NCBI GenBank assembly: GCA_008690995.1
Contig: VRMN01000001.1
Location: forward strand, 1 to 64,000
Direction: 5' to 3'
DNA: 64,000 nt
DNA from: Porphyridium purpureum
Lineage: Eukaryota; Rhodophyta; Bangiophyceae; Porphyridiales; Porphyridiaceae
This document shows, piece by piece, positions 1-64,000 of this stretch. How positions within the stretch are numbered: the stretch's first letter is position 1; each line of letters opens with the position of its first letter. Both the position numbers and the translations under genes were made by a program. The notes below the pieces were generated by a model, which ran no database searches, was not told the DNA's origin, and was given only the letters and a program-made list of their open reading frames with translations.

Positions 1-2
1 CC

Positions 3-2638
3 GTGGCAGGCTGTGAGGCCTCGTGGGCCGAGCCAGCTGGGCTGCTGCGGCACTTGGCGGGCAGTAATCACTCGGCTGAAACACTTGCCGCAGTGCCACC
101 GGACGCGCTCAGAGCGGTTGGGCTGGCACGCCGGGCGTGCGGCGCGATGTGCTTGCTGCCTGCGCTGTCCGTGCGCCACCAGCGCAGTCGATGCCGGGAT
201 CCTGCGCGTTGTGCTGTGGCATTTGACGGGCAGGGTGGTCGCGTGCAGTCTGCACAGCAAGCGGGCGCAAGCGGAGCATGCGATGACACTCGCAGTGGCT
301 CCGACACGGCCGCAGACACGCATGTGTCGACGGCGCGTCACGCCGCTGCGCATCCGCCGTCGCCGCTGCTCGACGCCCCCATACTCACCATTCTTCAAAC
401 GGTAGATTGGGTGCTGGGGCTGCGCGTGCGCACGTGGAAGCGCGTACCGGCAAAGTTTGCGCCGGACGTTGCGCTCGAGTTCAGCAGCATGCTCACGGAG
501 CTGGCCGAAGCCGCGTCCGAGGCCGCACAAGTCCGCGCGCTCGGAAAGCTGTGGGTGTTTCCGACTTTGGTGCTGTGCCTGCCCATGGAGCGCCAGAGCA
601 CGCGCGCGCGGGCAAGATACCTGGCGACGCGGCTCAAGATGTGGCGCTCCGATGCGCTCGAGCCACTGCTCGACTCGGTGCCTGTGGTGGACGGTCAACA
701 CCTCAGACCCATACCACCAGAGGCCGTGGAGCACCGCATCGTGCAGCATGTGCGCGCCAACCACATTGGCGCCGCGGCGCGACTGGTCGAGTCGGCGGGT
801 GTGCACGACGTCACGGACTCGGTGCTGGCGCGCTTGCGCGAGCTGCATCCAGAGGCAGGGGCTCGCAGCGGCAGCCACGACGCAGCGCTCGTCGCACCAG
901 TCGAGTCGGTCAGTATCGACCAGCTGCAGTGCATGCGCGTGCCGTGGGACGCGCAGGCGGTGCGCAAGTCCATTCTGGCCATTCCGCACACCAGCGGGTG
1001 CGGACCGTCGCGGTGGTCCATAGGCGTGCTGCAGCAGGTCATCCGCACGCCCGTGGCGGGTGACACGGCGCTCGGGGCCGTGGCTCTCGCGTTCAAGCGC
1101 ATCGCCAGTGTTGGTCTGCATCCGCAAGCTGGCGCGCTGTGGAGCCACGCACGCCTCATCCCGCTCAAGAAGAAGGACGGCGGCGTCCGACCGATTGCAG
1201 TGGGCGAGCTGCTGCGGCGCGTGCTGGGCAAGCTGGTGCTGGCACACCTGGGCAGCGACGCAGCCGAGTCGCTCCGGCCCGACCAGTACGGCGTGGGACG
1301 CCCGGCCGGGCTCGAAGGCGCGGTGCTGGGGACGCGCCTTGCCGCGATAGAGTCCAGGCACAGCCGTGCTGCTCGTCGACATTGCGAACGCGTTCAGCTG
1401 CGTCGACCGGCCCACGCTGATGCGCATCGTGCAGGGCCGTTTCCCCGCGCTGTGGCCGCTGGTGCGCTCAACGTACGCGCATCCGGCTCCGCTGCGAGTG
1501 GGCGCCCATGTGCTGGCCAGCGCGTGCGGCGTGCAGCAGGGCGACCCGCTGGGGCCCTTGCTGTTCTCGCTGGTGCTGCACAAGGTGCTGGCAGACACCG
1601 AGTCGCCGGGCTTGTCGTCGTTCTGGTACTTGGACGACGGCAGCATTGTGGGGCCGCTCGCGCAGCTGGAAGGCTTCCTGGACGCCTTTTCGAGCGACGC
1701 GGCCGTGCACGGCATGTGCGTGAACCGCACCAAGACGCAGCTGGTACTGCCTCCCGGAATGCACACGGCAGTCGTGCCCGCGGGACTCGCCGACCTGCCG
1801 CGTCTGGCGTGGGACCAAGCGCAGCTGCTCGGTGTGCCGCTCGACTTTACCGGCAGTGGCGAGTCGCTCGTGCCGATCACCAACGCGAGCGCGCAGGTGC
1901 TCCAGCTGGCGGAGCAGGTGGCCAAGCTCAGCCACCCCGAAGAGGCGTTCTACCTCCTGCGGGGCAGCGTCGGGCCAAAGCGCCTGATGCACCTGGCGCG
2001 CACCATGCCTCCGCCCGTCGTGACTCGCATCTTTGCCGAGTTTGACCGCGCGTGGCGCAGCATTGTCGCGCGCGCGCTGGGTGTGATGGCACACGAGGTC
2101 GGCGAGCCGTGCAAGGCCGAGTGGCGGCTGCCGTGCTCGCTTGGCGGCTTGGGACTGACCGCAGTGGCAGACATTGCGCCGTTTGCGTTTGCCGCCGGCA
2201 GTCGTGCTGCCGCGCGCGTGGTGGACAACCCGCCCGCACGCGTGTACCCTCCGTCGCTCGCGCAGTGGTGGCGAACGTTTGACGGAGACGCACACGCCGT
2301 GGCGCAGTGGCGCTTGGAGCCAGACGAAGATGTGGAAGCCCTGCTGGACTCGCAGGCACGTGGGAGCCGTCGCTTTTATCGACAATTGTGCTCAGATTGG
2401 TCCCACGCGCCGGCCCCGTCCGACCCAGACTTTCACCGACGTCGCAGCGTCAGCTCGCCGCACGCGCTGGCGTGGCTCGGGATGCCGTCTGCCACGCAGC
2501 TGGCCGGCACGCACGGAAGCGCGCCGCTGAGTGCAGATGCATGGCGCGTGGCTGTGCGACACATGCTGGGCCTGTCTGTGAGCCACGCAGCGCGGCGTCC
2601 GTGTCCGGCGCTCTCCGGGCAGCTCGGATGCCGTCTGT
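3..2638 (+). pseudogene. LINE reverse transcriptase, N-terminal and RT parts
   Basis: The first frame carries RT fingers/palm blocks: SGCGPSRWSIGVL near 990 and LIPLKKKDGGVRPIAV near 1156. After a one-base frame break near 1360 the palm continues with VDIANAFSCVDR, then QQGDPLGPLLFSLVLH near 1535 and the catalytic WYLDDG near 1625. The aspartate pair is intact, so the RT core decayed little apart from the frame breaks. The stretch from about 1700 to 2600 is the thumb and connector region. The first 150 residues are Cys/His-rich and may include a zinc finger (C..C.....LLRHL...H) that would bind target DNA. The element is probably immobile as it stands. Confidence 0.75.
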
Positions 2639-3256
2639 GGGGCCGAGCTGGACCAGCATGGTCACCACGCGCTCAGGTGTCATCTCGGGCCGTCGCGGTA
2701 CGGTCGGCACGCACTGGTGGTCGACGCCGTGGCTGCATTTGCGCGCGCCGCTGGCTTGCCGGTGGGCGCGAGGTGCCCTTCCGGCGCGGCTGACTTGCGC
2801 CAGCCGGGCGACCTGCGCGTGGACAGCACGTGGGTCGATGTGGCGGTGGTGGTGCCCGACCGCACCGGCACCAGGCGGTCCGACGGAGCGGCACTCGCGG
2901 CAGCGGCGCGTCGCAAGCAGGCCTCCTTCCAGGCTGCTGCGCGCACTGGCGACGCTGCTGGCGTGTCGTTCCAGGCGGTCATTCTGGACACGTACGGCCG
3001 GCGCGAACAGTGTGGAGCCGCGTTTCTGGAGACTCTGGTGGCGGCGTACATGCGGCACCGTGGAGTAAGCCAGATGCTGGCAAGCACGGCGCTCCACCGG
3101 TCGCTGTCGCTCGCGGTATACCGCTCGGTGGCGGCGGCGGTGCTTCTACGGCACCCGGGCCCGACTCTGTCAGTTGCCTCGCAGCACTGGCTGGAGACGG
3201 GCAGGCGCCTCTTTGTAGGCGAGGTACTCTCGGAATCGGAAGCAGAGTCGCACTGA
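2639..3256 (+). pseudogene. LINE restriction-like endonuclease domain
   Basis: The frame begins just after a Cys/His finger (C..C then H.HHALRC, 2620-2690). It continues through HALVVDAVAAFARAAGLPVG to a PD-(D/E)XK-like core: RVDSTWVDVAVVVPD near 2815, followed about 25 residues later by a lysine in AARRKQASF. This arrangement is typical of the C-terminal endonuclease of R2-type LINEs, which nicks the target site. The frame ends at 3256 with SESEAESH. Assignment rests on motif order and position after the RT. Catalytic competence cannot be judged. Confidence 0.65.
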
Positions 3257-3317
3257 CTTTGCTGATACATAGGTAAAGCACTTAGGCCCTTTAGATTTAT
3301 AATGTAAAACGATTTCA

Positions 3318-3364
3318 GAGTAACCCTAACCCTAACCCTAGAGTAACCCTAACCCTAGAGTAAC
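3318..3364 (+). repeat. Interstitial telomere-like repeat (CCCTAA)n
   Basis: Two short CCCTAA blocks, three units then two units, are separated and followed by a GAGTAA variant. The motif is the C-rich strand of TTAGGG repeats. It lies between the 3' end of the LINE and the first Tc1 element, whose target TA is 4 bp further on. Confidence 0.85.
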
Positions 3365-3369
3365 AAATA

Positions 3370-4918
3370 CACTCCTGGCCAAGATGGTTGTCCCAGGTGC
3401 AATTTCAAGGTCTGAACTCCAGTTTTATAGTAAAAACGAGCGTTTTCATATGAAATCAATGTTTATACCTTTTTTAACATATTTTTGTTCACCATGTCAG
3501 AGGTAAGCGCGCGCTTTTGCGGGACCCCATGAGGCCATGAAGGGGTTCAAGACATGTGAAAGAAGACTAACGCATCTACTGCACTCGGGCATACGATCGC
3601 GACCAAGTCCAGCAACCGCAAGCATCGGAAACATGGCACCACGGCTCTCCGACTTCGAGAAAGGGCAGATTGACGCTCTGCACCGGCTCTGTCTGACGCC
3701 GCAGGCCATTGCAGCACGTCTTCGTCCGCGACCAGACAAGACTCGACCATCGTACAAGACTGTGGAGCGATTTCTGAAGAATCGAGGCAAGAAGAGGGTT
3801 TTCAAGAAGCCCGGACCGGCACGGACAATATCGCCGAAATTGGAGCGTCGCCTGATTCGGCACGTCATTACGGATAGGTTGACGTCTGCACAGGCAGTGA
3901 CGGAGCTGCAGCTTGCGTGCAGTGCGAGAACTGTTCGTCGTATCCTGCAGAGATCACCAGAGGTTCGTATTATCGCGCAGAGGCGAAAGTTCTTCATTTC
4001 GAAAAAGAACCGAGTCAAGCGGCTTGCATTTGCTCGAGAATACGTTCACAAGCCGCTATCGTTTTGGAAGAATGTCATCTTCTCGGATGAAAAGATCTTT
4101 CGGCTGGACGGGCCACACGGGTACAACAAGACTTATCAGCGAACGCGAGGCCCTGAGCCCGCGCCAACCATGCGTCGCCATAGTGGCGGAGGATCCGCAA
4201 TGTTTTGGGGTGCCATGTCGTGGTACGGACTGAGTACGTTGCATCGTGTTCAAGGCTCGCTGAATGCCGAGCGATATCGGCAGGTTATGCTGAACGTCAT
4301 AATGCCCTGGGCACTGGAACTGCCTTGGCGCCTTGATCAGCCGGATTGTCCATTCATATTTCAGCAAGATAATGCGCCCGGACATGCAGCGCTGAGCACG
4401 CGCGAGCTGTTTGACACGGTTGGAATCGCACTACTTGATCGGCTAGCGCGGTCGCCGGACTTGAATCCAGTTGAGAATCTGTGGGCGATCGTTTCTCGCC
4501 GTGTGCATTGGCAAGGACGCCAGTTTATGCGCCTCGATGACATGCTTCCAGTTATCTATGACTGCTGGCGAACGGAAGCGCCAAAATATGTTGAGGCACT
4601 TTTCGAGAGCATGCCCCGTCGCCTGCAAGCTTGCATCGACGCCGGTGGCCGTCAAACCAAGTACTAGTTTCGTTACTACAGTTAAATCTCTTCTCATAAG
4701 CGTGTTCGTCCTCATCAACCTGTTTTATTATTTTTCTCTTTTTCGGCACTTCTCACACCTGTCGTTTTGTTCTACGATACCTTTGGACGCCCCTACCCAT
4801 TTTCCGTGCCGCTGATTCTTTTCGTGCCATCAAAACAGACGACAACCTAGTCGAAAAGCCGAGTTATTCACAAAAAACTTCATTTAATCCTGTGGGACAA
4901 CTAACTTGGCCAGGACTG
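3370..4918 (+). mobile_element. Tc1/mariner element, copy A (about 1.55 kb)
   Basis: The element lies between TA dinucleotides at 3368-3369 and 4919-4920. Its ends are imperfect inverted repeats: the left begins CACTCCTGGCCAAGATGG and the right, read inward on the minus strand, begins CAGTCCTGGCCAAGTTAG; both continue TTGTCCCA. It encodes one full-length transposase. A second copy at 53930-55479 lies in the opposite orientation and has one base difference in total length, so both are recent. Confidence 0.92.
3537..4667 (+). CDS. Tc1-type DD34E transposase, copy A
   Basis: This 376-residue transposase cuts and pastes the flanking element at TA sites. Residues about 35-150 form the paired-like helix-turn-helix DNA-binding part (FEKGQIDALHRLCLTPQAIA; later a second HTH with TSAQAVTELQL). 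The catalytic triad is D184 (VIFSDEKIF), D278 (FIFQQDNAPGH) and E313 (DLNPVENLW), with 34 residues between the last two, the Tc1 signature. The ATG at 3537 gives a longer N terminus than usual; the ATG at residue 33 (MAPRLSDFEK) is an alternative start. Compared with copy B it differs at roughly eight residues, including DRLARSPDLNP where copy B has the family-typical DWPARSPDLNP. It appears intact. Confidence 0.9.
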   Translation: MKGFKTCERRLTHLLHSGIRSRPSPATASIGNMAPRLSDFEKGQIDALHRLCLTPQAIAARLRPRPDKTRPSYKTVERFLKNRGKKRVFKKPGPARTISPKLERRLIRHVITDRLTSAQAVTELQLACSARTVRRILQRSPEVRIIAQRRKFFISKKNRVKRLAFAREYVHKPLSFWKNVIFSDEKIFRLDGPHGYNKTYQRTRGPEPAPTMRRHSGGGSAMFWGAMSWYGLSTLHRVQGSLNAERYRQVMLNVIMPWALELPWRLDQPDCPFIFQQDNAPGHAALSTRELFDTVGIALLDRLARSPDLNPVENLWAIVSRRVHWQGRQFMRLDDMLPVIYDCWRTEAPKYVEALFESMPRRLQACIDAGGRQTKY

Positions 4919-4920
4919 TA

Positions 4921-5218
4921 TAAGGCATTTTGTACATATACAATACATCGCGGTGCCGCTCAGGAGGCGTCATGAACATATACAAGGCGGCACACGTCTT
5001 GTCCACTTCTAAAGTACGTATGTAATGTGCAAATTTGAAACTTGAAGCGAGTGGCTTTTTGTAGTGATTGTGCTTCTCGCTCTCTGAATGTTGACAAACT
5101 GTGCATTCGAACACTTCGCCTCTCCAGCACGTTCTCTGAAATGTACTTGCACTTTTAATGCGCACAAGGCCAAAGTCACGCATCTTGCTCGCTCGTACAA
5201 AGCTGGTTTCATAAGAGC
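4921..5218. other. Spacer between Tc1 copy A and gypsy-1, no gene seen
   Basis: About 300 bp of AT-richer sequence between the TA of Tc1 copy A and the target duplication of gypsy-1. Before the gypsy insertion it was continuous with 10579 onward. A minus-strand frame (5183-4884) has some Cys/His residues but matches nothing I recognise. Confidence 0.5.
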
Positions 5219-5223
5219 GCGCA

Positions 5224-5535
5224 TGTTATGAACCTCCTTTTCCTTTTACTTTCCCTCTCCTTCTTCTCTCCCCTTCGCTACCTCTCTCTCTTCTTCCTTT
5301 CTGTCCCCGAGCCTGCTCGCGGGTCTCCACGCCTTTATAGACTGCCGCCCCGTGTTCTCCAGCTCGCCGGGTAGCACTGTGAGAAAAATGACAGTGCACC
5401 AGCAAGGTTCCAGCAAGGTTCCAGCAAGGCCACAGCAAGGTTCCAGCAAGGCCACAGCAAGGCCACAGCAAGGCCACAGCAAGGCCACAGCAAGGATCCC
5501 GCAAGACTAGGTATCCGCGGGGTCGGCGGATAACA
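5224..5535 (-). repeat. Gypsy-1 3' LTR
   Basis: The LTR starts TGTTATCCG on the minus strand and ends CATAACA. It contains a TATAAAG box (minus strand, near 5335) and eight 11-bp units of the gccacagcaag / gttccagcaag type at 5407-5494. The polypurine tract GGGGGGAAA lies immediately outside it at 5536-5544. Confidence 0.93.
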
Positions 5536-5653
5536 TTTCCCCCCGGCTTCACTCGACGTCTCGACGAGTGTCCGGCAAAACAATAATTTCTGCTTTCTGA
5601 GCTCGAGGAACCCGCGCACCGGGAGAAAACCTCTGCTCGGCAGATTCACATAA

Positions 5654-8600
5654 CTAGTCGGTGTCTGATTGGTCAATGAGTCGTAGCAAGTCCGGTTCGG
5701 ACTCTAACGCAAGGATATCTTGGTCGGGTACTTCTTCATCATTTTCCCCTAAAGTTCGTTCGTTTCGACTGTAGTATGGCTTCATGTGTTGGATCGGAAA
5801 GACATCATGGCAAGTCAACCCGTCCGGCAATTTGACTCGATAGGCGTGACTGCTGATCTTTTCGACGATGCGTACGGGGCCGAGAAAGCGCTGACTTTCC
5901 AGGTTAGCTTTTCCTGGTCGCAGTTGTGGTGCCGTAATTAGCACTTGGTCGCCAACTTCGAATCCGCGTTTGATTTTGGTACGGTCGAAGAACTTTTGCA
6001 TCCGGCGCTGGGCTTCAACCAGATTGTCTCGAACCTCTTCTTGTACCTGACATAAACGATGCCAATGCTTCGCCAAATCTTTTGTCTGCCCATGTTGTGC
6101 ATGCGTCCATCCACCTGCTGGTGGATACCATGGTTCTCTGCCGTATACGACTTTGAACGGAGCATGTCCGGTAGAACTGCTTGGTGCGGAATTGTACGCG
6201 AACTCGTACAGCGGAAGATCTCGAACCCAGGTAGTACTCGTTGCCATCATCTTCAGCATTTCTCGGATGACACGGTTGACTCGTTCGGTCTGTCCATCCG
6301 TTTGCGGATGATTTGCGGTTGACATCGCGAGGTTCATACCCACGCGCTTGCTTAGCTGCTGCCAAAATGCCGAAGTAAAAAGTGTGTCTCTGTCCGATAC
6401 AATTGACCTTGGGTAGCCAAATCGGCTCACAACATGCTTGACAAACAAGTCGCCGCACTTCGGGGCGGTAAGCTCCTTCTTGGTTGGTATGAAGAGAGCC
6501 ATCTTGGAATAGCGATCCACTACAGTGAGAATAGCGTCGCACTTCCCTTCACTGCGTGGCAACTCTGTGACAAAATCCATGGCGATGTCTAACCACGGAC
6601 CATCTGCAATGGGAAGTGGCTTGAGTAGCCCGTAAGATCGATTCTCTGATTTCGTAACTTGGCAAGCATGGCACGTCTTCACAAATCTTCTCACTTCGTG
6701 CTTCATTTTTGGCCAGTAGAAGCGCTGAATCAGTGATGCGTACGTAGTATCGGCTCCACGGTGTCCAGCAACAGGGATATCGTGATGCAATTCCATCACA
6801 CGAGTACGAAACTTTTGCGGAACGCAAACGCGGCCCTTCAAATATAATATTCCCCTGCTCAGTCGAAAACCTTGGTGTTCCGGTACTTCCGCGACCAGCG
6901 CCGCGAAGTCTTCGTCCTTGGCGTATTCATCTTTGAAGTCTACAAAGTTCACTCCAAATTCGTCCGAACGTACTTGGTACTCCAAGGTGCCGAGATGCGG
7001 TCTGCGCGAAAGCGCGTCGGCTACTACATTGGACTTTCCTTTCACATAGTCGATCGTGATATCGAATTCGGCGAGGAAGTCTGTCCATCGTGCTTGGCGA
7101 CTGTTTAGCTCTTTCTGAGTCAGCAGGTGTTTTAGGGCCTCATGATCGGTGTGGAGCGTGAACTTGGCCCCATACAAATAGCATCTGAACTCCTTAAGGC
7201 AGTGAATTACTGCGAGAAGTTCACCCTCGTAACTACTGTACCTTGTTTCACGGTCCAAGAGCTTTCTGGATGTGAACGCAACTGGCCTATTCTCCTGCGC
7301 CAGCCAGCCTCCGACCGCGACCTCCGACCGATCCGTATACACTTCAAACGGCTTTTCTGGGTCCGGCAAAGCTAGCACCGGGGCTTCTGATAAGTGGCAG
7401 ATAATACTGCGAAACGCCTCTTTCGCCTGCGTATTCAATTCAATCATTTGTGTTTTCGACTTGACGTTTTGGAGGAGTTGAGTCAACGGTGCTACTACCG
7501 TCGAATATCCTTTCACAAAACGTCGAAACCAATTTGTCATGCCTAGGAAGGATCTCAATTCCGTCACGGTTCTCGGCTCGGGCCATTCTTTCAGGGCATT
7601 AATTTTCCGTGGGTCCATCTTGATGACTCCATTCCCAACGATGTTTCCCAAATACTCGACTTCTTGTACGAAAAAACTGCATTTCTTTCCTTTGAGTTTG
7701 TATCCAGCCTTCTGCAGTCTGGAAAAGACTTCTCTCAGAGCAGTCACGTGTGATTCTTCGTCCTTTGTGTAGACCAGAATGTCGTCGAGATAGACAACGA
7801 CTGTAGTGTCCAACAGGTCCGCAAACAATTCGTTCATGGTTCTCTGAAATGTTGCCGGGGCATTACATAACCCGAAAGGCATCACCAGAAATTCAAACAA
7901 ACCGTAACGAGTTTGGAATGCAGTCTTTTTCACGTCATCGGGCTCTACGAGGATCTGATGGTATCCGGAGAATAAGTCGAGCTTCGAGAAGTACTTTGCG
8001 TGTCTCAGCTGGTCGAGCATCTCTTCCATGTTCGGCAAGGGATATCGATCCTTGATCGTAACGTCATTCAGAGCTCGATAATCCACGCACATTCTCAAGC
8101 TCCCGTCCTTCTTCTTCACGAAGAGGACCGGAGCCCCGAAGGGACTTCGACTCGGCCGAATGAATCCTCGTTTCAGCAAGTCGTTTAGACTTTCCCGCAA
8201 AGCTTCGAGTTCACTTGGGCTCAGGCGGTACACGCGTCCAACTCTGACTGGCTTCTCATCTTTCAACTTGATGGTATGATTCACCTTGCGATCTGGGGGA
8301 AGGCTTTGCGGTTCTTCGAAGAGCCCTTCAAACTCTCTTACCAGCTTTTCAGTGTCCTCCGTACGTACGGAATCTTCCTTCACAGATGTTGTTTTTAGCA
8401 CTCCGAGAAAGCATTCTTGCAGTCCTTCGCCGCGCAAAAGTTGGCGAAGCTCCTTCCGCGTAATGACCTTGTTCGTGTTCACATTCTCGGAGCTTGCCTT
8501 CTTTCTCAGCCGCACACGTCCTTCCACCCAGTCGATGTCTGGGTTTGAAGCTCGAAGCCATTCCATTCCCAGGATGGCGTCCTGATCCTTCAGATCGCAC

Positions 8601-8917
8601 ACGACAAAGTTAATATTCTGTTCGGTTCCGTCAATCATGACCTTGACACCTTGTACCATACCAAAGGTATTTGTGGAGCTCCCGTCTGCAAGGGTTACGC
8701 TCCCTCCGTGCGAAGTAAACTTATCTTTCAAGTGTGGAATGCCGCGCAAGATGCGATGACTGAGGAAGTTGTGCGACGCGCCCGAGTCCAGCAACAAAGG
8801 AAGGTTTACACAGTCGACGCTTCCTTGGACTCTAATCATGTAATTTGCATTCCCCAGTGCACCGACTCTCGCCTGGAGCACTGTCTTGCTCAAATGGGGC
8901 TCCTTTTTCCCATCCAT
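5654..8917 (-). CDS. Gypsy-1 Pol (protease-RT-RNase H-integrase)
   Basis: A 1087-residue Pol. In order it shows an aspartic protease (LLLDSGASHNF, near residue 40), a reverse transcriptase with VVYLDDILVY, an RNase H region (EVYTDRSEVAVGGWLAQ), and an integrase with an HHCC zinc finger (HHDIPVAGH...CHACQVTK) and catalytic-core landmarks DIAMDFVTELP and SDRDTLFTS. The C terminus has a GPY/F-like module (FLGPVRIVEKISSHAYRVKLP) and no clear chromodomain. The order RT-RNase H-integrase places it in Ty3/gypsy. It looks intact. Confidence 0.93.
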   Translation of the reverse strand: MDGKKEPHLSKTVLQARVGALGNANYMIRVQGSVDCVNLPLLLDSGASHNFLSHRILRGIPHLKDKFTSHGGSVTLADGSSTNTFGMVQGVKVMIDGTEQNINFVVCDLKDQDAILGMEWLRASNPDIDWVEGRVRLRKKASSENVNTNKVITRKELRQLLRGEGLQECFLGVLKTTSVKEDSVRTEDTEKLVREFEGLFEEPQSLPPDRKVNHTIKLKDEKPVRVGRVYRLSPSELEALRESLNDLLKRGFIRPSRSPFGAPVLFVKKKDGSLRMCVDYRALNDVTIKDRYPLPNMEEMLDQLRHAKYFSKLDLFSGYHQILVEPDDVKKTAFQTRYGLFEFLVMPFGLCNAPATFQRTMNELFADLLDTTVVVYLDDILVYTKDEESHVTALREVFSRLQKAGYKLKGKKCSFFVQEVEYLGNIVGNGVIKMDPRKINALKEWPEPRTVTELRSFLGMTNWFRRFVKGYSTVVAPLTQLLQNVKSKTQMIELNTQAKEAFRSIICHLSEAPVLALPDPEKPFEVYTDRSEVAVGGWLAQENRPVAFTSRKLLDRETRYSSYEGELLAVIHCLKEFRCYLYGAKFTLHTDHEALKHLLTQKELNSRQARWTDFLAEFDITIDYVKGKSNVVADALSRRPHLGTLEYQVRSDEFGVNFVDFKDEYAKDEDFAALVAEVPEHQGFRLSRGILYLKGRVCVPQKFRTRVMELHHDIPVAGHRGADTTYASLIQRFYWPKMKHEVRRFVKTCHACQVTKSENRSYGLLKPLPIADGPWLDIAMDFVTELPRSEGKCDAILTVVDRYSKMALFIPTKKELTAPKCGDLFVKHVVSRFGYPRSIVSDRDTLFTSAFWQQLSKRVGMNLAMSTANHPQTDGQTERVNRVIREMLKMMATSTTWVRDLPLYEFAYNSAPSSSTGHAPFKVVYGREPWYPPAGGWTHAQHGQTKDLAKHWHRLCQVQEEVRDNLVEAQRRMQKFFDRTKIKRGFEVGDQVLITAPQLRPGKANLESQRFLGPVRIVEKISSHAYRVKLPDGLTCHDVFPIQHMKPYYSRNERTLGENDEEVPDQDILALESEPDLLRLIDQSDTD

Positions 8918-8922
8918 TTGAG

Positions 8923-9771
8923 CTACTCGAAATCCGGAGCCTCTTCCGTGGTGTCCGTCTCCGTTTCGTTCGCATTCTCAGTAATTGTTCGCAATTGACG
9001 GCGGTTCTCAATTTTTCCACGGGCGGCGCGGCAGTTGCGTGCAATATGTCCTACACGGCGGCACAAATAACATGTACGCGTTTCCGTACTATCGGTGCCG
9101 GTGACTGTCCCCAACTCCATGGGTGCTCGTCCATCATGATCAATACGAACCTGCGTGCGTGGCACGGAGAAAGGAGAGCGGCTTTGCATGTTTCGAGCCG
9201 CGAATATGGCGTCATCTACGGCCGACGCAACATGGAAAGCGTCCATCAGTGTCTTCGGACGGCTCTTCAGCACTTCTACCAGCACATCCTTCTTCAAACC
9301 GCGCACGAATCGATCCAAGGCTTCGGCTTCCGAAACGTCGGAACACTGCAGCAAAACATCTCGAAACGAGGACGCGTAAGCAGCCACACTTCCCTTCTGC
9401 TCAAGCCTCGCGAGGCGGTCCCGCGCCCGACGTGCGTGATCGGCGGGCAAAAACTGGGCCTGAACTGCAGCTTCGAACTCCGCCCAAGTTAGCGGGGCCT
9501 CTCGTCGCTGATTCACCAGAAACCACCACGTCAGTGCTTCTTTCTCGAAATACGTCGCAGCTGTCTGGATACTGCGCATTTCGATCTCAGGGGGGACGGC
9601 CACATCGACTGGCCCGTCCATCATCACGCGTTCACGCCAGTGCTCCACCAGCGGCGTATACACCCTTCCTTTCGCGGCAAACAACCACGTCTGAACTTCC
9701 ATCGGGTCTCGCTTCCCGGAAAACATCATCAGCTTTGCGGTCTTTACCGCCATGGCACCGGTAGAGGCCAT
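8923..9771 (-). CDS. Gypsy-1 Gag
   Basis: A 282-residue Gag with an N-terminal retrotransposon-gag region (ALTWWFLVNQRREAPLTWAEF, residues about 74-94) and a C-terminal CCHC zinc knuckle, CYLCRRVGHIARNC. It would form the particle and package element RNA. It lies just upstream of pol, which is in another frame, as is usual for elements that make pol by recoding. Confidence 0.88.
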   Translation of the reverse strand: MASTGAMAVKTAKLMMFSGKRDPMEVQTWLFAAKGRVYTPLVEHWRERVMMDGPVDVAVPPEIEMRSIQTAATYFEKEALTWWFLVNQRREAPLTWAEFEAAVQAQFLPADHARRARDRLARLEQKGSVAAYASSFRDVLLQCSDVSEAEALDRFVRGLKKDVLVEVLKSRPKTLMDAFHVASAVDDAIFAARNMQSRSPFSVPRTQVRIDHDGRAPMELGTVTGTDSTETRTCYLCRRVGHIARNCRAARGKIENRRQLRTITENANETETDTTEEAPDFE

Positions 9772-10000
9772 CTTTACCCTGGCTTCTAGTGAAAATCCCA
9801 GATATAACCAAGCTATGCCTTCGCTTCACGTCACTCGAGGTGGGCGCTCAAACCGGCGGGGTAGTGCGCAATGCCTTGAACCCAACGAACCGGGAGACCG
9901 AGGATCGCCCGTACCACACACTCGAGCCTGTTACACACGATGCAAATTCTTGGCCAACTGTTCCGACGACACCAGAAGACCGAAAGTTGAGACGTATGCC

Positions 10001-10210
10001 ACGCAGGCAATCAACAAGCCACACAGGCAATCAGCAAGCCACACAGGCGATCAACGAGCCACACAGGCAATCAGCAAGCCACACAGGCGATCAACGAGCC
10101 ACACAGGCAATCAACGAGCCACACAGGCAATCAGCAAGCCACACAGGCAATCAACGAGCCACACAGGCGATCAACGAGCCACACAGGCAATCAACGAGCC
10201 ACACAGGCGA
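10001..10210 (-). repeat. 20-bp minisatellite in gypsy-1 leader
   Basis: About ten and a half tandem units of 20 bp (plus strand acacaggcaatcaacgagcc and close variants) occupy the leader between the primer-binding site and gag. Units vary at a few positions (caa/cga, aac/agc, aag/gag). Confidence 0.9.
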
Positions 10211-10244
10211 TGGGGCCACTCAGGCCCACACCCCCCTCGTCCAA

Positions 10245-10259
10245 CCAGCGATGATACCA
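10245..10259 (-). promoter_or_regulatory. Gypsy-1 primer-binding site
   Basis: Two bases inside the 5' LTR, the minus strand reads TGGTATCATCGCTGG. TGGT pairs with the tRNA 3' end ACCA, and the start TGGTATCA resembles the initiator-tRNA-Met site used by many plant LTR elements. Gypsy-2 has the same 15 bases in the same place. Confidence 0.75.
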
Positions 10260-10261
10260 GA

Positions 10262-10573
10262 TGTTATGAACCTCCTTTTCCTTTTACTTTCCCTCTCCTT
10301 CTTCTCTCCCCTTCGCTACCTCTCTCTCTTCTTCCTTTCTGTCCCCGAGCCTGCTCGCGGGTCTCCACGCCTTTATAGACTGCCGCCCCGTGTTCTCCAG
10401 CTCGCCGGGTAGCACTGTGAGAAAAATGACAGTGCACCAGCAAGGTTCCAGCAAGGTTCCAGCAAGGCCACAGCAAGGTTCCAGCAAGGCCACAGCAAGG
10501 CCACAGCAAGGCCACAGCAAGGCCACAGCAAGGATCCCGCAAGACTAGGTATCCGCGGGGTCGGCGGATAACA
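10262..10573 (-). repeat. Gypsy-1 5' LTR
   Basis: This is the second 312-bp copy, identical to the 3' LTR by eye, including the eight 11-bp units and the TATA box. It would act as promoter of the element, transcribing toward lower coordinates. Confidence 0.93.
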
Positions 10574-10595
10574 GCGCATCGTGTAAGAACGTGCA

Positions 10596-11850
10596 CAGTC
10601 CTGGCTAATACCATCGCAGCACCCGCAATTTGGTCCAAAAAGTTGGATCTTATTGTAAGCTAGCTCATATTGATAGAAAAGGTTTGTTAATCCTTTTCAA
10701 CATTCTTCACATCGACTGTGACGCCAAGCCAAGACGCGGCACACGCAATTTCCTCTTTTTCTTACCATCAGATGGTTCTCAAAAAGGTCTTCACTCGCTG
10801 ACCCATCTTCTCGTACGCACATGGAAAGTCTCCGAGACGAAATTGAGCATGCAACGGCTGGGCAAGGGCGCTATGGCTTTCAAAATACAAAAATGGGCAG
10901 ATCGACGCCTTTGCGGGTCAGGAGCTGTCGGTGCGAGCCATTGCGATGGCTTTGATGCCGCGCGCAAATCGCTCGAGGCTGTCCTTAGCATCTGTGAGCC
11001 CTTATCTGGCGTCAAGGAGGCGCCGGATCGTCCGCAAGAAGCCAGGTCCGAAACGGCTGTCAAGTCGCAAATCGGCACGCCGTATCATTCGCGCCGTATC
11101 CGTTGATGCACTGACGTCCGAACAGGTGGTTCACGAGCTGCACTTGCAGTGCTCGACCAGGACAGTGTGTCGGACGCCTCAAGCAGCAGGCTTTCTGCGC
11201 TACGAGCGAATCTTGCGAAAGCTTTCGCTTTGGTCTTACAGCACCAGGAAGCGTTAGGTATTTGCCATCGTATTCATTGCGAAGCCAATGGCTCTCTTAC
11301 ATGAGTTGGTTTTTTCAGACGGGACGATTTACCGTTGCGATGGCCCGTTCGGCTCCTCGCAGGGATGGGTCGACTGTCGTGCCAAGTCAGGTTTGTATGC
11401 CAGGCGCCAGCATTCTGGAGGTGGCAAGGTCTATATGTAAGCCGGTATGTCCCTGAGCGACCTGCCGGTGGCCGTCTTCGTGCCGTAAAGTATCCACAAG
11501 TATTACTCTAAGCCCTACTTATGTTTGGAATAGAAATGTATGACTAATTTCACTTTCGAGCAAGGACTGCGCCGGCACAGACAGCGAACTCGACGGAAGG
11601 CGTGGTACGATGAACTCCATGTCACAGTGCTCCCGTGGTTTTGAAGGTCACTGGACATCAACTCAATTGAAAATATTTGGATCGACGTGCCGTGCGTGGT
11701 TTATCCAAAAGGCCGCCAGTTCAAATGCTTCGTCGATATTATGACTATTGTTCTTGCAGCAGAGGCGAAGGAAGCCCAGAGGTACCTAGCACGACTGCTC
11801 GAGTCTACACGTTACTGTCGTTATGCCTCGCTGTACGCTTGTGGATAAGA
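10596..11850 (+). pseudogene. Decayed Tc1 transposon related to copies A and B
   Basis: An end-like sequence cagtcctggc sits at 10596. Downstream, broken frames repeat the transposase in order: a DNA-binding part (MALMPRANRS; RKKPGPKRLSSRKSARRIIR; DALTSEQVVHELHLQCSTRT), the first catalytic block (VFSDGTIYRCDGPFG near 11315), and the last block read as INSIENIW near 11660 followed by KGRQFKCFVDIM. Several frameshifts and substitutions are present, and the second aspartate block is not recognisable. The right inverted repeat was not found. It is far older than copies A and B. Confidence 0.75.
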
Positions 11851-11859
11851 GAAAAAGTC

Positions 11860-12683
11860 CTAATATTTTCTCCTTGCTCCTCGTTCATCTGTTTCGCATA
11901 CGTTTCATGATTCGCCTTGGCTACCTACACCTATTTTCTGCTCTCCATTGCTCATCCGCTCCTTTCTTGCTTTCTCACTCTCCGTTCAACGCCTCTCAGT
12001 GTTTCTGGAAATGTGCAATTGTTGAACGAGATCAAAACCGTGGTCATTGACGTCAAGGCTCTCGACAAAGACCTGCAATCTCGGTGGCGCAAATAGTGGA
12101 AAATCTTGTGCTTGCGGAGCCGAGCTACGGTGCGCCCTTGTGTCCTTGCTCTAATCCGATTCCTATTCAGGAAACGCTTCTTCGTTGGAACTCAAAGTAA
12201 AGGCTCTGTTCATTTTGCTCAATTTCTGATACCTTGATAACTTACTTTCAGAAATAAAGGCATGCGCACGCTCTCGACATAACCCGATGCGCTCGAGGGA
12301 AAAGCACTAGCTGATGTAAAAGAATCCTCGGCGCAGGTGCCCGTACGATCCGTTGAGTCGAGCGAGCTACTTCACCAAAGGTGACCCTTTGCCAAAGTTG
12401 TGCTGGGAGTCTCGATAACGTTCATGGCAGCAAACCCTAGTTTACCGAGATTCCTCAATTGTGCACCAGTTTCACCTGTGACTGGGTTATCGCCAACCAC
12501 TTTGGCCTCGATTTATCTTGAACTGTCAGATGTTCTCGTTCCCCAGGGGTTTATTTGGGCGACATTCTTCTGTTTGATCAGTAGCGAGCGGCTGAAGACC
12601 GGAATCTTATGACGCAGCGCGGGTTCGGTATAGTACTAGAGCTTACACTCATTGCGCACGCCTCATGGCTTTCCCAGCTCGTG
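11860..12683. other. Intergenic, no gene seen
   Basis: About 800 bp between the Tc1 relic and the 3' end of the oxidase-methyltransferase gene. It holds pyrimidine-rich stretches near 11870-12000 and only short frames. A 70-codon plus-strand frame (12400-12612) is not recognisable. Confidence 0.5.
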
Positions 12684-15314
12684 TCACACTTTCTCTGCGA
12701 GCAGGTAAGCATGCACATAGTCCATAGCGTGATGCGATGGATCATTCGCGATGCGTTGTGCGTAGCGCTCATACAACTCATCCACCAGCGCGGCTTTTTC
12801 CTCAGCACAACGTTCGTCCGAAAGTGCTGACAAGAACACGCTGTTTGACCATGTCCGAATGGTACCAATAAGTTCCGCCGGCGAGCCCTTCCCACGACCA
12901 TACGGGCACTCTGAGTATCGCCAGTCAAGATGCTTCAACTTCAAGCCCACGCTTCCGTCCAAAAAGGGGGCTGAGAGTTCCTCGGTCGAACGATAGTAGT
13001 TGGGAAAGGTCGCCGCCTCATACTCATGCTGCGAGATGCGTCCTGACTGCTTCATTTCGGACCAACAGCTATTCATTTCTTCGTACATGCATTTGAAACC
13101 TGATTTTCCGTTGAAGCCGAGACAGTGACCAGCCGGGTCTTGTGCCAGCGTCGCTATGACCATTTGCCCGCCAGGCCTCAGCTCCTTTGCTCGATGCGCC
13201 AAAAATAGACGCCAGTCGGCTTCGGCTTGCGCACGAAATGCACGCTTCGCTTCGACAGAGTTCGTTGTCGTGTGGTGCACTGCGTCGTCGAGTAGGCAGG
13301 GTACGCGGCTCAACCAGTGGACCGCCGTGTACGAAGTGCAGAGATCTACGGAGGCCGCCGGGCGGCACTGCTCGAAGAATCCACGGCCACAGGCGGTGTA
13401 GTACACGCCTGGAATGTCTGCAAGCGGAGTTGATCCGAGCGGAAGCGGCTTGAGTCCGGCGGCCAAGTAGAACAGGCTCTTAAAGTCATTGTTCGGTTGA
13501 TCCTCAAAGCACACATCAAGCTCGCACGTGGGCGGAAGAAGCGCTTTGATCGCTTGGATCATCGGCATCTCAGGTCCGCCGTCCGCTGAGCCAAAGTCGA
13601 CCATACTTACAAGTGACAGTTCCTTTTCGCCACCAATGCCAACCATGGCCCGCAGTGCGGACTCCAGAAGGTCCATGGATTTGATAACGACATCAAAGCA
13701 GCCGAGCGTTAGCTTGCTATAGATTGCTTCGCCAACCTCACCATAAGGCACGTGTGCGCGACCGAACGCAGCGGACGTTAACGGTGGCTCGTCGCACACC
13801 TTGGCGACTGTGCCGTTGCCAAGGTGCTGATGATGATGATGCTGCTGCTCCTGCGGTTGCACGTGCGAATCACTCGTATCCGATGCGTCCACGATGGAAT
13901 TTTCAACAGGTTGCGCCTCAGTGTCCAGCCGCGTCATCAGGCCCGGCCGGGACACGGCCATGCGCGAAATGTCAAACTCTGTCTCCGGTACACCGCGTAC
14001 CAGACAGCCGAGCGCGTGACCAAGCAGCGGCGCAAATTTGAATGCTCGCCCATTTCCTGCAGTAAACAGGCTCACGCTGGGGTGGCCTGGAAGCGTGTCA
14101 AGCACGAACATGGCATCGCGCGTCACCGCGTACGGCGACGTATACATATCTTGTCGCTCACCGTACAGCGTGCCCCAGCGCTCGCTTACAAACGCGTCTA
14201 TCTGCGCGACGACGCCGCCGGGTGACTCGTCTGGCGTGTAATCAAAGTGCGACATACTACGCATCCGATCACGCGCAGGCGCAAAATCGACGCCGACTTT
14301 TCCGACGGGCGTGTGATCACCTTGCTTTGGAAATCCGTAGAACAAGGCATCTTCCTTGCCGAAGAAAAACCATTGCCGAGGCTGTTTCTCCGACTGTATC
14401 TTGTAATGCCCCCAGTGCACCTTCCAAACTTCCATGTCAAGCTGAACGTCAAAATGCGCCAGCAGATCATTTGCCCATGCGCCTGCGCACAAGACAACTT
14501 TCCGCGCGCGATAAATCTGGCCGTCATGCGTAAGTATACAGTATAGCTCATTTTCATCGCCACTGATGCCATTCGATCCAGCCTTGTCGCTGTCGCGCCA
14601 CACGTCGGTCACCTGGCAGTTCAGCTCAAGTTGCCAGCGTCCTGATTCCTGCGCGAGTCGCATCATTTCCTCGCATGCCAAGCTTGAGTTTACGGATCCC
14701 GCCTCGTGCTCAATCACGCCCATATCTGCTTGCTCGGCGTAAGTCATACCATCACACGTCGCATATAGCGCTGCGGTGTTGGGTAGAACATCATGCGAAA
14801 TGCCGCGCTGCTGCATCATGCTGATAGCACTAGGAATGCTGCCTTCGACGGTCTCCCCCGTGTCTGGTTCGCCGTAGAAAAGCAGTCCGTTCTCACTCAG
14901 GAGCTTCGTCCCCGACTCGGCTTCGAGCTCGCGCCACATGCGCAGGGCAGTCGTCTGGAGCTCGCTAAAGTACGGGTCGGAGTACATTTGCCGGAACATA
15001 CGAGATTCCCCGTACGACGAACTGCGTTCGTGTGCCACGGCATCGCCCATCTCGAGCACCACGCCGTTCATTTCTGGGTCCTGCTTGCTCAGCTGATACG
15101 CCGCTGCCGTACCGGCCATTCCTGCACCCACAATCACCACGTCTACATCACGCGCGTGCTGTGCCAGCCAAGGTGTCAGCCGCCGCCCTACCGCGCGCAG
15201 GCTCGCCGGGTCCGCAGCACCGTCCGACGAGCAACGCTTGGAAGGGTTCCAAGAGCGGGAATAGAAGCGCTCGTGTCCGTCGTGGCCCGAGCCGGGCCTC
15301 CAGAGTCGGCGCAT
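12684..15314 (-). CDS. FAD-dependent amine oxidase fused to SABATH-type methyltransferase
   Basis: An 876-residue two-domain enzyme. Residues about 55-465 are a DAO/sarcosine-oxidase-type flavoprotein: FAD-binding VVIVGAGMAGTAAAYQL (59-75), the YGESRMFRQMY block (101-111), VVLCAGAWANDLL (273-285) and C-terminal GNGRAFKFAPLLGHALG. This family oxidises secondary or N-methyl amines. The residue before MYT near 389 is Asp where sarcosine oxidases carry the flavin-linking Cys, so FAD is probably not covalent. Residues about 526-876 match SABATH methyltransferases: VDFGSADGGPE (SAM site), FEDQPNNDFKSLF, FEQCRPAASVDLCTSYTAVHWLSRVP in part, and LRPGGQMVIATL. A His-rich linker joins them. The ATG at 15314 follows the dehydrogenase stop by 16 bp. 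The frame stays open further upstream inside that gene, so a fused product by splicing or frameshift is possible. Substrate unknown. Confidence 0.82.
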   Translation of the reverse strand: MRRLWRPGSGHDGHERFYSRSWNPSKRCSSDGAADPASLRAVGRRLTPWLAQHARDVDVVIVGAGMAGTAAAYQLSKQDPEMNGVVLEMGDAVAHERSSSYGESRMFRQMYSDPYFSELQTTALRMWRELEAESGTKLLSENGLLFYGEPDTGETVEGSIPSAISMMQQRGISHDVLPNTAALYATCDGMTYAEQADMGVIEHEAGSVNSSLACEEMMRLAQESGRWQLELNCQVTDVWRDSDKAGSNGISGDENELYCILTHDGQIYRARKVVLCAGAWANDLLAHFDVQLDMEVWKVHWGHYKIQSEKQPRQWFFFGKEDALFYGFPKQGDHTPVGKVGVDFAPARDRMRSMSHFDYTPDESPGGVVAQIDAFVSERWGTLYGERQDMYTSPYAVTRDAMFVLDTLPGHPSVSLFTAGNGRAFKFAPLLGHALGCLVRGVPETEFDISRMAVSRPGLMTRLDTEAQPVENSIVDASDTSDSHVQPQEQQHHHHQHLGNGTVAKVCDEPPLTSAAFGRAHVPYGEVGEAIYSKLTLGCFDVVIKSMDLLESALRAMVGIGGEKELSLVSMVDFGSADGGPEMPMIQAIKALLPPTCELDVCFEDQPNNDFKSLFYLAAGLKPLPLGSTPLADIPGVYYTACGRGFFEQCRPAASVDLCTSYTAVHWLSRVPCLLDDAVHHTTTNSVEAKRAFRAQAEADWRLFLAHRAKELRPGGQMVIATLAQDPAGHCLGFNGKSGFKCMYEEMNSCWSEMKQSGRISQHEYEAATFPNYYRSTEELSAPFLDGSVGLKLKHLDWRYSECPYGRGKGSPAELIGTIRTWSNSVFLSALSDERCAEEKAALVDELYERYAQRIANDPSHHAMDYVHAYLLAEKV

Positions 15315-15330
15315 ACCGCGTCTCCGTTCG

Positions 15331-16470
15331 TCAAACGCTTCGTTGACAAAATTCGCGCGTTTTCGCGGCAATCTGATTCTGCACAAAATGGTAAGCGATG
15401 TTTGGGCGAAGCGCTGCGAACGAGCATTTGTCCAGGCACCATTCAACCGAGTCGATGATGATCGCGCCGGCCGACGTGATTGACTCGGGCACAAAAACGA
15501 CTCCGCGGGCCGCACAAAGTTCGGCCGCTTGCGGCGTGCGGAACGGTACGTTTGCCGACCCGACGATCGCGCGGCATTGCGGTGCAAGCTCCTGGGCGAC
15601 GCGTTCGTCAATGACACCGGATGCTGCGCATGGCGCGAAAACGTCCATGTGCGCATCGCGAAACCACTCGGTGGGTGCCGCGCTGACATTCTCGCATCCA
15701 GCAATGTCAGCGCGCGAGGGGTCGAGGTCCGTGACGCGCACGCGGCAGCCATGCGCCACCAGACGCGAGGCAAGCGTGGCGCCCACTTTTCCTGCGCCCT
15801 GCACCAGCACACAAAACCCGTCTGCAAGCTGCAGGTGTTCTGCGAGCTCAACGATTGCGGCAAACGTGCCCATGGCGGTGGCCACGTTCGTGTCGAGCGT
15901 GGCGTTGGTGATGCCCGAGAGCACGTACGGCGAGATGGCATCGAGGTACACCATATCATCCGAAGACGTGTTCAAGTCGCAGCCAGTGTACACGCGGCCC
16001 CGCATGAGTGCGAGACTGCGCGCCACCTCACGCATCAGCGCGCGCTTGTCGAGGCACTCTGGTGCGTCTGCCGCAGCCACCACGAGCTTGGCCCCCGCAA
16101 ACCCCGTGTTGAACATGTTGTGCTTCATGCTCATGGTGCGCGTCAACTGTACCACATCCATGACGGCGTCTCGTGGCTTCCTGTACTGCCGCACACGCAG
16201 TCCGCCGTTACCCGGTACCGCGTCGCAGCACGCACTGTCCAGCCCGATATAGAGATCGCCAAGCTTGGCCGCGAGCGCGACCTTGTAAACATCGACCCCG
16301 GCGCCGTCTGCTCCCAGACCATACGCTTTCAAGTCTACGCGCTCCAGTGGCGACCGACTCGTGTCAATCGCATACGTCGGCACGGTCTTCAACGCCGGGT
16401 CGTCCGACCGGGTTCCATCCTTCTCATTGTCACCGGCAGCTGCGTCGACCACGCATGCGGACTGCACCAT
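15331..16470 (-). CDS. Leu/Phe/Val-type NAD(P)-dependent amino-acid dehydrogenase
   Basis: A 379-residue member of the Glu/Leu/Phe/Val dehydrogenase family, which interconverts an amino acid and its 2-oxo acid. Catalytic landmarks align with leucine dehydrogenase: both lysines (MSMKHN and GFAGAKLVV) and the aspartate in YTGCDLNTS. The Rossmann motif is VLVQGAGKVGATLASRL (about residues 222-238), followed by an acidic residue after the second strand (VTDLD), suggesting NAD. DVFAPCAASGVI and IVGSANVPF are also typical. The C terminus is shorter than in bacterial leucine dehydrogenases. It is co-oriented with the oxidase-methyltransferase gene, which begins 16 bp after the stop in the +1 frame. 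ScyB-like dehydrogenases are another possible subgroup. Specificity cannot be read. Confidence 0.85.
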   Translation of the reverse strand: MVQSACVVDAAAGDNEKDGTRSDDPALKTVPTYAIDTSRSPLERVDLKAYGLGADGAGVDVYKVALAAKLGDLYIGLDSACCDAVPGNGGLRVRQYRKPRDAVMDVVQLTRTMSMKHNMFNTGFAGAKLVVAAADAPECLDKRALMREVARSLALMRGRVYTGCDLNTSSDDMVYLDAISPYVLSGITNATLDTNVATAMGTFAAIVELAEHLQLADGFCVLVQGAGKVGATLASRLVAHGCRVRVTDLDPSRADIAGCENVSAAPTEWFRDAHMDVFAPCAASGVIDERVAQELAPQCRAIVGSANVPFRTPQAAELCAARGVVFVPESITSAGAIIIDSVEWCLDKCSFAALRPNIAYHFVQNQIAAKTREFCQRSV

Positions 16471-17005
16471 CGCACAAAGGCTCGACTAGCCACGCCTTCC
16501 GACCTTCTTCCTCTGTGCCCACCGAGACACCCGACTCCACGGCGCACTGCGATTGGCGCACTCCCTGCATCATATACCGCGCAGTATCGTGCGACATTTC
16601 AGGTAAGACGGTGGGGGCCGCGGTGCGATGCCGCGCCCGCAGAATCCGCAGTAGCCGCAATCGTATCCGCAGTATCCAGCACACAGCCACAGCCAACAGC
16701 CTGCATGCAGGCACGTGCGCGTGCGAACCGGGATCGCGTGGGGCGCGCGGCGTTCGGCGGCCGCCCGTGGAAGGAGCCGGGGTTTCTACGGCGTGTTTCG
16801 ACGCGCGCCGCGCCGCTGAACGCGCCCGCGCGGGTGCGCGCGCCACCGCCGCGCTGGAAGCTGCCGGCTTACACCGCGCGCTCGGTACCGCGCACTGAAC
16901 ACGCGGGTACAGCCCCGCCCGGCGGCGGCACGCTGCTGCGGAGCACGTGCGGGGGCGTTGCGGGCGAGTGCGGGCTCTGGACGCGCGTCGCAGTGGCCAC
17001 CAAGC
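16471..17005. promoter_or_regulatory. Divergent 5' region between dehydrogenase and UTP4
   Basis: About 535 bp of very GC-rich sequence must contain both promoters. No clear TATA box is visible. Long frames here are by-products of GC richness. Confidence 0.5.
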
Positions 17006-19864
17006 ATGCCGAATAGGAGCGGGCGCGCCGCGCGGATCGGGCTCGAGCCCGCCGCCGCGCAGACGCGCAGCACGCCGCAGACGAGGAAGCGCAAGCACGA
17101 GCCGGCGTCCGACGTCGTCGTGCCGGTAGAAGTACCCAAGGCAAAGCACAGGAAGGATAAGCAAGCGCGGCCGGCTGGGCAGACGACCAGGAGTGGTGCA
17201 GCGAGTCACGAGGCTGGCGCAGCTCACGCATTCTCGGCGCAAGCTCCTGCTTCGCTCAAAGTGCATCAGTGCTCCTTCATCGACTGGGATGTGCACAGCG
17301 TCGCTCGTATGGCATGCACAGCACGCAAAGTGCGCACGGAGCATGGTACAGAGCAGCTGGTCGCCGTAGCACGTGCAAACGGTGACCTCGAACTGCGCAC
17401 GTCTCGCCTCGCGTACCATGTTTGCTGGTACATGAGCGGTGACGCCTCTAACCCAGTGACTGCGCTCAGCTTTCCGCCGGCTTCCGCCGAAGCTGGGCAG
17501 TGTGCAGTAAGTGCGCTGCTTTGGGTGGCCAGGCTTGACGGATCGCTGACTCTGCTGGCCTTGGACGCCGAGCTGCAGTATTTTCAGCTGATGCAAATAC
17601 ACCCGGGTGGAGGCGCAATCTGGTGCATGTGCGCGATCGATACATATGTACTGCTGGGTTGCGAGGACGGCTGTGTCCGCGCAGTGAGCCTCTTTGATGA
17701 TGAAGATTACCGCGCGCATGCTGAAGTTGCCGTCACGAACAATGCACCAGAGGCCAGGAAGAATGCGTGGTCTCTTGCGCCCCTGCAAACGCGCATGTCT
17801 GTGCCAGGTCAGTCGCGCGTCGTAAGCTTGGCAAGCGACGGCCAGGTCGTCTTTGCTGGGGACTGCTCCGGTACCATTCGGAAGCTGGATGCTCGCTCGC
17901 TAAGTACCGTGGCGTCTATGGCTGTAAGTGGGCGTCATCCAGACACAGTTGTGTGGTGCTTGGTTCTCATACAGAATGAGGCGCATTATAATCGGCCGCA
18001 TGCAGTGCTGTCTTCTGATATATCGAGCCCTGCTTCACACCATGCACAGCTTTTATCGGGGGACTCGCGAGGAATCGTTTCTGTTTGGGACGTGGCCACC
18101 GCAACGAACGAGGCCGAGTTGCAAATTGAAAATCTGGCCGGTGACATACTTTGCATGGCACACGTGCCCTCGCGCCACGCGGAAGGCTGCGCGAGCATTT
18201 TTGTGGGCGCAGCAAACGGCGGCGTGGCGCTCATGCAGCAAAAGCAGCTGAGAAGCTCACACTGGGTCGCGCAGCGTGCGCGCGGCTTGCATACTGGAGA
18301 CGTACGCGTCCTTGTCTACGCGCAAGGCGTGAAACGTGTACTGTGTGCTGGCAATGACCGATCCGTCTCCATGTTTTCACCGTCCAAGTTTATGCTGAAC
18401 GAACCAGTGGTCCGTCTGTTTCCGTGGGCCTCGCCTGGTAAGGCCGCACCGGCGTACGTGCCGGCCATGCCCGGCGATATTGTCGACGGTAAATCGAACC
18501 ATTCGACTGTGGAAGACCCGGTTCACAGAGCGCGCGGTCTGCGACAAAGTTTGCTCGTTGCACACACCGATGCGTCTGTGGATGTATGGCAGCTTTCGGT
18601 GAACCGCGAGCCAGAGCGGTTGCTAACGCTGCGTCCAGCAGGAGGCGGGCTCAGCGGGAATATTTGCTGTGCGGCGCTCCTTCCAGGTTCAAATACTGAG
18701 ATGAATAGCTCGCGCGATCCTGCGCAGGCTTTGATGCCCGCAGGGCCTCTGTCGCTGCCGCACCAGCTGCTCGTGATCTCAGCCATGAGTGGCTTGCGAG
18801 TGTACAAGCTCACATTTGTGCACAAGCACATCATCGAAGTCGAGCCACTGGAGTGGAAGGAGCAGAGGCATCAGCTTTCTTCCGACCAGTTGCCGGCAAT
18901 CAAGTGCGCGTTCAGTATCCGCAACGACGCGCGGGCAGCTTCAACCCAAATAGCATGCGTTTCGGAGCGTGGTGATTTTGTGTATATCCTGCGCGTGGAC
19001 GGTGCGCACGCGTGGATCGAGACGCGCCTCGATTGGTTTGACATCTTACGGGAATCCGCAGTGCGCGATGGTGGGGTCGCTTCCACGCGCTCGGCGGATT
19101 CTGATGAAGACGACTCAGATGATGCTTCTGCGAACGCAGGAGCTGCAACGTCGGCATCGTTCATCACAGCCGCAGTAGCTGCTGACGGTGTCCAAGGCAT
19201 GTCTGATGAAGGCGGTCTCGCTGAGCTCTTCTTGGGTGACTCTGCAGGTAATGTGGTGGGGCTTCGATTTAGTCATGCAAACGTCGATGATTCGCGCATC
19301 CGCCACCGTGTCGTATGGAGCTCGAGTGGATCACAGCACGCCAAGTCATACATTACAAGCATGGCGTTGCAGAAAGATGAGCACAAGCAGCGGCTTGCGA
19401 TCATCACGAGCCCGCTACAAGTGATCACTTACGACTTTGCCAGCGGGTCTGGGCAGCGCGGCGCGGTTTCGTTGACACGGCCGGAAATCTCGCTACCGGG
19501 CTGCTATAGTGCTCCGGCGCATGCATTACGAAAGCAGTGGGGTAACTCGTACCCCGTGACCGGTACTCTCTTTTTAAGCGCGAACAGGCTCCTTTTGCAG
19601 GGCTTGGCGTGCGTGTGCATACTGACCCTTTCCGGCAGCGACAGCGTTGTTCGTGACGACGAATCACGCCACAAAGGCAAGGTACTTATGCGGCACGTGC
19701 TGGGGCGGTCTGGCGCAGCTGCTGCGCATGACAATGAACACATCAATGTGATTGGTGTTGGACTGCTCGCACCTGACCACATCGTAGCAGTGACCAAGTC
19801 CTGGATCGACATGCTCGCGATGCTTCCCGATGTGATTCCGCGAAAAGTGTTCCGCGAAGCGTAA
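17006..19864 (+). CDS. UTP4: UTP4/Cirhin, WD40 subunit of the U3 snoRNP (small-subunit processome)
   Basis: A 952-residue WD40 protein that works in the nucleolus in early 18S pre-rRNA processing. After a basic, Ser/Ala-rich tail (residues 1-85) comes the UTP4-type first blade (FIDWDVHSVARMAC; LVAVARANGDLELR), then LLWVARLDGSLTLL, GGAIWCM...VLLGCEDGCVRAV, SRVVSLASDGQVVFAGDCSGTIRKLD, TVVWCLVLI and LLSGDSRGIVSVWD. That spacing matches UTP4 rather than other WD40 proteins. The second propeller is more diverged, with an acidic Ser-rich insertion near 19090-19130. I chose the ATG at 17006 (MPNRSG); the frame is open upstream but only from a non-ATG codon. No intron is needed. Confidence 0.8.
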   Translation: MPNRSGRAARIGLEPAAAQTRSTPQTRKRKHEPASDVVVPVEVPKAKHRKDKQARPAGQTTRSGAASHEAGAAHAFSAQAPASLKVHQCSFIDWDVHSVARMACTARKVRTEHGTEQLVAVARANGDLELRTSRLAYHVCWYMSGDASNPVTALSFPPASAEAGQCAVSALLWVARLDGSLTLLALDAELQYFQLMQIHPGGGAIWCMCAIDTYVLLGCEDGCVRAVSLFDDEDYRAHAEVAVTNNAPEARKNAWSLAPLQTRMSVPGQSRVVSLASDGQVVFAGDCSGTIRKLDARSLSTVASMAVSGRHPDTVVWCLVLIQNEAHYNRPHAVLSSDISSPASHHAQLLSGDSRGIVSVWDVATATNEAELQIENLAGDILCMAHVPSRHAEGCASIFVGAANGGVALMQQKQLRSSHWVAQRARGLHTGDVRVLVYAQGVKRVLCAGNDRSVSMFSPSKFMLNEPVVRLFPWASPGKAAPAYVPAMPGDIVDGKSNHSTVEDPVHRARGLRQSLLVAHTDASVDVWQLSVNREPERLLTLRPAGGGLSGNICCAALLPGSNTEMNSSRDPAQALMPAGPLSLPHQLLVISAMSGLRVYKLTFVHKHIIEVEPLEWKEQRHQLSSDQLPAIKCAFSIRNDARAASTQIACVSERGDFVYILRVDGAHAWIETRLDWFDILRESAVRDGGVASTRSADSDEDDSDDASANAGAATSASFITAAVAADGVQGMSDEGGLAELFLGDSAGNVVGLRFSHANVDDSRIRHRVVWSSSGSQHAKSYITSMALQKDEHKQRLAIITSPLQVITYDFASGSGQRGAVSLTRPEISLPGCYSAPAHALRKQWGNSYPVTGTLFLSANRLLLQGLACVCILTLSGSDSVVRDDESRHKGKVLMRHVLGRSGAAAAHDNEHINVIGVGLLAPDHIVAVTKSWIDMLAMLPDVIPRKVFREA

Positions 19865-20216
19865 GGTCATGAGCAGCGGCATCGGAGTACAGAAAGAAAC
19901 CGCGCAGATCTGCGTGACTGAATGACTCTGAAGAAGCAGGCACCTAACTTGTTCATAAATCCAGAATCAGAAAAGAATTATCGTGTTCACGTCTGCTAAG
20001 ACCCCCGAGAAGTCCGAAACATGAAACGCTCTGCCGCAATCCGGAAGGGCCCCCAATTTGAAGAACTGTACTTTGATGAACCGATAAATTTATGATGTGC
20101 CGGCTTCGCGGTTCTAAGGTGCGACCAAATCGGATAGGGAACAGTCAAATTTTTCAGAAAAAATAGTTAATTAATAGTAAATTTTTATCTTTTGCTATGC
20201 AAGAATGCGAGGTGCG
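19865..20216. other. UTP4 3' flank up to copia-1
   Basis: About 350 bp, AT-rich toward the copia insertion. No frame or RNA gene recognised. It probably holds the UTP4 terminator. Confidence 0.5.
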
Positions 20217-20221
20217 CACTC

Positions 20222-20576
20222 TGTTGAAGTACGCCCCCGGCGTAAACCCTGCAAAGTCAAGAAACGGTTTACTTTGTAATACCACTCGCGTCAAAAACAT
20301 ATTCGCCTACCCAAACGCTACACTCAAAATTTCCACCCTACTCCTTGGCCCTGCAGCATTTTATACCCCTGTAGCTGCACTGTGGCGGCGGCGCGGAGAT
20401 GCAAAGCGACAAGGAAACGTCAGTGTGGACTTCTAGAAACGTCGCAAACATACGTGCCCATGGCTCGTGCTAGCACGCAGGCTCGCACCCGACCGAACAC
20501 ATTAAACAGTCCAAACAGTCCAAGTCGTTGACCCGGATAACCATTCAACCATTAACCATTTGCACGTACATCAACA
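20222..20576 (-). repeat. Copia-1 3' LTR
   Basis: A 355-bp LTR with terminal TGTTGA/TCAACA inverted repeats and a TATAAAA box on the minus strand near 20360. The pol frame ends inside it, at 20552. Confidence 0.92.
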
Positions 20577-23500
20577 CACTCCCGTCGGTCCGTGTTAGCC
20601 TGCGCTAGATTCGCAACCTCAACGCCCAACATGCGTTCACGAAGTGAGCGGAAAGCTTTTCCTTGCAGGGGCTTGGTGTGAGCGTCCGCCACCATCTGCT
20701 CCGTGGGGCAGTACGTCATCTCTATCTCGCCGCATGCAACTCTGTCGCTGACGAAGAAGTGCCTCAGAGCAATGTGTCGGGTCCGCGACGAGTTGGGACG
20801 CCCGTTACGAACTAATTTCATGGTGGCCTCGTTATCTTGGTACAACAGGGTGCTGAGGCACTCCACACCGAGCCCTCGCAGCAACCTCTCGATCCAGAGA
20901 GCTTGACCTATGCAGTCACTGATGGCGACTAGCTCTGCCTCTGTTGAGCTCTTGGACGCGAGACTCTGACGGCTGCTCTTCCCGTACACCGTTCCGCGGC
21001 CCAGGCTGACCATGCAGCCAGAGTGGCTCTTCATGTCGCTGTGCACACCAAAGGACGCGTCAATGAAACAGTGCACGCGCGGCGCTCCGACGCACCCAAG
21101 TGTGAGCCCCAGCTCGCGCGTTCCTTGCAAGTACTGCACAACCCTGCGCAGCTTTTCTCTGTCTTGTTCGGTTGGGGCTTGTACTCGACCCGTCAAGAAT
21201 GATGCCGCGACCAGCAGATCTGGTCTCGCCCTCTTGCTGAGATAAAGAAGTTGACAGGCTGTCGTGTGGAAGGCTCTCGCGGAGGAAGCAGCCAGCAATG
21301 GCGAGTCTTGAACCTGAAACAGGTCGTCCAATGCGGGGGTTTTGCCACCGACCTTACCCAGCACAAATGGCTCGGCCTGCTCAATGATCTTGTCCGCGTA
21401 TGCGGGCATCCTGACGGTAACTTGACCAGGTTGGTTATAGTCAAAAACCATTTGTAAATATTCAATCACACTGCCGCTGCGCATCGTGAGCACTCCGTAC
21501 TCCGGCTCGAGTCCCTTTACCAGTTTGACGATCGCGGCGTCGTTTACAGCCATAATCTTCATGTCGTCCACGTGTAAAGCTAACCAGGTGTCGTCTTCAT
21601 CGCTTCTGAACACGCAATAGTCTACCATGCTTCTTTGGTATCCCAACGCCGCGAGGCTTCGACATAGATGGTCATACCATAACTTTGCGCTCGTCCGGCA
21701 ACCATATAATGCTTTCTTCAAGCGACAGACTAATGTACCTGAAGCAGACAAATGGCTCTGGAGTGTCGGATCAGCGGTCGTCATACACTTCGCCAGCGCC
21801 TTTGCGAACCGAACGAAAACGGGTGGATCACCGCTTGGCATCACTGCATTCAAATACGCACCTGGAAAATCTACACTGGCAACCTTTCTCCCTTGTGTTG
21901 CTGACATGGCAGCAAGCGCAAACAACGACTCAGTAGCGACTGTTGGGGACGACGTATTTGGGTACAACTCCGGATCCTGTCGATCACCCCCAGCAACCAG
22001 TCGAGCTTTCAAGCGCACAAGCTCTCCGGTTTGTGGATCACGTTTCTCCGTCACAAACAAATGCACGGGCAAAACATTGCGCAACTCGTCTTCACTGAGT
22101 CTCCTTGTCACAGGCTCAAACACGTCGTGACCATTGGACCCCAACTGCACGAGCTCGCTCATGACCGATTCAAGTGCAGGCTCGCCATACTCCTGGACTG
22201 CTCTCAACCATGAGACGGTCGGCGCTTTCAAACAGTGCGCTTGGACAAACTCTGTAATTAGAGCTAGCCTAATTCTACGCCTTTTTGCTTCCCCTGCGTA
22301 TGTATTGCACCCGTCACTTCCGCCTTGATCCGCTGCCGTTCTTTTGGTGCTAAGTCCGCCGACAGAAGCCGGTCCAGCCTGTTCACCATGTCCGTCCAGT
22401 ACGTTTTTCGTTGTCATTGTGCAATCTGCGAGATCCCACTCTGCAGGTGCCCCTTCGACCACGCCGACTTGAACAGCCTGACCTTCGCCTAAGACGTCGT
22501 GATCGTCGCTGACCTGGTAGGCAGCAGCACGTTTGTCAAGCGCGTGGATCTGTTCCTGCAGAATGGCCTCTTTTCGAGATAATTCCTCAATTCTTTTCTC
22601 GATTGCTTCGACCCGCACTCCCGGATTTTCCTCTGCGTTTTCTCCCGCTCCTGGATTACGGTTCGGTTGTGATGATTCTACTACTGCTGACGTGCGCGAA
22701 TTCTCCAGAGTTTCTTCATGTTCATTCGCAGAACGCGCTGCACGTGTCTCGCTAAACGCTCCGGCTGACAAGGTCAACCCACTAGCTGTTCGAGTCGCTG
22801 CTGCCCCAGCTGGCTTGCCTGCCTCCCGTCCGGCGGTGTCATGTTTTTCTGCCTCATGCTCATGATCTTCTGTCGTGAGTTCAAGGCGCGCAGTGCCACG
22901 CATGGCGTTAACAGCGGCAACAACCTCTTGTGTAATGACAGTTTTCCTCCACCGTTGTCTGCGCAACTCTTTCTGCGACGCGAGGTTTAGAAAAGCCCAC
23001 GTTCCTTCAACATTGCCTACCGGGTATAGAGCTATACAGCCGGTGGCGCGTGGTGTCATCGTGTTGTCCACCTTGGCATTCATGATGAGAACGTAATCGC
23101 CAAAACCGAGACTCACATCGGCTGTGCTGCTAACTTTTCGCCCGGTCATTCTGGTCCACGGAGTCTCGTCATCTCGCCAACCTGTGCTGCTTGGTACGAT
23201 GTTGGCCCGGTGAGTTACATACTTCATTAGCGCTGGAACCAAGCTGGTCGGCAATGCAAAGGGTAGGCCATGGATGACAGCCCTCGCTATGTCCTTCAGC
23301 GTTCGATTGGCACGCTCCACTGCTGGTACGGCCTCTTTCGCTCCCGTGACATTTGGTAATATGCCGGACCTTTTCATGTCATCAACGATAGCAACAATCC
23401 CCGATTCCGGGTCCGACTTGATGACCCTGATCACCACGTTGTGACCTCGCAAACTGGCAATTTGTTCTTGCAGTGCCCGGCGCAGCTCCCATGACGTCTT

Positions 23501-24382
23501 TGCTCTGATCGCTGTTGTCAGAATGAAGTGCATTGGTTTCACGACAGAAATCAAGAAGGCTTGTCCGCAGAGAAAGTGGATATCCGAATGCATCTCTTGG
23601 TAGACCTCCTCATTTCTTATCGGGACGTAGCCAACTTCCGTAGGCTTGTGTCCAGTTGCCTTTCCTTTGATCGCGGCTTCGCTTGGGCCAAACAATTGTT
23701 CGGCTCTCTCTGCATCCCGCGCGGCCAAATTACAATTTTCAACATCCCCGCGCCTAAGCACTTTTTTCAGCACGTCGAACGAAGGGAATCCCAAGCGACG
23801 TTGTAAGTCGCGCGCTTGTTCTGCCCGGGCTATCTCTTGCTTTGTGAAGGGCGAAGGTTTGCCGCCACTAGGTAACGGTAAAGCTGAACGCTCCATGGAG
23901 TTGTGGCGGCTGTCAGTGGAGAAGCATTTGTGTGCGGGAATGTTGTCAAGATCGTGCGTCAGGCCATTGCAAGGAGCTGCGTATGCGTTTATCTTACCAC
24001 TTACGCAACAGATATCCGCCACATACAGCCCCTGGTCCTGTCTGAAACGCACTTCCTTGTTGTCAACATCCAGAACAACAAACACGTCCCCGGCCATGTC
24101 ATACTTGGTGCCCTTGTCTTCGTTCCTCAGCTTGGCGAATGACAAGATGTTCCCGGCCACTTTCTGCGAGTAGTACACTTCGCCAAATTTGGTGTCGGCA
24201 ATCTCGTCAATAAATATTCCACTTGATCCGGCGTCAATTCCGTGCAGCACGACCTTCCGGTCCGTCTTGCGCACGTTCGTAACCGCCTCACCACTCGAAA
24301 AGATATGCTCCGAAGCCATTGTATCAAGGCCCACTGTGGCCGCTTCCCTGTTTGTCGCCCGGTGGACATACACGTGTCGCAA
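20552..24382 (-). CDS. Copia-1 Pol (integrase-RT-RNase H)
   Basis: A 1276-residue Pol in copia order. The N-terminal protease-like and gag-pre-integrase regions come first (LGFPSFDVLKKVL), then the integrase core (MHSDIHFLCGQAF; VIKSDPESGIV; PAVERANRTLKDIAR). An acidic, coiled-coil spacer follows, then the RT (KVASVDFPGAYLNAVMPSGD; CRLKKALYGCRTSAKLWYDHL; LALHVDDMKIM) and RNase H (KSSTEAELVAISDCI; DNEATMKL). Integrase before RT defines Ty1/copia. The stop lies within the 3' LTR. It looks intact. Confidence 0.92.
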   Translation of the reverse strand: MRHVYVHRATNREAATVGLDTMASEHIFSSGEAVTNVRKTDRKVVLHGIDAGSSGIFIDEIADTKFGEVYYSQKVAGNILSFAKLRNEDKGTKYDMAGDVFVVLDVDNKEVRFRQDQGLYVADICCVSGKINAYAAPCNGLTHDLDNIPAHKCFSTDSRHNSMERSALPLPSGGKPSPFTKQEIARAEQARDLQRRLGFPSFDVLKKVLRRGDVENCNLAARDAERAEQLFGPSEAAIKGKATGHKPTEVGYVPIRNEEVYQEMHSDIHFLCGQAFLISVVKPMHFILTTAIRAKTSWELRRALQEQIASLRGHNVVIRVIKSDPESGIVAIVDDMKRSGILPNVTGAKEAVPAVERANRTLKDIARAVIHGLPFALPTSLVPALMKYVTHRANIVPSSTGWRDDETPWTRMTGRKVSSTADVSLGFGDYVLIMNAKVDNTMTPRATGCIALYPVGNVEGTWAFLNLASQKELRRQRWRKTVITQEVVAAVNAMRGTARLELTTEDHEHEAEKHDTAGREAGKPAGAAATRTASGLTLSAGAFSETRAARSANEHEETLENSRTSAVVESSQPNRNPGAGENAEENPGVRVEAIEKRIEELSRKEAILQEQIHALDKRAAAYQVSDDHDVLGEGQAVQVGVVEGAPAEWDLADCTMTTKNVLDGHGEQAGPASVGGLSTKRTAADQGGSDGCNTYAGEAKRRRIRLALITEFVQAHCLKAPTVSWLRAVQEYGEPALESVMSELVQLGSNGHDVFEPVTRRLSEDELRNVLPVHLFVTEKRDPQTGELVRLKARLVAGGDRQDPELYPNTSSPTVATESLFALAAMSATQGRKVASVDFPGAYLNAVMPSGDPPVFVRFAKALAKCMTTADPTLQSHLSASGTLVCRLKKALYGCRTSAKLWYDHLCRSLAALGYQRSMVDYCVFRSDEDDTWLALHVDDMKIMAVNDAAIVKLVKGLEPEYGVLTMRSGSVIEYLQMVFDYNQPGQVTVRMPAYADKIIEQAEPFVLGKVGGKTPALDDLFQVQDSPLLAASSARAFHTTACQLLYLSKRARPDLLVAASFLTGRVQAPTEQDREKLRRVVQYLQGTRELGLTLGCVGAPRVHCFIDASFGVHSDMKSHSGCMVSLGRGTVYGKSSRQSLASKSSTEAELVAISDCIGQALWIERLLRGLGVECLSTLLYQDNEATMKLVRNGRPNSSRTRHIALRHFFVSDRVACGEIEMTYCPTEQMVADAHTKPLQGKAFRSLRERMLGVEVANLAQANTDRRECVDVRANG

Positions 24383-24394
24383 CGGGCCGCTTCC

Positions 24395-25426
24395 TCACTC
24401 GACCGTGCGCTCTTTCTTGAGCTCCAGCTTAAGTTCCTGAAGTTGACGCTGGCACTCGCCAAGTTTTTCTTCCATGGTTCGTGTGTGAGCGTCCCTGGTC
24501 TGGTTCCTTTCCAGTGCCCTCTTCTTCTTCCAGCAGTTCTTCTCCAGGTGTCCCGGGATACCACAAAAATGACACTTCCCCTTGGAACCGCCTACATCAG
24601 CTTTTGCAACCGCAGCTATCGCTTCACCACTTACAGTGGCCGCCTCGATGGCTAACTGGGCTTCATTGGATTGCGCAACTGAAACGGACACATAACCAGG
24701 CGCATACTTGTACGCGGAGACGTACAAAACCACGTCCTGAACGCTTGCAAATTGTCGCTCGGCATTGTGGGCTTGGCGAATTGCCTCTGCGAAGCGCGAC
24801 CGCTCCAACTTATGGAAGAACTCTTCCGCCTGACGCGCTGCACTCATCTCCTCGCCTACAAGGGCGAGAACCATCGCTGCGGCCGCAAACCTGGTTTTGA
24901 AATCATCCAGAGAATCTGCTCCAATTTCTATAGCTTGAAACCGCTCACGTGCAAATGTACGGCAACGATCCACGGATGCGCCATTCGGTGTCAGGTGCAC
25001 CACGACGATTAGATTTTTCAGCTGGAGAGGATCGTTGCGAGATCTTTCAAGCATCTCAAACTGCGGGCGAGCAGAAAGAGCCGCAACGGAAGACGTAGAC
25101 AGCTGTCCGCGCATAATCGCATAGATTCTGGACCTCGCGAGCTCCATATCCGCGCTCCATTTGAGCGCGGTGCTCAACTGTGATTTGGCGATTTCCTTGT
25201 CTCTCCAGTTGTCGGGCTCCTCTGCGTCCGGTAGGGCCGGGCCCTCTGGGTACCTCGCATTATTGAGGTCGAAAATCGCTCCGAGCAACCCAAATTCAAC
25301 AGCTGTGTAGCCTCCAAGCGCACGGAGCCATTCCGTGACTTCCTCGGCCGGCCGCATCTCGGTCGCATCATACCTCAGTAGCGGGAGTCCCTCCGTTACT
25401 CCCTTTTCGCCAATCTTCTTGGCCAT
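24395..25426 (-). CDS. Copia-1 Gag
   Basis: A 343-residue Gag with a UBN2-like N-terminal half (DELGADSLDDFKTRFAAA region) and a CCHC knuckle CHFCGIPGHLEKNC near residue 285, then a basic, coiled-coil-prone C terminus. gag and pol are adjacent and in the same phase, compatible with the read-through or single-polyprotein strategies known in retroelements. Confidence 0.85.
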   Translation of the reverse strand: MAKKIGEKGVTEGLPLLRYDATEMRPAEEVTEWLRALGGYTAVEFGLLGAIFDLNNARYPEGPALPDAEEPDNWRDKEIAKSQLSTALKWSADMELARSRIYAIMRGQLSTSSVAALSARPQFEMLERSRNDPLQLKNLIVVVHLTPNGASVDRCRTFARERFQAIEIGADSLDDFKTRFAAAAMVLALVGEEMSAARQAEEFFHKLERSRFAEAIRQAHNAERQFASVQDVVLYVSAYKYAPGYVSVSVAQSNEAQLAIEAATVSGEAIAAVAKADVGGSKGKCHFCGIPGHLEKNCWKKKRALERNQTRDAHTRTMEEKLGECQRQLQELKLELKKERTVE

Positions 25427-25552
25427 TTTGTCTGCCGCACGCCGCTCGAACTTCCTGTCAGCGCCGTCGGCCTTGTCCCCCCGTACCCTTGACCGGAGAT
25501 CCTACTTCCGCTCGTACTCTTGACGAAGCGGAGGAAGCGTTGAATGTTTTTG

Positions 25553-25907
25553 TGTTGAAGTACGCCCCCGGCGTAAACCCTGCAAAGTCAAGAAACGGTT
25601 TACTTTGTAATACCACTCGCGTCAAAAACATATTCGCCTACCCAAACGCTACACTCAAAATTTCCACCCTACTCCTTGGCCCTGCAGCATTTTATACCCC
25701 TGTAGCTGCACTGTGGCGGCGGCGCGGAGATGCAAAGCGACAAGGAAACGTCAGTGTGGACTTCTAGAAACGTCGCAAACATACGTGCCCATGGCTCGTG
25801 CTAGCACGCAGGCTCGCACCCGACCGAACACATTAAACAGTCCAAACAGTCCAAGTCGTTGACCCGGATAACCATTCAACCATTAACCATTTGCACGTAC
25901 ATCAACA
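25553..25907 (-). repeat. Copia-1 5' LTR
   Basis: The second 355-bp copy, identical by eye, with the same TATAAAA box. It would drive minus-strand transcription into the leader and gag. Confidence 0.92.
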
Positions 25908-25912
25908 CACTC

Positions 25913-26227
25913 GCGTGGGTACAGTCGCGTGAGGCGAGGGCAGACCGTGTGAAGTTGCCGGTCCCGCTCGTCGGTGGGAAGCGGCGGGCTTGATGTGATG
26001 TGATGTGACTTGACCAGTGTGACGCTGGGCACTGATGTGGCTTGACTCGAATGGGTCAGAGCGCATTACCAAGCACCCGGCGGGCGTCTATAAAGAGGCG
26101 AGGCCGCGCACTCATGGCGGAGTGGAAACAGGCGTAAGAGTAAGGACGATTGGATAGGGACATCTAGATTAAAAAGTTTTGATTTGAGACAGTCGTCTGC
26201 ACACTTTGTGTGTCTCTAGTAGGGGGT
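25913..26227. other. Spacer right of copia-1 with TATA-like box
   Basis: About 315 bp between the copia target duplication and the Tc3-like fragment. It has a short tgatgtgatgtgatgtgac repeat and a tctataaagagg box near 26090 that looks like a core promoter, but no supported gene follows. It may be a remnant of another element's LTR. Confidence 0.4.
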
Positions 26228-26833
26228 ACAGTTAGCATCGAGTCGCTAACTTTATTGCTATGAAAGTAGAACGGCGGAGTTCGTCTGCAACGGTTACGAC
26301 GAAATTTGTGGCTCAAAACGGACAGGGGACACTGCGTGGAAGCGAAATATCTCGGACGTCGGCGGTTCAGTGTAAGCGGAAAAGTGCGGATCCATCGCAG
26401 CTCGTAACGAGTTCCATTTTGACTCCATGGGGCGCAATATTGGCCTTACGGGCGAGGAGAAAGGACGTATCCAGGGTCTCCGAAAGTCGGGCAACAGCGT
26501 GAGAGTTATTGCGACCAAAATTGGGCGCTCTAAGAACGTGGTTTTCAGCTATTTGTCGGCTCCAAACGGCTACTGCCAGAAATATACCAATGTGAACGCT
26601 TTAAAGCTGACTGAGGCGGTCAAAACGAAGATTTTTAACATCGCTAAGCTTCCGAACATTCACACGGCACGTCAGGTTCAAGCAGCTCTGCGAATTCGTG
26701 GAGCAAAACCAATCCAAAGCTTGACGACAATCAGGAAGGCAATGAGTGTCACGCATGCATACCGCAAAATTCCAGCTTGTCCGCCACTGACACTCAATCG
26801 CAAGCTCAAGAGGCTGGCCTGGGCCAGGCATCA
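26228..26833 (+). pseudogene. Tc3-like transposase, N-terminal fragment cut by gypsy-2
   Basis: The frame from 26427 encodes the bipartite HTH DNA-binding part of a Tc3-type transposase (LTGEEKGRIQGLRKSGNSVR; IGRSKNVVFSYL) and part of the linker (LNRKLKRLAWARHHV). It stops exactly where the gypsy-2 LTR begins at 26834. The catalytic DDE domain is absent, and the missing half is not found on the other side of gypsy-2. The left end may lie near 26229 (cagttagcatcgagtcgc). Confidence 0.75.
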
Positions 26834-27109
26834 TGTTACCAATGCTGTGCCTTTTTTACTCTGCTTCTTACCTCTTCTCTCTCCGAGCAAGACCTGACCG
26901 GCTAGTCCGGGCAGGCGCGTCGCCTTTTTATACCCTTACTTCCGCCAGGGACAGCAAGGCGCCAAGAGAAATGACAATGCAAATCATTGGCATTTCTGCG
27001 CGTGTCTAGAAGGTTCTGGAACCTCTAGAAGCTTCTAGAAACGGTTAAACGGCTTACCGGTTTCGGATTAACCGAACCGTTCTAGGTGACTGGGGTCGAA
27101 CGGATAACA
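26834..27109 (-). repeat. Gypsy-2 3' LTR (276 bp)
   Basis: Starts TGTTATCCG and ends GGTAACA on the minus strand, with a TATAAAAAG box near 26927. A polypurine tract, GAGGGGGGGAGA, lies immediately outside at 27110-27121. Confidence 0.9.
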
Positions 27110-27228
27110 TCTCCCCCCCTCTTGGCTCGACGTCTCGGCGAGACTTCAAACTAAGTTGCATTCTTGGCTCGAGGAACCCGCGCTCCGGGAGAAAACCTCT
27201 GCCTAGCAAACTTTTGACAATTCCCAAG

Positions 27229-30200
27229 TCATTCAGAGTCAGACTCTTCGATAATTTTCAACAAGTCTGACTCAGAATTGGACGCTGGCAGATCGTCGGG
27301 TACTTCTTCATCATTTTCCCCTGCCATGTAGTCTTCGCGTCCATAGTATGGCTTCAGATGTTGGATCGGAAAAACATCATGACAAGCCACACCCTCGGGC
27401 AAAATCACTCGGTAAGCATGCGAGCTTACCTTCTCAATGACAGGCACCGGACCAAGAAACTTTGGTGCCGCCAAATCACTCTTGTTCGGCCGCAGTTGCG
27501 GCGCCGTGACCAACACTTGATCACCAACTTGAAACTCCCGGGCATCCTTGCTTCGATCGAAGAACTTCTGCATTCTCCCCTGGGCTTCGATCAAATTGTC
27601 GCGGACTTCTTCATGGACTTTGCACAGGCGAAACCAGTGCTCCGCCATGTCCTTCGTTTGTCCGTCACGCGCAGGCCTCCACCCTTCGCTCGGTGGAAAC
27701 CAAGGATCCCTTCCATACACCACTTTGAACGGCGCGAATCCAGTGGCACTGCTTGGTGCGGAGTTGTACGCAAACTCGTACAACGGCAAGTCTCGCACCC
27801 AGCCACTATTCGTCGCCATCAACTTGAGCATTTCCCGAATCACGCGGTTCACTCGCTCAGTTTGGCCATCTGTCTGCGGGTGGTTGGCGGTAGACATAGC
27901 CAACTTCATGCCCACCCGCTTGCTCAACTGCTGCCAAAACGTGGACGTAAACAGCGGATCTCGGTCCGACACAATCGACTTGGGGTATCCGAAACGGCTC
28001 ACGACGTGCTTCACGAACAAGTCAGCACAACGTTTTGCTGTCAAGTCCTTGCGCGTCGGGATAAACAGCGCCATCTTCGAATAGCGATCCACCACAGTCA
28101 TGATTGCATCACAGCTGCCTTCGCTCCGAGGCAGCTCCGTCACCAAGTCCATCGAAATGTCGACCCAAGGTCCTTCTGGGATCGACAAGGGCTTCAGCTT
28201 TCCAAACGACCGATTCTCAGACTTTGTCACTTGGCATGCGTGACAAGTCTTCACAAAACGGCTCACGTCTCGCTTCATCTTTGGCCAGTAGAAGCGAGTG
28301 ATCAAAGATGCATACGTCGTGTCGGCTCCACGGTGTCCTGCTGTCGGGATATCGTGGTGGAGCTGCATGACACGCTCTCTGAACTTCCTCGGCACGCAAA
28401 CGCGATTCCTCAAGTACAAGAGCCCAGCTTCGGTTCGAAAGCCTTGGTGGGTCGGTAAATCCCCCATCAAAGCACCAAAGTCTGGGTCACTCGAGTACGA
28501 ACCCACGAATGCCTGGAACCCCGCACCAAATTCATCACACCGAACTTGGTACTCTAGCGCATGCAACTCTGGCTTTCTCGACAAAGCGTCGGCCACCACG
28601 TTCGACTTTCCCTTCACATAGTCGATTGTGATATCAAACTCGGCTAAAAAGTCCAACCACCGTGCTTGCCGGCCATTCAGCTCCTTCTGCGTCATCAAAT
28701 GTTTCAACGCCTCATGATCTGTATGAAGCACAAACTTTGCCCCGTACAGATAAGGTCGAAACTCTCGCAGACAGTGAATGACGGCCATGAGCTCACCTTC
28801 ATAGCTGCTGTACCTGGTCTCTCGGTCCAGCAGCTTCCTTGACGTAAACGCGACCGGTCTGCCTTCCTGTGCCAGCCATTCCCCCACCGCGACTTCGGAG
28901 CGGTCCGTGTACACCTCAAATGGCTTTTCAGGGTCTGGCAAGGCCAACACCGGCGCTTCCGTCAACATCCCCACAATCTTCTTGAAGGCCGACTTGCCTT
29001 CATCTCCCAGTTCGATCAGCTGCTTCTTCGACTTTGTGTTCTGCAACAGCGAAGTCAGCGGCGCCACGACGGTAGAGTATCCTTTAACAAACCTCCGAAA
29101 CCAGTTTGTCATTCCCAAAAAGGATCTCAACTCCGTCACCGTCTTTGGCACTGGCCAATCTCTCAAAGCTTCCACCTTCCGTGGATCCATCTTCACGCAA
29201 CCGTTGCCGACAATGTTCCCCAGGTATTCGACTTCAGAAACGAAGAAGCTGCACTTCTTGCGCTTCAACCGATACCCCGCCTTTTGCAAGCGCGACAACA
29301 CTTCCTTCAGGACCTCGCCGTGCGACTGCCTATCCTTGGTAAAGACCAAAATATCGTCCAAGTAGACAATGACGGTCTTGTCCAGCAGATCTGCAAACAG
29401 CTCGTTCATGGCCCTCTGAAAAGTTGCCGGCGCGTTGCAAAGACCAAACGGCATCACACGGAACTCGAACTGTCCGTACCTGGTCTGGAACGCGGTCTTC
29501 GGCACGTCCTCTCTCCGAACACGCAACTGGTGGTATCCCGATGCCAAGTCCAACTTTGAGAAACAGTGAGCTGCTCCCAGTCGATCCAGCAACTCATCCA
29601 TGTTCGGCAACGGATACCGGTCCTTCACAGTCGCGTCGTTCAACGCCCGATAATCGACGCACATCCTCATGCTGCCGTCTTTCTTCTTCACGAACAGCAC
29701 GGGTGCTCCAAACGGGCTCTGACTCGGCTGGACGAATCCCTTATCCAGCAAGTCATCCAAAGTCTCTCGGAGGACTTTCAACTCCGCAGGGCTCAGTCGG
29801 TAGACCCTGCCCACTCTCACAGGCTTCTCATCTTTCAGCCTAATCACATGCTCCACTGTTCGGCTCTCAGGCAGCCCTCGCGGCTCCTCGAACAGACTTT
29901 CGAAATCTTTGAGCATCTTCTTCACAGAGTCATCTCCTTTGCGCTCCACTGAACAGGGCTCCTCCCTTCCTTTCAGCACGCCGAGGTAGCACTCTTCTAC
30001 CTCCTGACTCTTCAACAGCCGACGGAGCTCTTTCCGTGGCACCAGCATCTGCGTCATGCTCCAGGCCTTCTTCTCTCCGTAGGCCAACATGCCAGACTGC
30101 CAATCAATCACTGGGTTCTCCCGCTTCAGCCACTCCATGCCCAAGATTGCGTCTTGTCCCGCAATCCGGCAAATGGCAAAGTTAGCGGCCCCTGAGTACC

Positions 30201-30720
30201 CATCGCTCAGTTCAAACTTGACATTGGAAACTTCTCCGGCTGTTTCCAATACAGACCCATCCGCTAGGGTCACATGATCTCTCTTCCACGACGCCTTCTG
30301 CTTCAGGCCGTCGGATTTCAGCACAAAGTCCACGCTCATGAAGTTGTCCGTCGCGCCACTGTCAATCAAAAACGTGGCCTCTCCGTCGGACTTGTGCACT
30401 TTTCCTCGAACTCGAAGAAGCATGGCAGCTCCCATCCCTCCAAGTTCCTTGATCACGGGCTGATTTGCGCTCGAGTTTCGCCCACAAGGTTTCGGACAGC
30501 CAGACCTTGGCTTACCAAGGCCACCACAGCGGTCTTCATTGCCGCCCCTAGAGGTCTCGTAACGTCTGCGAGCCTCCTTTCCCTCTGACTGTCCGAGGAA
30601 CCTTTTTACTCGAGCTCCTCGTTTTTTGACTCCAGCGAGTCTCCCTCCAGCTGCTGAATAGTCTTCCTTGCCTCGGGACACTTCCTGGCGATGTGTCCCG
30701 GCTTTCCACAATTCCAGCAT
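27229..30720 (-). CDS. Gypsy-2 Pol (protease-RT-RNase H-integrase)
   Basis: A 1163-residue Pol, closely similar to that of gypsy-1 in RT, RNase H and integrase. Landmarks: protease FLIDSGATDNFM, RT VIVYLDDILVF, RNase H EVYTDRSEVAVGEWLAQ, integrase HHDIPTAGH...CHACQVTK and SDRDPLFTSTFWQ, and a terminal FLGPVPVIEKVSSHAYRV module. The first 100 residues overlap the end of gag and may not be translated in this frame from this start. It looks intact. Confidence 0.92.
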   Translation of the reverse strand: MLELWKAGTHRQEVSRGKEDYSAAGGRLAGVKKRGARVKRFLGQSEGKEARRRYETSRGGNEDRCGGLGKPRSGCPKPCGRNSSANQPVIKELGGMGAAMLLRVRGKVHKSDGEATFLIDSGATDNFMSVDFVLKSDGLKQKASWKRDHVTLADGSVLETAGEVSNVKFELSDGYSGAANFAICRIAGQDAILGMEWLKRENPVIDWQSGMLAYGEKKAWSMTQMLVPRKELRRLLKSQEVEECYLGVLKGREEPCSVERKGDDSVKKMLKDFESLFEEPRGLPESRTVEHVIRLKDEKPVRVGRVYRLSPAELKVLRETLDDLLDKGFVQPSQSPFGAPVLFVKKKDGSMRMCVDYRALNDATVKDRYPLPNMDELLDRLGAAHCFSKLDLASGYHQLRVRREDVPKTAFQTRYGQFEFRVMPFGLCNAPATFQRAMNELFADLLDKTVIVYLDDILVFTKDRQSHGEVLKEVLSRLQKAGYRLKRKKCSFFVSEVEYLGNIVGNGCVKMDPRKVEALRDWPVPKTVTELRSFLGMTNWFRRFVKGYSTVVAPLTSLLQNTKSKKQLIELGDEGKSAFKKIVGMLTEAPVLALPDPEKPFEVYTDRSEVAVGEWLAQEGRPVAFTSRKLLDRETRYSSYEGELMAVIHCLREFRPYLYGAKFVLHTDHEALKHLMTQKELNGRQARWLDFLAEFDITIDYVKGKSNVVADALSRKPELHALEYQVRCDEFGAGFQAFVGSYSSDPDFGALMGDLPTHQGFRTEAGLLYLRNRVCVPRKFRERVMQLHHDIPTAGHRGADTTYASLITRFYWPKMKRDVSRFVKTCHACQVTKSENRSFGKLKPLSIPEGPWVDISMDLVTELPRSEGSCDAIMTVVDRYSKMALFIPTRKDLTAKRCADLFVKHVVSRFGYPKSIVSDRDPLFTSTFWQQLSKRVGMKLAMSTANHPQTDGQTERVNRVIREMLKLMATNSGWVRDLPLYEFAYNSAPSSATGFAPFKVVYGRDPWFPPSEGWRPARDGQTKDMAEHWFRLCKVHEEVRDNLIEAQGRMQKFFDRSKDAREFQVGDQVLVTAPQLRPNKSDLAAPKFLGPVPVIEKVSSHAYRVILPEGVACHDVFPIQHLKPYYGREDYMAGENDEEVPDDLPASNSESDLLKIIEESDSE

Positions 30721-31433
30721 TTGAGCTCGCTTCGAACACGCCTCTGACCCTGCACGTTCCCGAGCTCCATAGGGACAGGTCCTTCCTGCGCTGCACGACC
30801 GAAAAATGGCGTCCTCACACTTGAATCACGCACGCCGCGGGTCGCATGAATGGCGTCATCCACGACCACCGCCACCTGCGCAGCCTCCGCAAACGTACTC
30901 ACTCCTCGCTTGTAAACTTCCAGGCGGACCTCGGGCTTCAGACCCCTCACAAAGCGGTCCATCATTTCTGCGTCCGACAAGTCCGGAATCACAAGTGCCG
31001 CGTCCTGAAAAGCCGCCACATACGCATGGGCCGGGCCTTTCTGCGAAAGACGCGTCAACTTGTCCCTTGCACGCCTGATCGAATCCTGCGGCGTGAACCG
31101 AGCACTCACGAGGGCAGCAAAATCATTCCACGTCGTGGGGATCTCCTGCGGGTAGCGTTCGCAGTTTAGAACCCACCAATGAAGCGCCTCTCCCTCGAAA
31201 TAGTCTGATGCCAGGTCCACAGCACGCCTCTCCGCAAGCAGACGTTTCTCCAAATCGTCCGGGTGGATGCTCTCCAACAGCCGGCCCAAGATCTTCTTTC
31301 TCGCCTGGAACAACCACGTCTTCACAACCAGAAGGTCCCTCTTCCCGTCGAACCTCATCAGACGGGCCTCCTTCGGGCCACGTGGTCCCAGCGTCTCCGA
31401 ATCAATCTCCATGCTTTCTGGAAACAAGCACAC
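30606..31433 (-). CDS. Gypsy-2 Gag
   Basis: A 275-residue Gag: retrotransposon-gag region (EGEALHWWVLNCERYPQEIP; DRFVRGLKPEVRLEVYKRG) and a CCHC knuckle CWNCGKPGHIARKC near residue 237. It overlaps the start of the pol frame by about 115 bp in a different frame, as expected for an element using recoding. The leader 31434-31963 is non-coding. Confidence 0.88.
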   Translation of the reverse strand: MCLFPESMEIDSETLGPRGPKEARLMRFDGKRDLLVVKTWLFQARKKILGRLLESIHPDDLEKRLLAERRAVDLASDYFEGEALHWWVLNCERYPQEIPTTWNDFAALVSARFTPQDSIRRARDKLTRLSQKGPAHAYVAAFQDAALVIPDLSDAEMMDRFVRGLKPEVRLEVYKRGVSTFAEAAQVAVVVDDAIHATRGVRDSSVRTPFFGRAAQEGPVPMELGNVQGQRRVRSELKCWNCGKPGHIARKCPEARKTIQQLEGDSLESKNEELE

Positions 31434-31963
31434 TCAACGACGACAACGACACAAACCGCGAGTCTCCGCTGCTCACACTCTCGAACAGCTGCGCGCAACA
31501 CGAACGGGCTTCGATTGCCCTCACGAACACAAATCGACACACGAAGCGGTCCTCTCACGCACACACACGCACAGCAATCTTCTCACGTACACACGACAAA
31601 ACACACAGCAATCCTCCTCTGTTGCGCTGGATGGGGAGCGGCCCGGGCCTTTGCACTGGGGCGGGGATTATAGATGCGATCTTGTATGGAGGTGTTCGGC
31701 GCCTACCTTCGCAAAGGTGGTCGTGCGACACTAGGATGAATCCTAGTGAAGGCTGACCGTTACGGCTCTTGCCTACTAATGCGTGCTAAGGCAGAGAGCG
31801 AGTCCGCCGTCAAGGCCTAGGCCTATCGTACAGCCAAGACTGAGACCCGCTTCCGCCCGTCGCACCCTCCGGATCGACTTACTCGAACCCCCTCACCCGC
31901 AGACTCTCCCACCCAGGCAACCCCAGAGAAACTCTAAGAGAACCTTAGAGCAACCCCAGGTAA

Positions 31964-31978
31964 CCAGCGATGATACCA
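31964..31978 (-). promoter_or_regulatory. Gypsy-2 primer-binding site
   Basis: TGGTATCATCGCTGG on the minus strand, two bases inside the 5' LTR, identical to the gypsy-1 site. Confidence 0.75.
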
Positions 31979-31980
31979 AA

Positions 31981-32279
31981 TGTTACCAATGCTGTGCCTT
32001 TTACTCTGCTTCTTCTTCTTCTTACCTCTTCTTTCTCCGAGCAAGACCTGACCGGCTAGTCCGGGCAGGCGCGTCGCCTTTTTATACCCTTACTTCCGCC
32101 AGGGACAGCAAGGCGCCAAGAGAAATGACAATGCAAATCATTGGCATTTCTGCGCGCGTCTAGAAGGTTCTGGAACCTCTAGAAGCTTCTAGAAACGGTT
32201 AAACGGTCTACCGGTTTAACGGCTTACCGGTTTCGGATTAACCGAACCGTTCTAGGTGACTGGGGTCGAACGGATAACA
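31981..32279 (-). repeat. Gypsy-2 5' LTR (299 bp)
   Basis: Homologous to the left LTR but longer because of an additional (ttc) run and a duplicated accggtttaacgg block. It has the same TATA box. Confidence 0.9.
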
Positions 32280-33389
32280 GAACCACCCGCTACTACCGCA
32301 CGACCGCACGGCGACGCCACAATCACCAGTCCGGACGCTTCAGACGGCGAAGCGGCCTTGACCCCCTCGGTCGCCGAGGTGACAATGGAACAGGCCAAAG
32401 CGCGGGTGGAAGCAATTGAAGAGAAGCTGCGAGCGCTGGAGGAACGCGAGGCGCGTCTGCTAAGTCAGATGACCACGCAGCCATCGTACGCGGACGCCGT
32501 CCGAAATGCGGTACCGCGCACGAGCGAAGCCGAGCATGCCCGCGCCGTCAGCTCTCCGCGTCGGACACGGAAGCGGAAAGCAGAAGGGACATTCCCGGAT
32601 GTCGAGCGCGAAAAGAATGAGCGGCTATCGCGCCGCGAGAAGGAACGCCTGCGTGTACGGCGCGCGCCGGAGGTCGTGGTCGCCCTGAAACGAGAGGCGG
32701 AGGACTTGCTATCTTCTGCGATGCCGGGAAAGCGCAGACACAAAACGCTGAGGATCGGCGTACGCCAGGCGATACGCCAATACGGTATGGAAGGACTCAA
32801 GGCGATTGTCGCTGAGCTGTTGCAGCTGTCCAAGCACGGTCTGGACGTGCTGGAGCCGGTCCACGTGCACACGCTCACGAAGAAACAACGAGACGGGATC
32901 ATACCGTCGTTCATGTTCGTGAAGGAGAATCACGATGCTTCAGGCGCCTTGGAGAAAATCAAAGCACGAATGGTGGCCGGCGGGAACGAGCAAGATCGAT
33001 CGGAGTACTCCGACTGTTCGTCCCCCACGGTGGCGACCGAGGCTATCTTCTTACTGGCAGCCGAGGCAGCGAGAAGCGGTGCCGCAGTCGCCACGATTGA
33101 TTTCCCCGGGGCATTTCTCAATGCAAGCATCCCCGACAGCGACCCACACACGTACGTGAGGATCAACAGAAGCCTGACCGGGCTGCTCGCCGCCGTAGAC
33201 AAGCGCATGAAGCAGTTCGTTAAGGACGGCGTTCTGGTCTGCAGGTTGAAGCGCCCGTTGTATGGATGCATCGATGCGTCCAAGCGTTGGTATGACCACC
33301 TCTGCGAGATGTTGAGCGAGCTCGGATTTGAACAGAACGCTTACGACGCTTGTGTCTTGCGGAAAGTCTCCCGTACGGGCGAGCCTTAG
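32280..33389 (+). pseudogene. Ty1/copia pol fragment
   Basis: A broken copia remnant on the plus strand, in opposite orientation to copia-1 and not identical to it. It keeps a coiled-coil/basic spacer (VEAIEEKLRALEEREARLL) and the first half of the RT (ARMVAGGNEQDRSEYSD; TIDFPGAFLNASIPDSDP; CRLKRPLYGCIDASKRWYDH). It begins at the gypsy-2 LTR edge and ends before the catalytic YVDD-like block. It is older than copia-1. Confidence 0.82.
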
Positions 33390-35771
33390 TGCGCGTGCGC
33401 GCAAGCAGGCGCGCAGTCCCAAATGCGGGCTTCAAAGCGGGCTGAAGAAGTAGAGACGTATTCTCGGCACCGATCTTTGTTGAGCGGAGCATGAGTGAAT
33501 GAAAAGGTGAAGCGCGTGCGGTCGCTGTAGACTTCGAGCTTTCGCTTTTCGGCAGACTGCAGAGGAAGAAAGCAGACAAACAAGCGGGTACTGTCAAAAT
33601 ATTTCACTCTCAATTTAATTGTCACGGAGGCAGCGCATGAAGGCGGCGCGGCACGATCCGGTCTTTTCAAGAACGAAAAAGGGATTATGAGAAGACACGA
33701 CAACTTAGAAGGGAAAATTTGTAAATGCTTGACAGAGACCTTATATATTTGGCAGGCTCCCAGGATCCATTTTTTTCATCACACCATGCAGTCGCGAAAG
33801 TGAAGAAATCTTTGACACGTAGAACAATACCAGTCGCGAGACTACGCGGAGACAATGTACCTTCCAAGTCATTCACTGTCTAGTGTTCGAGGCTTCGGGC
33901 ATTCTCATGACATTGAGGAGGAAGAGGACACAATAGGTTAGGAGCAGAATACAAGGGAGAACAGTGAAAAACTTGAAGACATGGTTGAGTAGAATAAGTA
34001 TACATGCAACAATACTTGACGAACAGATTACTGGCATCTATGTGGAGCACCAGTACAAAAGTGTTTGACAGCGTGATTGTCATGGAACTAAGCCGTTCTC
34101 GCTCAGATCAGGCGCACTGTCTGTGTCGGAGTGGCATATTGAGCTGAATGTGGGCTTGAACAGGACCATGATACTTTGAAGGACTCAATTGGCAGGGAAG
34201 TCGATGAGCCGGGCCGAAATTTCATTTTGGTGACCCATTATTTTGAAACTAGTAATGGTGTGCACATAGCAAAGACACGGAGCGTACTCATGTTATCACG
34301 GTCATTTCCGTATCCCCTTATTCCTCTTCACTCTTTCTGTACCCTTGCTTTACTCTCTACCCTCCTATGACTTGCTTGAAGGTTACCTGCATCTCTTTTG
34401 CGTAGAATACTGCAACGTACAAGGTAACAATACGGGCAGGAAGAAAGGAGAAACAACAATGCATCGACAGGGCGGAAGCCAGGATCTTAAGAGGCTCCAG
34501 CGAGGTTGCCGCAAGGCCACGACGAGGATACAACATGGAAACGCCAATGCCCAAGAAAAGCATAGAGCAATCATGGGCCTGGGAAACAATATTTATAGCC
34601 GATCTGCATAATAATACGCTTGCATCATAACTCATCTCTGTGTCTCAAGCAGAAGTGATTGCAACTACTATATTGTTTTGCATTCTCTGGTCCTATGTAG
34701 CCCCGATCATAACATCGGCAAGGCAACGAAAATCTGCCCAGCACAATAGTGTGGCTTTCGGACTAGACAGCACGAAAAAGGATGCAGCAAAACGATTATG
34801 TTCGCACATGTCCATGTGCCGCAGCGCGTCACCTCATTGGACCGATCTCAAAAAAGTCCGTCGTCACACCTGATCGAGCACACCCTGCTTGGGAACTTTG
34901 CATTCGGAAAAGGGACATGGCTCCAGGCCAAACCTTTTCTTCGAGCAGGACACTTTGATGCACAGGACAGACAATTAGACACATCCCGCACTTTGTCTGG
35001 CGTGCTTGCGTAGAAAAGCCAGAGAATAACTTTGCGAGGAATTGACGCCACCGTGGGCAGGAGGCTTTGGTTGATCGGGCGGAGCTTTCCTCATCTATAT
35101 CTCGCCGATGCCTCACGTGAGCATTGCGAAGGCCCGAATCGACCATCGAAGCAAATCCAATGATTTGAACTTCCCCAGAACGACAGCCTCTGGTCAAAGC
35201 TTCGTGGATTAGACTGGAAAGGTAGCTCAACCAACTCCATGTTCTTTCCGGGTATGGAATCCTTGGGTGTTTCCGTGAAGATGTATGAATTCATCCCCAA
35301 TATCTCACAGTGCTAGAGACAAAGCGATTGCTTCTCATGGAGGTACGGATGCTCACAGCTCCCTCCAAGGCGTGCAGTCCCCAGGAAGGCGCTGGCCATG
35401 CTCGAGAGTTGTCCAATTGATAGGTTTTCATCAAGCTGTTGGTTTCTCTCGATTTCTCTTTCTTGCTTTCTCTCGCGTTCGACAGATGAGATGCTGGGTC
35501 TAATCCCTTGCGCGCCGAGGGTTTATCGGGGCAAGTAGGTTGCTTGCTGGAGAATACCTCTAGGAATAAAAGCATTTCTTAATTCATCTCTTGTGCCTTT
35601 ACTTTATGACACTATCCTCAGGCTGCGCGCTCGAAACGGCATTCATATCCGTCTGCGCACGGAGCACGAGACCCCCGTAGCTCCGCAATCCTACGACCAG
35701 CCTCTTAGCGCCCCCGCCGCCAAATGCTTCCACATGATTTCCAATGATTATCCTTGCTGGAGACGCCTGCC
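33390..35771. other. 2.4-kb region with no supported gene
   Basis: This stretch is AT-richer than the surrounding genes and has only short overlapping frames. Some frames have Cys pairs (minus strand near 34950-35050, KCGMC and similar) that hint at an old transposase zinc ribbon, but no family can be named. Purine-rich and pyrimidine-rich runs occur near 33750 and 34340. It is likely decayed mobile DNA. Confidence 0.4.
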
Positions 35772-36224
35772 ATGCATTGCGGCTTGTCTGATGTTCACCC
35801 TTACCGGTTCCAACTCGTAACCGTTTATGATCAGCGCGGATTTCGGTCTTTCCTCAGCGGCAACGTCGGCGCCAGAAGACACATCCGAAAGCTTGGACTG
35901 GGCGCGGCTGTGACGTTGATTCTGTCCTTGTGGCTTTGTTTACTTCTCGCCAAAGCATCGTCTCGAGGCAGCACTGGTCGACTTCCAGATCCAGGAGACT
36001 CTTTCGCGATGCTAAGCCGGCGGTCGCGCGCGTTCCTGGCGATCGGTGTGATGCTGACTGTATTTATGGCGGCACTGACTTTTCCTTTCTGGAGGCTCTT
36101 GCTTCCTGGCATGGCGGCCGCGCGCAAAAGGTATGTCTGGCCAGCGTATGACGATGCTGTTCCTATCCGTAATGACACCGACGTCCACAGCGCTGAAGGC
36201 CTACTCCCGCATCCCGCGCCTTGA
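35772..36224 (+). CDS. Small hypothetical membrane protein with two predicted helices
   Basis: A 150-codon frame from the ATG at 35772 (MHCGLSDVHPYRF). Two hydrophobic segments are visible: LGAAVTLILSLWLCLLLAKA (about residues 43-62) and FLAIGVMLTVFMAALTFPFW (about 91-110). An inner ATG (MLSRRSRAFLA) could instead start a roughly 70-residue single-helix protein. It converges on the Rab escort protein gene with 25 bp between stops. No family recognised. The two clean hydrophobic helices argue weakly for a real gene. Confidence 0.4.
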   Translation: MHCGLSDVHPYRFQLVTVYDQRGFRSFLSGNVGARRHIRKLGLGAAVTLILSLWLCLLLAKASSRGSTGRLPDPGDSFAMLSRRSRAFLAIGVMLTVFMAALTFPFWRLLLPGMAAARKRYVWPAYDDAVPIRNDTDVHSAEGLLPHPAP

Positions 36225-36249
36225 GGCCCCGAGGCACGAAAGGTTTCCT

Positions 36250-38136
36250 TTATTCCGAGCTAGTGTTGAGCATGTGCAAGCGGTCTGCGCGGATCAGTTC
36301 GCGTGCTGCTGGAAATACCTCATGCAGCAACTGCTGAACGATATCAAGTTCGTCGCTCGAGTCACGAGCATTCGAGACGACCGTTGGGATCATGCTCATG
36401 CCAAACGGACGCGAGCGCGGATCCCGCTCTGCTCGGCTAACCTGGTCGGAATCGTCTTTGGCTGCCGGGCGATGAGCTGAAGGTGGCGCTTGTTCTGTCT
36501 CCAATTTATGCTCAGCGCTAGTCCTGCGGACCCATTGAGTGCATCCCGCACGGTCGAGGCCACGCTGGCTGTACAAGACGCTCATGAGGATCTCTTCGGT
36601 GTCTTTCACGCCCAGATACGTGAGTGCGAGCTCGAGGTCAGAGTGACTGGATGACTCTACATGGATCGAGAAGACTTTTGGGCCGTTGCTGATGGAGTGC
36701 CTGCGCGTACGACTTGGCACGAGCTGAAGCACGCGGACCAGCGCCATGTTTCCTGCCGCGCCGCCCGCAGGGAGCATTATTATGCACTGCTCGTGCTGAT
36801 GCGACACCGAGCGTGTGCACAGCCCAATATAGCGCCATCGGCACATTGTGAGCTGCGGTGATGCCAACCCAGCCCTTCGCGTATCTTCCTCATCGCCTTG
36901 CGAGGTGATAACGCGGTACAAGTCGCCCGAAACAAATACGTGGCGGCGTGCGCGGATGGCAGTTCCGTCCGCGGTGATGATGCCGCAGCATCGCGGTCCT
37001 TGTCCCTGCGTGGAAAAGGCACCATCATCGCGCGTGAGCAAGCCGACTAGTGGCGTGCGTAATCGGAACACGGTGCCGTAAATGGCACTGAGACGGCAAA
37101 ACGCTTGAGCGAGATCGCTCGCTCCATGTACGGACGTCACAAATGGAGTGCATGTGCCGCGAAATCGCCGCAGTGATGACATGAATGCACGCACGCGTGC
37201 CATCCCGGCATCTTTTGACAAGTTGGAATCACAGAAAACATCATCATCGTCTATGCCCGCAATACCGCTGCAGACGACATACTGAACATGCGCCGGCACA
37301 TCGTGCTGATCCAGCCATTGCAAGAAGGAGGGCTGCTCTGCGCCCGGCGTGGTGCCCTCGGTCTCAGAGTCCGATTCTGCCAGCATACGCATCAAAACAC
37401 GTTTATCCCGCAAGGTCAGTGAGTCACTCTGGAACACGTCGGCACGTGAGCAGGGCACTCGTATGAGCGCCGGCGGCGATGAGCTTTGGGAGGCCTTCTT
37501 CACCTCGGCAGTCTCTTTCTCGGCCTTCTGTGGGCACAAGTAAACCGCATGCATCGCACTAATCTCCACGTAATGCCGTACCGATGTTGTGGCGACCAAA
37601 TCCATGAGCGGCTCCGAGCACATGACTGCCCGCGGCCGCATGTCTAGCTCTATGTCGTGCCAATCGTCCTTGCGCGGTGCATTTGATTGAATTTCAGTTG
37701 GTGCCCGAGCCATCGACTGCTGCTCGCTCACGGCATCGGGCCACTCCGAATCGCGGAACGTGCCCTCTGCTTTCACGTTTGCGTGTACATGATGGAAAGT
37801 GTATGGCAAAAGTCCGACATTACCACTAAACTCACTTGCTTGTGCATCGACACGCGGCCAGCCTTCTTTGCAGTCTGTCTCGGAAAATAGCCTCAGTGTG
37901 GCCCTCTTGTCGGACGCGAAGGAGGCGCTTTGAGTCTCCGCGAGCGCGACTTGCATGAGCTGCTCGGCTCGTACCGACGCATCCCTGTCGCCATATCGGT
38001 CTGACGCACCAACGTGTAACACTTGGGCCCCATGTGATGCGAGTGCGGCAGAGAGTAGGCTCTCAACCAGCCCCGTTCCTACAATGATCACGTCGAACTG
38101 TTCAAGCCGGAGTGCCGACGCGCTGGAAGATTCCAT
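36250..38136 (-). CDS. Rab escort protein (Rab geranylgeranyltransferase component A)
   Basis: A 628-residue member of the GDI/REP family that presents newly made Rab GTPases to geranylgeranyltransferase in the cytosol. N-terminal FDVIIVGTGLVESLLSAALA and VLHVGASDRYG are the family's dinucleotide-fold signature. Central RVPCSRADVFQSDSLTLRDKR matches the REP/CHM motif, and MCSEPLMDLVATTSVRHYVE the conserved region before it. Domain II follows (YVVCSGIAGID, then FRLRTPLVG). Length suits REP (about 600-650) rather than RabGDI (about 450), and Ser/Gln-rich insertions separate the blocks. I use the ATG at 38136; a longer reading starts at a GTG. No intron needed. Confidence 0.82.
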   Translation of the reverse strand: MESSSASALRLEQFDVIIVGTGLVESLLSAALASHGAQVLHVGASDRYGDRDASVRAEQLMQVALAETQSASFASDKRATLRLFSETDCKEGWPRVDAQASEFSGNVGLLPYTFHHVHANVKAEGTFRDSEWPDAVSEQQSMARAPTEIQSNAPRKDDWHDIELDMRPRAVMCSEPLMDLVATTSVRHYVEISAMHAVYLCPQKAEKETAEVKKASQSSSPPALIRVPCSRADVFQSDSLTLRDKRVLMRMLAESDSETEGTTPGAEQPSFLQWLDQHDVPAHVQYVVCSGIAGIDDDDVFCDSNLSKDAGMARVRAFMSSLRRFRGTCTPFVTSVHGASDLAQAFCRLSAIYGTVFRLRTPLVGLLTRDDGAFSTQGQGPRCCGIITADGTAIRARRHVFVSGDLYRVITSQGDEEDTRRAGLASPQLTMCRWRYIGLCTRSVSHQHEQCIIMLPAGGAAGNMALVRVLQLVPSRTRRHSISNGPKVFSIHVESSSHSDLELALTYLGVKDTEEILMSVLYSQRGLDRAGCTQWVRRTSAEHKLETEQAPPSAHRPAAKDDSDQVSRAERDPRSRPFGMSMIPTVVSNARDSSDELDIVQQLLHEVFPAARELIRADRLHMLNTSSE

Positions 38137-38530
38137 AAGTTTCTCAGTGTCGGCGGGCGCACCAGCCGCCGGCGCCTGCTGATCACTCGCGAGCCTCTTC
38201 GACACAAGGGTGCCACTTTTTCAAACTGCTGTCCATTCTGAAAATTGTGGTACGAAGCGTCACGTTCTTTCGTAGCCCAAGAGTTTGGAAAAAGAGACGT
38301 CCGAGTGTGTTGAAGCCACATTGGGTTCCTCGCGAGAACTTCGATAAGAATGCTTGCACGTTTAATTGTCATTTTGCATCCCATTTACGTCTCTCTGTCT
38401 CGCTCCCTCGCTGTCGGCCAGAAAACCAGAGCGTTGTTTCACATTTGTCGCACATACCCTTTTCCGTAATCCTTACCTTTTCATTCTCTTCTGCTGCCAG
38501 TTCCCAAGCCGACTCCGAGCACACGAAGCG
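38137..38530. promoter_or_regulatory. 5' flank of the Rab escort gene
   Basis: About 390 bp between two co-oriented minus-strand genes. It should contain the Rab escort promoter and the terminator of the upstream gene. The plus strand is pyrimidine-rich at 38380-38520. No box is convincing. Confidence 0.4.
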
Positions 38531-41131
38531 CTAGGCCTTTTTGCGACACTCAAACGCGTCAACACCAGACCCCGTGGTATTCACGAACGTCGCGCGCGAC
38601 GCTTTACATGCGCGGTACGAGAAGCGGCTGCCCAACTTGCTCTCCACAAACATCGTACGCTTGAAGGTCGCACCGTCAAAGTTGGCCGCCGCAGGCGCCT
38701 TTGCCGTTTCCTCGAGTGAGCCAAAGATTACGTGCTCGAAGCGCACCTTGTGAAGGGAAGCGTACTCAAAGTTGGCACCGCCAACGAACGTCACATTGCG
38801 GAAAACGCAGTTCTTGAGTGTCGCCTCTCGAAAGTCCGCACTGCCAGCAAGTGTCAAGTTTTCAAACAAAACATTGCTCAGAACTGCGTTGCTGAACTTC
38901 AAGGCAGATGACTCGCCGCTTGTGCCCCGCACGAATTGCACTTTCTTAAAACGGGAACCGCTAAGATCGAGCGACCCATACACGGCAAAGCTATCAATCT
39001 GCGTACGCTTGAACTTGACATCGTGCATAGCAAGATGCGCGTGCTCCGCGACTGACAGCTCAGACAGCTGTGTTTGCACGAATGCACAGTCACGCATCTC
39101 CAGCGAGCCGCCACCAACCTCGATATCCCGCAGCGTGACCTTCTTCAGCCGAACGTGACTCAGCCGCGTTTGGGCAGCGTCGAGAAGTAGTGTCTCAATC
39201 TCTCCATCGACCAACTGGACATTGACACCTACCACCGATTCTCCCAGCAGCTGAACACCGCGCAGCTCAAATTGGCGGAAGGCGCTACCCTCGAGCAGCA
39301 ACGTGGACGATGAAATCAAATTCAGCGCTTGTAAGCCCTGCGCGCGCACGCTGCGCGCTACCAGCTGCCCACGCACGTGCAACGCTTTCAGGGAAAGCTT
39401 TGCTGCCCGGAGCCCGTCGACCAGAAGCGACGAGTCAAACGCCAGTGCATCAAGCTCAACGCGAGAAAGGTGCAGGCGATGAAGCGTCGCAGTCTTGGCA
39501 AAAGAGAGCCCCGACACGGTTGCGTCGCTCAAGCGAGCCTCGGCAAGACTCACATCCTCTTCGAAGGATACGTCCTGCACTCGCGACGCCTTGCTCACGT
39601 CCAAAAAGTTGACGCTAAGGTCGCCCAGCTTCATATCAGTCAGCGCCGACTGCACAATGCGAAGCGTCTGCAGCTTGACACTCCCGATTTCAAGCATGCG
39701 CGCGATCACACCGCTCAAGCTCGTGTCACGCGCAAGCACGCCGTGCAGCAAGCGCACACGACCCACTAGCGAATTGCGTAGCTGAACACTGCCAAAGGAA
39801 GCGATGGCATCAAAGTTGAGCGAGCAAAGCATTGAGTTTTGGGCGAGAAGCCTGGGCACAATGATTGGGTCACGAACTGAGAGGCCACGCACGCTACAAG
39901 CGTGCAACACGGTGGGAGGCTGTGTGCCTCCATTCTCCAGAACACAGTTTTCAACCGCAGAGTAACTGAGCGACGCCGTTTTGCTGCCATCGTTGCCCAC
40001 AACAAAGGAAGTGTTGAGCATCAGTACCCGCTGCGCGTCAACGGGCAGCGGCACGCCGCGCTCCGCTGCAAGCACAATGTCAAATACGCTGCGCGTGTCC
40101 GGGCGCGCAAACGAAAATAAGCATGACACATCATCGGCCCAGAGTGCGCGCAGCTCTTTCGACACGAACTGAGGAACGCGGCCCTGTGCACGCCGCTCGT
40201 GCAGAACTGAGCCAGCGTACAGCCCCACGCTCAGCAGCAATAAGCCAACAAGCACGCCCATGGCGACCAGCGCCTTACCGTACGTGTCCAATTTGCGATT
40301 TGCTGTCCGCACGCTCATGACACGCGGCATGGCTGGCGTGGCCGCGGACGTCGAGTCCGCTGTCTTCCTGAGCGACTGCCCAGACGCGCGGTCAGGCGCA
40401 GCGTCGGGCAGCACAACTGAACGTTGCCGAATTCCAGTGGACTCTGCAACTGCACTGGCCCGTGGTACCGAGACCGGCACCTCGTCTGCGACCACCTCCT
40501 CCACTACGTCGTCTACATCCGAACCAAAATCTGCACCACCGCGAGCAGCCACTGAATCTGTTCCCCTGTCGGTAGAGCCACCGCCCACGACAGGTGCCTC
40601 GGGCAAAGCTTCTTCCTGGGCGACACGGTCATCCGTATACGCCGAGCCAACGCTGTCTGCGAATGATCGGTCGGTCACGCCATGCGCTTCCTTTTCTACA
40701 CCGGTGCTACCAAGGCCACGCTGCGTGAATTCTGTTTCCACCCAAGTACGCTGCTCAACGTGGCCATGATCCTGTGCATCCTGTTCTACGCTACGGTCAT
40801 CGTCATCGTCGTCGTCGTCATCGTCATCGTCATCGTCATCGTCTTCGTCTTCGTCGCCGTCGTCGTCCTCCATCTCGTCCGTGTCGTCCTGATCAGCTCT
40901 GGCTGACTCGTCATCGCCAATTATGGCACGATCCGTGACTGCCTCGGACTGCTCCGCATCCACATCCTGCTCATCACCGTCATCCGCGCCAAGGTCTGAC
41001 GCTGCTGCTGCTGCTGTTGGCGGCGGTGCTGACTCGGGCTCGACTTTGATGCGCTCCCCAAACATTTGGCGTGCGCTGGCAAACGTCTGCTCCATTGCGA
41101 CCTTTTCCTCCTTGGAAATATCGTCGTCCAC
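38531..41131 (-). CDS. Single-pass membrane protein with acidic cytosolic tail and pentapeptide-repeat-like ectodomain
   Basis: An unrecognised protein of up to 866 residues. Residues 40-115 are extremely acidic, including a pure Asp run from a (GAT)n tract. One hydrophobic helix follows near 287-310 (ALVAMGVLVGLLLLSVGLYA), then about 550 residues built of short hydrophobic strands at regular spacing: NVLFENLTLAGSADFREATL, NCVFRNVTFVGGANFEYASL and HKVRFEHVIF. The A(N/D)F.xA(T/S)L pattern resembles pentapeptide-repeat right-handed beta-helices. Topology looks type II, with the repeat domain outside the cytosol or in a lumen. Function unknown. The frame opens at a GTG; the first ATG is at 41095. 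An upstream segment repeats the N-terminal motif, so the start is uncertain. Confidence 0.65.
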   Translation of the reverse strand: MDDDISKEEKVAMEQTFASARQMFGERIKVEPESAPPPTAAAAASDLGADDGDEQDVDAEQSEAVTDRAIIGDDESARADQDDTDEMEDDDGDEDEDDDDDDDDDDDDDDDDRSVEQDAQDHGHVEQRTWVETEFTQRGLGSTGVEKEAHGVTDRSFADSVGSAYTDDRVAQEEALPEAPVVGGGSTDRGTDSVAARGGADFGSDVDDVVEEVVADEVPVSVPRASAVAESTGIRQRSVVLPDAAPDRASGQSLRKTADSTSAATPAMPRVMSVRTANRKLDTYGKALVAMGVLVGLLLLSVGLYAGSVLHERRAQGRVPQFVSKELRALWADDVSCLFSFARPDTRSVFDIVLAAERGVPLPVDAQRVLMLNTSFVVGNDGSKTASLSYSAVENCVLENGGTQPPTVLHACSVRGLSVRDPIIVPRLLAQNSMLCSLNFDAIASFGSVQLRNSLVGRVRLLHGVLARDTSLSGVIARMLEIGSVKLQTLRIVQSALTDMKLGDLSVNFLDVSKASRVQDVSFEEDVSLAEARLSDATVSGLSFAKTATLHRLHLSRVELDALAFDSSLLVDGLRAAKLSLKALHVRGQLVARSVRAQGLQALNLISSSTLLLEGSAFRQFELRGVQLLGESVVGVNVQLVDGEIETLLLDAAQTRLSHVRLKKVTLRDIEVGGGSLEMRDCAFVQTQLSELSVAEHAHLAMHDVKFKRTQIDSFAVYGSLDLSGSRFKKVQFVRGTSGESSALKFSNAVLSNVLFENLTLAGSADFREATLKNCVFRNVTFVGGANFEYASLHKVRFEHVIFGSLEETAKAPAAANFDGATFKRTMFVESKLGSRFSYRACKASRATFVNTTGSGVDAFECRKKA
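40795..40872 (-). repeat. (GAT/GAC)n microsatellite coding poly-Asp
   Basis: A trinucleotide tract (plus strand cgtcatcgtcatcgtc and similar) that encodes the Asp run of the membrane-protein gene. Length changes stay in frame. Confidence 0.85.
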
Positions 41132-41139
41132 CCATCGCC

Positions 41140-41280
41140 ATCCTGATCGCCGCCCACGCTCTGAGCGCTTGCTTCGATCGCGCGCCGCCCGGCCCCGAAC
41201 CGCAGCGCCGCGCGCACAAATGTGTCATGCATCGCCTCTGCCTCGGCAGCGGAGATATCGTCATCCCGCGTGGACGCCAT
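41140..41280 (-). other. Duplicated N-terminal segment upstream of the membrane-protein frame
   Basis: From the ATG at 41280 a different minus-strand frame reads MASTRDDDISAAEAEAM and later HDTFVRAALRFGAG. The main frame reads DDDISKEEKVAMEQTF and then ASARQMFGE. The shared pattern DDDIS..E..AM..TF..A...FG shows a diverged tandem duplication about 150 bp apart. Whether both are joined in one mRNA cannot be decided; no standard-size GT-AG intron joins them in phase. Confidence 0.5.
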
Positions 41281-41334
41281 CGCAAGATCCAGCAAATCCG
41301 GCACCCTGCGACCTCGCCTCTTCCAATACACCAA

Positions 41335-42192
41335 CGCAACCTAACGCGGATCCTCAACTGCTGGCCGTCCCCCGCGCTGGCCACTCGCGCCGCTGGCCGG
41401 TATCGCTGCGCGCCGGGTGCCCGCGCAAGTCCGCAAGCAGCGCGCGATCGCACAAGACCACGCCGCCAATCGCTGTCTGCGCCTCGCGCCTGTGCATCTC
41501 TCTCGCCCCGAACCCGCTTTTCCCCGCTCGCACAAAATCTGGAGGCCAACTGTACCTCCACACTGTACATCCGTGCGCGCGGGGGCGAGTGCGTGCGGGC
41601 ACAGACGCTGGGACGCGCTGCGGCAGTCCGCGCATCCCTGTCTCCTGCGCCAGGCGGCTCTAGCTTTAGCGGCCGCGAGCGCGCGCGCACCGGACGATAG
41701 TCGGGCGGCTGTGCCCCGCCCGCGGGTGTGTGCGGGCGGCACGCGACGAGCATCGATGCGGCGCCAGCTGCAAGGGCTCGCGTCGCTGCGTGCCGCGTCA
41801 GGCTTGGTGGCACCGCGCGGTCGTGATGATGGTCGTGGCGGTCGGCGGAGACTGTGGAGCGTGCGGCAAGTTGTCGTGGCCGCCTTCTCGGGATCTCCAG
41901 CTGCCATCGGAAGAACGCGGAACGGTGCGGCAGCGGCGATGATGGAGCGCGCCGTGCGGCTGCAAGCTCCCTTTCTCAGGAGCCTCGGCACAGCGCATGG
42001 TCGGCACCGGCCTGCTCGCACCTTTATGTGCTCAGCCAGTAGTCATGGCACCGATGGAACTGTGGCGCCGGAACCACTGGTAAACGCCGCGCCAGCCGGC
42101 CACACTTCAGGAACGGCCGCCAATTCGCGTGAGGCGGATCCGCACTTATCTACAAACCCGTCAGGGCTCGCGGACTGAAGGCGTCGAGTCCA
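41335..42192. promoter_or_regulatory. Divergent 5' region, with possible presequence exon at 41939-42079 (+)
   Basis: This GC-rich spacer separates the membrane-protein gene from the plus-strand acyl-CoA ligase. A plus-strand frame from the ATG at 41939 reads MMERAVRLQAPFLRSLGTAH, then GRHRPARTFMC: Arg-rich, Leu-rich and almost free of acidic residues, like a mitochondrial presequence. A 101-bp GT...AG stretch (42080-42180, GTAAAC...TGAAG) would join it in phase to the ligase frame just before its ATG at 42193. This is inference. Confidence 0.45.
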
Positions 42193-45100
42193 ATGCATGC
42201 GGCTTTACGTGACCGAATGCAGGCCGAAGGATTCGAGCTCATGGACGCGGCCTCGTATGCGCTCATGGGCAAAGAGACGCACCCGCTCGAAGCACTCTTC
42301 AACGCCAAGCACATTTTGGTGGTGGGTGCGACGGACCGGCCGGGCACGCTCGGCGCATCAGTAATGCAAAATCTGCTAAAGGACCGCGGTCTCATGAGTG
42401 CGGTGAACACGGCGCCACTTGACGAGACCGGGGAACAAACCCAGCTCAACCATCCAGAGCTCACGCTGGTGGCACACTCGCGACGCACTGTGCACGGCAT
42501 TTCGACGTACGCGAGCGTGGAAGACGCACCCGGTGAGCAGGACCTAGCACTCATTCTTAACCGTGCAGAGCTGGCGGTTCAAGTGGTACGTGACCTGATC
42601 AAACACAAGCCCTCTGTCAGGTGCGCCGTTCTGTACGGGCAAGATTTTGACGAGAGCGATACAGTGTCCGGGAAGAGCTACATCGCACAGATTGACGAGC
42701 TTGTCGCCATGCAGCCGTCGTTACGCCTCCTGGGTCCACACTCTTCGGGAGTACTCAGTACAGCGGCGTCCTCGCGCGCGCCCTTTTCGGCGCTTTTCGC
42801 TCCTATCATTAATGTGCGGCCTGGCGGACTTGCTCTGCTCACCAACTCAGGAGCACTCATGTGTGCATTAATGGATTGGTCAGTGCGCGAGCAATTTGGG
42901 TTTTCTCGCATCGTTTCGCTGGGTCGTATGCGTGATTTGGATTGGAGCGACACCATTGGCTTCTTAGGTAATGATCCAGCGACGCGTGCCATCATCGTGC
43001 ACATGGAAGGCATCGGCGACGTGCGCTCCTTCATATCAGCGGCCCGAGAGGTCGCGCTGCGGAAGCCAATTATTGTGCTCAAGTCGCTTGTATACGCAGA
43101 GACACGTGCCGCGGTACGCTTTCTCTCGGATGAGGAGCACGGTACGAACGCCATCGACAACGACGTCCTGAGTGAGATTTTCCGTCGCACGGGTGTGCTT
43201 CGCGTTTCCAAGATCGATGAGCTGTTTTTATCTGCGCGCGCGCTCGCCACACAGCCGGTTCCGGAGGGGCCGCGGCTGGGCATCGTGACAAACGCAGGCG
43301 GTCCCGGGTTGGTCGCCGTGGACGCTCTGCTGTCCGGCTCGGGAAAGCTCGCCAAGTTATCTTCTACCACATCTGAGTTCCTGGCGCGCGCGCTCCCGCC
43401 GGGCAGCTCGACCAAGTCGCTCGTGGACATTAGCTGGGAAGGTGATGTTGAAAACCCGCACATCTACCACGACGCCGTGAGCGCCGCGCTGCGTGATGAG
43501 AACACGGATGCGGTGCTCGTCGTGTTGTCACCGCAGGCCAACACGCGACCGATCCAGGCGGCGCACGAGGTCGCTGCTCTCGCACCGGAGGCGCAAGCAC
43601 TACACAAGACGCTTCTTGCTAGCTGGATGGGAGGCTCAAATCTGCTGGACGCGCACGCAGTGCTGCGCCGCGCTGGTATCCCCAACTTTGCCTTTGTAGA
43701 TGCTGCTGTTCGTATTTTTAATTACCTTGTCGATTACAAGCTCGCGCTGCGTAATCTTTACGAGGTTCCGGACAGCTCGAGCTCGGCGAACGCGACAGCA
43801 TCTGGCACCGCTGCAGGCCGTGTGACCAAATGGAAGGACGCCGCTGTGCGGTGCCGCAAGACAATTCAACAGATACAGGCTGCAACGCAGCACGGCTCGG
43901 AGATTGAGTTGGGATACGCAGACGCCGCCAAGGTGCTCGGTTCCTACGGTATTCCTTGTTTGCGCACTGCAATCGTTGAGAGCATGGACGAGGCCGTGAT
44001 CATTGCAGCCGAGATGCGCCTGCCGGTCAGTCTTACCATCACACGCGGCGAGCGCGCTGGTGATGGAGCTTCCTCTGGTGCGTTTGGGGCCTTTGCAACG
44101 GGTGGAGAAACGACATACTATTGTGACTCGACCGACGCTATCCGGCGCGTCTTTCGATCCGTCGTCGAGCCAGAGGCAGTACGAATAACTCTCAGCCCTG
44201 CCAGTGGCTGTCTGTCCGAGCCCAATTTCGGATCGCAATCGGGCGGAAGGGGCGCCTTGCCAGCTGCGCCTGGTGGGGCTCGCGCACCGCGCGGCGTGAC
44301 AGTGGCTTTGAAAAAGGCGATCGTGCGAGATGAGGACCGAAGCAACATGGAGCGCAGCATATTTAAGTTGGTCTTGACGTCGCGCATTGAGCCGCATGTT
44401 GGACCGGTGCTGGTCGTCGGCTCGCGTGGCATCTTTTCGCAAGACCGCGCCTTGCTGCTCCCGCCGCTGTCGATTCCGCTGGCGCGTCTGGGCATGGACC
44501 GCACAGCAGTCTACTCGCACATGTGCGATGTCGAATCGCCGAACCGCCACATCCTGGAGAACATTGTGGTTCAGATGTCCCGTTTGGTAACCGAGCAGTG
44601 CGTGCTGTCTTCGCACCTCGAGCTGCACGTGTCGCCTGCGCTTGTTGCTGTCACGGACGCAAGCATGCGAATCTCGCCGGCAGGCGCCCCGCCGCCGCGG
44701 TGCGCCATCCGTCCGTACCCCACCGAGTATCCGTACTTTTCGCTGTGGCCAGGCGACAGCATGGGAACGGCGCCGGTGATGATGCGCATTATCAGGCCAG
44801 AGGACGAGCCGCTGGTCCGTCGTTTTGTCGAGCAGGTCACTGGTCGGGCAGAGCCAACTGTTCACAGTGAAAGCGATGACTCATGGGTGGGCGACCGCAT
44901 CGCCAACTTGTGTCACTCAGATTATGCCACCAAACTCACGTTGCTTGCGGAGGCGCGCAATCGTGACTCTGGCATGGTCGACATCGTGGCCATGGGTACT
45001 CTCATCATTGACCCGCGCCTGCGCCGCGGCATGGACAGAGACAAAAACGCGCGCAGTGAACCTCAATCACGCGAAGGAACCGAAGCGTCTGGTGCGCGCG

Positions 45101-45438
45101 CTACGAATGCACCAGCCAGTGGAACGCAGGCGACGCCGGCCCATGACGCATTACCGTCGCCTTTGGCATCCCAAGTGGCGTCCGTGCCGCCGCAACTGCT
45201 TGAGAAGAACTTTTCAGTGATCGTGCACTCGTCGGATCGCTCACCGGGCCTACGCATTGAACTGCTGCGCCGCATGGTACAGATTGCACGCGAGGAAAGT
45301 ATTCCACGGCTGGTCGGTATCATTTCAGAAGAGAACGGCCTTCTCCTACGCACGTGTAAGATGGTCGGATTCCGGCTCGAGCCCATACCGGGCAGTCATG
45401 GCAAAGTGCGTGTTGAGTTTAGCGTCAAAGCAAAGTGA
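42193..45438 (+). CDS. ADP-forming acyl-CoA synthetase-like / GNAT acetyltransferase (Pat-like)
   Basis: A 1081-residue protein with the architecture of bacterial Pat (lysine acetyltransferase). First comes a CoA-binding Rossmann domain (ILVVGATDRPGTLGASVMQN, about residues 36-55), then succinyl-CoA-ligase-like domains (HMEGIGDVRSFISAAREVAL; IVTNAGGPGLVAVDALL), an ATP-grasp region (GYADAAKVLGSYGIPCLRT) and a C-terminal GNAT domain starting after YPTEYPYFSLW at MMRIIRPEDEPLVRRFV. In the active ADP-forming ligases a loop SHTGA carries the phosphorylated His; here it reads DEEHGTN, so ligase activity is doubtful, as in Pat. The GNAT domain is interrupted by about 60 low-complexity residues (Ala/Ser/Thr/Pro). 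It is probably a protein acetyltransferase controlled by a ligand, possibly mitochondrial if the upstream exon is real. Confidence 0.82.
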   Translation: MHAALRDRMQAEGFELMDAASYALMGKETHPLEALFNAKHILVVGATDRPGTLGASVMQNLLKDRGLMSAVNTAPLDETGEQTQLNHPELTLVAHSRRTVHGISTYASVEDAPGEQDLALILNRAELAVQVVRDLIKHKPSVRCAVLYGQDFDESDTVSGKSYIAQIDELVAMQPSLRLLGPHSSGVLSTAASSRAPFSALFAPIINVRPGGLALLTNSGALMCALMDWSVREQFGFSRIVSLGRMRDLDWSDTIGFLGNDPATRAIIVHMEGIGDVRSFISAAREVALRKPIIVLKSLVYAETRAAVRFLSDEEHGTNAIDNDVLSEIFRRTGVLRVSKIDELFLSARALATQPVPEGPRLGIVTNAGGPGLVAVDALLSGSGKLAKLSSTTSEFLARALPPGSSTKSLVDISWEGDVENPHIYHDAVSAALRDENTDAVLVVLSPQANTRPIQAAHEVAALAPEAQALHKTLLASWMGGSNLLDAHAVLRRAGIPNFAFVDAAVRIFNYLVDYKLALRNLYEVPDSSSSANATASGTAAGRVTKWKDAAVRCRKTIQQIQAATQHGSEIELGYADAAKVLGSYGIPCLRTAIVESMDEAVIIAAEMRLPVSLTITRGERAGDGASSGAFGAFATGGETTYYCDSTDAIRRVFRSVVEPEAVRITLSPASGCLSEPNFGSQSGGRGALPAAPGGARAPRGVTVALKKAIVRDEDRSNMERSIFKLVLTSRIEPHVGPVLVVGSRGIFSQDRALLLPPLSIPLARLGMDRTAVYSHMCDVESPNRHILENIVVQMSRLVTEQCVLSSHLELHVSPALVAVTDASMRISPAGAPPPRCAIRPYPTEYPYFSLWPGDSMGTAPVMMRIIRPEDEPLVRRFVEQVTGRAEPTVHSESDDSWVGDRIANLCHSDYATKLTLLAEARNRDSGMVDIVAMGTLIIDPRLRRGMDRDKNARSEPQSREGTEASGARATNAPASGTQATPAHDALPSPLASQVASVPPQLLEKNFSVIVHSSDRSPGLRIELLRRMVQIAREESIPRLVGIISEENGLLLRTCKMVGFRLEPIPGSHGKVRVEFSVKAK

Positions 45439-45450
45439 GAGCGAGCGAGC

Positions 45451-45480
<30 letters not shown>
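45437..45480. repeat. (GA)n microsatellite after the acyl-CoA ligase gene
   Basis: The stop is followed at once by gagcgagc and a (ga)n run. The spacer to the NAA20 stop at 45764 otherwise shows nothing. Confidence 0.85.
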
Positions 45481-45482
<2 letters not shown>

Positions 45483-45763
45483 ACGAAACAGAAGAAAACA
45501 TGAAGAAAAGAAAATAAGTATTTCTCATCGGATGTCTTTCTCGTTTAGATGCATGCACGCCACAACGCTTTTGTTTGTTTTGCTGTCTAGCTCGAATCTA
45601 GCAGTTTCCTCCCTGCACTTGTATTACTTGAGGTCTTTTGCTTACCGTGCGCGCCTCCCTTCACGAAAGCGTGCAGCCCGTCAATGGGCTTCATCGCTCA
45701 CTAGATTACTGCCCACGAGCGAAATATCCCGCCGGCGTGCATCATGTACGACCTGAGTTAAGC

Positions 45764-46300
45764 TTACATGGACAGATCACGGAGCTCGTTTGCAAGCACC
45801 GGGCGCGGCAGCGGAACCATGCTGAGACGCTTCGGGTCACGCGACAGCGCTTTGCGCATATCGAGGGCGTCCTCCTCTCCCGAATAATAACCGACGATGC
45901 GCCGGTACACGACGTAGCCCATTTGCTCGTACATGTGGATAGCGACGAGGTTGGACACTCGCACGAACAGGTCCACAAAGAAACATCCGTCGACAGAGTC
46001 GGCTGTTTGCTCGAGCTGGTGCATGAGAGCGCGCGCGTGACCGAGGCGGCGAAACGGTGCGCCCACGGTGACCGCGGACACGTGTCCGTGCCACTCGCGC
46101 GTGCCTTGCTTGCCCTCTGCCTTTCCGATCATGTACGCCATCAGCGTGCGGTCCGTATTCTGCATCACGACCTGGTAGCCCGGCCACATGCTCATGTACT
46201 GCAAGTAGAAGCACAAATTATAGGTCTCCGTGAGCGCGTCCAGATTCACCGAGTTGAACCGCAGCAAGTCGCCGCACCGCAGCCGCCTTTGCGAAGACAT
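45764..46300 (-). CDS. NAA20: N-alpha-acetyltransferase 20, catalytic subunit of NatB
   Basis: From the ATG at 46300 the protein is 178 residues, the usual NAA20 length. NatB acetylates the N termini of ribosome-borne proteins starting Met-Asp/Glu/Asn/Gln. Family signatures are nearly complete: DLLRFNSVNLDALTETYNL, FYLQYMSMWPGYQVV, GYxxGKAEG-like MIGKAEGKQG, EWHGHVSAVTVGAPFRRLG (acetyl-CoA P-loop), FFVDLFVRVSNLVAIHMYEQ and MRKALSRD. The frame is open to 46342 but only from a TTG. It converges on the acyl-CoA ligase gene. Confidence 0.95.
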   Translation of the reverse strand: MSSQRRLRCGDLLRFNSVNLDALTETYNLCFYLQYMSMWPGYQVVMQNTDRTLMAYMIGKAEGKQGTREWHGHVSAVTVGAPFRRLGHARALMHQLEQTADSVDGCFFVDLFVRVSNLVAIHMYEQMGYVVYRRIVGYYSGEEDALDMRKALSRDPKRLSMVPLPRPVLANELRDLSM

Positions 46301-46683
46301 CGCGGCCAATATCTCCTCGCATGCGTCTGCCGTCGCGCTCAAGAGGGGGTCCGGCTCCGAAACGAGAAAATCGCGTACACGTTTGGTGTGTCTCGCCGCT
46401 GCATCTGAAAAAGTGTGTGCTGTGAAGAAAAAAATTTCTCTTCCTTTTCTGAATGCTCACGTGTTAGGAGTCGTTCGGTCCCGAGACACGCGAAGCAAGG
46501 CGACGTGACGCATCCCCCCGAGCAAGTCGCATGCGGTGCTGGTACCTTTCCCGATGGGTTATATATCTTTATCAAATAGGGCTGGACAACTACGTAATGA
46601 CCTGCTTGCATCAGTTGAATGTAGCCAAGACCTGGCCGCAACGCCGCCAGATGACTTTGCTAGTCTTTACGTGAACGCTCAAT
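46301..46683. other. Spacer upstream of NAA20
   Basis: About 380 bp between two minus-strand genes; must hold the NAA20 promoter. AT-rich near 46550-46570 (gttatatatctttat). No gene seen. Confidence 0.4.
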
Positions 46684-48141
46684 CTATGCGGACCGACTGC
46701 ACTTGAAGAGTGCCGTCACATCATCCTTCGGCGACCAGTCGGTCGATGTACATGGGAACTGCATCAGCACGCGCTGGACGGGCGGCAGGAACGGCTCGGC
46801 GGCTTCCTTTCTTTCCTGGGATGCAGGCAACGTTTTCTCAGCACCATCCGCCTCAGCCTCGCCCTGCCCTTTCTTGGGCGATAGGACGGTGGCCGGCTTG
46901 GGGCGCGTCTGTGCGTCGATCTTTTTGAGCTCATCCAGATGCTCGGTTTGCTCGCGAAGCGTTTTCTCGTATTCATCCACAATCTCCTCCATGACCAGCA
47001 CAAACTGGCGTACGCAGTACTTGCCCGTGGCCGGCACGCCCTTGAACTTGGCCTCCTTCGCTCGTTTCCACTGACCCGCGGCCGACTCGTCACGGAATTT
47101 CAAATTGCTCACCACACCATACTGCTTCCGCGCGTCCTTGCGCTTATCCTCGTCGAGAACAGTTCCCACCACCGTCGCCGCACCACCCACCACGCTGCTC
47201 AGATTCATGGCTGCTTTGGGCTTGGTGCCCGTTGCCAGCGCACTGTCGCTGATTTGCTCTGTGCCAACAACATAACAGTTGTAGTCTGACATGTCCGTGA
47301 GCTGCAGTGCCGACACACGCCCGATTGCCGCTTCCGCTGGGTGCGTTGCGGAGCGCGCCATCGCAATGTAGTTTTGCTTGTCGAGGTGCAGCTGCGTAGT
47401 CATTGCCTCATGCTGCTCATCACTCAGTGCCACGGGCTGGCATACCCAAGCCAGCCGAACAAACGAGCGTCGACCCGCCGCCTGCGCACGCTGCAGCGAG
47501 CTCGCATTGTATTTGAGCAGTTCGGATGAAACGTTCGCCCGTGCTTTCTTTAGAGCGATTGCGAGCGTGGTTTTCGCGGCGGCTGAACCGCCCACGCCCG
47601 CTGCCACGTTCGCGCCCACGGACACGCCTATACCGGCGCCAGGCACTGCGTGAAGCGCAATCGCGGCGCCCTTCTGCGCAGTGGCCTGCGCATAGTCAAC
47701 CATGATGGCGTGCTGCAGCGCGCCGATATGCGCCTCGAGAGCGCTCATGACGGGCGCCAGCTCGCCGGTCGCGTCTACGGCTCCGCCCTCGAGCAGCGGC
47801 GCTTGATTGGCGCACATCTTCACGCTGCGCGCGCCGGAGCCTGCCGCGGCGTCCTTGTCTGGCTTGAAGATCATGTAGTAGTCGGCCACCTCGCGCGTGT
47901 GTGCCAAGATCAAGCGCTCGTCCGCTTCGGCGGCTCGCCTGGAACTCGGCGAGTCAGGCGCGGCCGCGGCTACCGCACGACCGCCGGCGGCGACGTGGGT
48001 TTTGCCGGAGACCTGGCGGCCTGCGCGGCGGCTGGCCCACGCGCGCCGTGTGTTTGCGCGGCGACGGGGTCCGGGAGCCCGTCTTGCTGCTCTTCTTGCT
48101 ACTGCCGGACGAGGACGCGCGCCTGTGCCGGCGGTGTCCAT
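46684..48141 (-). CDS. Hypothetical protein, Ala/Gly-rich centre, N terminus uncertain
   Basis: A 485-residue frame of unknown family. Residues 1-70 are Arg/Ala-rich and look like out-of-frame GC-rich sequence. From about residue 72 the protein looks real: EADERLILAHTREVADYYMI, an Ala/Gly/Val-rich stretch (ALHAVPGAGIGVSVGANVAA), VRLAWVCQPVALSDEQHEAM, then charged helices (VLVMEEIVDEYEKTLREQTE, HLDELKKI) and a Lys/Glu-rich tail. Upstream at 48235 another minus-strand frame starts MGIVKDLLHAVIGAVSGEEA followed by a Ser/Lys/Arg-rich region, a more natural N terminus. A 5' intron or a base error between about 48060 and 47950 would connect them. No known domain is evident. Confidence 0.55.
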   Translation of the reverse strand: MDTAGTGARPRPAVARRAARRAPGPRRRANTRRAWASRRAGRQVSGKTHVAAGGRAVAAAAPDSPSSRRAAEADERLILAHTREVADYYMIFKPDKDAAAGSGARSVKMCANQAPLLEGGAVDATGELAPVMSALEAHIGALQHAIMVDYAQATAQKGAAIALHAVPGAGIGVSVGANVAAGVGGSAAAKTTLAIALKKARANVSSELLKYNASSLQRAQAAGRRSFVRLAWVCQPVALSDEQHEAMTTQLHLDKQNYIAMARSATHPAEAAIGRVSALQLTDMSDYNCYVVGTEQISDSALATGTKPKAAMNLSSVVGGAATVVGTVLDEDKRKDARKQYGVVSNLKFRDESAAGQWKRAKEAKFKGVPATGKYCVRQFVLVMEEIVDEYEKTLREQTEHLDELKKIDAQTRPKPATVLSPKKGQGEAEADGAEKTLPASQERKEAAEPFLPPVQRVLMQFPCTSTDWSPKDDVTALFKCSRSA

Positions 48142-48235
48142 GCTGATGCGACGCGTGCGCCTGCCCCGCGGCGTCTGCCTCCTCGCCGCTCACAGCGCCA
48201 ATCACGGCGTGCAACAGGTCCTTCACAATCCCCAT

Positions 48236-48766
48236 GCCGTGCAAGCGCCGCACGCCTGCTTCCGAGACGCGCGTGCGTACGAGCGATATCCGTGCCCGTG
48301 GCCGTGCGCGCGGCAGTCTCCGCACAGCAGGGCGCGCCACGTGCCACACACCACCACCACCACCACCACCACCCACACGCTCTACATCCTTCCCCCGTCA
48401 CACACACACCCAGCCAGTCACACACACACCCGCGCGCACGCACCGCGTCAGCCGCGCGCACGCGCAGCACCTGCCGACAGTGAACACCCACTGTACCAAA
48501 CTGCCTTACACTGCGCGCCGATTTTCAGGCCGTTTGCGGTTCGCGGTTTGCGGTTTGCGGGTTTCGTTTTTTTCGCGCCACGGCGCAGCGCGTTCGCGCC
48601 AAAAAGGAGGCGACCGAAAAACGCCCGCGCGCGGAGACGCAGTGGCACGGGAGAGGGAGAGAGAGAGAGAGAGTGTGTGTGTGTTAGTCCGGCGGACGGC
48701 GTGTGCGGTGGGGAGTGGTGGTGGTGGTGGTGGCCTGAGCGCGGCGCAGAGCGCGGGAGCGGCGGC
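48236..48766. promoter_or_regulatory. Divergent 5' region of POLD1 with several microsatellites
   Basis: It carries (cca)n near 48350-48370, (ca)n near 48400-48430, (ga)n and (gt)n near 48655-48685 and (gtg)n near 48715-48733. Both genes must be driven from here. The long frames across it are low-complexity artefacts. Confidence 0.55.
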
Positions 48767-51700
48767 ATGCAGCGCGAGCACGCGGGCAGCAAAGCATATG
48801 GCGTGCGACGCGCGAGAGTGCGAGGAGGACGAGCAGATGATTCGCGACGCGATGGAGCTCGAGCACGAGGTGGAGATGGCGCGTGCGAAGCCGGGGAGCG
48901 TTGCTGCAGCCGGCACGGCACGCCGCCGCGCCGCGCGCGCGGCGTGCCCGCGCCGCCCGTCTGGGCGGATGAGGACGACGACGACGTGGAAGCCCGCGCG
49001 GCGCTCATCCAGGACTGGGCGGGCCACGCCACGCAGCACCCGCAGATGGGCGCGAGTGCGATTGCCGGGAACAAGCGCGTCGTGCCGACGCCGCGCGATG
49101 AGGAAAAGTTCCGGCTCGAGTATGGACGCCGGCGCGTCGAATGGAGCAGCAGCGACCAGCCGCTCGTATTTATGGAGTTAGACACAGACACAGATCCGTT
49201 CTTCGGAAGCAACAGCGGTAGTGGCGGCGCCAGCTCCCCGTGGCAACCGCTGCAAATGTACGGAGTGACCGAGTCCGGCGCCACCGTGCTGTGCCACATC
49301 GACGGCTTTCGGCCGTACCTGTTCGTCCAAGCGCCTGCCCATATGGCCAACCATCAGCAGCTGGATCTGCTCGCGCTACGCGCAGCGTTCAATGCGGCGC
49401 TCGAGCACAGCGTGACAGATGTGGAGATTGTGCGACGCCGCAGCATCATGTTTTTCGTTCCGGGCGACCCAGAGGTGGCGTTTTTCAAGCTCACGTTCCG
49501 CACGCATCGTGAGATGCGCAACGGCATGAACACAATCCGTCGCGGCGTCAGCATCGGCTTCCCCGGGCTCGGCGTATTGCCCTCGCAGACATTTGAAGGC
49601 ACGGTCGACTTTGTGATGCGTTTCATGGTGGATATTGGCGCTGTCGGCTGCGGATGGATCGAGCTGCCTGCGCACAGCTACACGGTGCTGCGCGGCTCGG
49701 CCAAGCGCTCTGCCATGCAAATTGAGGTGCAGATTGACGCCTACAGGATTTTGGCACATAAGCCTTCCGGGCGCTGGCTGCGCGCCGCACCGCTGCGACG
49801 GCTCTCTTTTGATATCGAGTGCGCAGGGCGAAAGGGGGTGTTCCCCGAGCCGGAGCACGACCGCGTGATCCAGATCGCCAACCATGTGCTGGAACACGGC
49901 GCGACGGAGCCCGTCTGCAAGGTGATATTCACGCTGGGCCGCTGCGCTAATGTGCACGGTGCTGATGTGGTGTGCTATGAAACAGAGGAAGAGCTGCTCA
50001 CGGCGTGGTCACATTTTGTGCGCGCATGCGATCCGGATATTCTGACGGGGTACAACATTGTCAATTTCGACTTGCCGTACCTGCTGCGGCGCGCCGAGGT
50101 GCTGCAAGTGTCTGACTTTCCGTACCTTGGCCGAATACTACGAGCGCGCACGCGCATGCGCGCAACCAAGATGAGCTCGTCTGCGTTTGGCACGCACGAG
50201 TCCAAAGAGTTCAGCATGGACGGGCGCGTCATTCTCGACATGCTGCAGATTGTTACGCGCGAGTACAAGCTACGCTCATACACATTGAATTCGGTTTCAG
50301 CCGAGTTCCTGGGCGAGCAGAAGGAAGACGTACACCATAGCATTATTTCGGAGCTGCAGGCCGGCAACGAGCACACGCGTCGTCGGCTTGCCGTATACTG
50401 CCTCAAGGATGCTGCGCTTCCGCAACGCCTGATGGACCGGCTGCTCGCGCTCACCAACTACATGGAGATGGCTCGTGTCACAGGCGTACCTTTGGGCTGG
50501 TTGGTGAGCAAAGGTCATATGATCAAGGTGGTGTCTTTGTTGCATCGCAAGGCTCACGGCGTCCGGTTACTGGTGCCGGACATTGAGCGGCAGGCGCAGG
50601 GTGGTGGTGAAGGCGGTGTGCAATATGAAGGCGCGACGGTTATTGAGCCAGAAAAGGGCTTTTATACCGATCCCATTGCAACGCTTGACTTTGCGTCCCT
50701 GTACCCAAGCATCATGATGGCACACAATCTGTGCTATTCAACACTCCTGCAGCCGCGTGACGTGCGCGCGCTGCCGGAGGCAGACGTTACGCGAACACCG
50801 TCGGGCGACTGCTTTGTCAAGGCGTCGGTCAAGCGCGGCGTGCTATCGGAGATTCTGCACGAGCTACTCACAGCTCGCAAACAGGCCAAGCGCGATCTTG
50901 CGGCTGAGGTCGATCCTTTCATCAAGAGCATGCTCAACGGCCGGCAGCTTGCGCTCAAGATCTCTGCCAACGCGGTGTACGGATTCACCGGCGCCACTGT
51001 TGGCAAGCTGCCCTGCATGGCAATCTCGGCATCCACCACGGCATTCGGGCGCGACATGATCCAGGCCACCAAGCAACAAGTTGAAGCCCGATATCCCGGT
51101 GCGCGGGTGATCTACGGTGACACCGACTCGGTGATGGTCAAATTTGGCGGCGAGCGCAATGTGGACCTGACCGAGGCGATGCGATTAGGAAAGGAAGCTG
51201 CAGAAGCCATCTCGCAATCGTTTCCTCCGCCGGTCAAGCTTGAGTTTGAAAAGTGCTATTATCCGTACTTGTTGATCAACAAGAAGCGCTACGCTGGACT
51301 GCTCTGGACGAATGCACACAAGTATGACAAAATGGACTGCAAGGGCATCGAGTCTGTACGCCGCGACAATTGCCGGCTCGTAGCCAACATGATCAGTATG
51401 GTGCTACACAAGCTGCTGATTGAGAAGGACGTCAATGCAGCCGTCTCGTTTGTACAGAGCACCATCGGAGAGCTGCTGCAGAACAAGGTGGACCTTTCGC
51501 TGCTTGTAGTGAGTAAAGCGCTCACAAAAAGCGAGGGCAAGTATGACTCGAAGCAGGCGCATGTCACGCTGGCAGACAAAATGCGTCGACGTGACGCTGG
51601 TACGGCGCCATCGCTTGGTGACCGCGTGCCATACGTTATCATACGCGGTACGCGCGGACAGGCCGCATACGAGCGGGCGGAGGACCCGCTCTACGCCATG

Positions 51701-52201
51701 CAGCATAATCTGCCCATCGACAATGCATACTATCTCGAAAACATGATCCGCAAGCCGCTGGAGCGCATCTTTGAGGCGTTGTTACCGGACACGTCAGTGC
51801 TCTTCTCCGGGGCGCACACGCGCAAGGTGGTCGTAACCACACCAAGCACATCCACAGGTATCTTAGCCTTTGCCAAGAAGACGAGCACGTGCCTCGGGTG
51901 CCGCGCTCCGATCAAAGGCGTGACTGCTGCGCCCGGCAGCAGCGCGGACCTGCAGCCGGCACTGTGCCGTTCGTGTGCGCCAAAGGAGGCTGAGCACCTT
52001 CTCAAGCAGGTGGCTGAGACACGTGAGCTCGAAGCCTCGTTCAGTAGCCTTTGGACCGAGTGCCAGCGCTGCATGGGTGAACTGTGTCAAGATGTGCTGT
52101 GCTCCAATGGCGACTGCCCAATCTTTTACCGGCGCCACAAGGTGGCCAAGGATCTGGATGCCGCCGCGCAAAGACTCGCGCGCTTTCAGCTCGAATGGTG
52201 A
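48767..52201 (+). CDS. POLD1: DNA polymerase delta catalytic subunit
   Basis: A family-B replicative polymerase with proofreading exonuclease, acting in the nucleus on the lagging strand and in repair. Exo I is LSFDIECAGRKG (FDIE at 49807), Exo II DILTGYNIVNFDLPYLLRR, Exo III YCLKDAALPQRLMD. Polymerase motif A is DFASLYPSIMMAHN (near 50697), motif B KISANAVYGFTGA, motif C YGDTDSVMV (near 51112). The C terminus has two Cys clusters, CLGC...CRSC (zinc) and CQRC...CSNGDC (iron-sulphur in this family). It ends at 52201. The in-frame start at 48767 gives an Arg-rich leader. Another frame from 48798 gives MACDARECEEDEQMIRDAME, an acidic helix like other POLD1 N termini. A 74-bp GT...AG segment (48900-48973) would join that exon in phase. 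Confidence 0.95.
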   Translation: MQREHAGSKAYGVRRARVRGGRADDSRRDGARARGGDGACEAGERCCSRHGTPPRRARGVPAPPVWADEDDDDVEARAALIQDWAGHATQHPQMGASAIAGNKRVVPTPRDEEKFRLEYGRRRVEWSSSDQPLVFMELDTDTDPFFGSNSGSGGASSPWQPLQMYGVTESGATVLCHIDGFRPYLFVQAPAHMANHQQLDLLALRAAFNAALEHSVTDVEIVRRRSIMFFVPGDPEVAFFKLTFRTHREMRNGMNTIRRGVSIGFPGLGVLPSQTFEGTVDFVMRFMVDIGAVGCGWIELPAHSYTVLRGSAKRSAMQIEVQIDAYRILAHKPSGRWLRAAPLRRLSFDIECAGRKGVFPEPEHDRVIQIANHVLEHGATEPVCKVIFTLGRCANVHGADVVCYETEEELLTAWSHFVRACDPDILTGYNIVNFDLPYLLRRAEVLQVSDFPYLGRILRARTRMRATKMSSSAFGTHESKEFSMDGRVILDMLQIVTREYKLRSYTLNSVSAEFLGEQKEDVHHSIISELQAGNEHTRRRLAVYCLKDAALPQRLMDRLLALTNYMEMARVTGVPLGWLVSKGHMIKVVSLLHRKAHGVRLLVPDIERQAQGGGEGGVQYEGATVIEPEKGFYTDPIATLDFASLYPSIMMAHNLCYSTLLQPRDVRALPEADVTRTPSGDCFVKASVKRGVLSEILHELLTARKQAKRDLAAEVDPFIKSMLNGRQLALKISANAVYGFTGATVGKLPCMAISASTTAFGRDMIQATKQQVEARYPGARVIYGDTDSVMVKFGGERNVDLTEAMRLGKEAAEAISQSFPPPVKLEFEKCYYPYLLINKKRYAGLLWTNAHKYDKMDCKGIESVRRDNCRLVANMISMVLHKLLIEKDVNAAVSFVQSTIGELLQNKVDLSLLVVSKALTKSEGKYDSKQAHVTLADKMRRRDAGTAPSLGDRVPYVIIRGTRGQAAYERAEDPLYAMQHNLPIDNAYYLENMIRKPLERIFEALLPDTSVLFSGAHTRKVVVTTPSTSTGILAFAKKTSTCLGCRAPIKGVTAAPGSSADLQPALCRSCAPKEAEHLLKQVAETRELEASFSSLWTECQRCMGELCQDVLCSNGDCPIFYRRHKVAKDLDAAAQRLARFQLEW

Positions 52202-52367
52202 CCGTCCAACTTGCGGGCAAAAACTATACATTGGGCTGGCATTAAAGCTTCAAGCGTGGGAATTTGGCGTTTCATACCTCTTCGTTCTTGCTTGTCTTGC
52301 CAAAATTCTTTCTTTCCTTTTCCATTTTCTTGTTCTTCTCCTTCTCGTCCTGGTGTCTTCCCTGGTG

Positions 52368-53810
52368 CTACGGTGGCGTGACGTCATTCGAGTCAACCAG
52401 AACGCGAAAGTCGCGCTCATGTAAGCCGAGCGGAATATACTTCCGACGACGGTAAGCAACTGGGTCGTGGCGCCGCGCGGCCGCACAATCTGCGTAGATG
52501 GCGCGCCGCACGGGCGCGTCTGGCGGCACGTGCGCCAGGTCTGCCACCACACGATTGTATTCCCACTGCCGCTGCTCCAGCATGTGCATGTACCTTCTCG
52601 GCAAGCCCATGTCGCCTTCGCGAAGCTGCTGTTCGCGCTCACGGTCCGCGTGCATCTCGCTCTGCGACGGTAGAACCGCGCGCCCGCTAAAGACTGCCGC
52701 AATCCAGCGCGACTGAAAGTAGAAAAGCGGAAACGGCGCCACCTTCCACGGCAATCCAACAAACGCCACGCTGGGCCGCGGAATGCAAAAGACGTGCTTG
52801 TACAGCGGTGTCACACAGCCCGGCTCCGACTGCCAGTCGACGCCAGCCTCTGGCGAGAGAAAGGGAAAAGCATAGTGGTAGCCTGTGCAAAGCAAAATCG
52901 CGTCCACGTCTTGCATTGCTCCCACATCATCTGCAAAATGCACCGTACGCCAATCAGTCCCATCAACACGCACAATTTCGCGCCGCTCACGTAACCGCAC
53001 CTGCTTTGGGCCTGACCCATACGTAAGAAGCTGAGCCTGTGAGGCGTTCCCTTTACACTTGCGATGGCTCAAAACCACTTCCGCCGCCGGAAATGCCTGC
53101 GCTATTTCAATGGCAATGTCTATGCCCGAGTTGCCAGCGCCCAAAAGCACGACGCGCTTCGGTGCACTTTGCGCGCCGGCGCGCTCGGATCGAAACAGAT
53201 CGTGCGCAGATTTATACGAGTGAGAGTGCATGAGCAAGCCGGCAAAGGACGAGAGGCCCGGAATCTCGGTGTCGCTTGGCATTTTCGGCACCGTGTAGTG
53301 GCCGTTGCACACGACGAGCGCGTCAAATTCCTCGATCTGAGCCTGCGCGACATCCGCGGAGGTTTCCAAAGTGCTCACTGTGCGCAAGCTCCACTTGCCG
53401 CCTGGCAGCGGCCCGGCATATTGCACCGCGGTGTTCAAGCGAACAAGCGGCATCAGGTCGTGCGCGGCCGCATAGTCGAGCAGGTAATGCTGCACGGCGG
53501 TATGCGACGGAAAGGACGAGTCCGGCACGCCGTACTGCTGCGCGCGGAACGGAAAGTCTGGGTACTCCATGACGCAGTCCGGCAGATTCGTGCGGAGGTT
53601 TGTGTACATAGACGAATTGGCGTTGGCGATATCCCACGTGCCGCCGACCTGCGGGGCGGCCTCAAACACCACGGCGCGCAGGCCTTCCTCGCGCAAGTTC
53701 TTCGCCGTCACGAGCCCCGCCGCGCCGGCGCCCACGACGGCTACGCGCCGCACCCCGCCCGCGCGCGTCGGCGCCGCATCTCCATCGCCACATGGCGCTG
53801 CGTCCCCCAT
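52368..53810 (-). CDS. Flavin-containing monooxygenase (FMO type)
   Basis: A 480-residue class B flavin monooxygenase using FAD and NADPH, probably oxygenating N or S atoms of small molecules. FAD motif VAVVGAGAAGLVTAKNL (residues about 18-34), GGTW in VGGTWDIAN, the FMO fingerprint FAGLLMHSHSY, and NADPH motif VVLLGAGNSGIDIAIEIA. LCTGYHYAFPFL near residue 310 is the family's conserved TGY. Start chosen at the ATG at 53810; the frame is open a little further upstream from a GTG only. It converges on POLD1 (166 bp between stops). Its 5' side abuts telomere-like repeats and Tc1 copy B. Baeyer-Villiger activity cannot be excluded. Confidence 0.88.
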   Translation of the reverse strand: MGDAAPCGDGDAAPTRAGGVRRVAVVGAGAAGLVTAKNLREEGLRAVVFEAAPQVGGTWDIANANSSMYTNLRTNLPDCVMEYPDFPFRAQQYGVPDSSFPSHTAVQHYLLDYAAAHDLMPLVRLNTAVQYAGPLPGGKWSLRTVSTLETSADVAQAQIEEFDALVVCNGHYTVPKMPSDTEIPGLSSFAGLLMHSHSYKSAHDLFRSERAGAQSAPKRVVLLGAGNSGIDIAIEIAQAFPAAEVVLSHRKCKGNASQAQLLTYGSGPKQVRLRERREIVRVDGTDWRTVHFADDVGAMQDVDAILLCTGYHYAFPFLSPEAGVDWQSEPGCVTPLYKHVFCIPRPSVAFVGLPWKVAPFPLFYFQSRWIAAVFSGRAVLPSQSEMHADREREQQLREGDMGLPRRYMHMLEQRQWEYNRVVADLAHVPPDAPVRRAIYADCAAARRHDPVAYRRRKYIPLGLHERDFRVLVDSNDVTPP

Positions 53811-53881
53811 CCGCGCCCACACCCTCCACCCTCTCCCAGCCACTCGGTCTTTGCACCCACGCCCCCGCCACCACCAAACAA

Positions 53882-53911
53882 AACCCTACCCTAGGAAACC
53901 CTAACCCTAAC
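53882..53911. repeat. Telomere-like repeat / telo-box upstream of the monooxygenase
   Basis: Plus strand reads aaccctaccctagg then aaaccctaaccctaa. It includes the plant-type telo-box AAACCCTAA and lies about 70 bp upstream of the FMO ATG and 18 bp from Tc1 copy B. Confidence 0.75.
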
Positions 53912-53929
53912 TGTACAGTTACAGGTATA

Positions 53930-55479
53930 CAGTCCTGGCCAAGTTAGTTGTCCCACAGGATTAAATGAAGTTTTTTGTGAATAACTCGGCTTTTCGACTA
54001 GGTTGTCGTCTGTTTTGATGGCACGAAAAGAATCAGCGGCACGGAAAATGGGTAGGGGCGTCCAAAGGTATCGTAGAACAAAACAACAGGTGTGAGAAGT
54101 GCCGAAAAAGAGAAAAACAATAAAACAGGTTGATGAGGACAAACACGCTCATGAGAAGAGATTTAACTGTAGTAACGAAACTAGTACTTGGTTTGACGGC
54201 CACCGGCGTCGATGCAAGCTTGCAGGCGACGGGGCATGCTCTCGAAAAGTGCCTCAACATACTTTGGCGCTTCCGTTCGCCAGCAGTCATAGATAACTGG
54301 AAGCATGTCATCGAGGCGCATAAACTGGCGTCCTTGCCAATGCACACGGCGAGAAACGATCGCCCACAGATTCTCAACTGGATTCAAGTCCGGCGACCGC
54401 GCTGGCCAATCAAGTAGTGCGATTCCGACCGTGTCAAACAGCTCGCGCGTGCTCAGCGCTGCATGTCCGGGCGCATTATCTTGCTGAAATATGAATGGAC
54501 AATCCGGCTGATCAAGGCGCCAAGGCAGTTCCAGTGCCCAGGGCATCATGACGTTCAGCATAACCTGCCGATATCGCTCGGCATTCAGCGAGCCTTGAAC
54601 ACGATGCAACGTACTCAGTCCGTGCCACGACATGGCACCCCAAAACATTGCGGATCCTCCGCCACTATGGCGACGCATGGTTGGCGCGGGCTCAGGGCCT
54701 CGCGTTCGCTGATAAGTCTTGTTGTACCCGTGTGGCCCGTCCAGCCGAAAGATCTTTTCATCCGAGAAGATGACATTCTTCCAAAACGATAGCGGCTTGT
54801 GGACGTATTCTCGAGCAAATGCAAGCCGCTTGACTCGGTTCTTTTCCGAAATGAAGAACTTTCGCCTCTGCGCGATAATACGAACCTCTGGTGATCTCTG
54901 CAGGATACGACGAACAGTTCTCGCACTGCACGCAAGCTGCAGCTCCGTCACTGCCTGTGCAGACGTCAACTTATCCGTAATGACGTGCCGAATCAGGCGA
55001 CGCTCCAATTTCGGCGATATTGTCCGTGCCGGTCCGGGCTTCTTGAAAACCCTTTTCCTTCCTCGATTCTTCAGAAATCGCTCCACAGTCTTGTACGATG
55101 GTCGGGTCTTGTCTGGTCGCGGACGAAGACGTGCTGCAATGGCCCGCGGCGTCAGACAGAGCCGGTGCAGAGCGTCAATCTGGCCTTTCTCGAAGTCGGA
55201 GAGCCGTGGTGCCATGTTTCCGATGCTTGCGGTTGCTGGACTTGGTCGCGATCGTATGCCCGAGTGCAGTAGATGCGTTAGTCTTCTTTCACATGTCTTG
55301 AACCCCTTCATGGCCTCATGGGGTCCCGCAAAAGCGCGCGCTTACCTCTGACCTAAGGAACAAAAATATGTTAAAAAAAGGTATAAACATTGATTTCATA
55401 TGAAAACGCTCGTTTTTACTATAAAACTGGAGTTCAGACCTTGAAATTGCACCTGGGACAACCATCTTGGCCAGGAGTG
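53930..55479 (-). mobile_element. Tc1/mariner element, copy B
   Basis: Bounded by TA at 53928-53929 and 55480-55481, with the same imperfect inverted repeats as copy A (CAGTCCTGGCC on the left, CACTCCTGGCC read inward on the right). It lies in the opposite orientation to copy A, in the divergent promoter space between the monooxygenase and VPS51. It looks whole. Confidence 0.92.
54181..55311 (-). CDS. Tc1-type DD34E transposase, copy B
   Basis: 376 residues, colinear with copy A, with the same triad: FSDEKIF, QQDNAPGHAA, and DLNPVENLW with 34 residues between the last two. It keeps the family-typical WPARSPDLNP, and MSWHGLS where copy A has MSWYGLS. Copy B is therefore probably nearer the active ancestor. 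The N-terminal HTH region is intact. The Met at residue 33 is an alternative start. Confidence 0.9.
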   Translation of the reverse strand: MKGFKTCERRLTHLLHSGIRSRPSPATASIGNMAPRLSDFEKGQIDALHRLCLTPRAIAARLRPRPDKTRPSYKTVERFLKNRGRKRVFKKPGPARTISPKLERRLIRHVITDKLTSAQAVTELQLACSARTVRRILQRSPEVRIIAQRRKFFISEKNRVKRLAFAREYVHKPLSFWKNVIFSDEKIFRLDGPHGYNKTYQRTRGPEPAPTMRRHSGGGSAMFWGAMSWHGLSTLHRVQGSLNAERYRQVMLNVMMPWALELPWRLDQPDCPFIFQQDNAPGHAALSTRELFDTVGIALLDWPARSPDLNPVENLWAIVSRRVHWQGRQFMRLDDMLPVIYDCWRTEAPKYVEALFESMPRRLQACIDAGGRQTKY

Positions 55480-55481
55480 TA

Positions 55482-55735
55482 GTGCGTGGGGCGGTTGGTT
55501 GTGAGCGCGGGAGAGCGGCTGGCGTGGTGAGAAGGGGCAATTGTGTGCGGCGTGCGAGGTCGCGCGGCGCGTAGAGGTTACGCAGACGGTGCCGCGAGAG
55601 CACACGCACACACAAACACACACATACGCGCGCGCGCACATATTCATTACGCGGCGAGTTCATGACAGAGTTGGCGGCGCCGCGTGTTCGTCCTGTTCGT
55701 CCTGTTCGTCCTGTTCGTCCGCGCGGCAGCGCGTC
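55482..55735 (+). promoter_or_regulatory. VPS51 5' region with 9-bp and (CA)n repeats
   Basis: About 250 bp between Tc1 copy B and the VPS51 ATG. It holds a cacacgcacacacaaacac run near 55600-55625 and four tandem 9-bp units (tcctgttcg) at about 55688-55720, just before the start codon. Confidence 0.6.
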
Positions 55736-58564
55736 ATGGCGTCGAACTCTCGCGGGTCAAGCCCAGTGGTAGGCTCGGGCGCACCGGCGCGAAAGCGGAA
55801 CACGCTGCTGAGCTCCTACTACGGCCTCGCTGCGTCGCCCGCCGCGCGCACGTCGCCGGGTGCCGCGCACAGCCCGCCTTTGGCGCAAAGTATCGACCAG
55901 CTCGACTTTGCGCTGTCTGGGTCTATCCAAGCGCGCGGCGGTGATGCAGACCAGGATCGTGAGCACTGGTCTCATGAAATGCCGGCAAATGACTTTTACA
56001 GCGAGCAGCTGCGCATTGCGCGCGAAATGATCGCTTCCAAGACGGTCGAGCAGCTGACGGCCATTGCGGCATCCCTCCAGTCCTCCACGCGCCAGAGCGA
56101 GCTGGGGTTACACGATGCAGTGCACTCAAGTTACGCCAGCTTCTTGGCAACCTCGCAACTGGTGGCCGACATTTCAGCGCACTGCAATGCTGTGGCGGCC
56201 GACAAGGATGGTACGCTGGAAGCCGTGGCGCAAATCTCGCAGAGAACGCAGGCAGTTAATGCGCGACTCGCCGCGAGCAGAGAACAGGTCGAGCACCTTG
56301 AGGGCGCGCGGCGTTGCGTGCTCCTGCTCATGCTCGCACGGCGTCTGCCGCGCTACATGGAACTGCACGCTAGAACTGGCGCACACACGCTGCACGCGGT
56401 GCTCGACAAGTGCGCACTCGCGTTGCAGTTTCTGAACCGATTGGCGATCAGTCACCCTGCATTCGAGTCCAGTCTTACCGCCATCCACGCATCCGTGGTC
56501 CGAATCCTGGGCGACCTTTTCGAGCAGTTGACCGCGGAGCGTGTGGATGCGGACCATGATACCGATACAAATCTGGAATTACGCTCGGTCTGTCGCATCG
56601 CCGCGGACATTCTCGTGCTCGCAGAAGCCTTGCCGGAATCTGACAGAATGCGAGGATATTTGACAGGAGAAACCAGCGATTCAGATCTAATGCAGGAGAA
56701 GGTTTGGTCCTTGCCATCTGCTGTGGTTGATGCTGTCTACCGCCGGGCGGACCGCGCCCTCACAGTTGCTCTATCAAGCCACTCGGGCAACTCAGAGGTG
56801 TTCCGCGGAGCATCCGCTCCCGAGTCAGAGCTTGTGCCTGAACTCGCTATGAAGCTGGAAAGAGCGCTGCACGTGTTGCGTGCGTTTTACTCTGAGTTGC
56901 GAGATTTCAGTGAGTACTGCTGTGCGCGGATCCGAGACCCTGCATTGCGGCGGCAGCTAGGATTCGAGCTGGAGGTTAGCGAGGCAGAATCCGCCGCGGA
57001 GATTCCAGTGAAAAAACATGGAGATCTTTATAACCAGGAAAAGGGAGAGCCGCTGCTTGTTCGCCCACAGTGGTTCACTGTGCGAGTACTGGAGCAGGTC
57101 GTGTCGCCTGCCAGGCAGCGTTTGCGCACGCTGGGTGCCAGCTCGCTTATTCTCCAGCCCCAGCAGCTTGCCGCCCTAGTGAGCGTAATCGAGGGCGCAA
57201 AGCGCAGTGTTGTAGCTAGTGCAAACGCAGTGCCACTGGTGCAAGCAGATCGAGTCGCTGCAAACGATGAGGCCCTGCCAGGCGCCTTTGCTGAAACACT
57301 CATCGCCGATCTGGACGGTGTTTTGTCAGAGGCGTACGCACAGCTATTCTGCGCTTTGGCGGCGCGCCTGCTTGAGCTGGTGTGCGACGCGGCGTCTCAG
57401 TGCTCTTTTGGAAGCATTTTCGCTGGAAGGCGTGGCGGCACGAGTGGTAGCGCCGCAGTAAATGCATGGGTTCGCGCACTGGATACGTTCAGTGAGGAGC
57501 TCGAATCGACCCTGGGCAGCATGTGGCGCTGCACGTCGATGCTGGCCGAGGCGTTGGACACTTATGATGCGCATGATTTTGTACGCAGCGTGCAACATAG
57601 CATTGCGCTGGTTGCCGTTTCATTTATCAATCGACTCGTACAGGCTACCTATGCTGACAGCCATGATGCTTCCAGAGACCGAAGCGCCGAGCTGGTGGCG
57701 TGCGGCCCAGTGCGGTTCTTGCTCTTTGGCACGCTTATCGCTAGCATACGCGATAATCCAAACGTGAAGGACTTTCAGGAAGTGCCATTCAGCAGCCTAA
57801 TCGCTGCCTGCCTTGATAATTACTGCCGTCACGCCGCCGAGGACTTGAGCGTCGTGCTCTGTGACGCTTACGACACGCTGAGCGTAAGAGGTAGACGAGG
57901 TCGTGGTAAAGGCTCTGATGGTAAGGAAGAACAGGTGCTGTTGCAGCACGTGTACAAAACGCACGCGGAAATCGATACTTACCGACTTGTGTGTCTACGT
58001 ATGCAAGAGAATGTCGCTATTACTTCTGCACCGCCGGAATCGTCTTCAGCGCTGCAGCAATCGCACCAGCAACATACGCATCGCCAGAAACTGCAGCGAT
58101 CGATCTCAAACGCGCCCGGCAAAGCAATGCCATCGCGCACATCGATGCGCCGGCCTGCTGGCGCCCAGTATTTTGACGATGAGGTCAGCGACTTCAACGC
58201 CTTGTTTGCATCACAGGGCTTCACTTCGGGCGACGCACCTCTGTCGTCGGCCAGATACACGGATGTGTCGGTCGCTGCCCCCGATACGCTGCCGCGGCGC
58301 GTATGTGCGTACGTGGCGCGCTCGTGGGCCGAGTTTGTGCGACTCCAGACCTTTGACAACGCGGCCACCATTGACCGGCAGGCACGTGCCGATGTGGAGC
58401 GTTTAGCGCGAGCGTTCGCAGACGTGGGGCAAGCGCTTGCCGCGACGGAAGGGAAGGGTTCGGCAGCTGCGCTCACACAGCACACGCAAGCTCATCAAGA
58501 CAATTTGGCCAAGCTCTTTATACCAGTGCTTGAATCGTGCGCACTTCGAAGCATGACAGAATGA
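55736..58564 (+). CDS. VPS51: VPS51, subunit of the GARP/EARP tethering complexes
   Basis: A 942-residue protein from the ATG at 55736 (MASNSRGSSPVV). The N terminus has KRNTLLSSYYGLA, the short LL..YYG motif typical of VPS51. Next come NDFYSEQLRIAREMIASKTV and a helical region with SYASFLATSQLVADISAHCN, the coiled-coil part that assembles with VPS52-54. The rest is an all-helical rod typical of CATCHR tethers. A Gln/His/Ser-rich insertion interrupts it near 58040-58140. GARP acts at the trans-Golgi on endosome-derived vesicles. The frame is open upstream through GC-rich sequence, but 55736 is the first ATG in a sensible context. Motif-level assignment; COG-type paralogues are less likely. 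Confidence 0.72.
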   Translation: MASNSRGSSPVVGSGAPARKRNTLLSSYYGLAASPAARTSPGAAHSPPLAQSIDQLDFALSGSIQARGGDADQDREHWSHEMPANDFYSEQLRIAREMIASKTVEQLTAIAASLQSSTRQSELGLHDAVHSSYASFLATSQLVADISAHCNAVAADKDGTLEAVAQISQRTQAVNARLAASREQVEHLEGARRCVLLLMLARRLPRYMELHARTGAHTLHAVLDKCALALQFLNRLAISHPAFESSLTAIHASVVRILGDLFEQLTAERVDADHDTDTNLELRSVCRIAADILVLAEALPESDRMRGYLTGETSDSDLMQEKVWSLPSAVVDAVYRRADRALTVALSSHSGNSEVFRGASAPESELVPELAMKLERALHVLRAFYSELRDFSEYCCARIRDPALRRQLGFELEVSEAESAAEIPVKKHGDLYNQEKGEPLLVRPQWFTVRVLEQVVSPARQRLRTLGASSLILQPQQLAALVSVIEGAKRSVVASANAVPLVQADRVAANDEALPGAFAETLIADLDGVLSEAYAQLFCALAARLLELVCDAASQCSFGSIFAGRRGGTSGSAAVNAWVRALDTFSEELESTLGSMWRCTSMLAEALDTYDAHDFVRSVQHSIALVAVSFINRLVQATYADSHDASRDRSAELVACGPVRFLLFGTLIASIRDNPNVKDFQEVPFSSLIAACLDNYCRHAAEDLSVVLCDAYDTLSVRGRRGRGKGSDGKEEQVLLQHVYKTHAEIDTYRLVCLRMQENVAITSAPPESSSALQQSHQQHTHRQKLQRSISNAPGKAMPSRTSMRRPAGAQYFDDEVSDFNALFASQGFTSGDAPLSSARYTDVSVAAPDTLPRRVCAYVARSWAEFVRLQTFDNAATIDRQARADVERLARAFADVGQALAATEGKGSAAALTQHTQAHQDNLAKLFIPVLESCALRSMTE

Positions 58565-58839
58565 TTCTCGTGGTGCTGTCTCAAGGTGAGCGCGTAGCCG
58601 CTATCCGTAGCCGCGCGTCCTTATCATAATTGATGCGCAGTGGCCGTATGCTCCTTGGCGCAGTGCAGAGATTGAGTCACATGAATGTCGTGCTGGCATG
58701 ATCGGAATTCTTCGGTTCCACAAGACAGTGCTTTGGAAGGGTGGGTGGTCCCATGTATGATACAACGTCGCTGCGCAGGAAAAGACGAGAAGAGGCATTG
58801 GGGCATTTCCAGCAACAGAAACAACACGCGATCACCTTT
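58565..58839. other. Spacer between convergent genes
   Basis: About 275 bp between the VPS51 stop and the stop of the PIMT-BTB gene. Short frames only; it should hold both terminators. Confidence 0.5.
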
Positions 58840-61074
58840 TCAGTCTATCGTCACCTGCAGCTGCTGCACGGCGATCCCGCGCAACACGCCACTCCATGCG
58901 CAAGCTTCTTCAAGTAATTCAGTAAGCAACTCAGGCGACATGGTGCCCCAGCCGGGCATACGTCGCACCTGCGCAAAGCGCTGCACTGTGAAATGCATCG
59001 CTACGCGCTTCAGTGCGGAAAGATTGAATCGCAAGGAGACTTGCAGAATCGCAACCGCAGTCGCGTCGCAGAGTAGGTCCGCCAGCCGCTGCTCACAACG
59101 TTGAGACAACTCAGGAGGAAAGTCATAGTACGCCACAAGAGCGAGCACGCCCTCTACGTCAGTCACGCCTTCAATGCTGCCGCCGCTCGATCCACAAAAG
59201 TCGAGGCGATCCGTGTACAGAAAGCGCAGGCATGCGCGCACATGCTGAGGCTCAAACTCAGGTGGAACATGCACATCTGCGCTCATCGCGTCGCGCATAC
59301 CCGAACTAAATCGCGCTCTGAAGTGGCCTGAACGAGCATAAAGTACTGCACGGTGAACAAAGAATTCAGCGCTTGCGCCACGATCATCGCCGTCCCGAAC
59401 TAAGATACGCATATCCGCGTTAAAGCTCTGAGCACATTCGAAAATGTGCGCCATCTTTTCGGTCACGCTTTCCTCAGAAAGCGATTCAAGTTCGCGTCGA
59501 AACAGGAGGTCCACTTTGGTGGTATCCTCACTGCCTAGCAGCCGCTGGGGCAAGGCTCCGCTTACACAGACGCCACCCGGTTCAAAGTCGAGCGAGCGCC
59601 TTCGACGAAGCTCATTTTGGATGCGGGTTTCGATCACTTCTGCGCGTGTCGGAACTACCAGAGCGCCGAAGCGAACGTGACTCACCACCTGCGCCTTGAT
59701 TTTCTGCTGCCGGTGCTCGTGTGTGCCGCTCGCGCCTGGCTCCAAGGGCACTGTCGAGCTGCTCTCTGGCTGCGGCCGCACAATTTTGAGCATGGCATTC
59801 TCGCAAGGCGTGACAAGGATGCCTCCCGGGTTGAGCAGTTCAACAATACTCCCAAGATTTTCCTCCGTGCACTGCGCGCCGCAGTGAATACGGTCGAACA
59901 ATGCTCTTGGCTGTGTATCGCGATTCCCGCCATTCAAAAGCTCGCTGGCGCTCGTAGCGTCGAGCAAAAATACATTTGCTTGCGCGAAACGCACTGGCGC
60001 GGCCGCAGCAAATGCGGGATTTGTGCTGAACGCCGGATTATTCTGTCGCATCCACTCGAGATTGGACTCGGAAAAACTTACTGTGCCCTGCTCAATATCG
60101 ATACCAACAACGATGCCACTCGGGCCTGCTAGCAGCGCGGCCAAAGCGGTCAAGTGGCCACAGCCACTGCCCACATCCAATACGGCGTTTCCGTGCTGAA
60201 TGTCTAGCGCCGTCAAGGCGCTTACATAGACTTCCGGTGACGACACATTGAAGCCGAGCGACGTCAAACGCAAAGGGCTGAGTGAGAAGGCACGCGCGTT
60301 CCGGTACAGCGGCGGAAGAAACAAAGCTCGCGGCGTGCGCCATAGTGCGTCTTCCAAGCGTCTGTCGGAAGGACCAATCCCACCCATCGATTTCAAAGCT
60401 TCGATCATTCGCTCATTCGCGTCTCGATATTTTTCGAAGCTTTCCGGTGTGCCTTCGTCTTGCGCATGCACCGACCGCGTGCCCTGTTCTTCATCGTCTG
60501 CGTCTACCTCTTGCATGTTCTGATGAAGCAGCACAGCTATGTGGGCAGCAATTGACGGCGGCAATGCAAGCTCTCGCAAGGAGTCACGAATCTCATTCTG
60601 CGGATGTTCCTCCTCCCGATCAATTTCCTCTGACCCATCGAGGCTTTCACTACCGCTTTCTTCACTTGCATACGAAGCATCATGCGTATGCGCATCTTGA
60701 GTATGTCTCACAGCTCGAAAATCTTCTACCTCTGCTTCTTCCGTCGCCGAGTTGTCAGAAGCCATGAGCAACTCGAGGAACTCGGCCGTGCCATCGCTGT
60801 CTTGACCCGAAAAAAATTCTCCGCTGCCCGCCATGGAAGCAGCATTATTGGCCGCCGAGTTTGCAGCAGCCTCTTCTCCGTCTGACGAGTCGAGTAGAAG
60901 CAGGGCCAATTCCTCCTCGCCTTCCTGCTGCCCATCTTCGTGTTCGTCGTCGCCAATGTCGAGGTCCTGTCCATGCTCCTTCGCCGCCGCGCCAGGCGCT
61001 TCGTACGCGTCTGCGCTCACCGAATGCTCGTCCATATCCATGCTGCATGAGCGGCCGGTGTCATCAGTGACCAT
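58840..61074 (-). CDS. PIMT-type isoaspartyl methyltransferase fused to BTB/POZ-BACK
   Basis: A 744-residue protein. Residues 1-200 are acidic and disordered. About 220-500 form a protein-L-isoaspartate O-methyltransferase domain: IGPSDRRLEDALWRTPRALF, LGFNVSSPEVYVSAL (position of the catalytic Ser loop), SAM motif VLDVGSGCGHLTALAALL, DRIHCGAQC and LLNPGGILVTP. About 554-668 are a BTB/POZ domain: EFFVHRAVLYARSGHFRARF, VHVPPEFEPQHVRACLRFLY. A BACK-like tail follows (LLCDATAVAILQVSLRFNLS). PIMT starts repair of isoaspartyl residues; BTB-BACK proteins usually bind Cullin-3. Animal PCMTD proteins pair PIMT with a cullin-binding SOCS box, so a damaged-protein ubiquitin adaptor is a reasonable inference. 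First ATG used is 61074. Confidence 0.85.
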   Translation of the reverse strand: MVTDDTGRSCSMDMDEHSVSADAYEAPGAAAKEHGQDLDIGDDEHEDGQQEGEEELALLLLDSSDGEEAAANSAANNAASMAGSGEFFSGQDSDGTAEFLELLMASDNSATEEAEVEDFRAVRHTQDAHTHDASYASEESGSESLDGSEEIDREEEHPQNEIRDSLRELALPPSIAAHIAVLLHQNMQEVDADDEEQGTRSVHAQDEGTPESFEKYRDANERMIEALKSMGGIGPSDRRLEDALWRTPRALFLPPLYRNARAFSLSPLRLTSLGFNVSSPEVYVSALTALDIQHGNAVLDVGSGCGHLTALAALLAGPSGIVVGIDIEQGTVSFSESNLEWMRQNNPAFSTNPAFAAAAPVRFAQANVFLLDATSASELLNGGNRDTQPRALFDRIHCGAQCTEENLGSIVELLNPGGILVTPCENAMLKIVRPQPESSSTVPLEPGASGTHEHRQQKIKAQVVSHVRFGALVVPTRAEVIETRIQNELRRRRSLDFEPGGVCVSGALPQRLLGSEDTTKVDLLFRRELESLSEESVTEKMAHIFECAQSFNADMRILVRDGDDRGASAEFFVHRAVLYARSGHFRARFSSGMRDAMSADVHVPPEFEPQHVRACLRFLYTDRLDFCGSSGGSIEGVTDVEGVLALVAYYDFPPELSQRCEQRLADLLCDATAVAILQVSLRFNLSALKRVAMHFTVQRFAQVRRMPGWGTMSPELLTELLEEACAWSGVLRGIAVQQLQVTID

Positions 61075-61140
61075 TTCCAAGAGGCCGTGCCAGCCGCCGC
61101 GTTCCAGAACATCCACGCGGCTCTGCCGGCACTGCTGCAC

Positions 61141-62530
61141 GCGTGTCCGCTGATGCTGCCTGGTCGCTGCGCCTTTGGTTTGGTTTCAAGCGCCAAACCT
61201 GGCTCGCTTTTACATATTAAAACAGGCTGCTTTTATAGGAACGTTGAGATTGTTCGTGCTGGCGAAGGCGGCGTTTAAACGGCTTGACTCTGGGTGTGGA
61301 AAGTGTTCCTTTCCGAGGCCTTGCATTGAAGAGTTTGTCGGGTTAACAACCCCCAGGCTCACCCCTTTGGGATTGTTGCGGGGGGACGGTTTGGAACCGC
61401 GGGTGAATCCACACCGGGCGGTCTTTCCTTGCCGTTTTAATGAAGCGTTGCGCGTCCAACGTCAACCTGCTCGAGCCTTTCCGCTGTCATGCTTTTTGTT
61501 TTATTTTGACAAACTCTTCTTGGTCTTTTTTCCCTTATCCTACGCAGGACGGTGGTCCTCGTGCGTGGTTCTACGTTTATATACCGTTCTCTTGCGCATG
61601 ATGCCAGGCTGGCAGTGACGGCTCCAGACTGTACTTTCACGATCTCTTCACGATGTACAATTGAGCATGCTTCGAACCGGCGTCCCGACTCGTTCAAGTG
61701 TGCGACGGCGTACCTATGGTGCACGGCCAAGGTATTAACACCGGGAGCCCTCGGTTGCCAGGACGCAGCAAGTGCTCGACGCAGCGCTAACACGGAAGCG
61801 TGAGGTAGAGCACAAGGGATCGCGATGGTTTTTTGCGTTGAAATCGGCCAAATATCTGCGATGTACTCCGCAAGACCGAGATGCTTTTCTCTCGTCGCAA
61901 ACCTCCCTTGCTTCGTCCTAATGGCCAGAGCCAAGGCAAAAATTCGGTGGCTGGCGCCTTGATGATAACCTGAGATCGCCAATCGTGATAAAAAGTCTGA
62001 TGTGCGTTCGCATTGATGCATCGTTACGCCTCTTCTTAATCAAATAAGCTGGCACACATATCCTGTCCTGGTTTGGACATAATCACAGTTGCGGCGGAAG
62101 TTTCGACTTCAGTTTTTTAAGCTGAACCGACAAGGCCTAAAACTTGATCCGATTTCAGTTGCGGTGGTGTCCCGAGACGCCGTGCTCCGGTTTCATGGGA
62201 GTGATTGGTCCCCTATACTTTTAAGACTGAAATTTCGAGGGCTTGATGGGGAGGTAGTCTTTAGGACTCGTTGCCGCTCCTTAGGACAGCAGACTTCTCA
62301 GAGTAAGTGTTTTCCTCTCCGTTCATCTCGACCTATTAAAATCAGGGATTAGTTGCCATCCCACGACAAAGGGGCCCAATTTTATGTTTGTGCTCCTTCA
62401 CGAAACCCAAAGTGCGCCGCATCTGGCCGAGGCAGCCGTGCTGGGCGAGCAACTGGCTGCGTGCTATATGTCCTTACTGTGCTGTGATCGCTATCCAGCT
62501 CGGTATTTTTGCAGTTTAGTATTTCATTAA
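61141..62530. other. 1.4-kb region with no supported gene
   Basis: It should hold the PIMT-BTB promoter at its left end. The longest frame (minus strand, 61437-62021, 194 codons) is not recognisable. At 61340-61410 there is a G/C-rich patch with complementary runs (aacaaccccc, then ttgttgcgggggg). No tRNA-like or snRNA-like consensus was seen. Confidence 0.45.
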
Positions 62531-62537
62531 ACATGGA

Positions 62538-63729
62538 TCATTTCTTTGACGACCGCAGCACCTCGGCACCGTCTTCAATTACATTGATCGTCACGCACGA
62601 GCAGCAAGTGTTCGTGTATGCCTCCGTTACGAGCACCAACTTGTGAAAGCAAAACCACCGAGCCGTGGCACTGTACGGCAGGGAGCTCGCCGCACGAGCC
62701 CAATCTTGTTGATGATTAAACAACTCGCTTCCTTCCAAATCGAACCACGACCTCACTCCTAGCTGGGCAAGGGAGTGTGTCGCAACCAATGATTGCCTAC
62801 GAAACTGTGCTTTCCATCTCGTTACAGGGCAGCACATTTCTCGGCCTCCTCTCGATACAGTGACGGATCTACGCGCCAGCAACGGCCGCTAGCCTCGACC
62901 AAGTCCCGCAAAATGTTCGTAACGTGCTCATGCACGCAAAGCTATTCAAGCAGCCTCATTGACGAACCATCAACTTGCATCTGCTCTTGCAAGCTATGCA
63001 CGAAAGCCGCATCTAGCAGCGATAATAGGTCCAGGAGACCATTTTCCAAGCAGTCTTGCGACAAATTTTCTGATCATGATAGCGGATCATGTTGAACAAG
63101 TCGAACACTGGAAGCTTGCAGATGGAAAATCTTGCGCACAAGAAATAAGGCAAGCCGCTTGCGGACCTCATCCATCAAGTTGCTGACACGTTCGCGTGCA
63201 AGACGAGCAGTTCGGCGCTGCCTTTAACGTCGGCGCTCATTTTCGGCCTCAGCAAGTCTGGACACCAAGTCTTCCAAACCCTTGTAATATTGGAGAGTGC
63301 AAGCCATATTGCCAACATCCACGAATAGCGCACGATTCCGGTCGGGATCAGAGAATGTCTGGAAAGTATGCTCATCCGGGTCCAATGACACAATGCGTGG
63401 TGGCGCGCCATGCTGGCCTCGATGCTTGGTCTTGTGTAAGTGTGTCGACGTCTTGTGCTTTCGCCATGCATTTGGCTTCTGCGGTGATGCTTCATTCAGG
63501 CTGCAGGTCAGGTAACTTTTGTCTTTGCCGGAAGCACGTGTAGGACTAGTTGGTTCGTATACGGAATAGATGAAAGTCCATTTGCAGAAGCCCACATGCA
63601 GCTTGAGCGCCTCGTTCCGTGTTTAGCCACATGGGTTTGCCGCCAGACACTACCTAAACAACGCAGCCCACACGCAATTCACCCACTTCTTGCGCACTAA
63701 AAATTCTCAGTCTTATGGTCCTTTTGCGT
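62538..63729 (-). pseudogene. Decayed Fanzor/TnpB-type RNA-guided nuclease gene
   Basis: Four blocks lie in the right order on the minus strand in different frames. (1) RKRTIRLRIF near 63720, like the TnpB N terminus. (2) RIVSLDPDEHTFQTFSDPD (D at 63382-63380), the RuvC-I strand, continuing to LEDLVSRLAEAENERRR up to 63224. (3) About 63220-63016: RERVSNLMDEVRKRLAYFLC, then ICKLPVFDLFNMI and CRKTAWKMVSWTYYR, the RuvC-II neighbourhood, with Asp where the catalytic Glu (FE) is expected. (4) VTEAYTNTCCSCVTINV near 62590-62630, the zinc-ribbon start of RuvC-III. Stops and frameshifts separate them. The 130 codons between blocks 3 and 4 are longer than the usual 25-30, suggesting an insertion. No ends or guide RNA could be assigned. 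Confidence 0.75.
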
Positions 63730-64000
63730 TCAGAAACCGAATATAAGATACTTTGTGTTAACTGGTGCCACAGTCTTACTTTCCAAAGGTTAGAGGAGCC
63801 GCGATCACAGAAGCGTGCTCGCCATCCCGAATCGCGTACAGGACGAATTTGAGCCACGAGCTGTCGGCCACAAGCGCGCTGCCGTAACTTACTACTCGGA
63901 TGCGAGATACTGCGTTCAGTTCACGGTGTCAAACCCGATGCACGGATCCACACGCGCCTCCAGATCCGTCAGAAGCGCAATGCATTTGTCGCATGTTTTC
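63730..64000. other. Window end, no gene assigned
   Basis: The minus strand starts with a short frame (KTCDKCIALLTDLEARVDP, then CIGFDTVN) that may be the end of an exon or relic running in from the right. It is too short to name. Confidence 0.3.

Follow-up and report, generated by a model that had tools for sequence, protein, structure and literature searches.

One gene in the window, the whole stretch of 64,000 nucleotides analysed, probably encodes a three-domain enzyme which makes homarine (N-methylpicolinate) from L-lysine, via piperideine-2-carboxylate and picolinate. In the proposed route, the N-terminal dehydrogenase (DH) would use NAD+ to remove the alpha-amino group of lysine, and the resulting oxo acid would cyclise to delta1-piperideine-2-carboxylate (P2C). 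A NikD-like FAD oxidase would aromatise P2C to picolinate by using O2, and a SABATH methyltransferase domain would methylate the ring nitrogen by using SAM, generating homarine, a betaine. Homarine is among the most abundant small molecules of marine plankton, and the enzyme looks like the missing machinery leading to it from lysine; if so, it would also be a compact three-step biocatalyst.

Organization of the locus

The original prediction placed three catalytic modules on one strand, with 16 bp between the dehydrogenase stop and the next ATG, and the last two modules within one 876-residue polypeptide. The coordinates, reported in Table 1, were confirmed (spacer 15330-15315, ATG at 15314), and the 876-residue ORF matches both DAO (111.7 bits, cut-off 27.9) and Methyltransf_7 (103.4 bits, cut-off 29.8), while ELFV_dehydrog scores 62.6 bits (cut-off 23.4) on the DH ORF.

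Table 1. Features of the locus; positions are those of the window.
Feature	Position	Strand	Basis
DH ORF (P0001), ELFV amino-acid dehydrogenase, 379 aa	15331..16470	-	ORF + Pfam
Asp340 codon, equivalent to LeuDH Val294	15451..15453	-	alignment
Candidate 100-nt GT-AG intron connecting the frames of DH and oxidase	15237..15336	-	one of 21 frame-joining GT-AG pairs, no consensus donor
Oxidase-SABATH ORF (P0002), 876 aa; start ATG maybe intronic	12684..15314	-	ORF + Pfam
DAO (FAD amine oxidase) domain, P0002 residues 58-435, MSOX/NikD fold	14010..15143	-	Pfam + fold
Glu157 codon, aligned to NikD Glu101, within the TVEGSIP segment	14844..14846	-	alignment
SABATH methyltransferase domain (PF03492)	12711..13532	-	single match in genome

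The two ORFs tile a three-domain protein of Tribonema, P0010. Residues 33-351 of the latter align at 16269-15307, through the TGA, and residues 351-1197 at 15236-12687; positions 15306-15237 are unaligned, while P0010's own residues run contiguously. The two ORFs therefore probably belong to one gene with a short intron and would be translated as one polypeptide; that intron would probably contain the DH stop, the ATG at 15314 and the 16 bp between them. No second locus matching P0010 was found in this genome. The reading frame of P0002 is open upstream to 15959, beyond the DH stop. By codon statistics, a frame change is best placed near 15346-15364, and no frame is clearly coding between about 15340 and 15190. 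Since no consensus splice donor was found among the 21 GT-AG pairs able to join the two frames, either an intron or a base error is allowed at the junction. The lack of such a donor, like the 16 bp separating stop and ATG, would also agree with two genes, one for the dehydrogenase and one for the oxidase-SABATH protein, a layout which fits any proposed function. Two genes are nevertheless quite unlikely, as P0010 and the other three-domain relatives are contiguous across the DH/oxidase junction, and 16 bp are too short to separate two eukaryotic transcripts. The predicted linkage to a dehydrogenase was therefore upheld, but not its status as a separate neighbour, as in relatives it is part of the same protein.

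Fused and operonic relatives

Conservation of the domain pairing, and of synteny with the dehydrogenase, was evaluated in other genomes. Eleven of the 14 relatives found first contain all three domains in one protein, as does a Shewanella protein; in P0068 the fusion follows a different order, SABATH-DH-DAO. The same order is found as an operon in 18 picocyanobacterial loci (Synechococcus, Prochlorococcus) and in one Myxococcales MAG. The three domains are thus linked across phyla by fusion or operon, and the expectation that the modules belong together was borne out both in algae and Shewanella, where they are fused, and in picocyanobacteria, where they are operonic. Two Streptomyces loci have the arrangement DH-DAO-AMP ligase, which resembles the combination of NikD and picolinate-CoA ligase, as described in an excerpt of PMC4021061. 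In a Legionellaceae MAG the contig begins 207 bases before the oxidase, so that a DH may lie beyond it. Among viral contigs, 49 pattern matches included no true relatives. In the comparison of fused proteins, the diatom and several green-algal forms have no fused SABATH domain, an observation which was counted against the homarine reading.

The dehydrogenase domain

The DH domain matches PF00208 above cut-off and retains the catalytic residues Lys116, Lys128 and Asp165, sharing fold and Lys/Lys/Asp set with the leucine, phenylalanine and tryptophan dehydrogenases of the ELFV family. The N-terminal profile of the family, PF02812, remained under cut-off (19.7 vs 25.3 bits), and no NCBIfam profile reached its cut-off on DH. 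The AF2 model has a mean pLDDT of 84.4, and its top Foldseek match is the phenylalanine dehydrogenase 1c1d.

Positions 40 and 294 of leucine dehydrogenase (LeuDH) carry hydrophobic residues which, from the LeuDH/PheDH literature, we take to set specificity. The predicted side-chain pocket of DH is polar instead, with Asn88 replacing Leu40 and Asp340 replacing Val294. Family counts were taken on 80 rows, after leaving out 8 proteins without the N-terminal motif: Asp is found at the Val294 position in 79 rows, the exception (L023) being an out-of-frame translation which has Asp in its true frame, and Asn at the Leu40 position also in 79, again with one out-of-frame row as the exception. The motif is present in 83 of 84 proteins, the remaining one being without the domain. 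The hydrophobic pair associated with leucine/phenylalanine specificity is thus absent from the family, which contradicts the Leu/Phe/Val specificity originally predicted. The Asp in place of Val294, taken together with the segment containing NikD Glu101 in the oxidase, points to lysine as the substrate.

The oxidase domain

The oxidase domain matches PF01266 and has an MSOX-like fold, of the monomeric sarcosine oxidase/NikD type. In nikkomycin biosynthesis, according to the part of PMC4021061 consulted, NikC acts as an L-lysine 2-aminotransferase and NikD then oxidises P2C to picolinate. The route proposed for the window enzyme similarly combines alpha-deamination with a flavoenzyme of the monomeric sarcosine oxidase type, but a dehydrogenase would replace the aminotransferase, and methylation, rather than CoA ligation, would follow picolinate.

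NikD Glu101, Tyr258 and Lys358 are each kept in all 23 chosen rows. The Glu101 segment is missing from the three non-NikD references, MSOX, MTOX and SoxA, and from all seven other proteins compared, while the Glu101 motif is found in 69 of the 84 proteins. The 15 without it comprise P0029 with Gln, P0074 without the segment, eight with a haptophyte-type oxidase, and five with no oxidase or a cut-off one; two full proteins lack Glu101. On the basis of these residues, the domain may convert P2C to picolinate.

Other features differ from NikD. The mobile Trp355 is replaced by Arg (17), Gln (4) or His (2) in the 23 rows, and the covalent-FAD Cys by Ser, both in the window oxidase and in almost every in-frame row, and by Ala in P0015, although this column shifts in a second alignment, where one relative shows Cys. 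By sequence, MTOX and MSOX score above NikD among PDB matches of the window oxidase. Both the loss of the two residues and this closer similarity were counted against the homarine reading. The Synechococcus RCC307 oxidase has NikD as its best PDB sequence match, by a narrow lead (112.7 bits, against 108.7 for the sarcosine oxidase 7exs and 95.8 for MSOX 1zov). MSOX and NikD were tied in a structure comparison of the whole 876-aa model, which mainly tests the oxidase. The oxidase tree places NikD alongside this family with 99/95 support, though its branch is 4.06 long and was flagged as unsure.

The top PDB matches, MTOX and MSOX, would suit the turnover or synthesis of N-methyl amino acids by a sarcosine-oxidase-type enzyme with a partner methyltransferase. 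Such a function is very improbable, given the presence of the segment which MSOX, MTOX and SoxA lack, and as the NCBIfam cut-offs for MTOX and soxA were not reached. That segment distinguishes NikD from N-methyl-amino-acid oxidases.

Asp276 was dropped as a NikD marker, as it is also aligned in SoxA and in aminotransferase-oxidase proteins and its placement depends on the alignment. The aminotransferase-oxidase fusions P0086-P0090, considered as analogues of NikC-NikD, were likewise discarded: all five lack the Glu101 segment, and P0088 and P0090 match PLP enzymes of the EgtE/SufS type.

The methyltransferase domain and betaine transport

The SABATH assignment is given by PF03492, above cut-off, and by a fold match; the domain differs from other SABATH methyltransferases in being fused to an oxidase and a dehydrogenase. 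SABATH enzymes methylate mostly carboxyl groups. The nearest structure, with 26% identity when the structures are aligned, is 5f2k, a fatty acid O-methyltransferase from mycobacteria, and the PDB relatives are mostly named O-methyltransferases, with the N-methyltransferases 6lyi and 6lyh also present.

Association with transporters was evaluated in 300 genomes from the family of Synechococcus RCC307. The three enzymes lie in a row in 52 of them; SABATH and DAO are each limited to those 52, and DH occurs in one further genome as well. A BCCT betaine transporter (E up to 1e-30) is encoded by 51 of the 52 operon genomes and by none of the other 248, and adjoins DAO in 50 of the 51. A Fisher test gives 3.4e-57, but the genomes are related and not independent, so that the counts alone should be used. 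In picocyanobacteria the three-enzyme set is thus tightly associated with the betaine transporter family. No BCCT gene was found beside the 12 Prochlorococcus operons (little downstream sequence is present in L018). The alga's genome gave no BCCT match, which was counted against the homarine reading.

Excerpts of the literature report homarine as an abundant metabolite of Synechococcus, at up to 400 mM, and its presence in diatoms and E. huxleyi, and describe its biosynthesis as uncharacterised; comparable statements occur in passages of PMC8269247 and PMC9723723. Open-licence PMC papers gave no report of homarine biosynthetic genes among the matches listed, nor any of homarine in the presumed host genus.

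Because of the transporter association and of homarine abundance, methylation of nitrogen rather than oxygen is predicted, unlike that of O-methylating relatives such as 5f2k. The same chemistry could have another end, either O-methylation to methyl picolinate or the use of another diamino acid, e.g. ornithine to give pyrrole-2-carboxylate; the prevalence of O-methyltransferases among PDB relatives, 6lyi and 6lyh aside, is in line with the former, and the pocket Asp would suit any terminal amine. These outcomes are rather unlikely, as a neutral ester would need no BCCT transporter and homarine is, in the excerpts cited, a measured, abundant metabolite of Synechococcus. A methylated amino-acid derivative, as originally proposed, is likely the product, and homarine can now be put forward as the specific compound, which that proposal lacked.

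Relation to a published leucine-use cluster

The picocyanobacterial cluster Pro-eCAG_009 (leuDH-soxA-CK_00001744), interpreted as serving leucine use in an excerpt of PMC10119275, is probably the SABATH-DH-DAO operon, judging from gene names and distribution. A leucine dehydrogenase KO is also reported among cyclone-enriched nitrogen genes of Prochlorococcus in part of PMC12236433. Both reports would agree with amino-acid catabolism for nitrogen, in which DH would free ammonium from leucine or other branched-chain amino acids, with the oxidase and the methyltransferase in accessory roles. There is little likelihood of such a role, as Asn and Asp replace the hydrophobic pocket residues, and the linked SAM methyltransferase, the betaine transporter and the three-domain fusion would be left unexplained. 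The cluster is here reinterpreted as directing homarine synthesis; if this is true, a widespread picocyanobacterial cluster would serve to invest nitrogen in an osmolyte instead of acquiring it, and its genes would be markers for homarine producers. The balance of evidence tilts slightly towards a broader proposal, namely that one protein chain carries out the entire conversion of lysine to the betaine homarine, and that the corresponding operon of Synechococcus and HNLC Prochlorococcus is a main genetic source of surface-ocean homarine.

Structure of the locus

Sixteen bp separate the 379-aa ORF of the ELFV amino-acid dehydrogenase (DH) from the downstream 876-aa ORF, which contains a FAD amine oxidase domain (DAO) and a SABATH methyltransferase domain. 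The three-domain protein P0010 of Tribonema minus matches both ORFs, residues 33-351 by reading through a TGA and residues 351-1197 after it, with window positions 15306-15237 unmatched between the two blocks. Since P0010 spans both ORFs and the oxidase frame extends upstream without a stop to 15959, two separate genes are less likely here than one gene with a short intron, or with a base error, at the junction. A candidate intron of 100 nt would take out the DH stop; its donor site is poor.

The source genome (22.16 Mb, 46 contigs) contains one SABATH match, one locus matching P0010 and two phycobilisome-family matches, consistent with a red alga, and a search of it for transporters of the betaine/carnitine/choline family (BCCT) gave zero matches. 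Long retrotransposon ORFs, Gypsy-like and apparently Copia-like, flank the locus.

Features of the window
Feature	Position	Strand	Notes
ELFV dehydrogenase ORF	16470-15331	-	379 aa
Oxidase-SABATH ORF	15314-12684	-	876 aa; FAD-oxidase domain residues 58-435, SABATH domain residues 595-868
Candidate intron	15336-15237	-	100 nt
Tc1/mariner-type transposase ORF	3537-4667	+	376 aa; assigned by Pfam
Tc1/mariner-type transposase ORF	54181-55311	-	376 aa; nearly identical to the former, opposite orientation
Retrotransposon ORF	5654-9771	-	Pfam basis 5654-8917
Retrotransposon ORF	20552-25426	-	
Retrotransposon ORF	27229-31433	-	
ADP-forming acyl-CoA synthetase-like large protein	42193-45438	+	Succ_CoA_lig, ATP-grasp_5
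BTB domain fused with Protein-L-isoaspartate methyltransferase domain	58840-61140	-	

Fused and linked relatives

DH, DAO and SABATH are a real, conserved three-enzyme unit, and both fusion and operon linkage are observed. A search with the 876-aa protein returned itself and 14 relatives, 11 of which contain all three domains (910-1,220 aa); the others are devoid of oxidase (P0013), DH (P0014) or SABATH (P0016). Besides Tribonema minus, the three-domain set includes Nephroselmis pyriformis (P0011, named from its taxid), the rest being transcriptome or environmental entries. A profile built from the full-length forms collected 92 proteins, including the query members and a weak unrelated tail.

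DH-DAO proteins without SABATH were found in diatoms (Nitzschia inconspicua, Pseudo-nitzschia multistriata, Cylindrotheca closterium, Chaetoceros sp. GSL56, Corethron pennatum), green algae (Dunaliella salina, Pedinophyceae sp., Pycnococcus provasolii) and haptophytes (Diacronema lutheri, Pavlovales sp.), the haptophyte oxidase belonging to a different subgroup. The haptophyte-type fusions (P0068, P0078-P0084), among which P0068 is ordered SABATH-DH-DAO, suggest that the oxidase step was replaced. By eye, the N-termini of the diatom proteins P0035 and P0037 show signal-like stretches and an AFQP motif, which we take to resemble plastid targeting.

When genomes of prokaryote species were scanned, 25 loci were obtained, one of which, in Shewanella surugensis, is a complete three-domain fusion. 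Twenty are from Prochlorococcus or Synechococcus, and SABATH-DH-DAO was seen in 18 of these, two (L024, L025) being cut by the contig start; the same operon occurs in one Myxococcales MAG. The Streptomyces loci L023 (S. mashuensis) and L026 (S. griseocarneus) share the gene order DH-DAO-AMP ligase. In a Legionellaceae MAG, DAO is followed by an aminotransferase; the contig begins just 207 bases ahead of this DAO, and any DH may therefore sit outside it.

Among 300 genomes from the family to which Synechococcus RCC307 belongs, 52 had strong SABATH matches (two weak ones excluded), exactly the same 52 had DAO, and DH was present in those and one more; the three genes lie in a row on a common strand in all 52. 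BCCT matches (E up to 1e-30) occur in 51 of these genomes versus none of the other 248, lying 37-114 bases beyond the DAO match in 50 of the 51. In the species scan, BCCT also turned up at the Myxococcales locus and at six from Synechococcus; it was absent beside the operon at the 12 Prochlorococcus operon loci and at locus L030.

We think that the published picocyanobacterial cluster leuDH-soxA-CK_00001744, read as leucine use (PMC10119275), is this operon, because the matches from the prokaryote scan include HNLC1 and HNLC2. A passage of PMC9723758 describes a 'SAM dependent carboxyl methyltransferase' of Synechococcus, which may or may not be the SABATH of this operon, with a transcript level raised under iron chelation.

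Diagnostic residues

The catalytic Lys, Lys and Asp are retained in the DH. At LeuDH Leu40 and Val294, positions that presumably govern side-chain choice, 79 of the 80 rows carry Asn and Asp, respectively; the odd row is an out-of-frame reading, and the count leaves out 8 proteins that lack the N-terminal motif. By a motif check, 83 of 84 proteins have the pocket Asp; the one that does not has no DH domain. This acidic residue would suit a positively charged side chain, e.g. lysine.

For the RCC307 oxidase the best PDB match is NikD, by a narrow lead (112.7 bits, versus 108.7 for sarcosine oxidase 7exs and 95.8 for MSOX); for the window oxidase, MTOX and MSOX rank above NikD. The segment around NikD Glu101, which we take to be catalytic, is present in 23/23 chosen family members and absent from MSOX, MTOX, SoxA and 7/7 other proteins compared. 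Of 84 proteins, 69 show its motif; the 15 without it comprise eight with the haptophyte-type oxidase, five with the oxidase missing or cut off there, P0029 (Gln at this position) and P0074 (no segment). The family does not retain the covalent-FAD Cys or NikD Trp355.

A proposed route to homarine

According to a section of PMC4021061, lysine 2-aminotransferase and NikD together yield picolinate; a dehydrogenase with a NikD-like oxidase would mirror both steps. At the Streptomyces loci an AMP ligase takes the place of SABATH, which agrees with picolinate as the intermediate there too, and the product is possibly a picolinate-derived natural product. Methylation of picolinate would give its betaine, homarine, to which the presence of a methyltransferase and a betaine transporter points. 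Judged from sequence, the unit probably converts lysine through picolinate to homarine.

Passages of PMC8269262, PMC8269247 and PMC9723723 call the genes of homarine synthesis unknown, and the first mentions another route, from tryptophan to quinolinate and via an uncharacterised decarboxylase. It also gives homarine at up to 400 mM in Synechococcus cultures, about 100 times lower in WH7803, and its occurrence in 4/6 diatoms and one E. huxleyi strain. Excerpts of other reports describe homarine rising with salinity in E. huxleyi (PMC3721227) and its presence in Thalassiosira pseudonana (PMC12817926).
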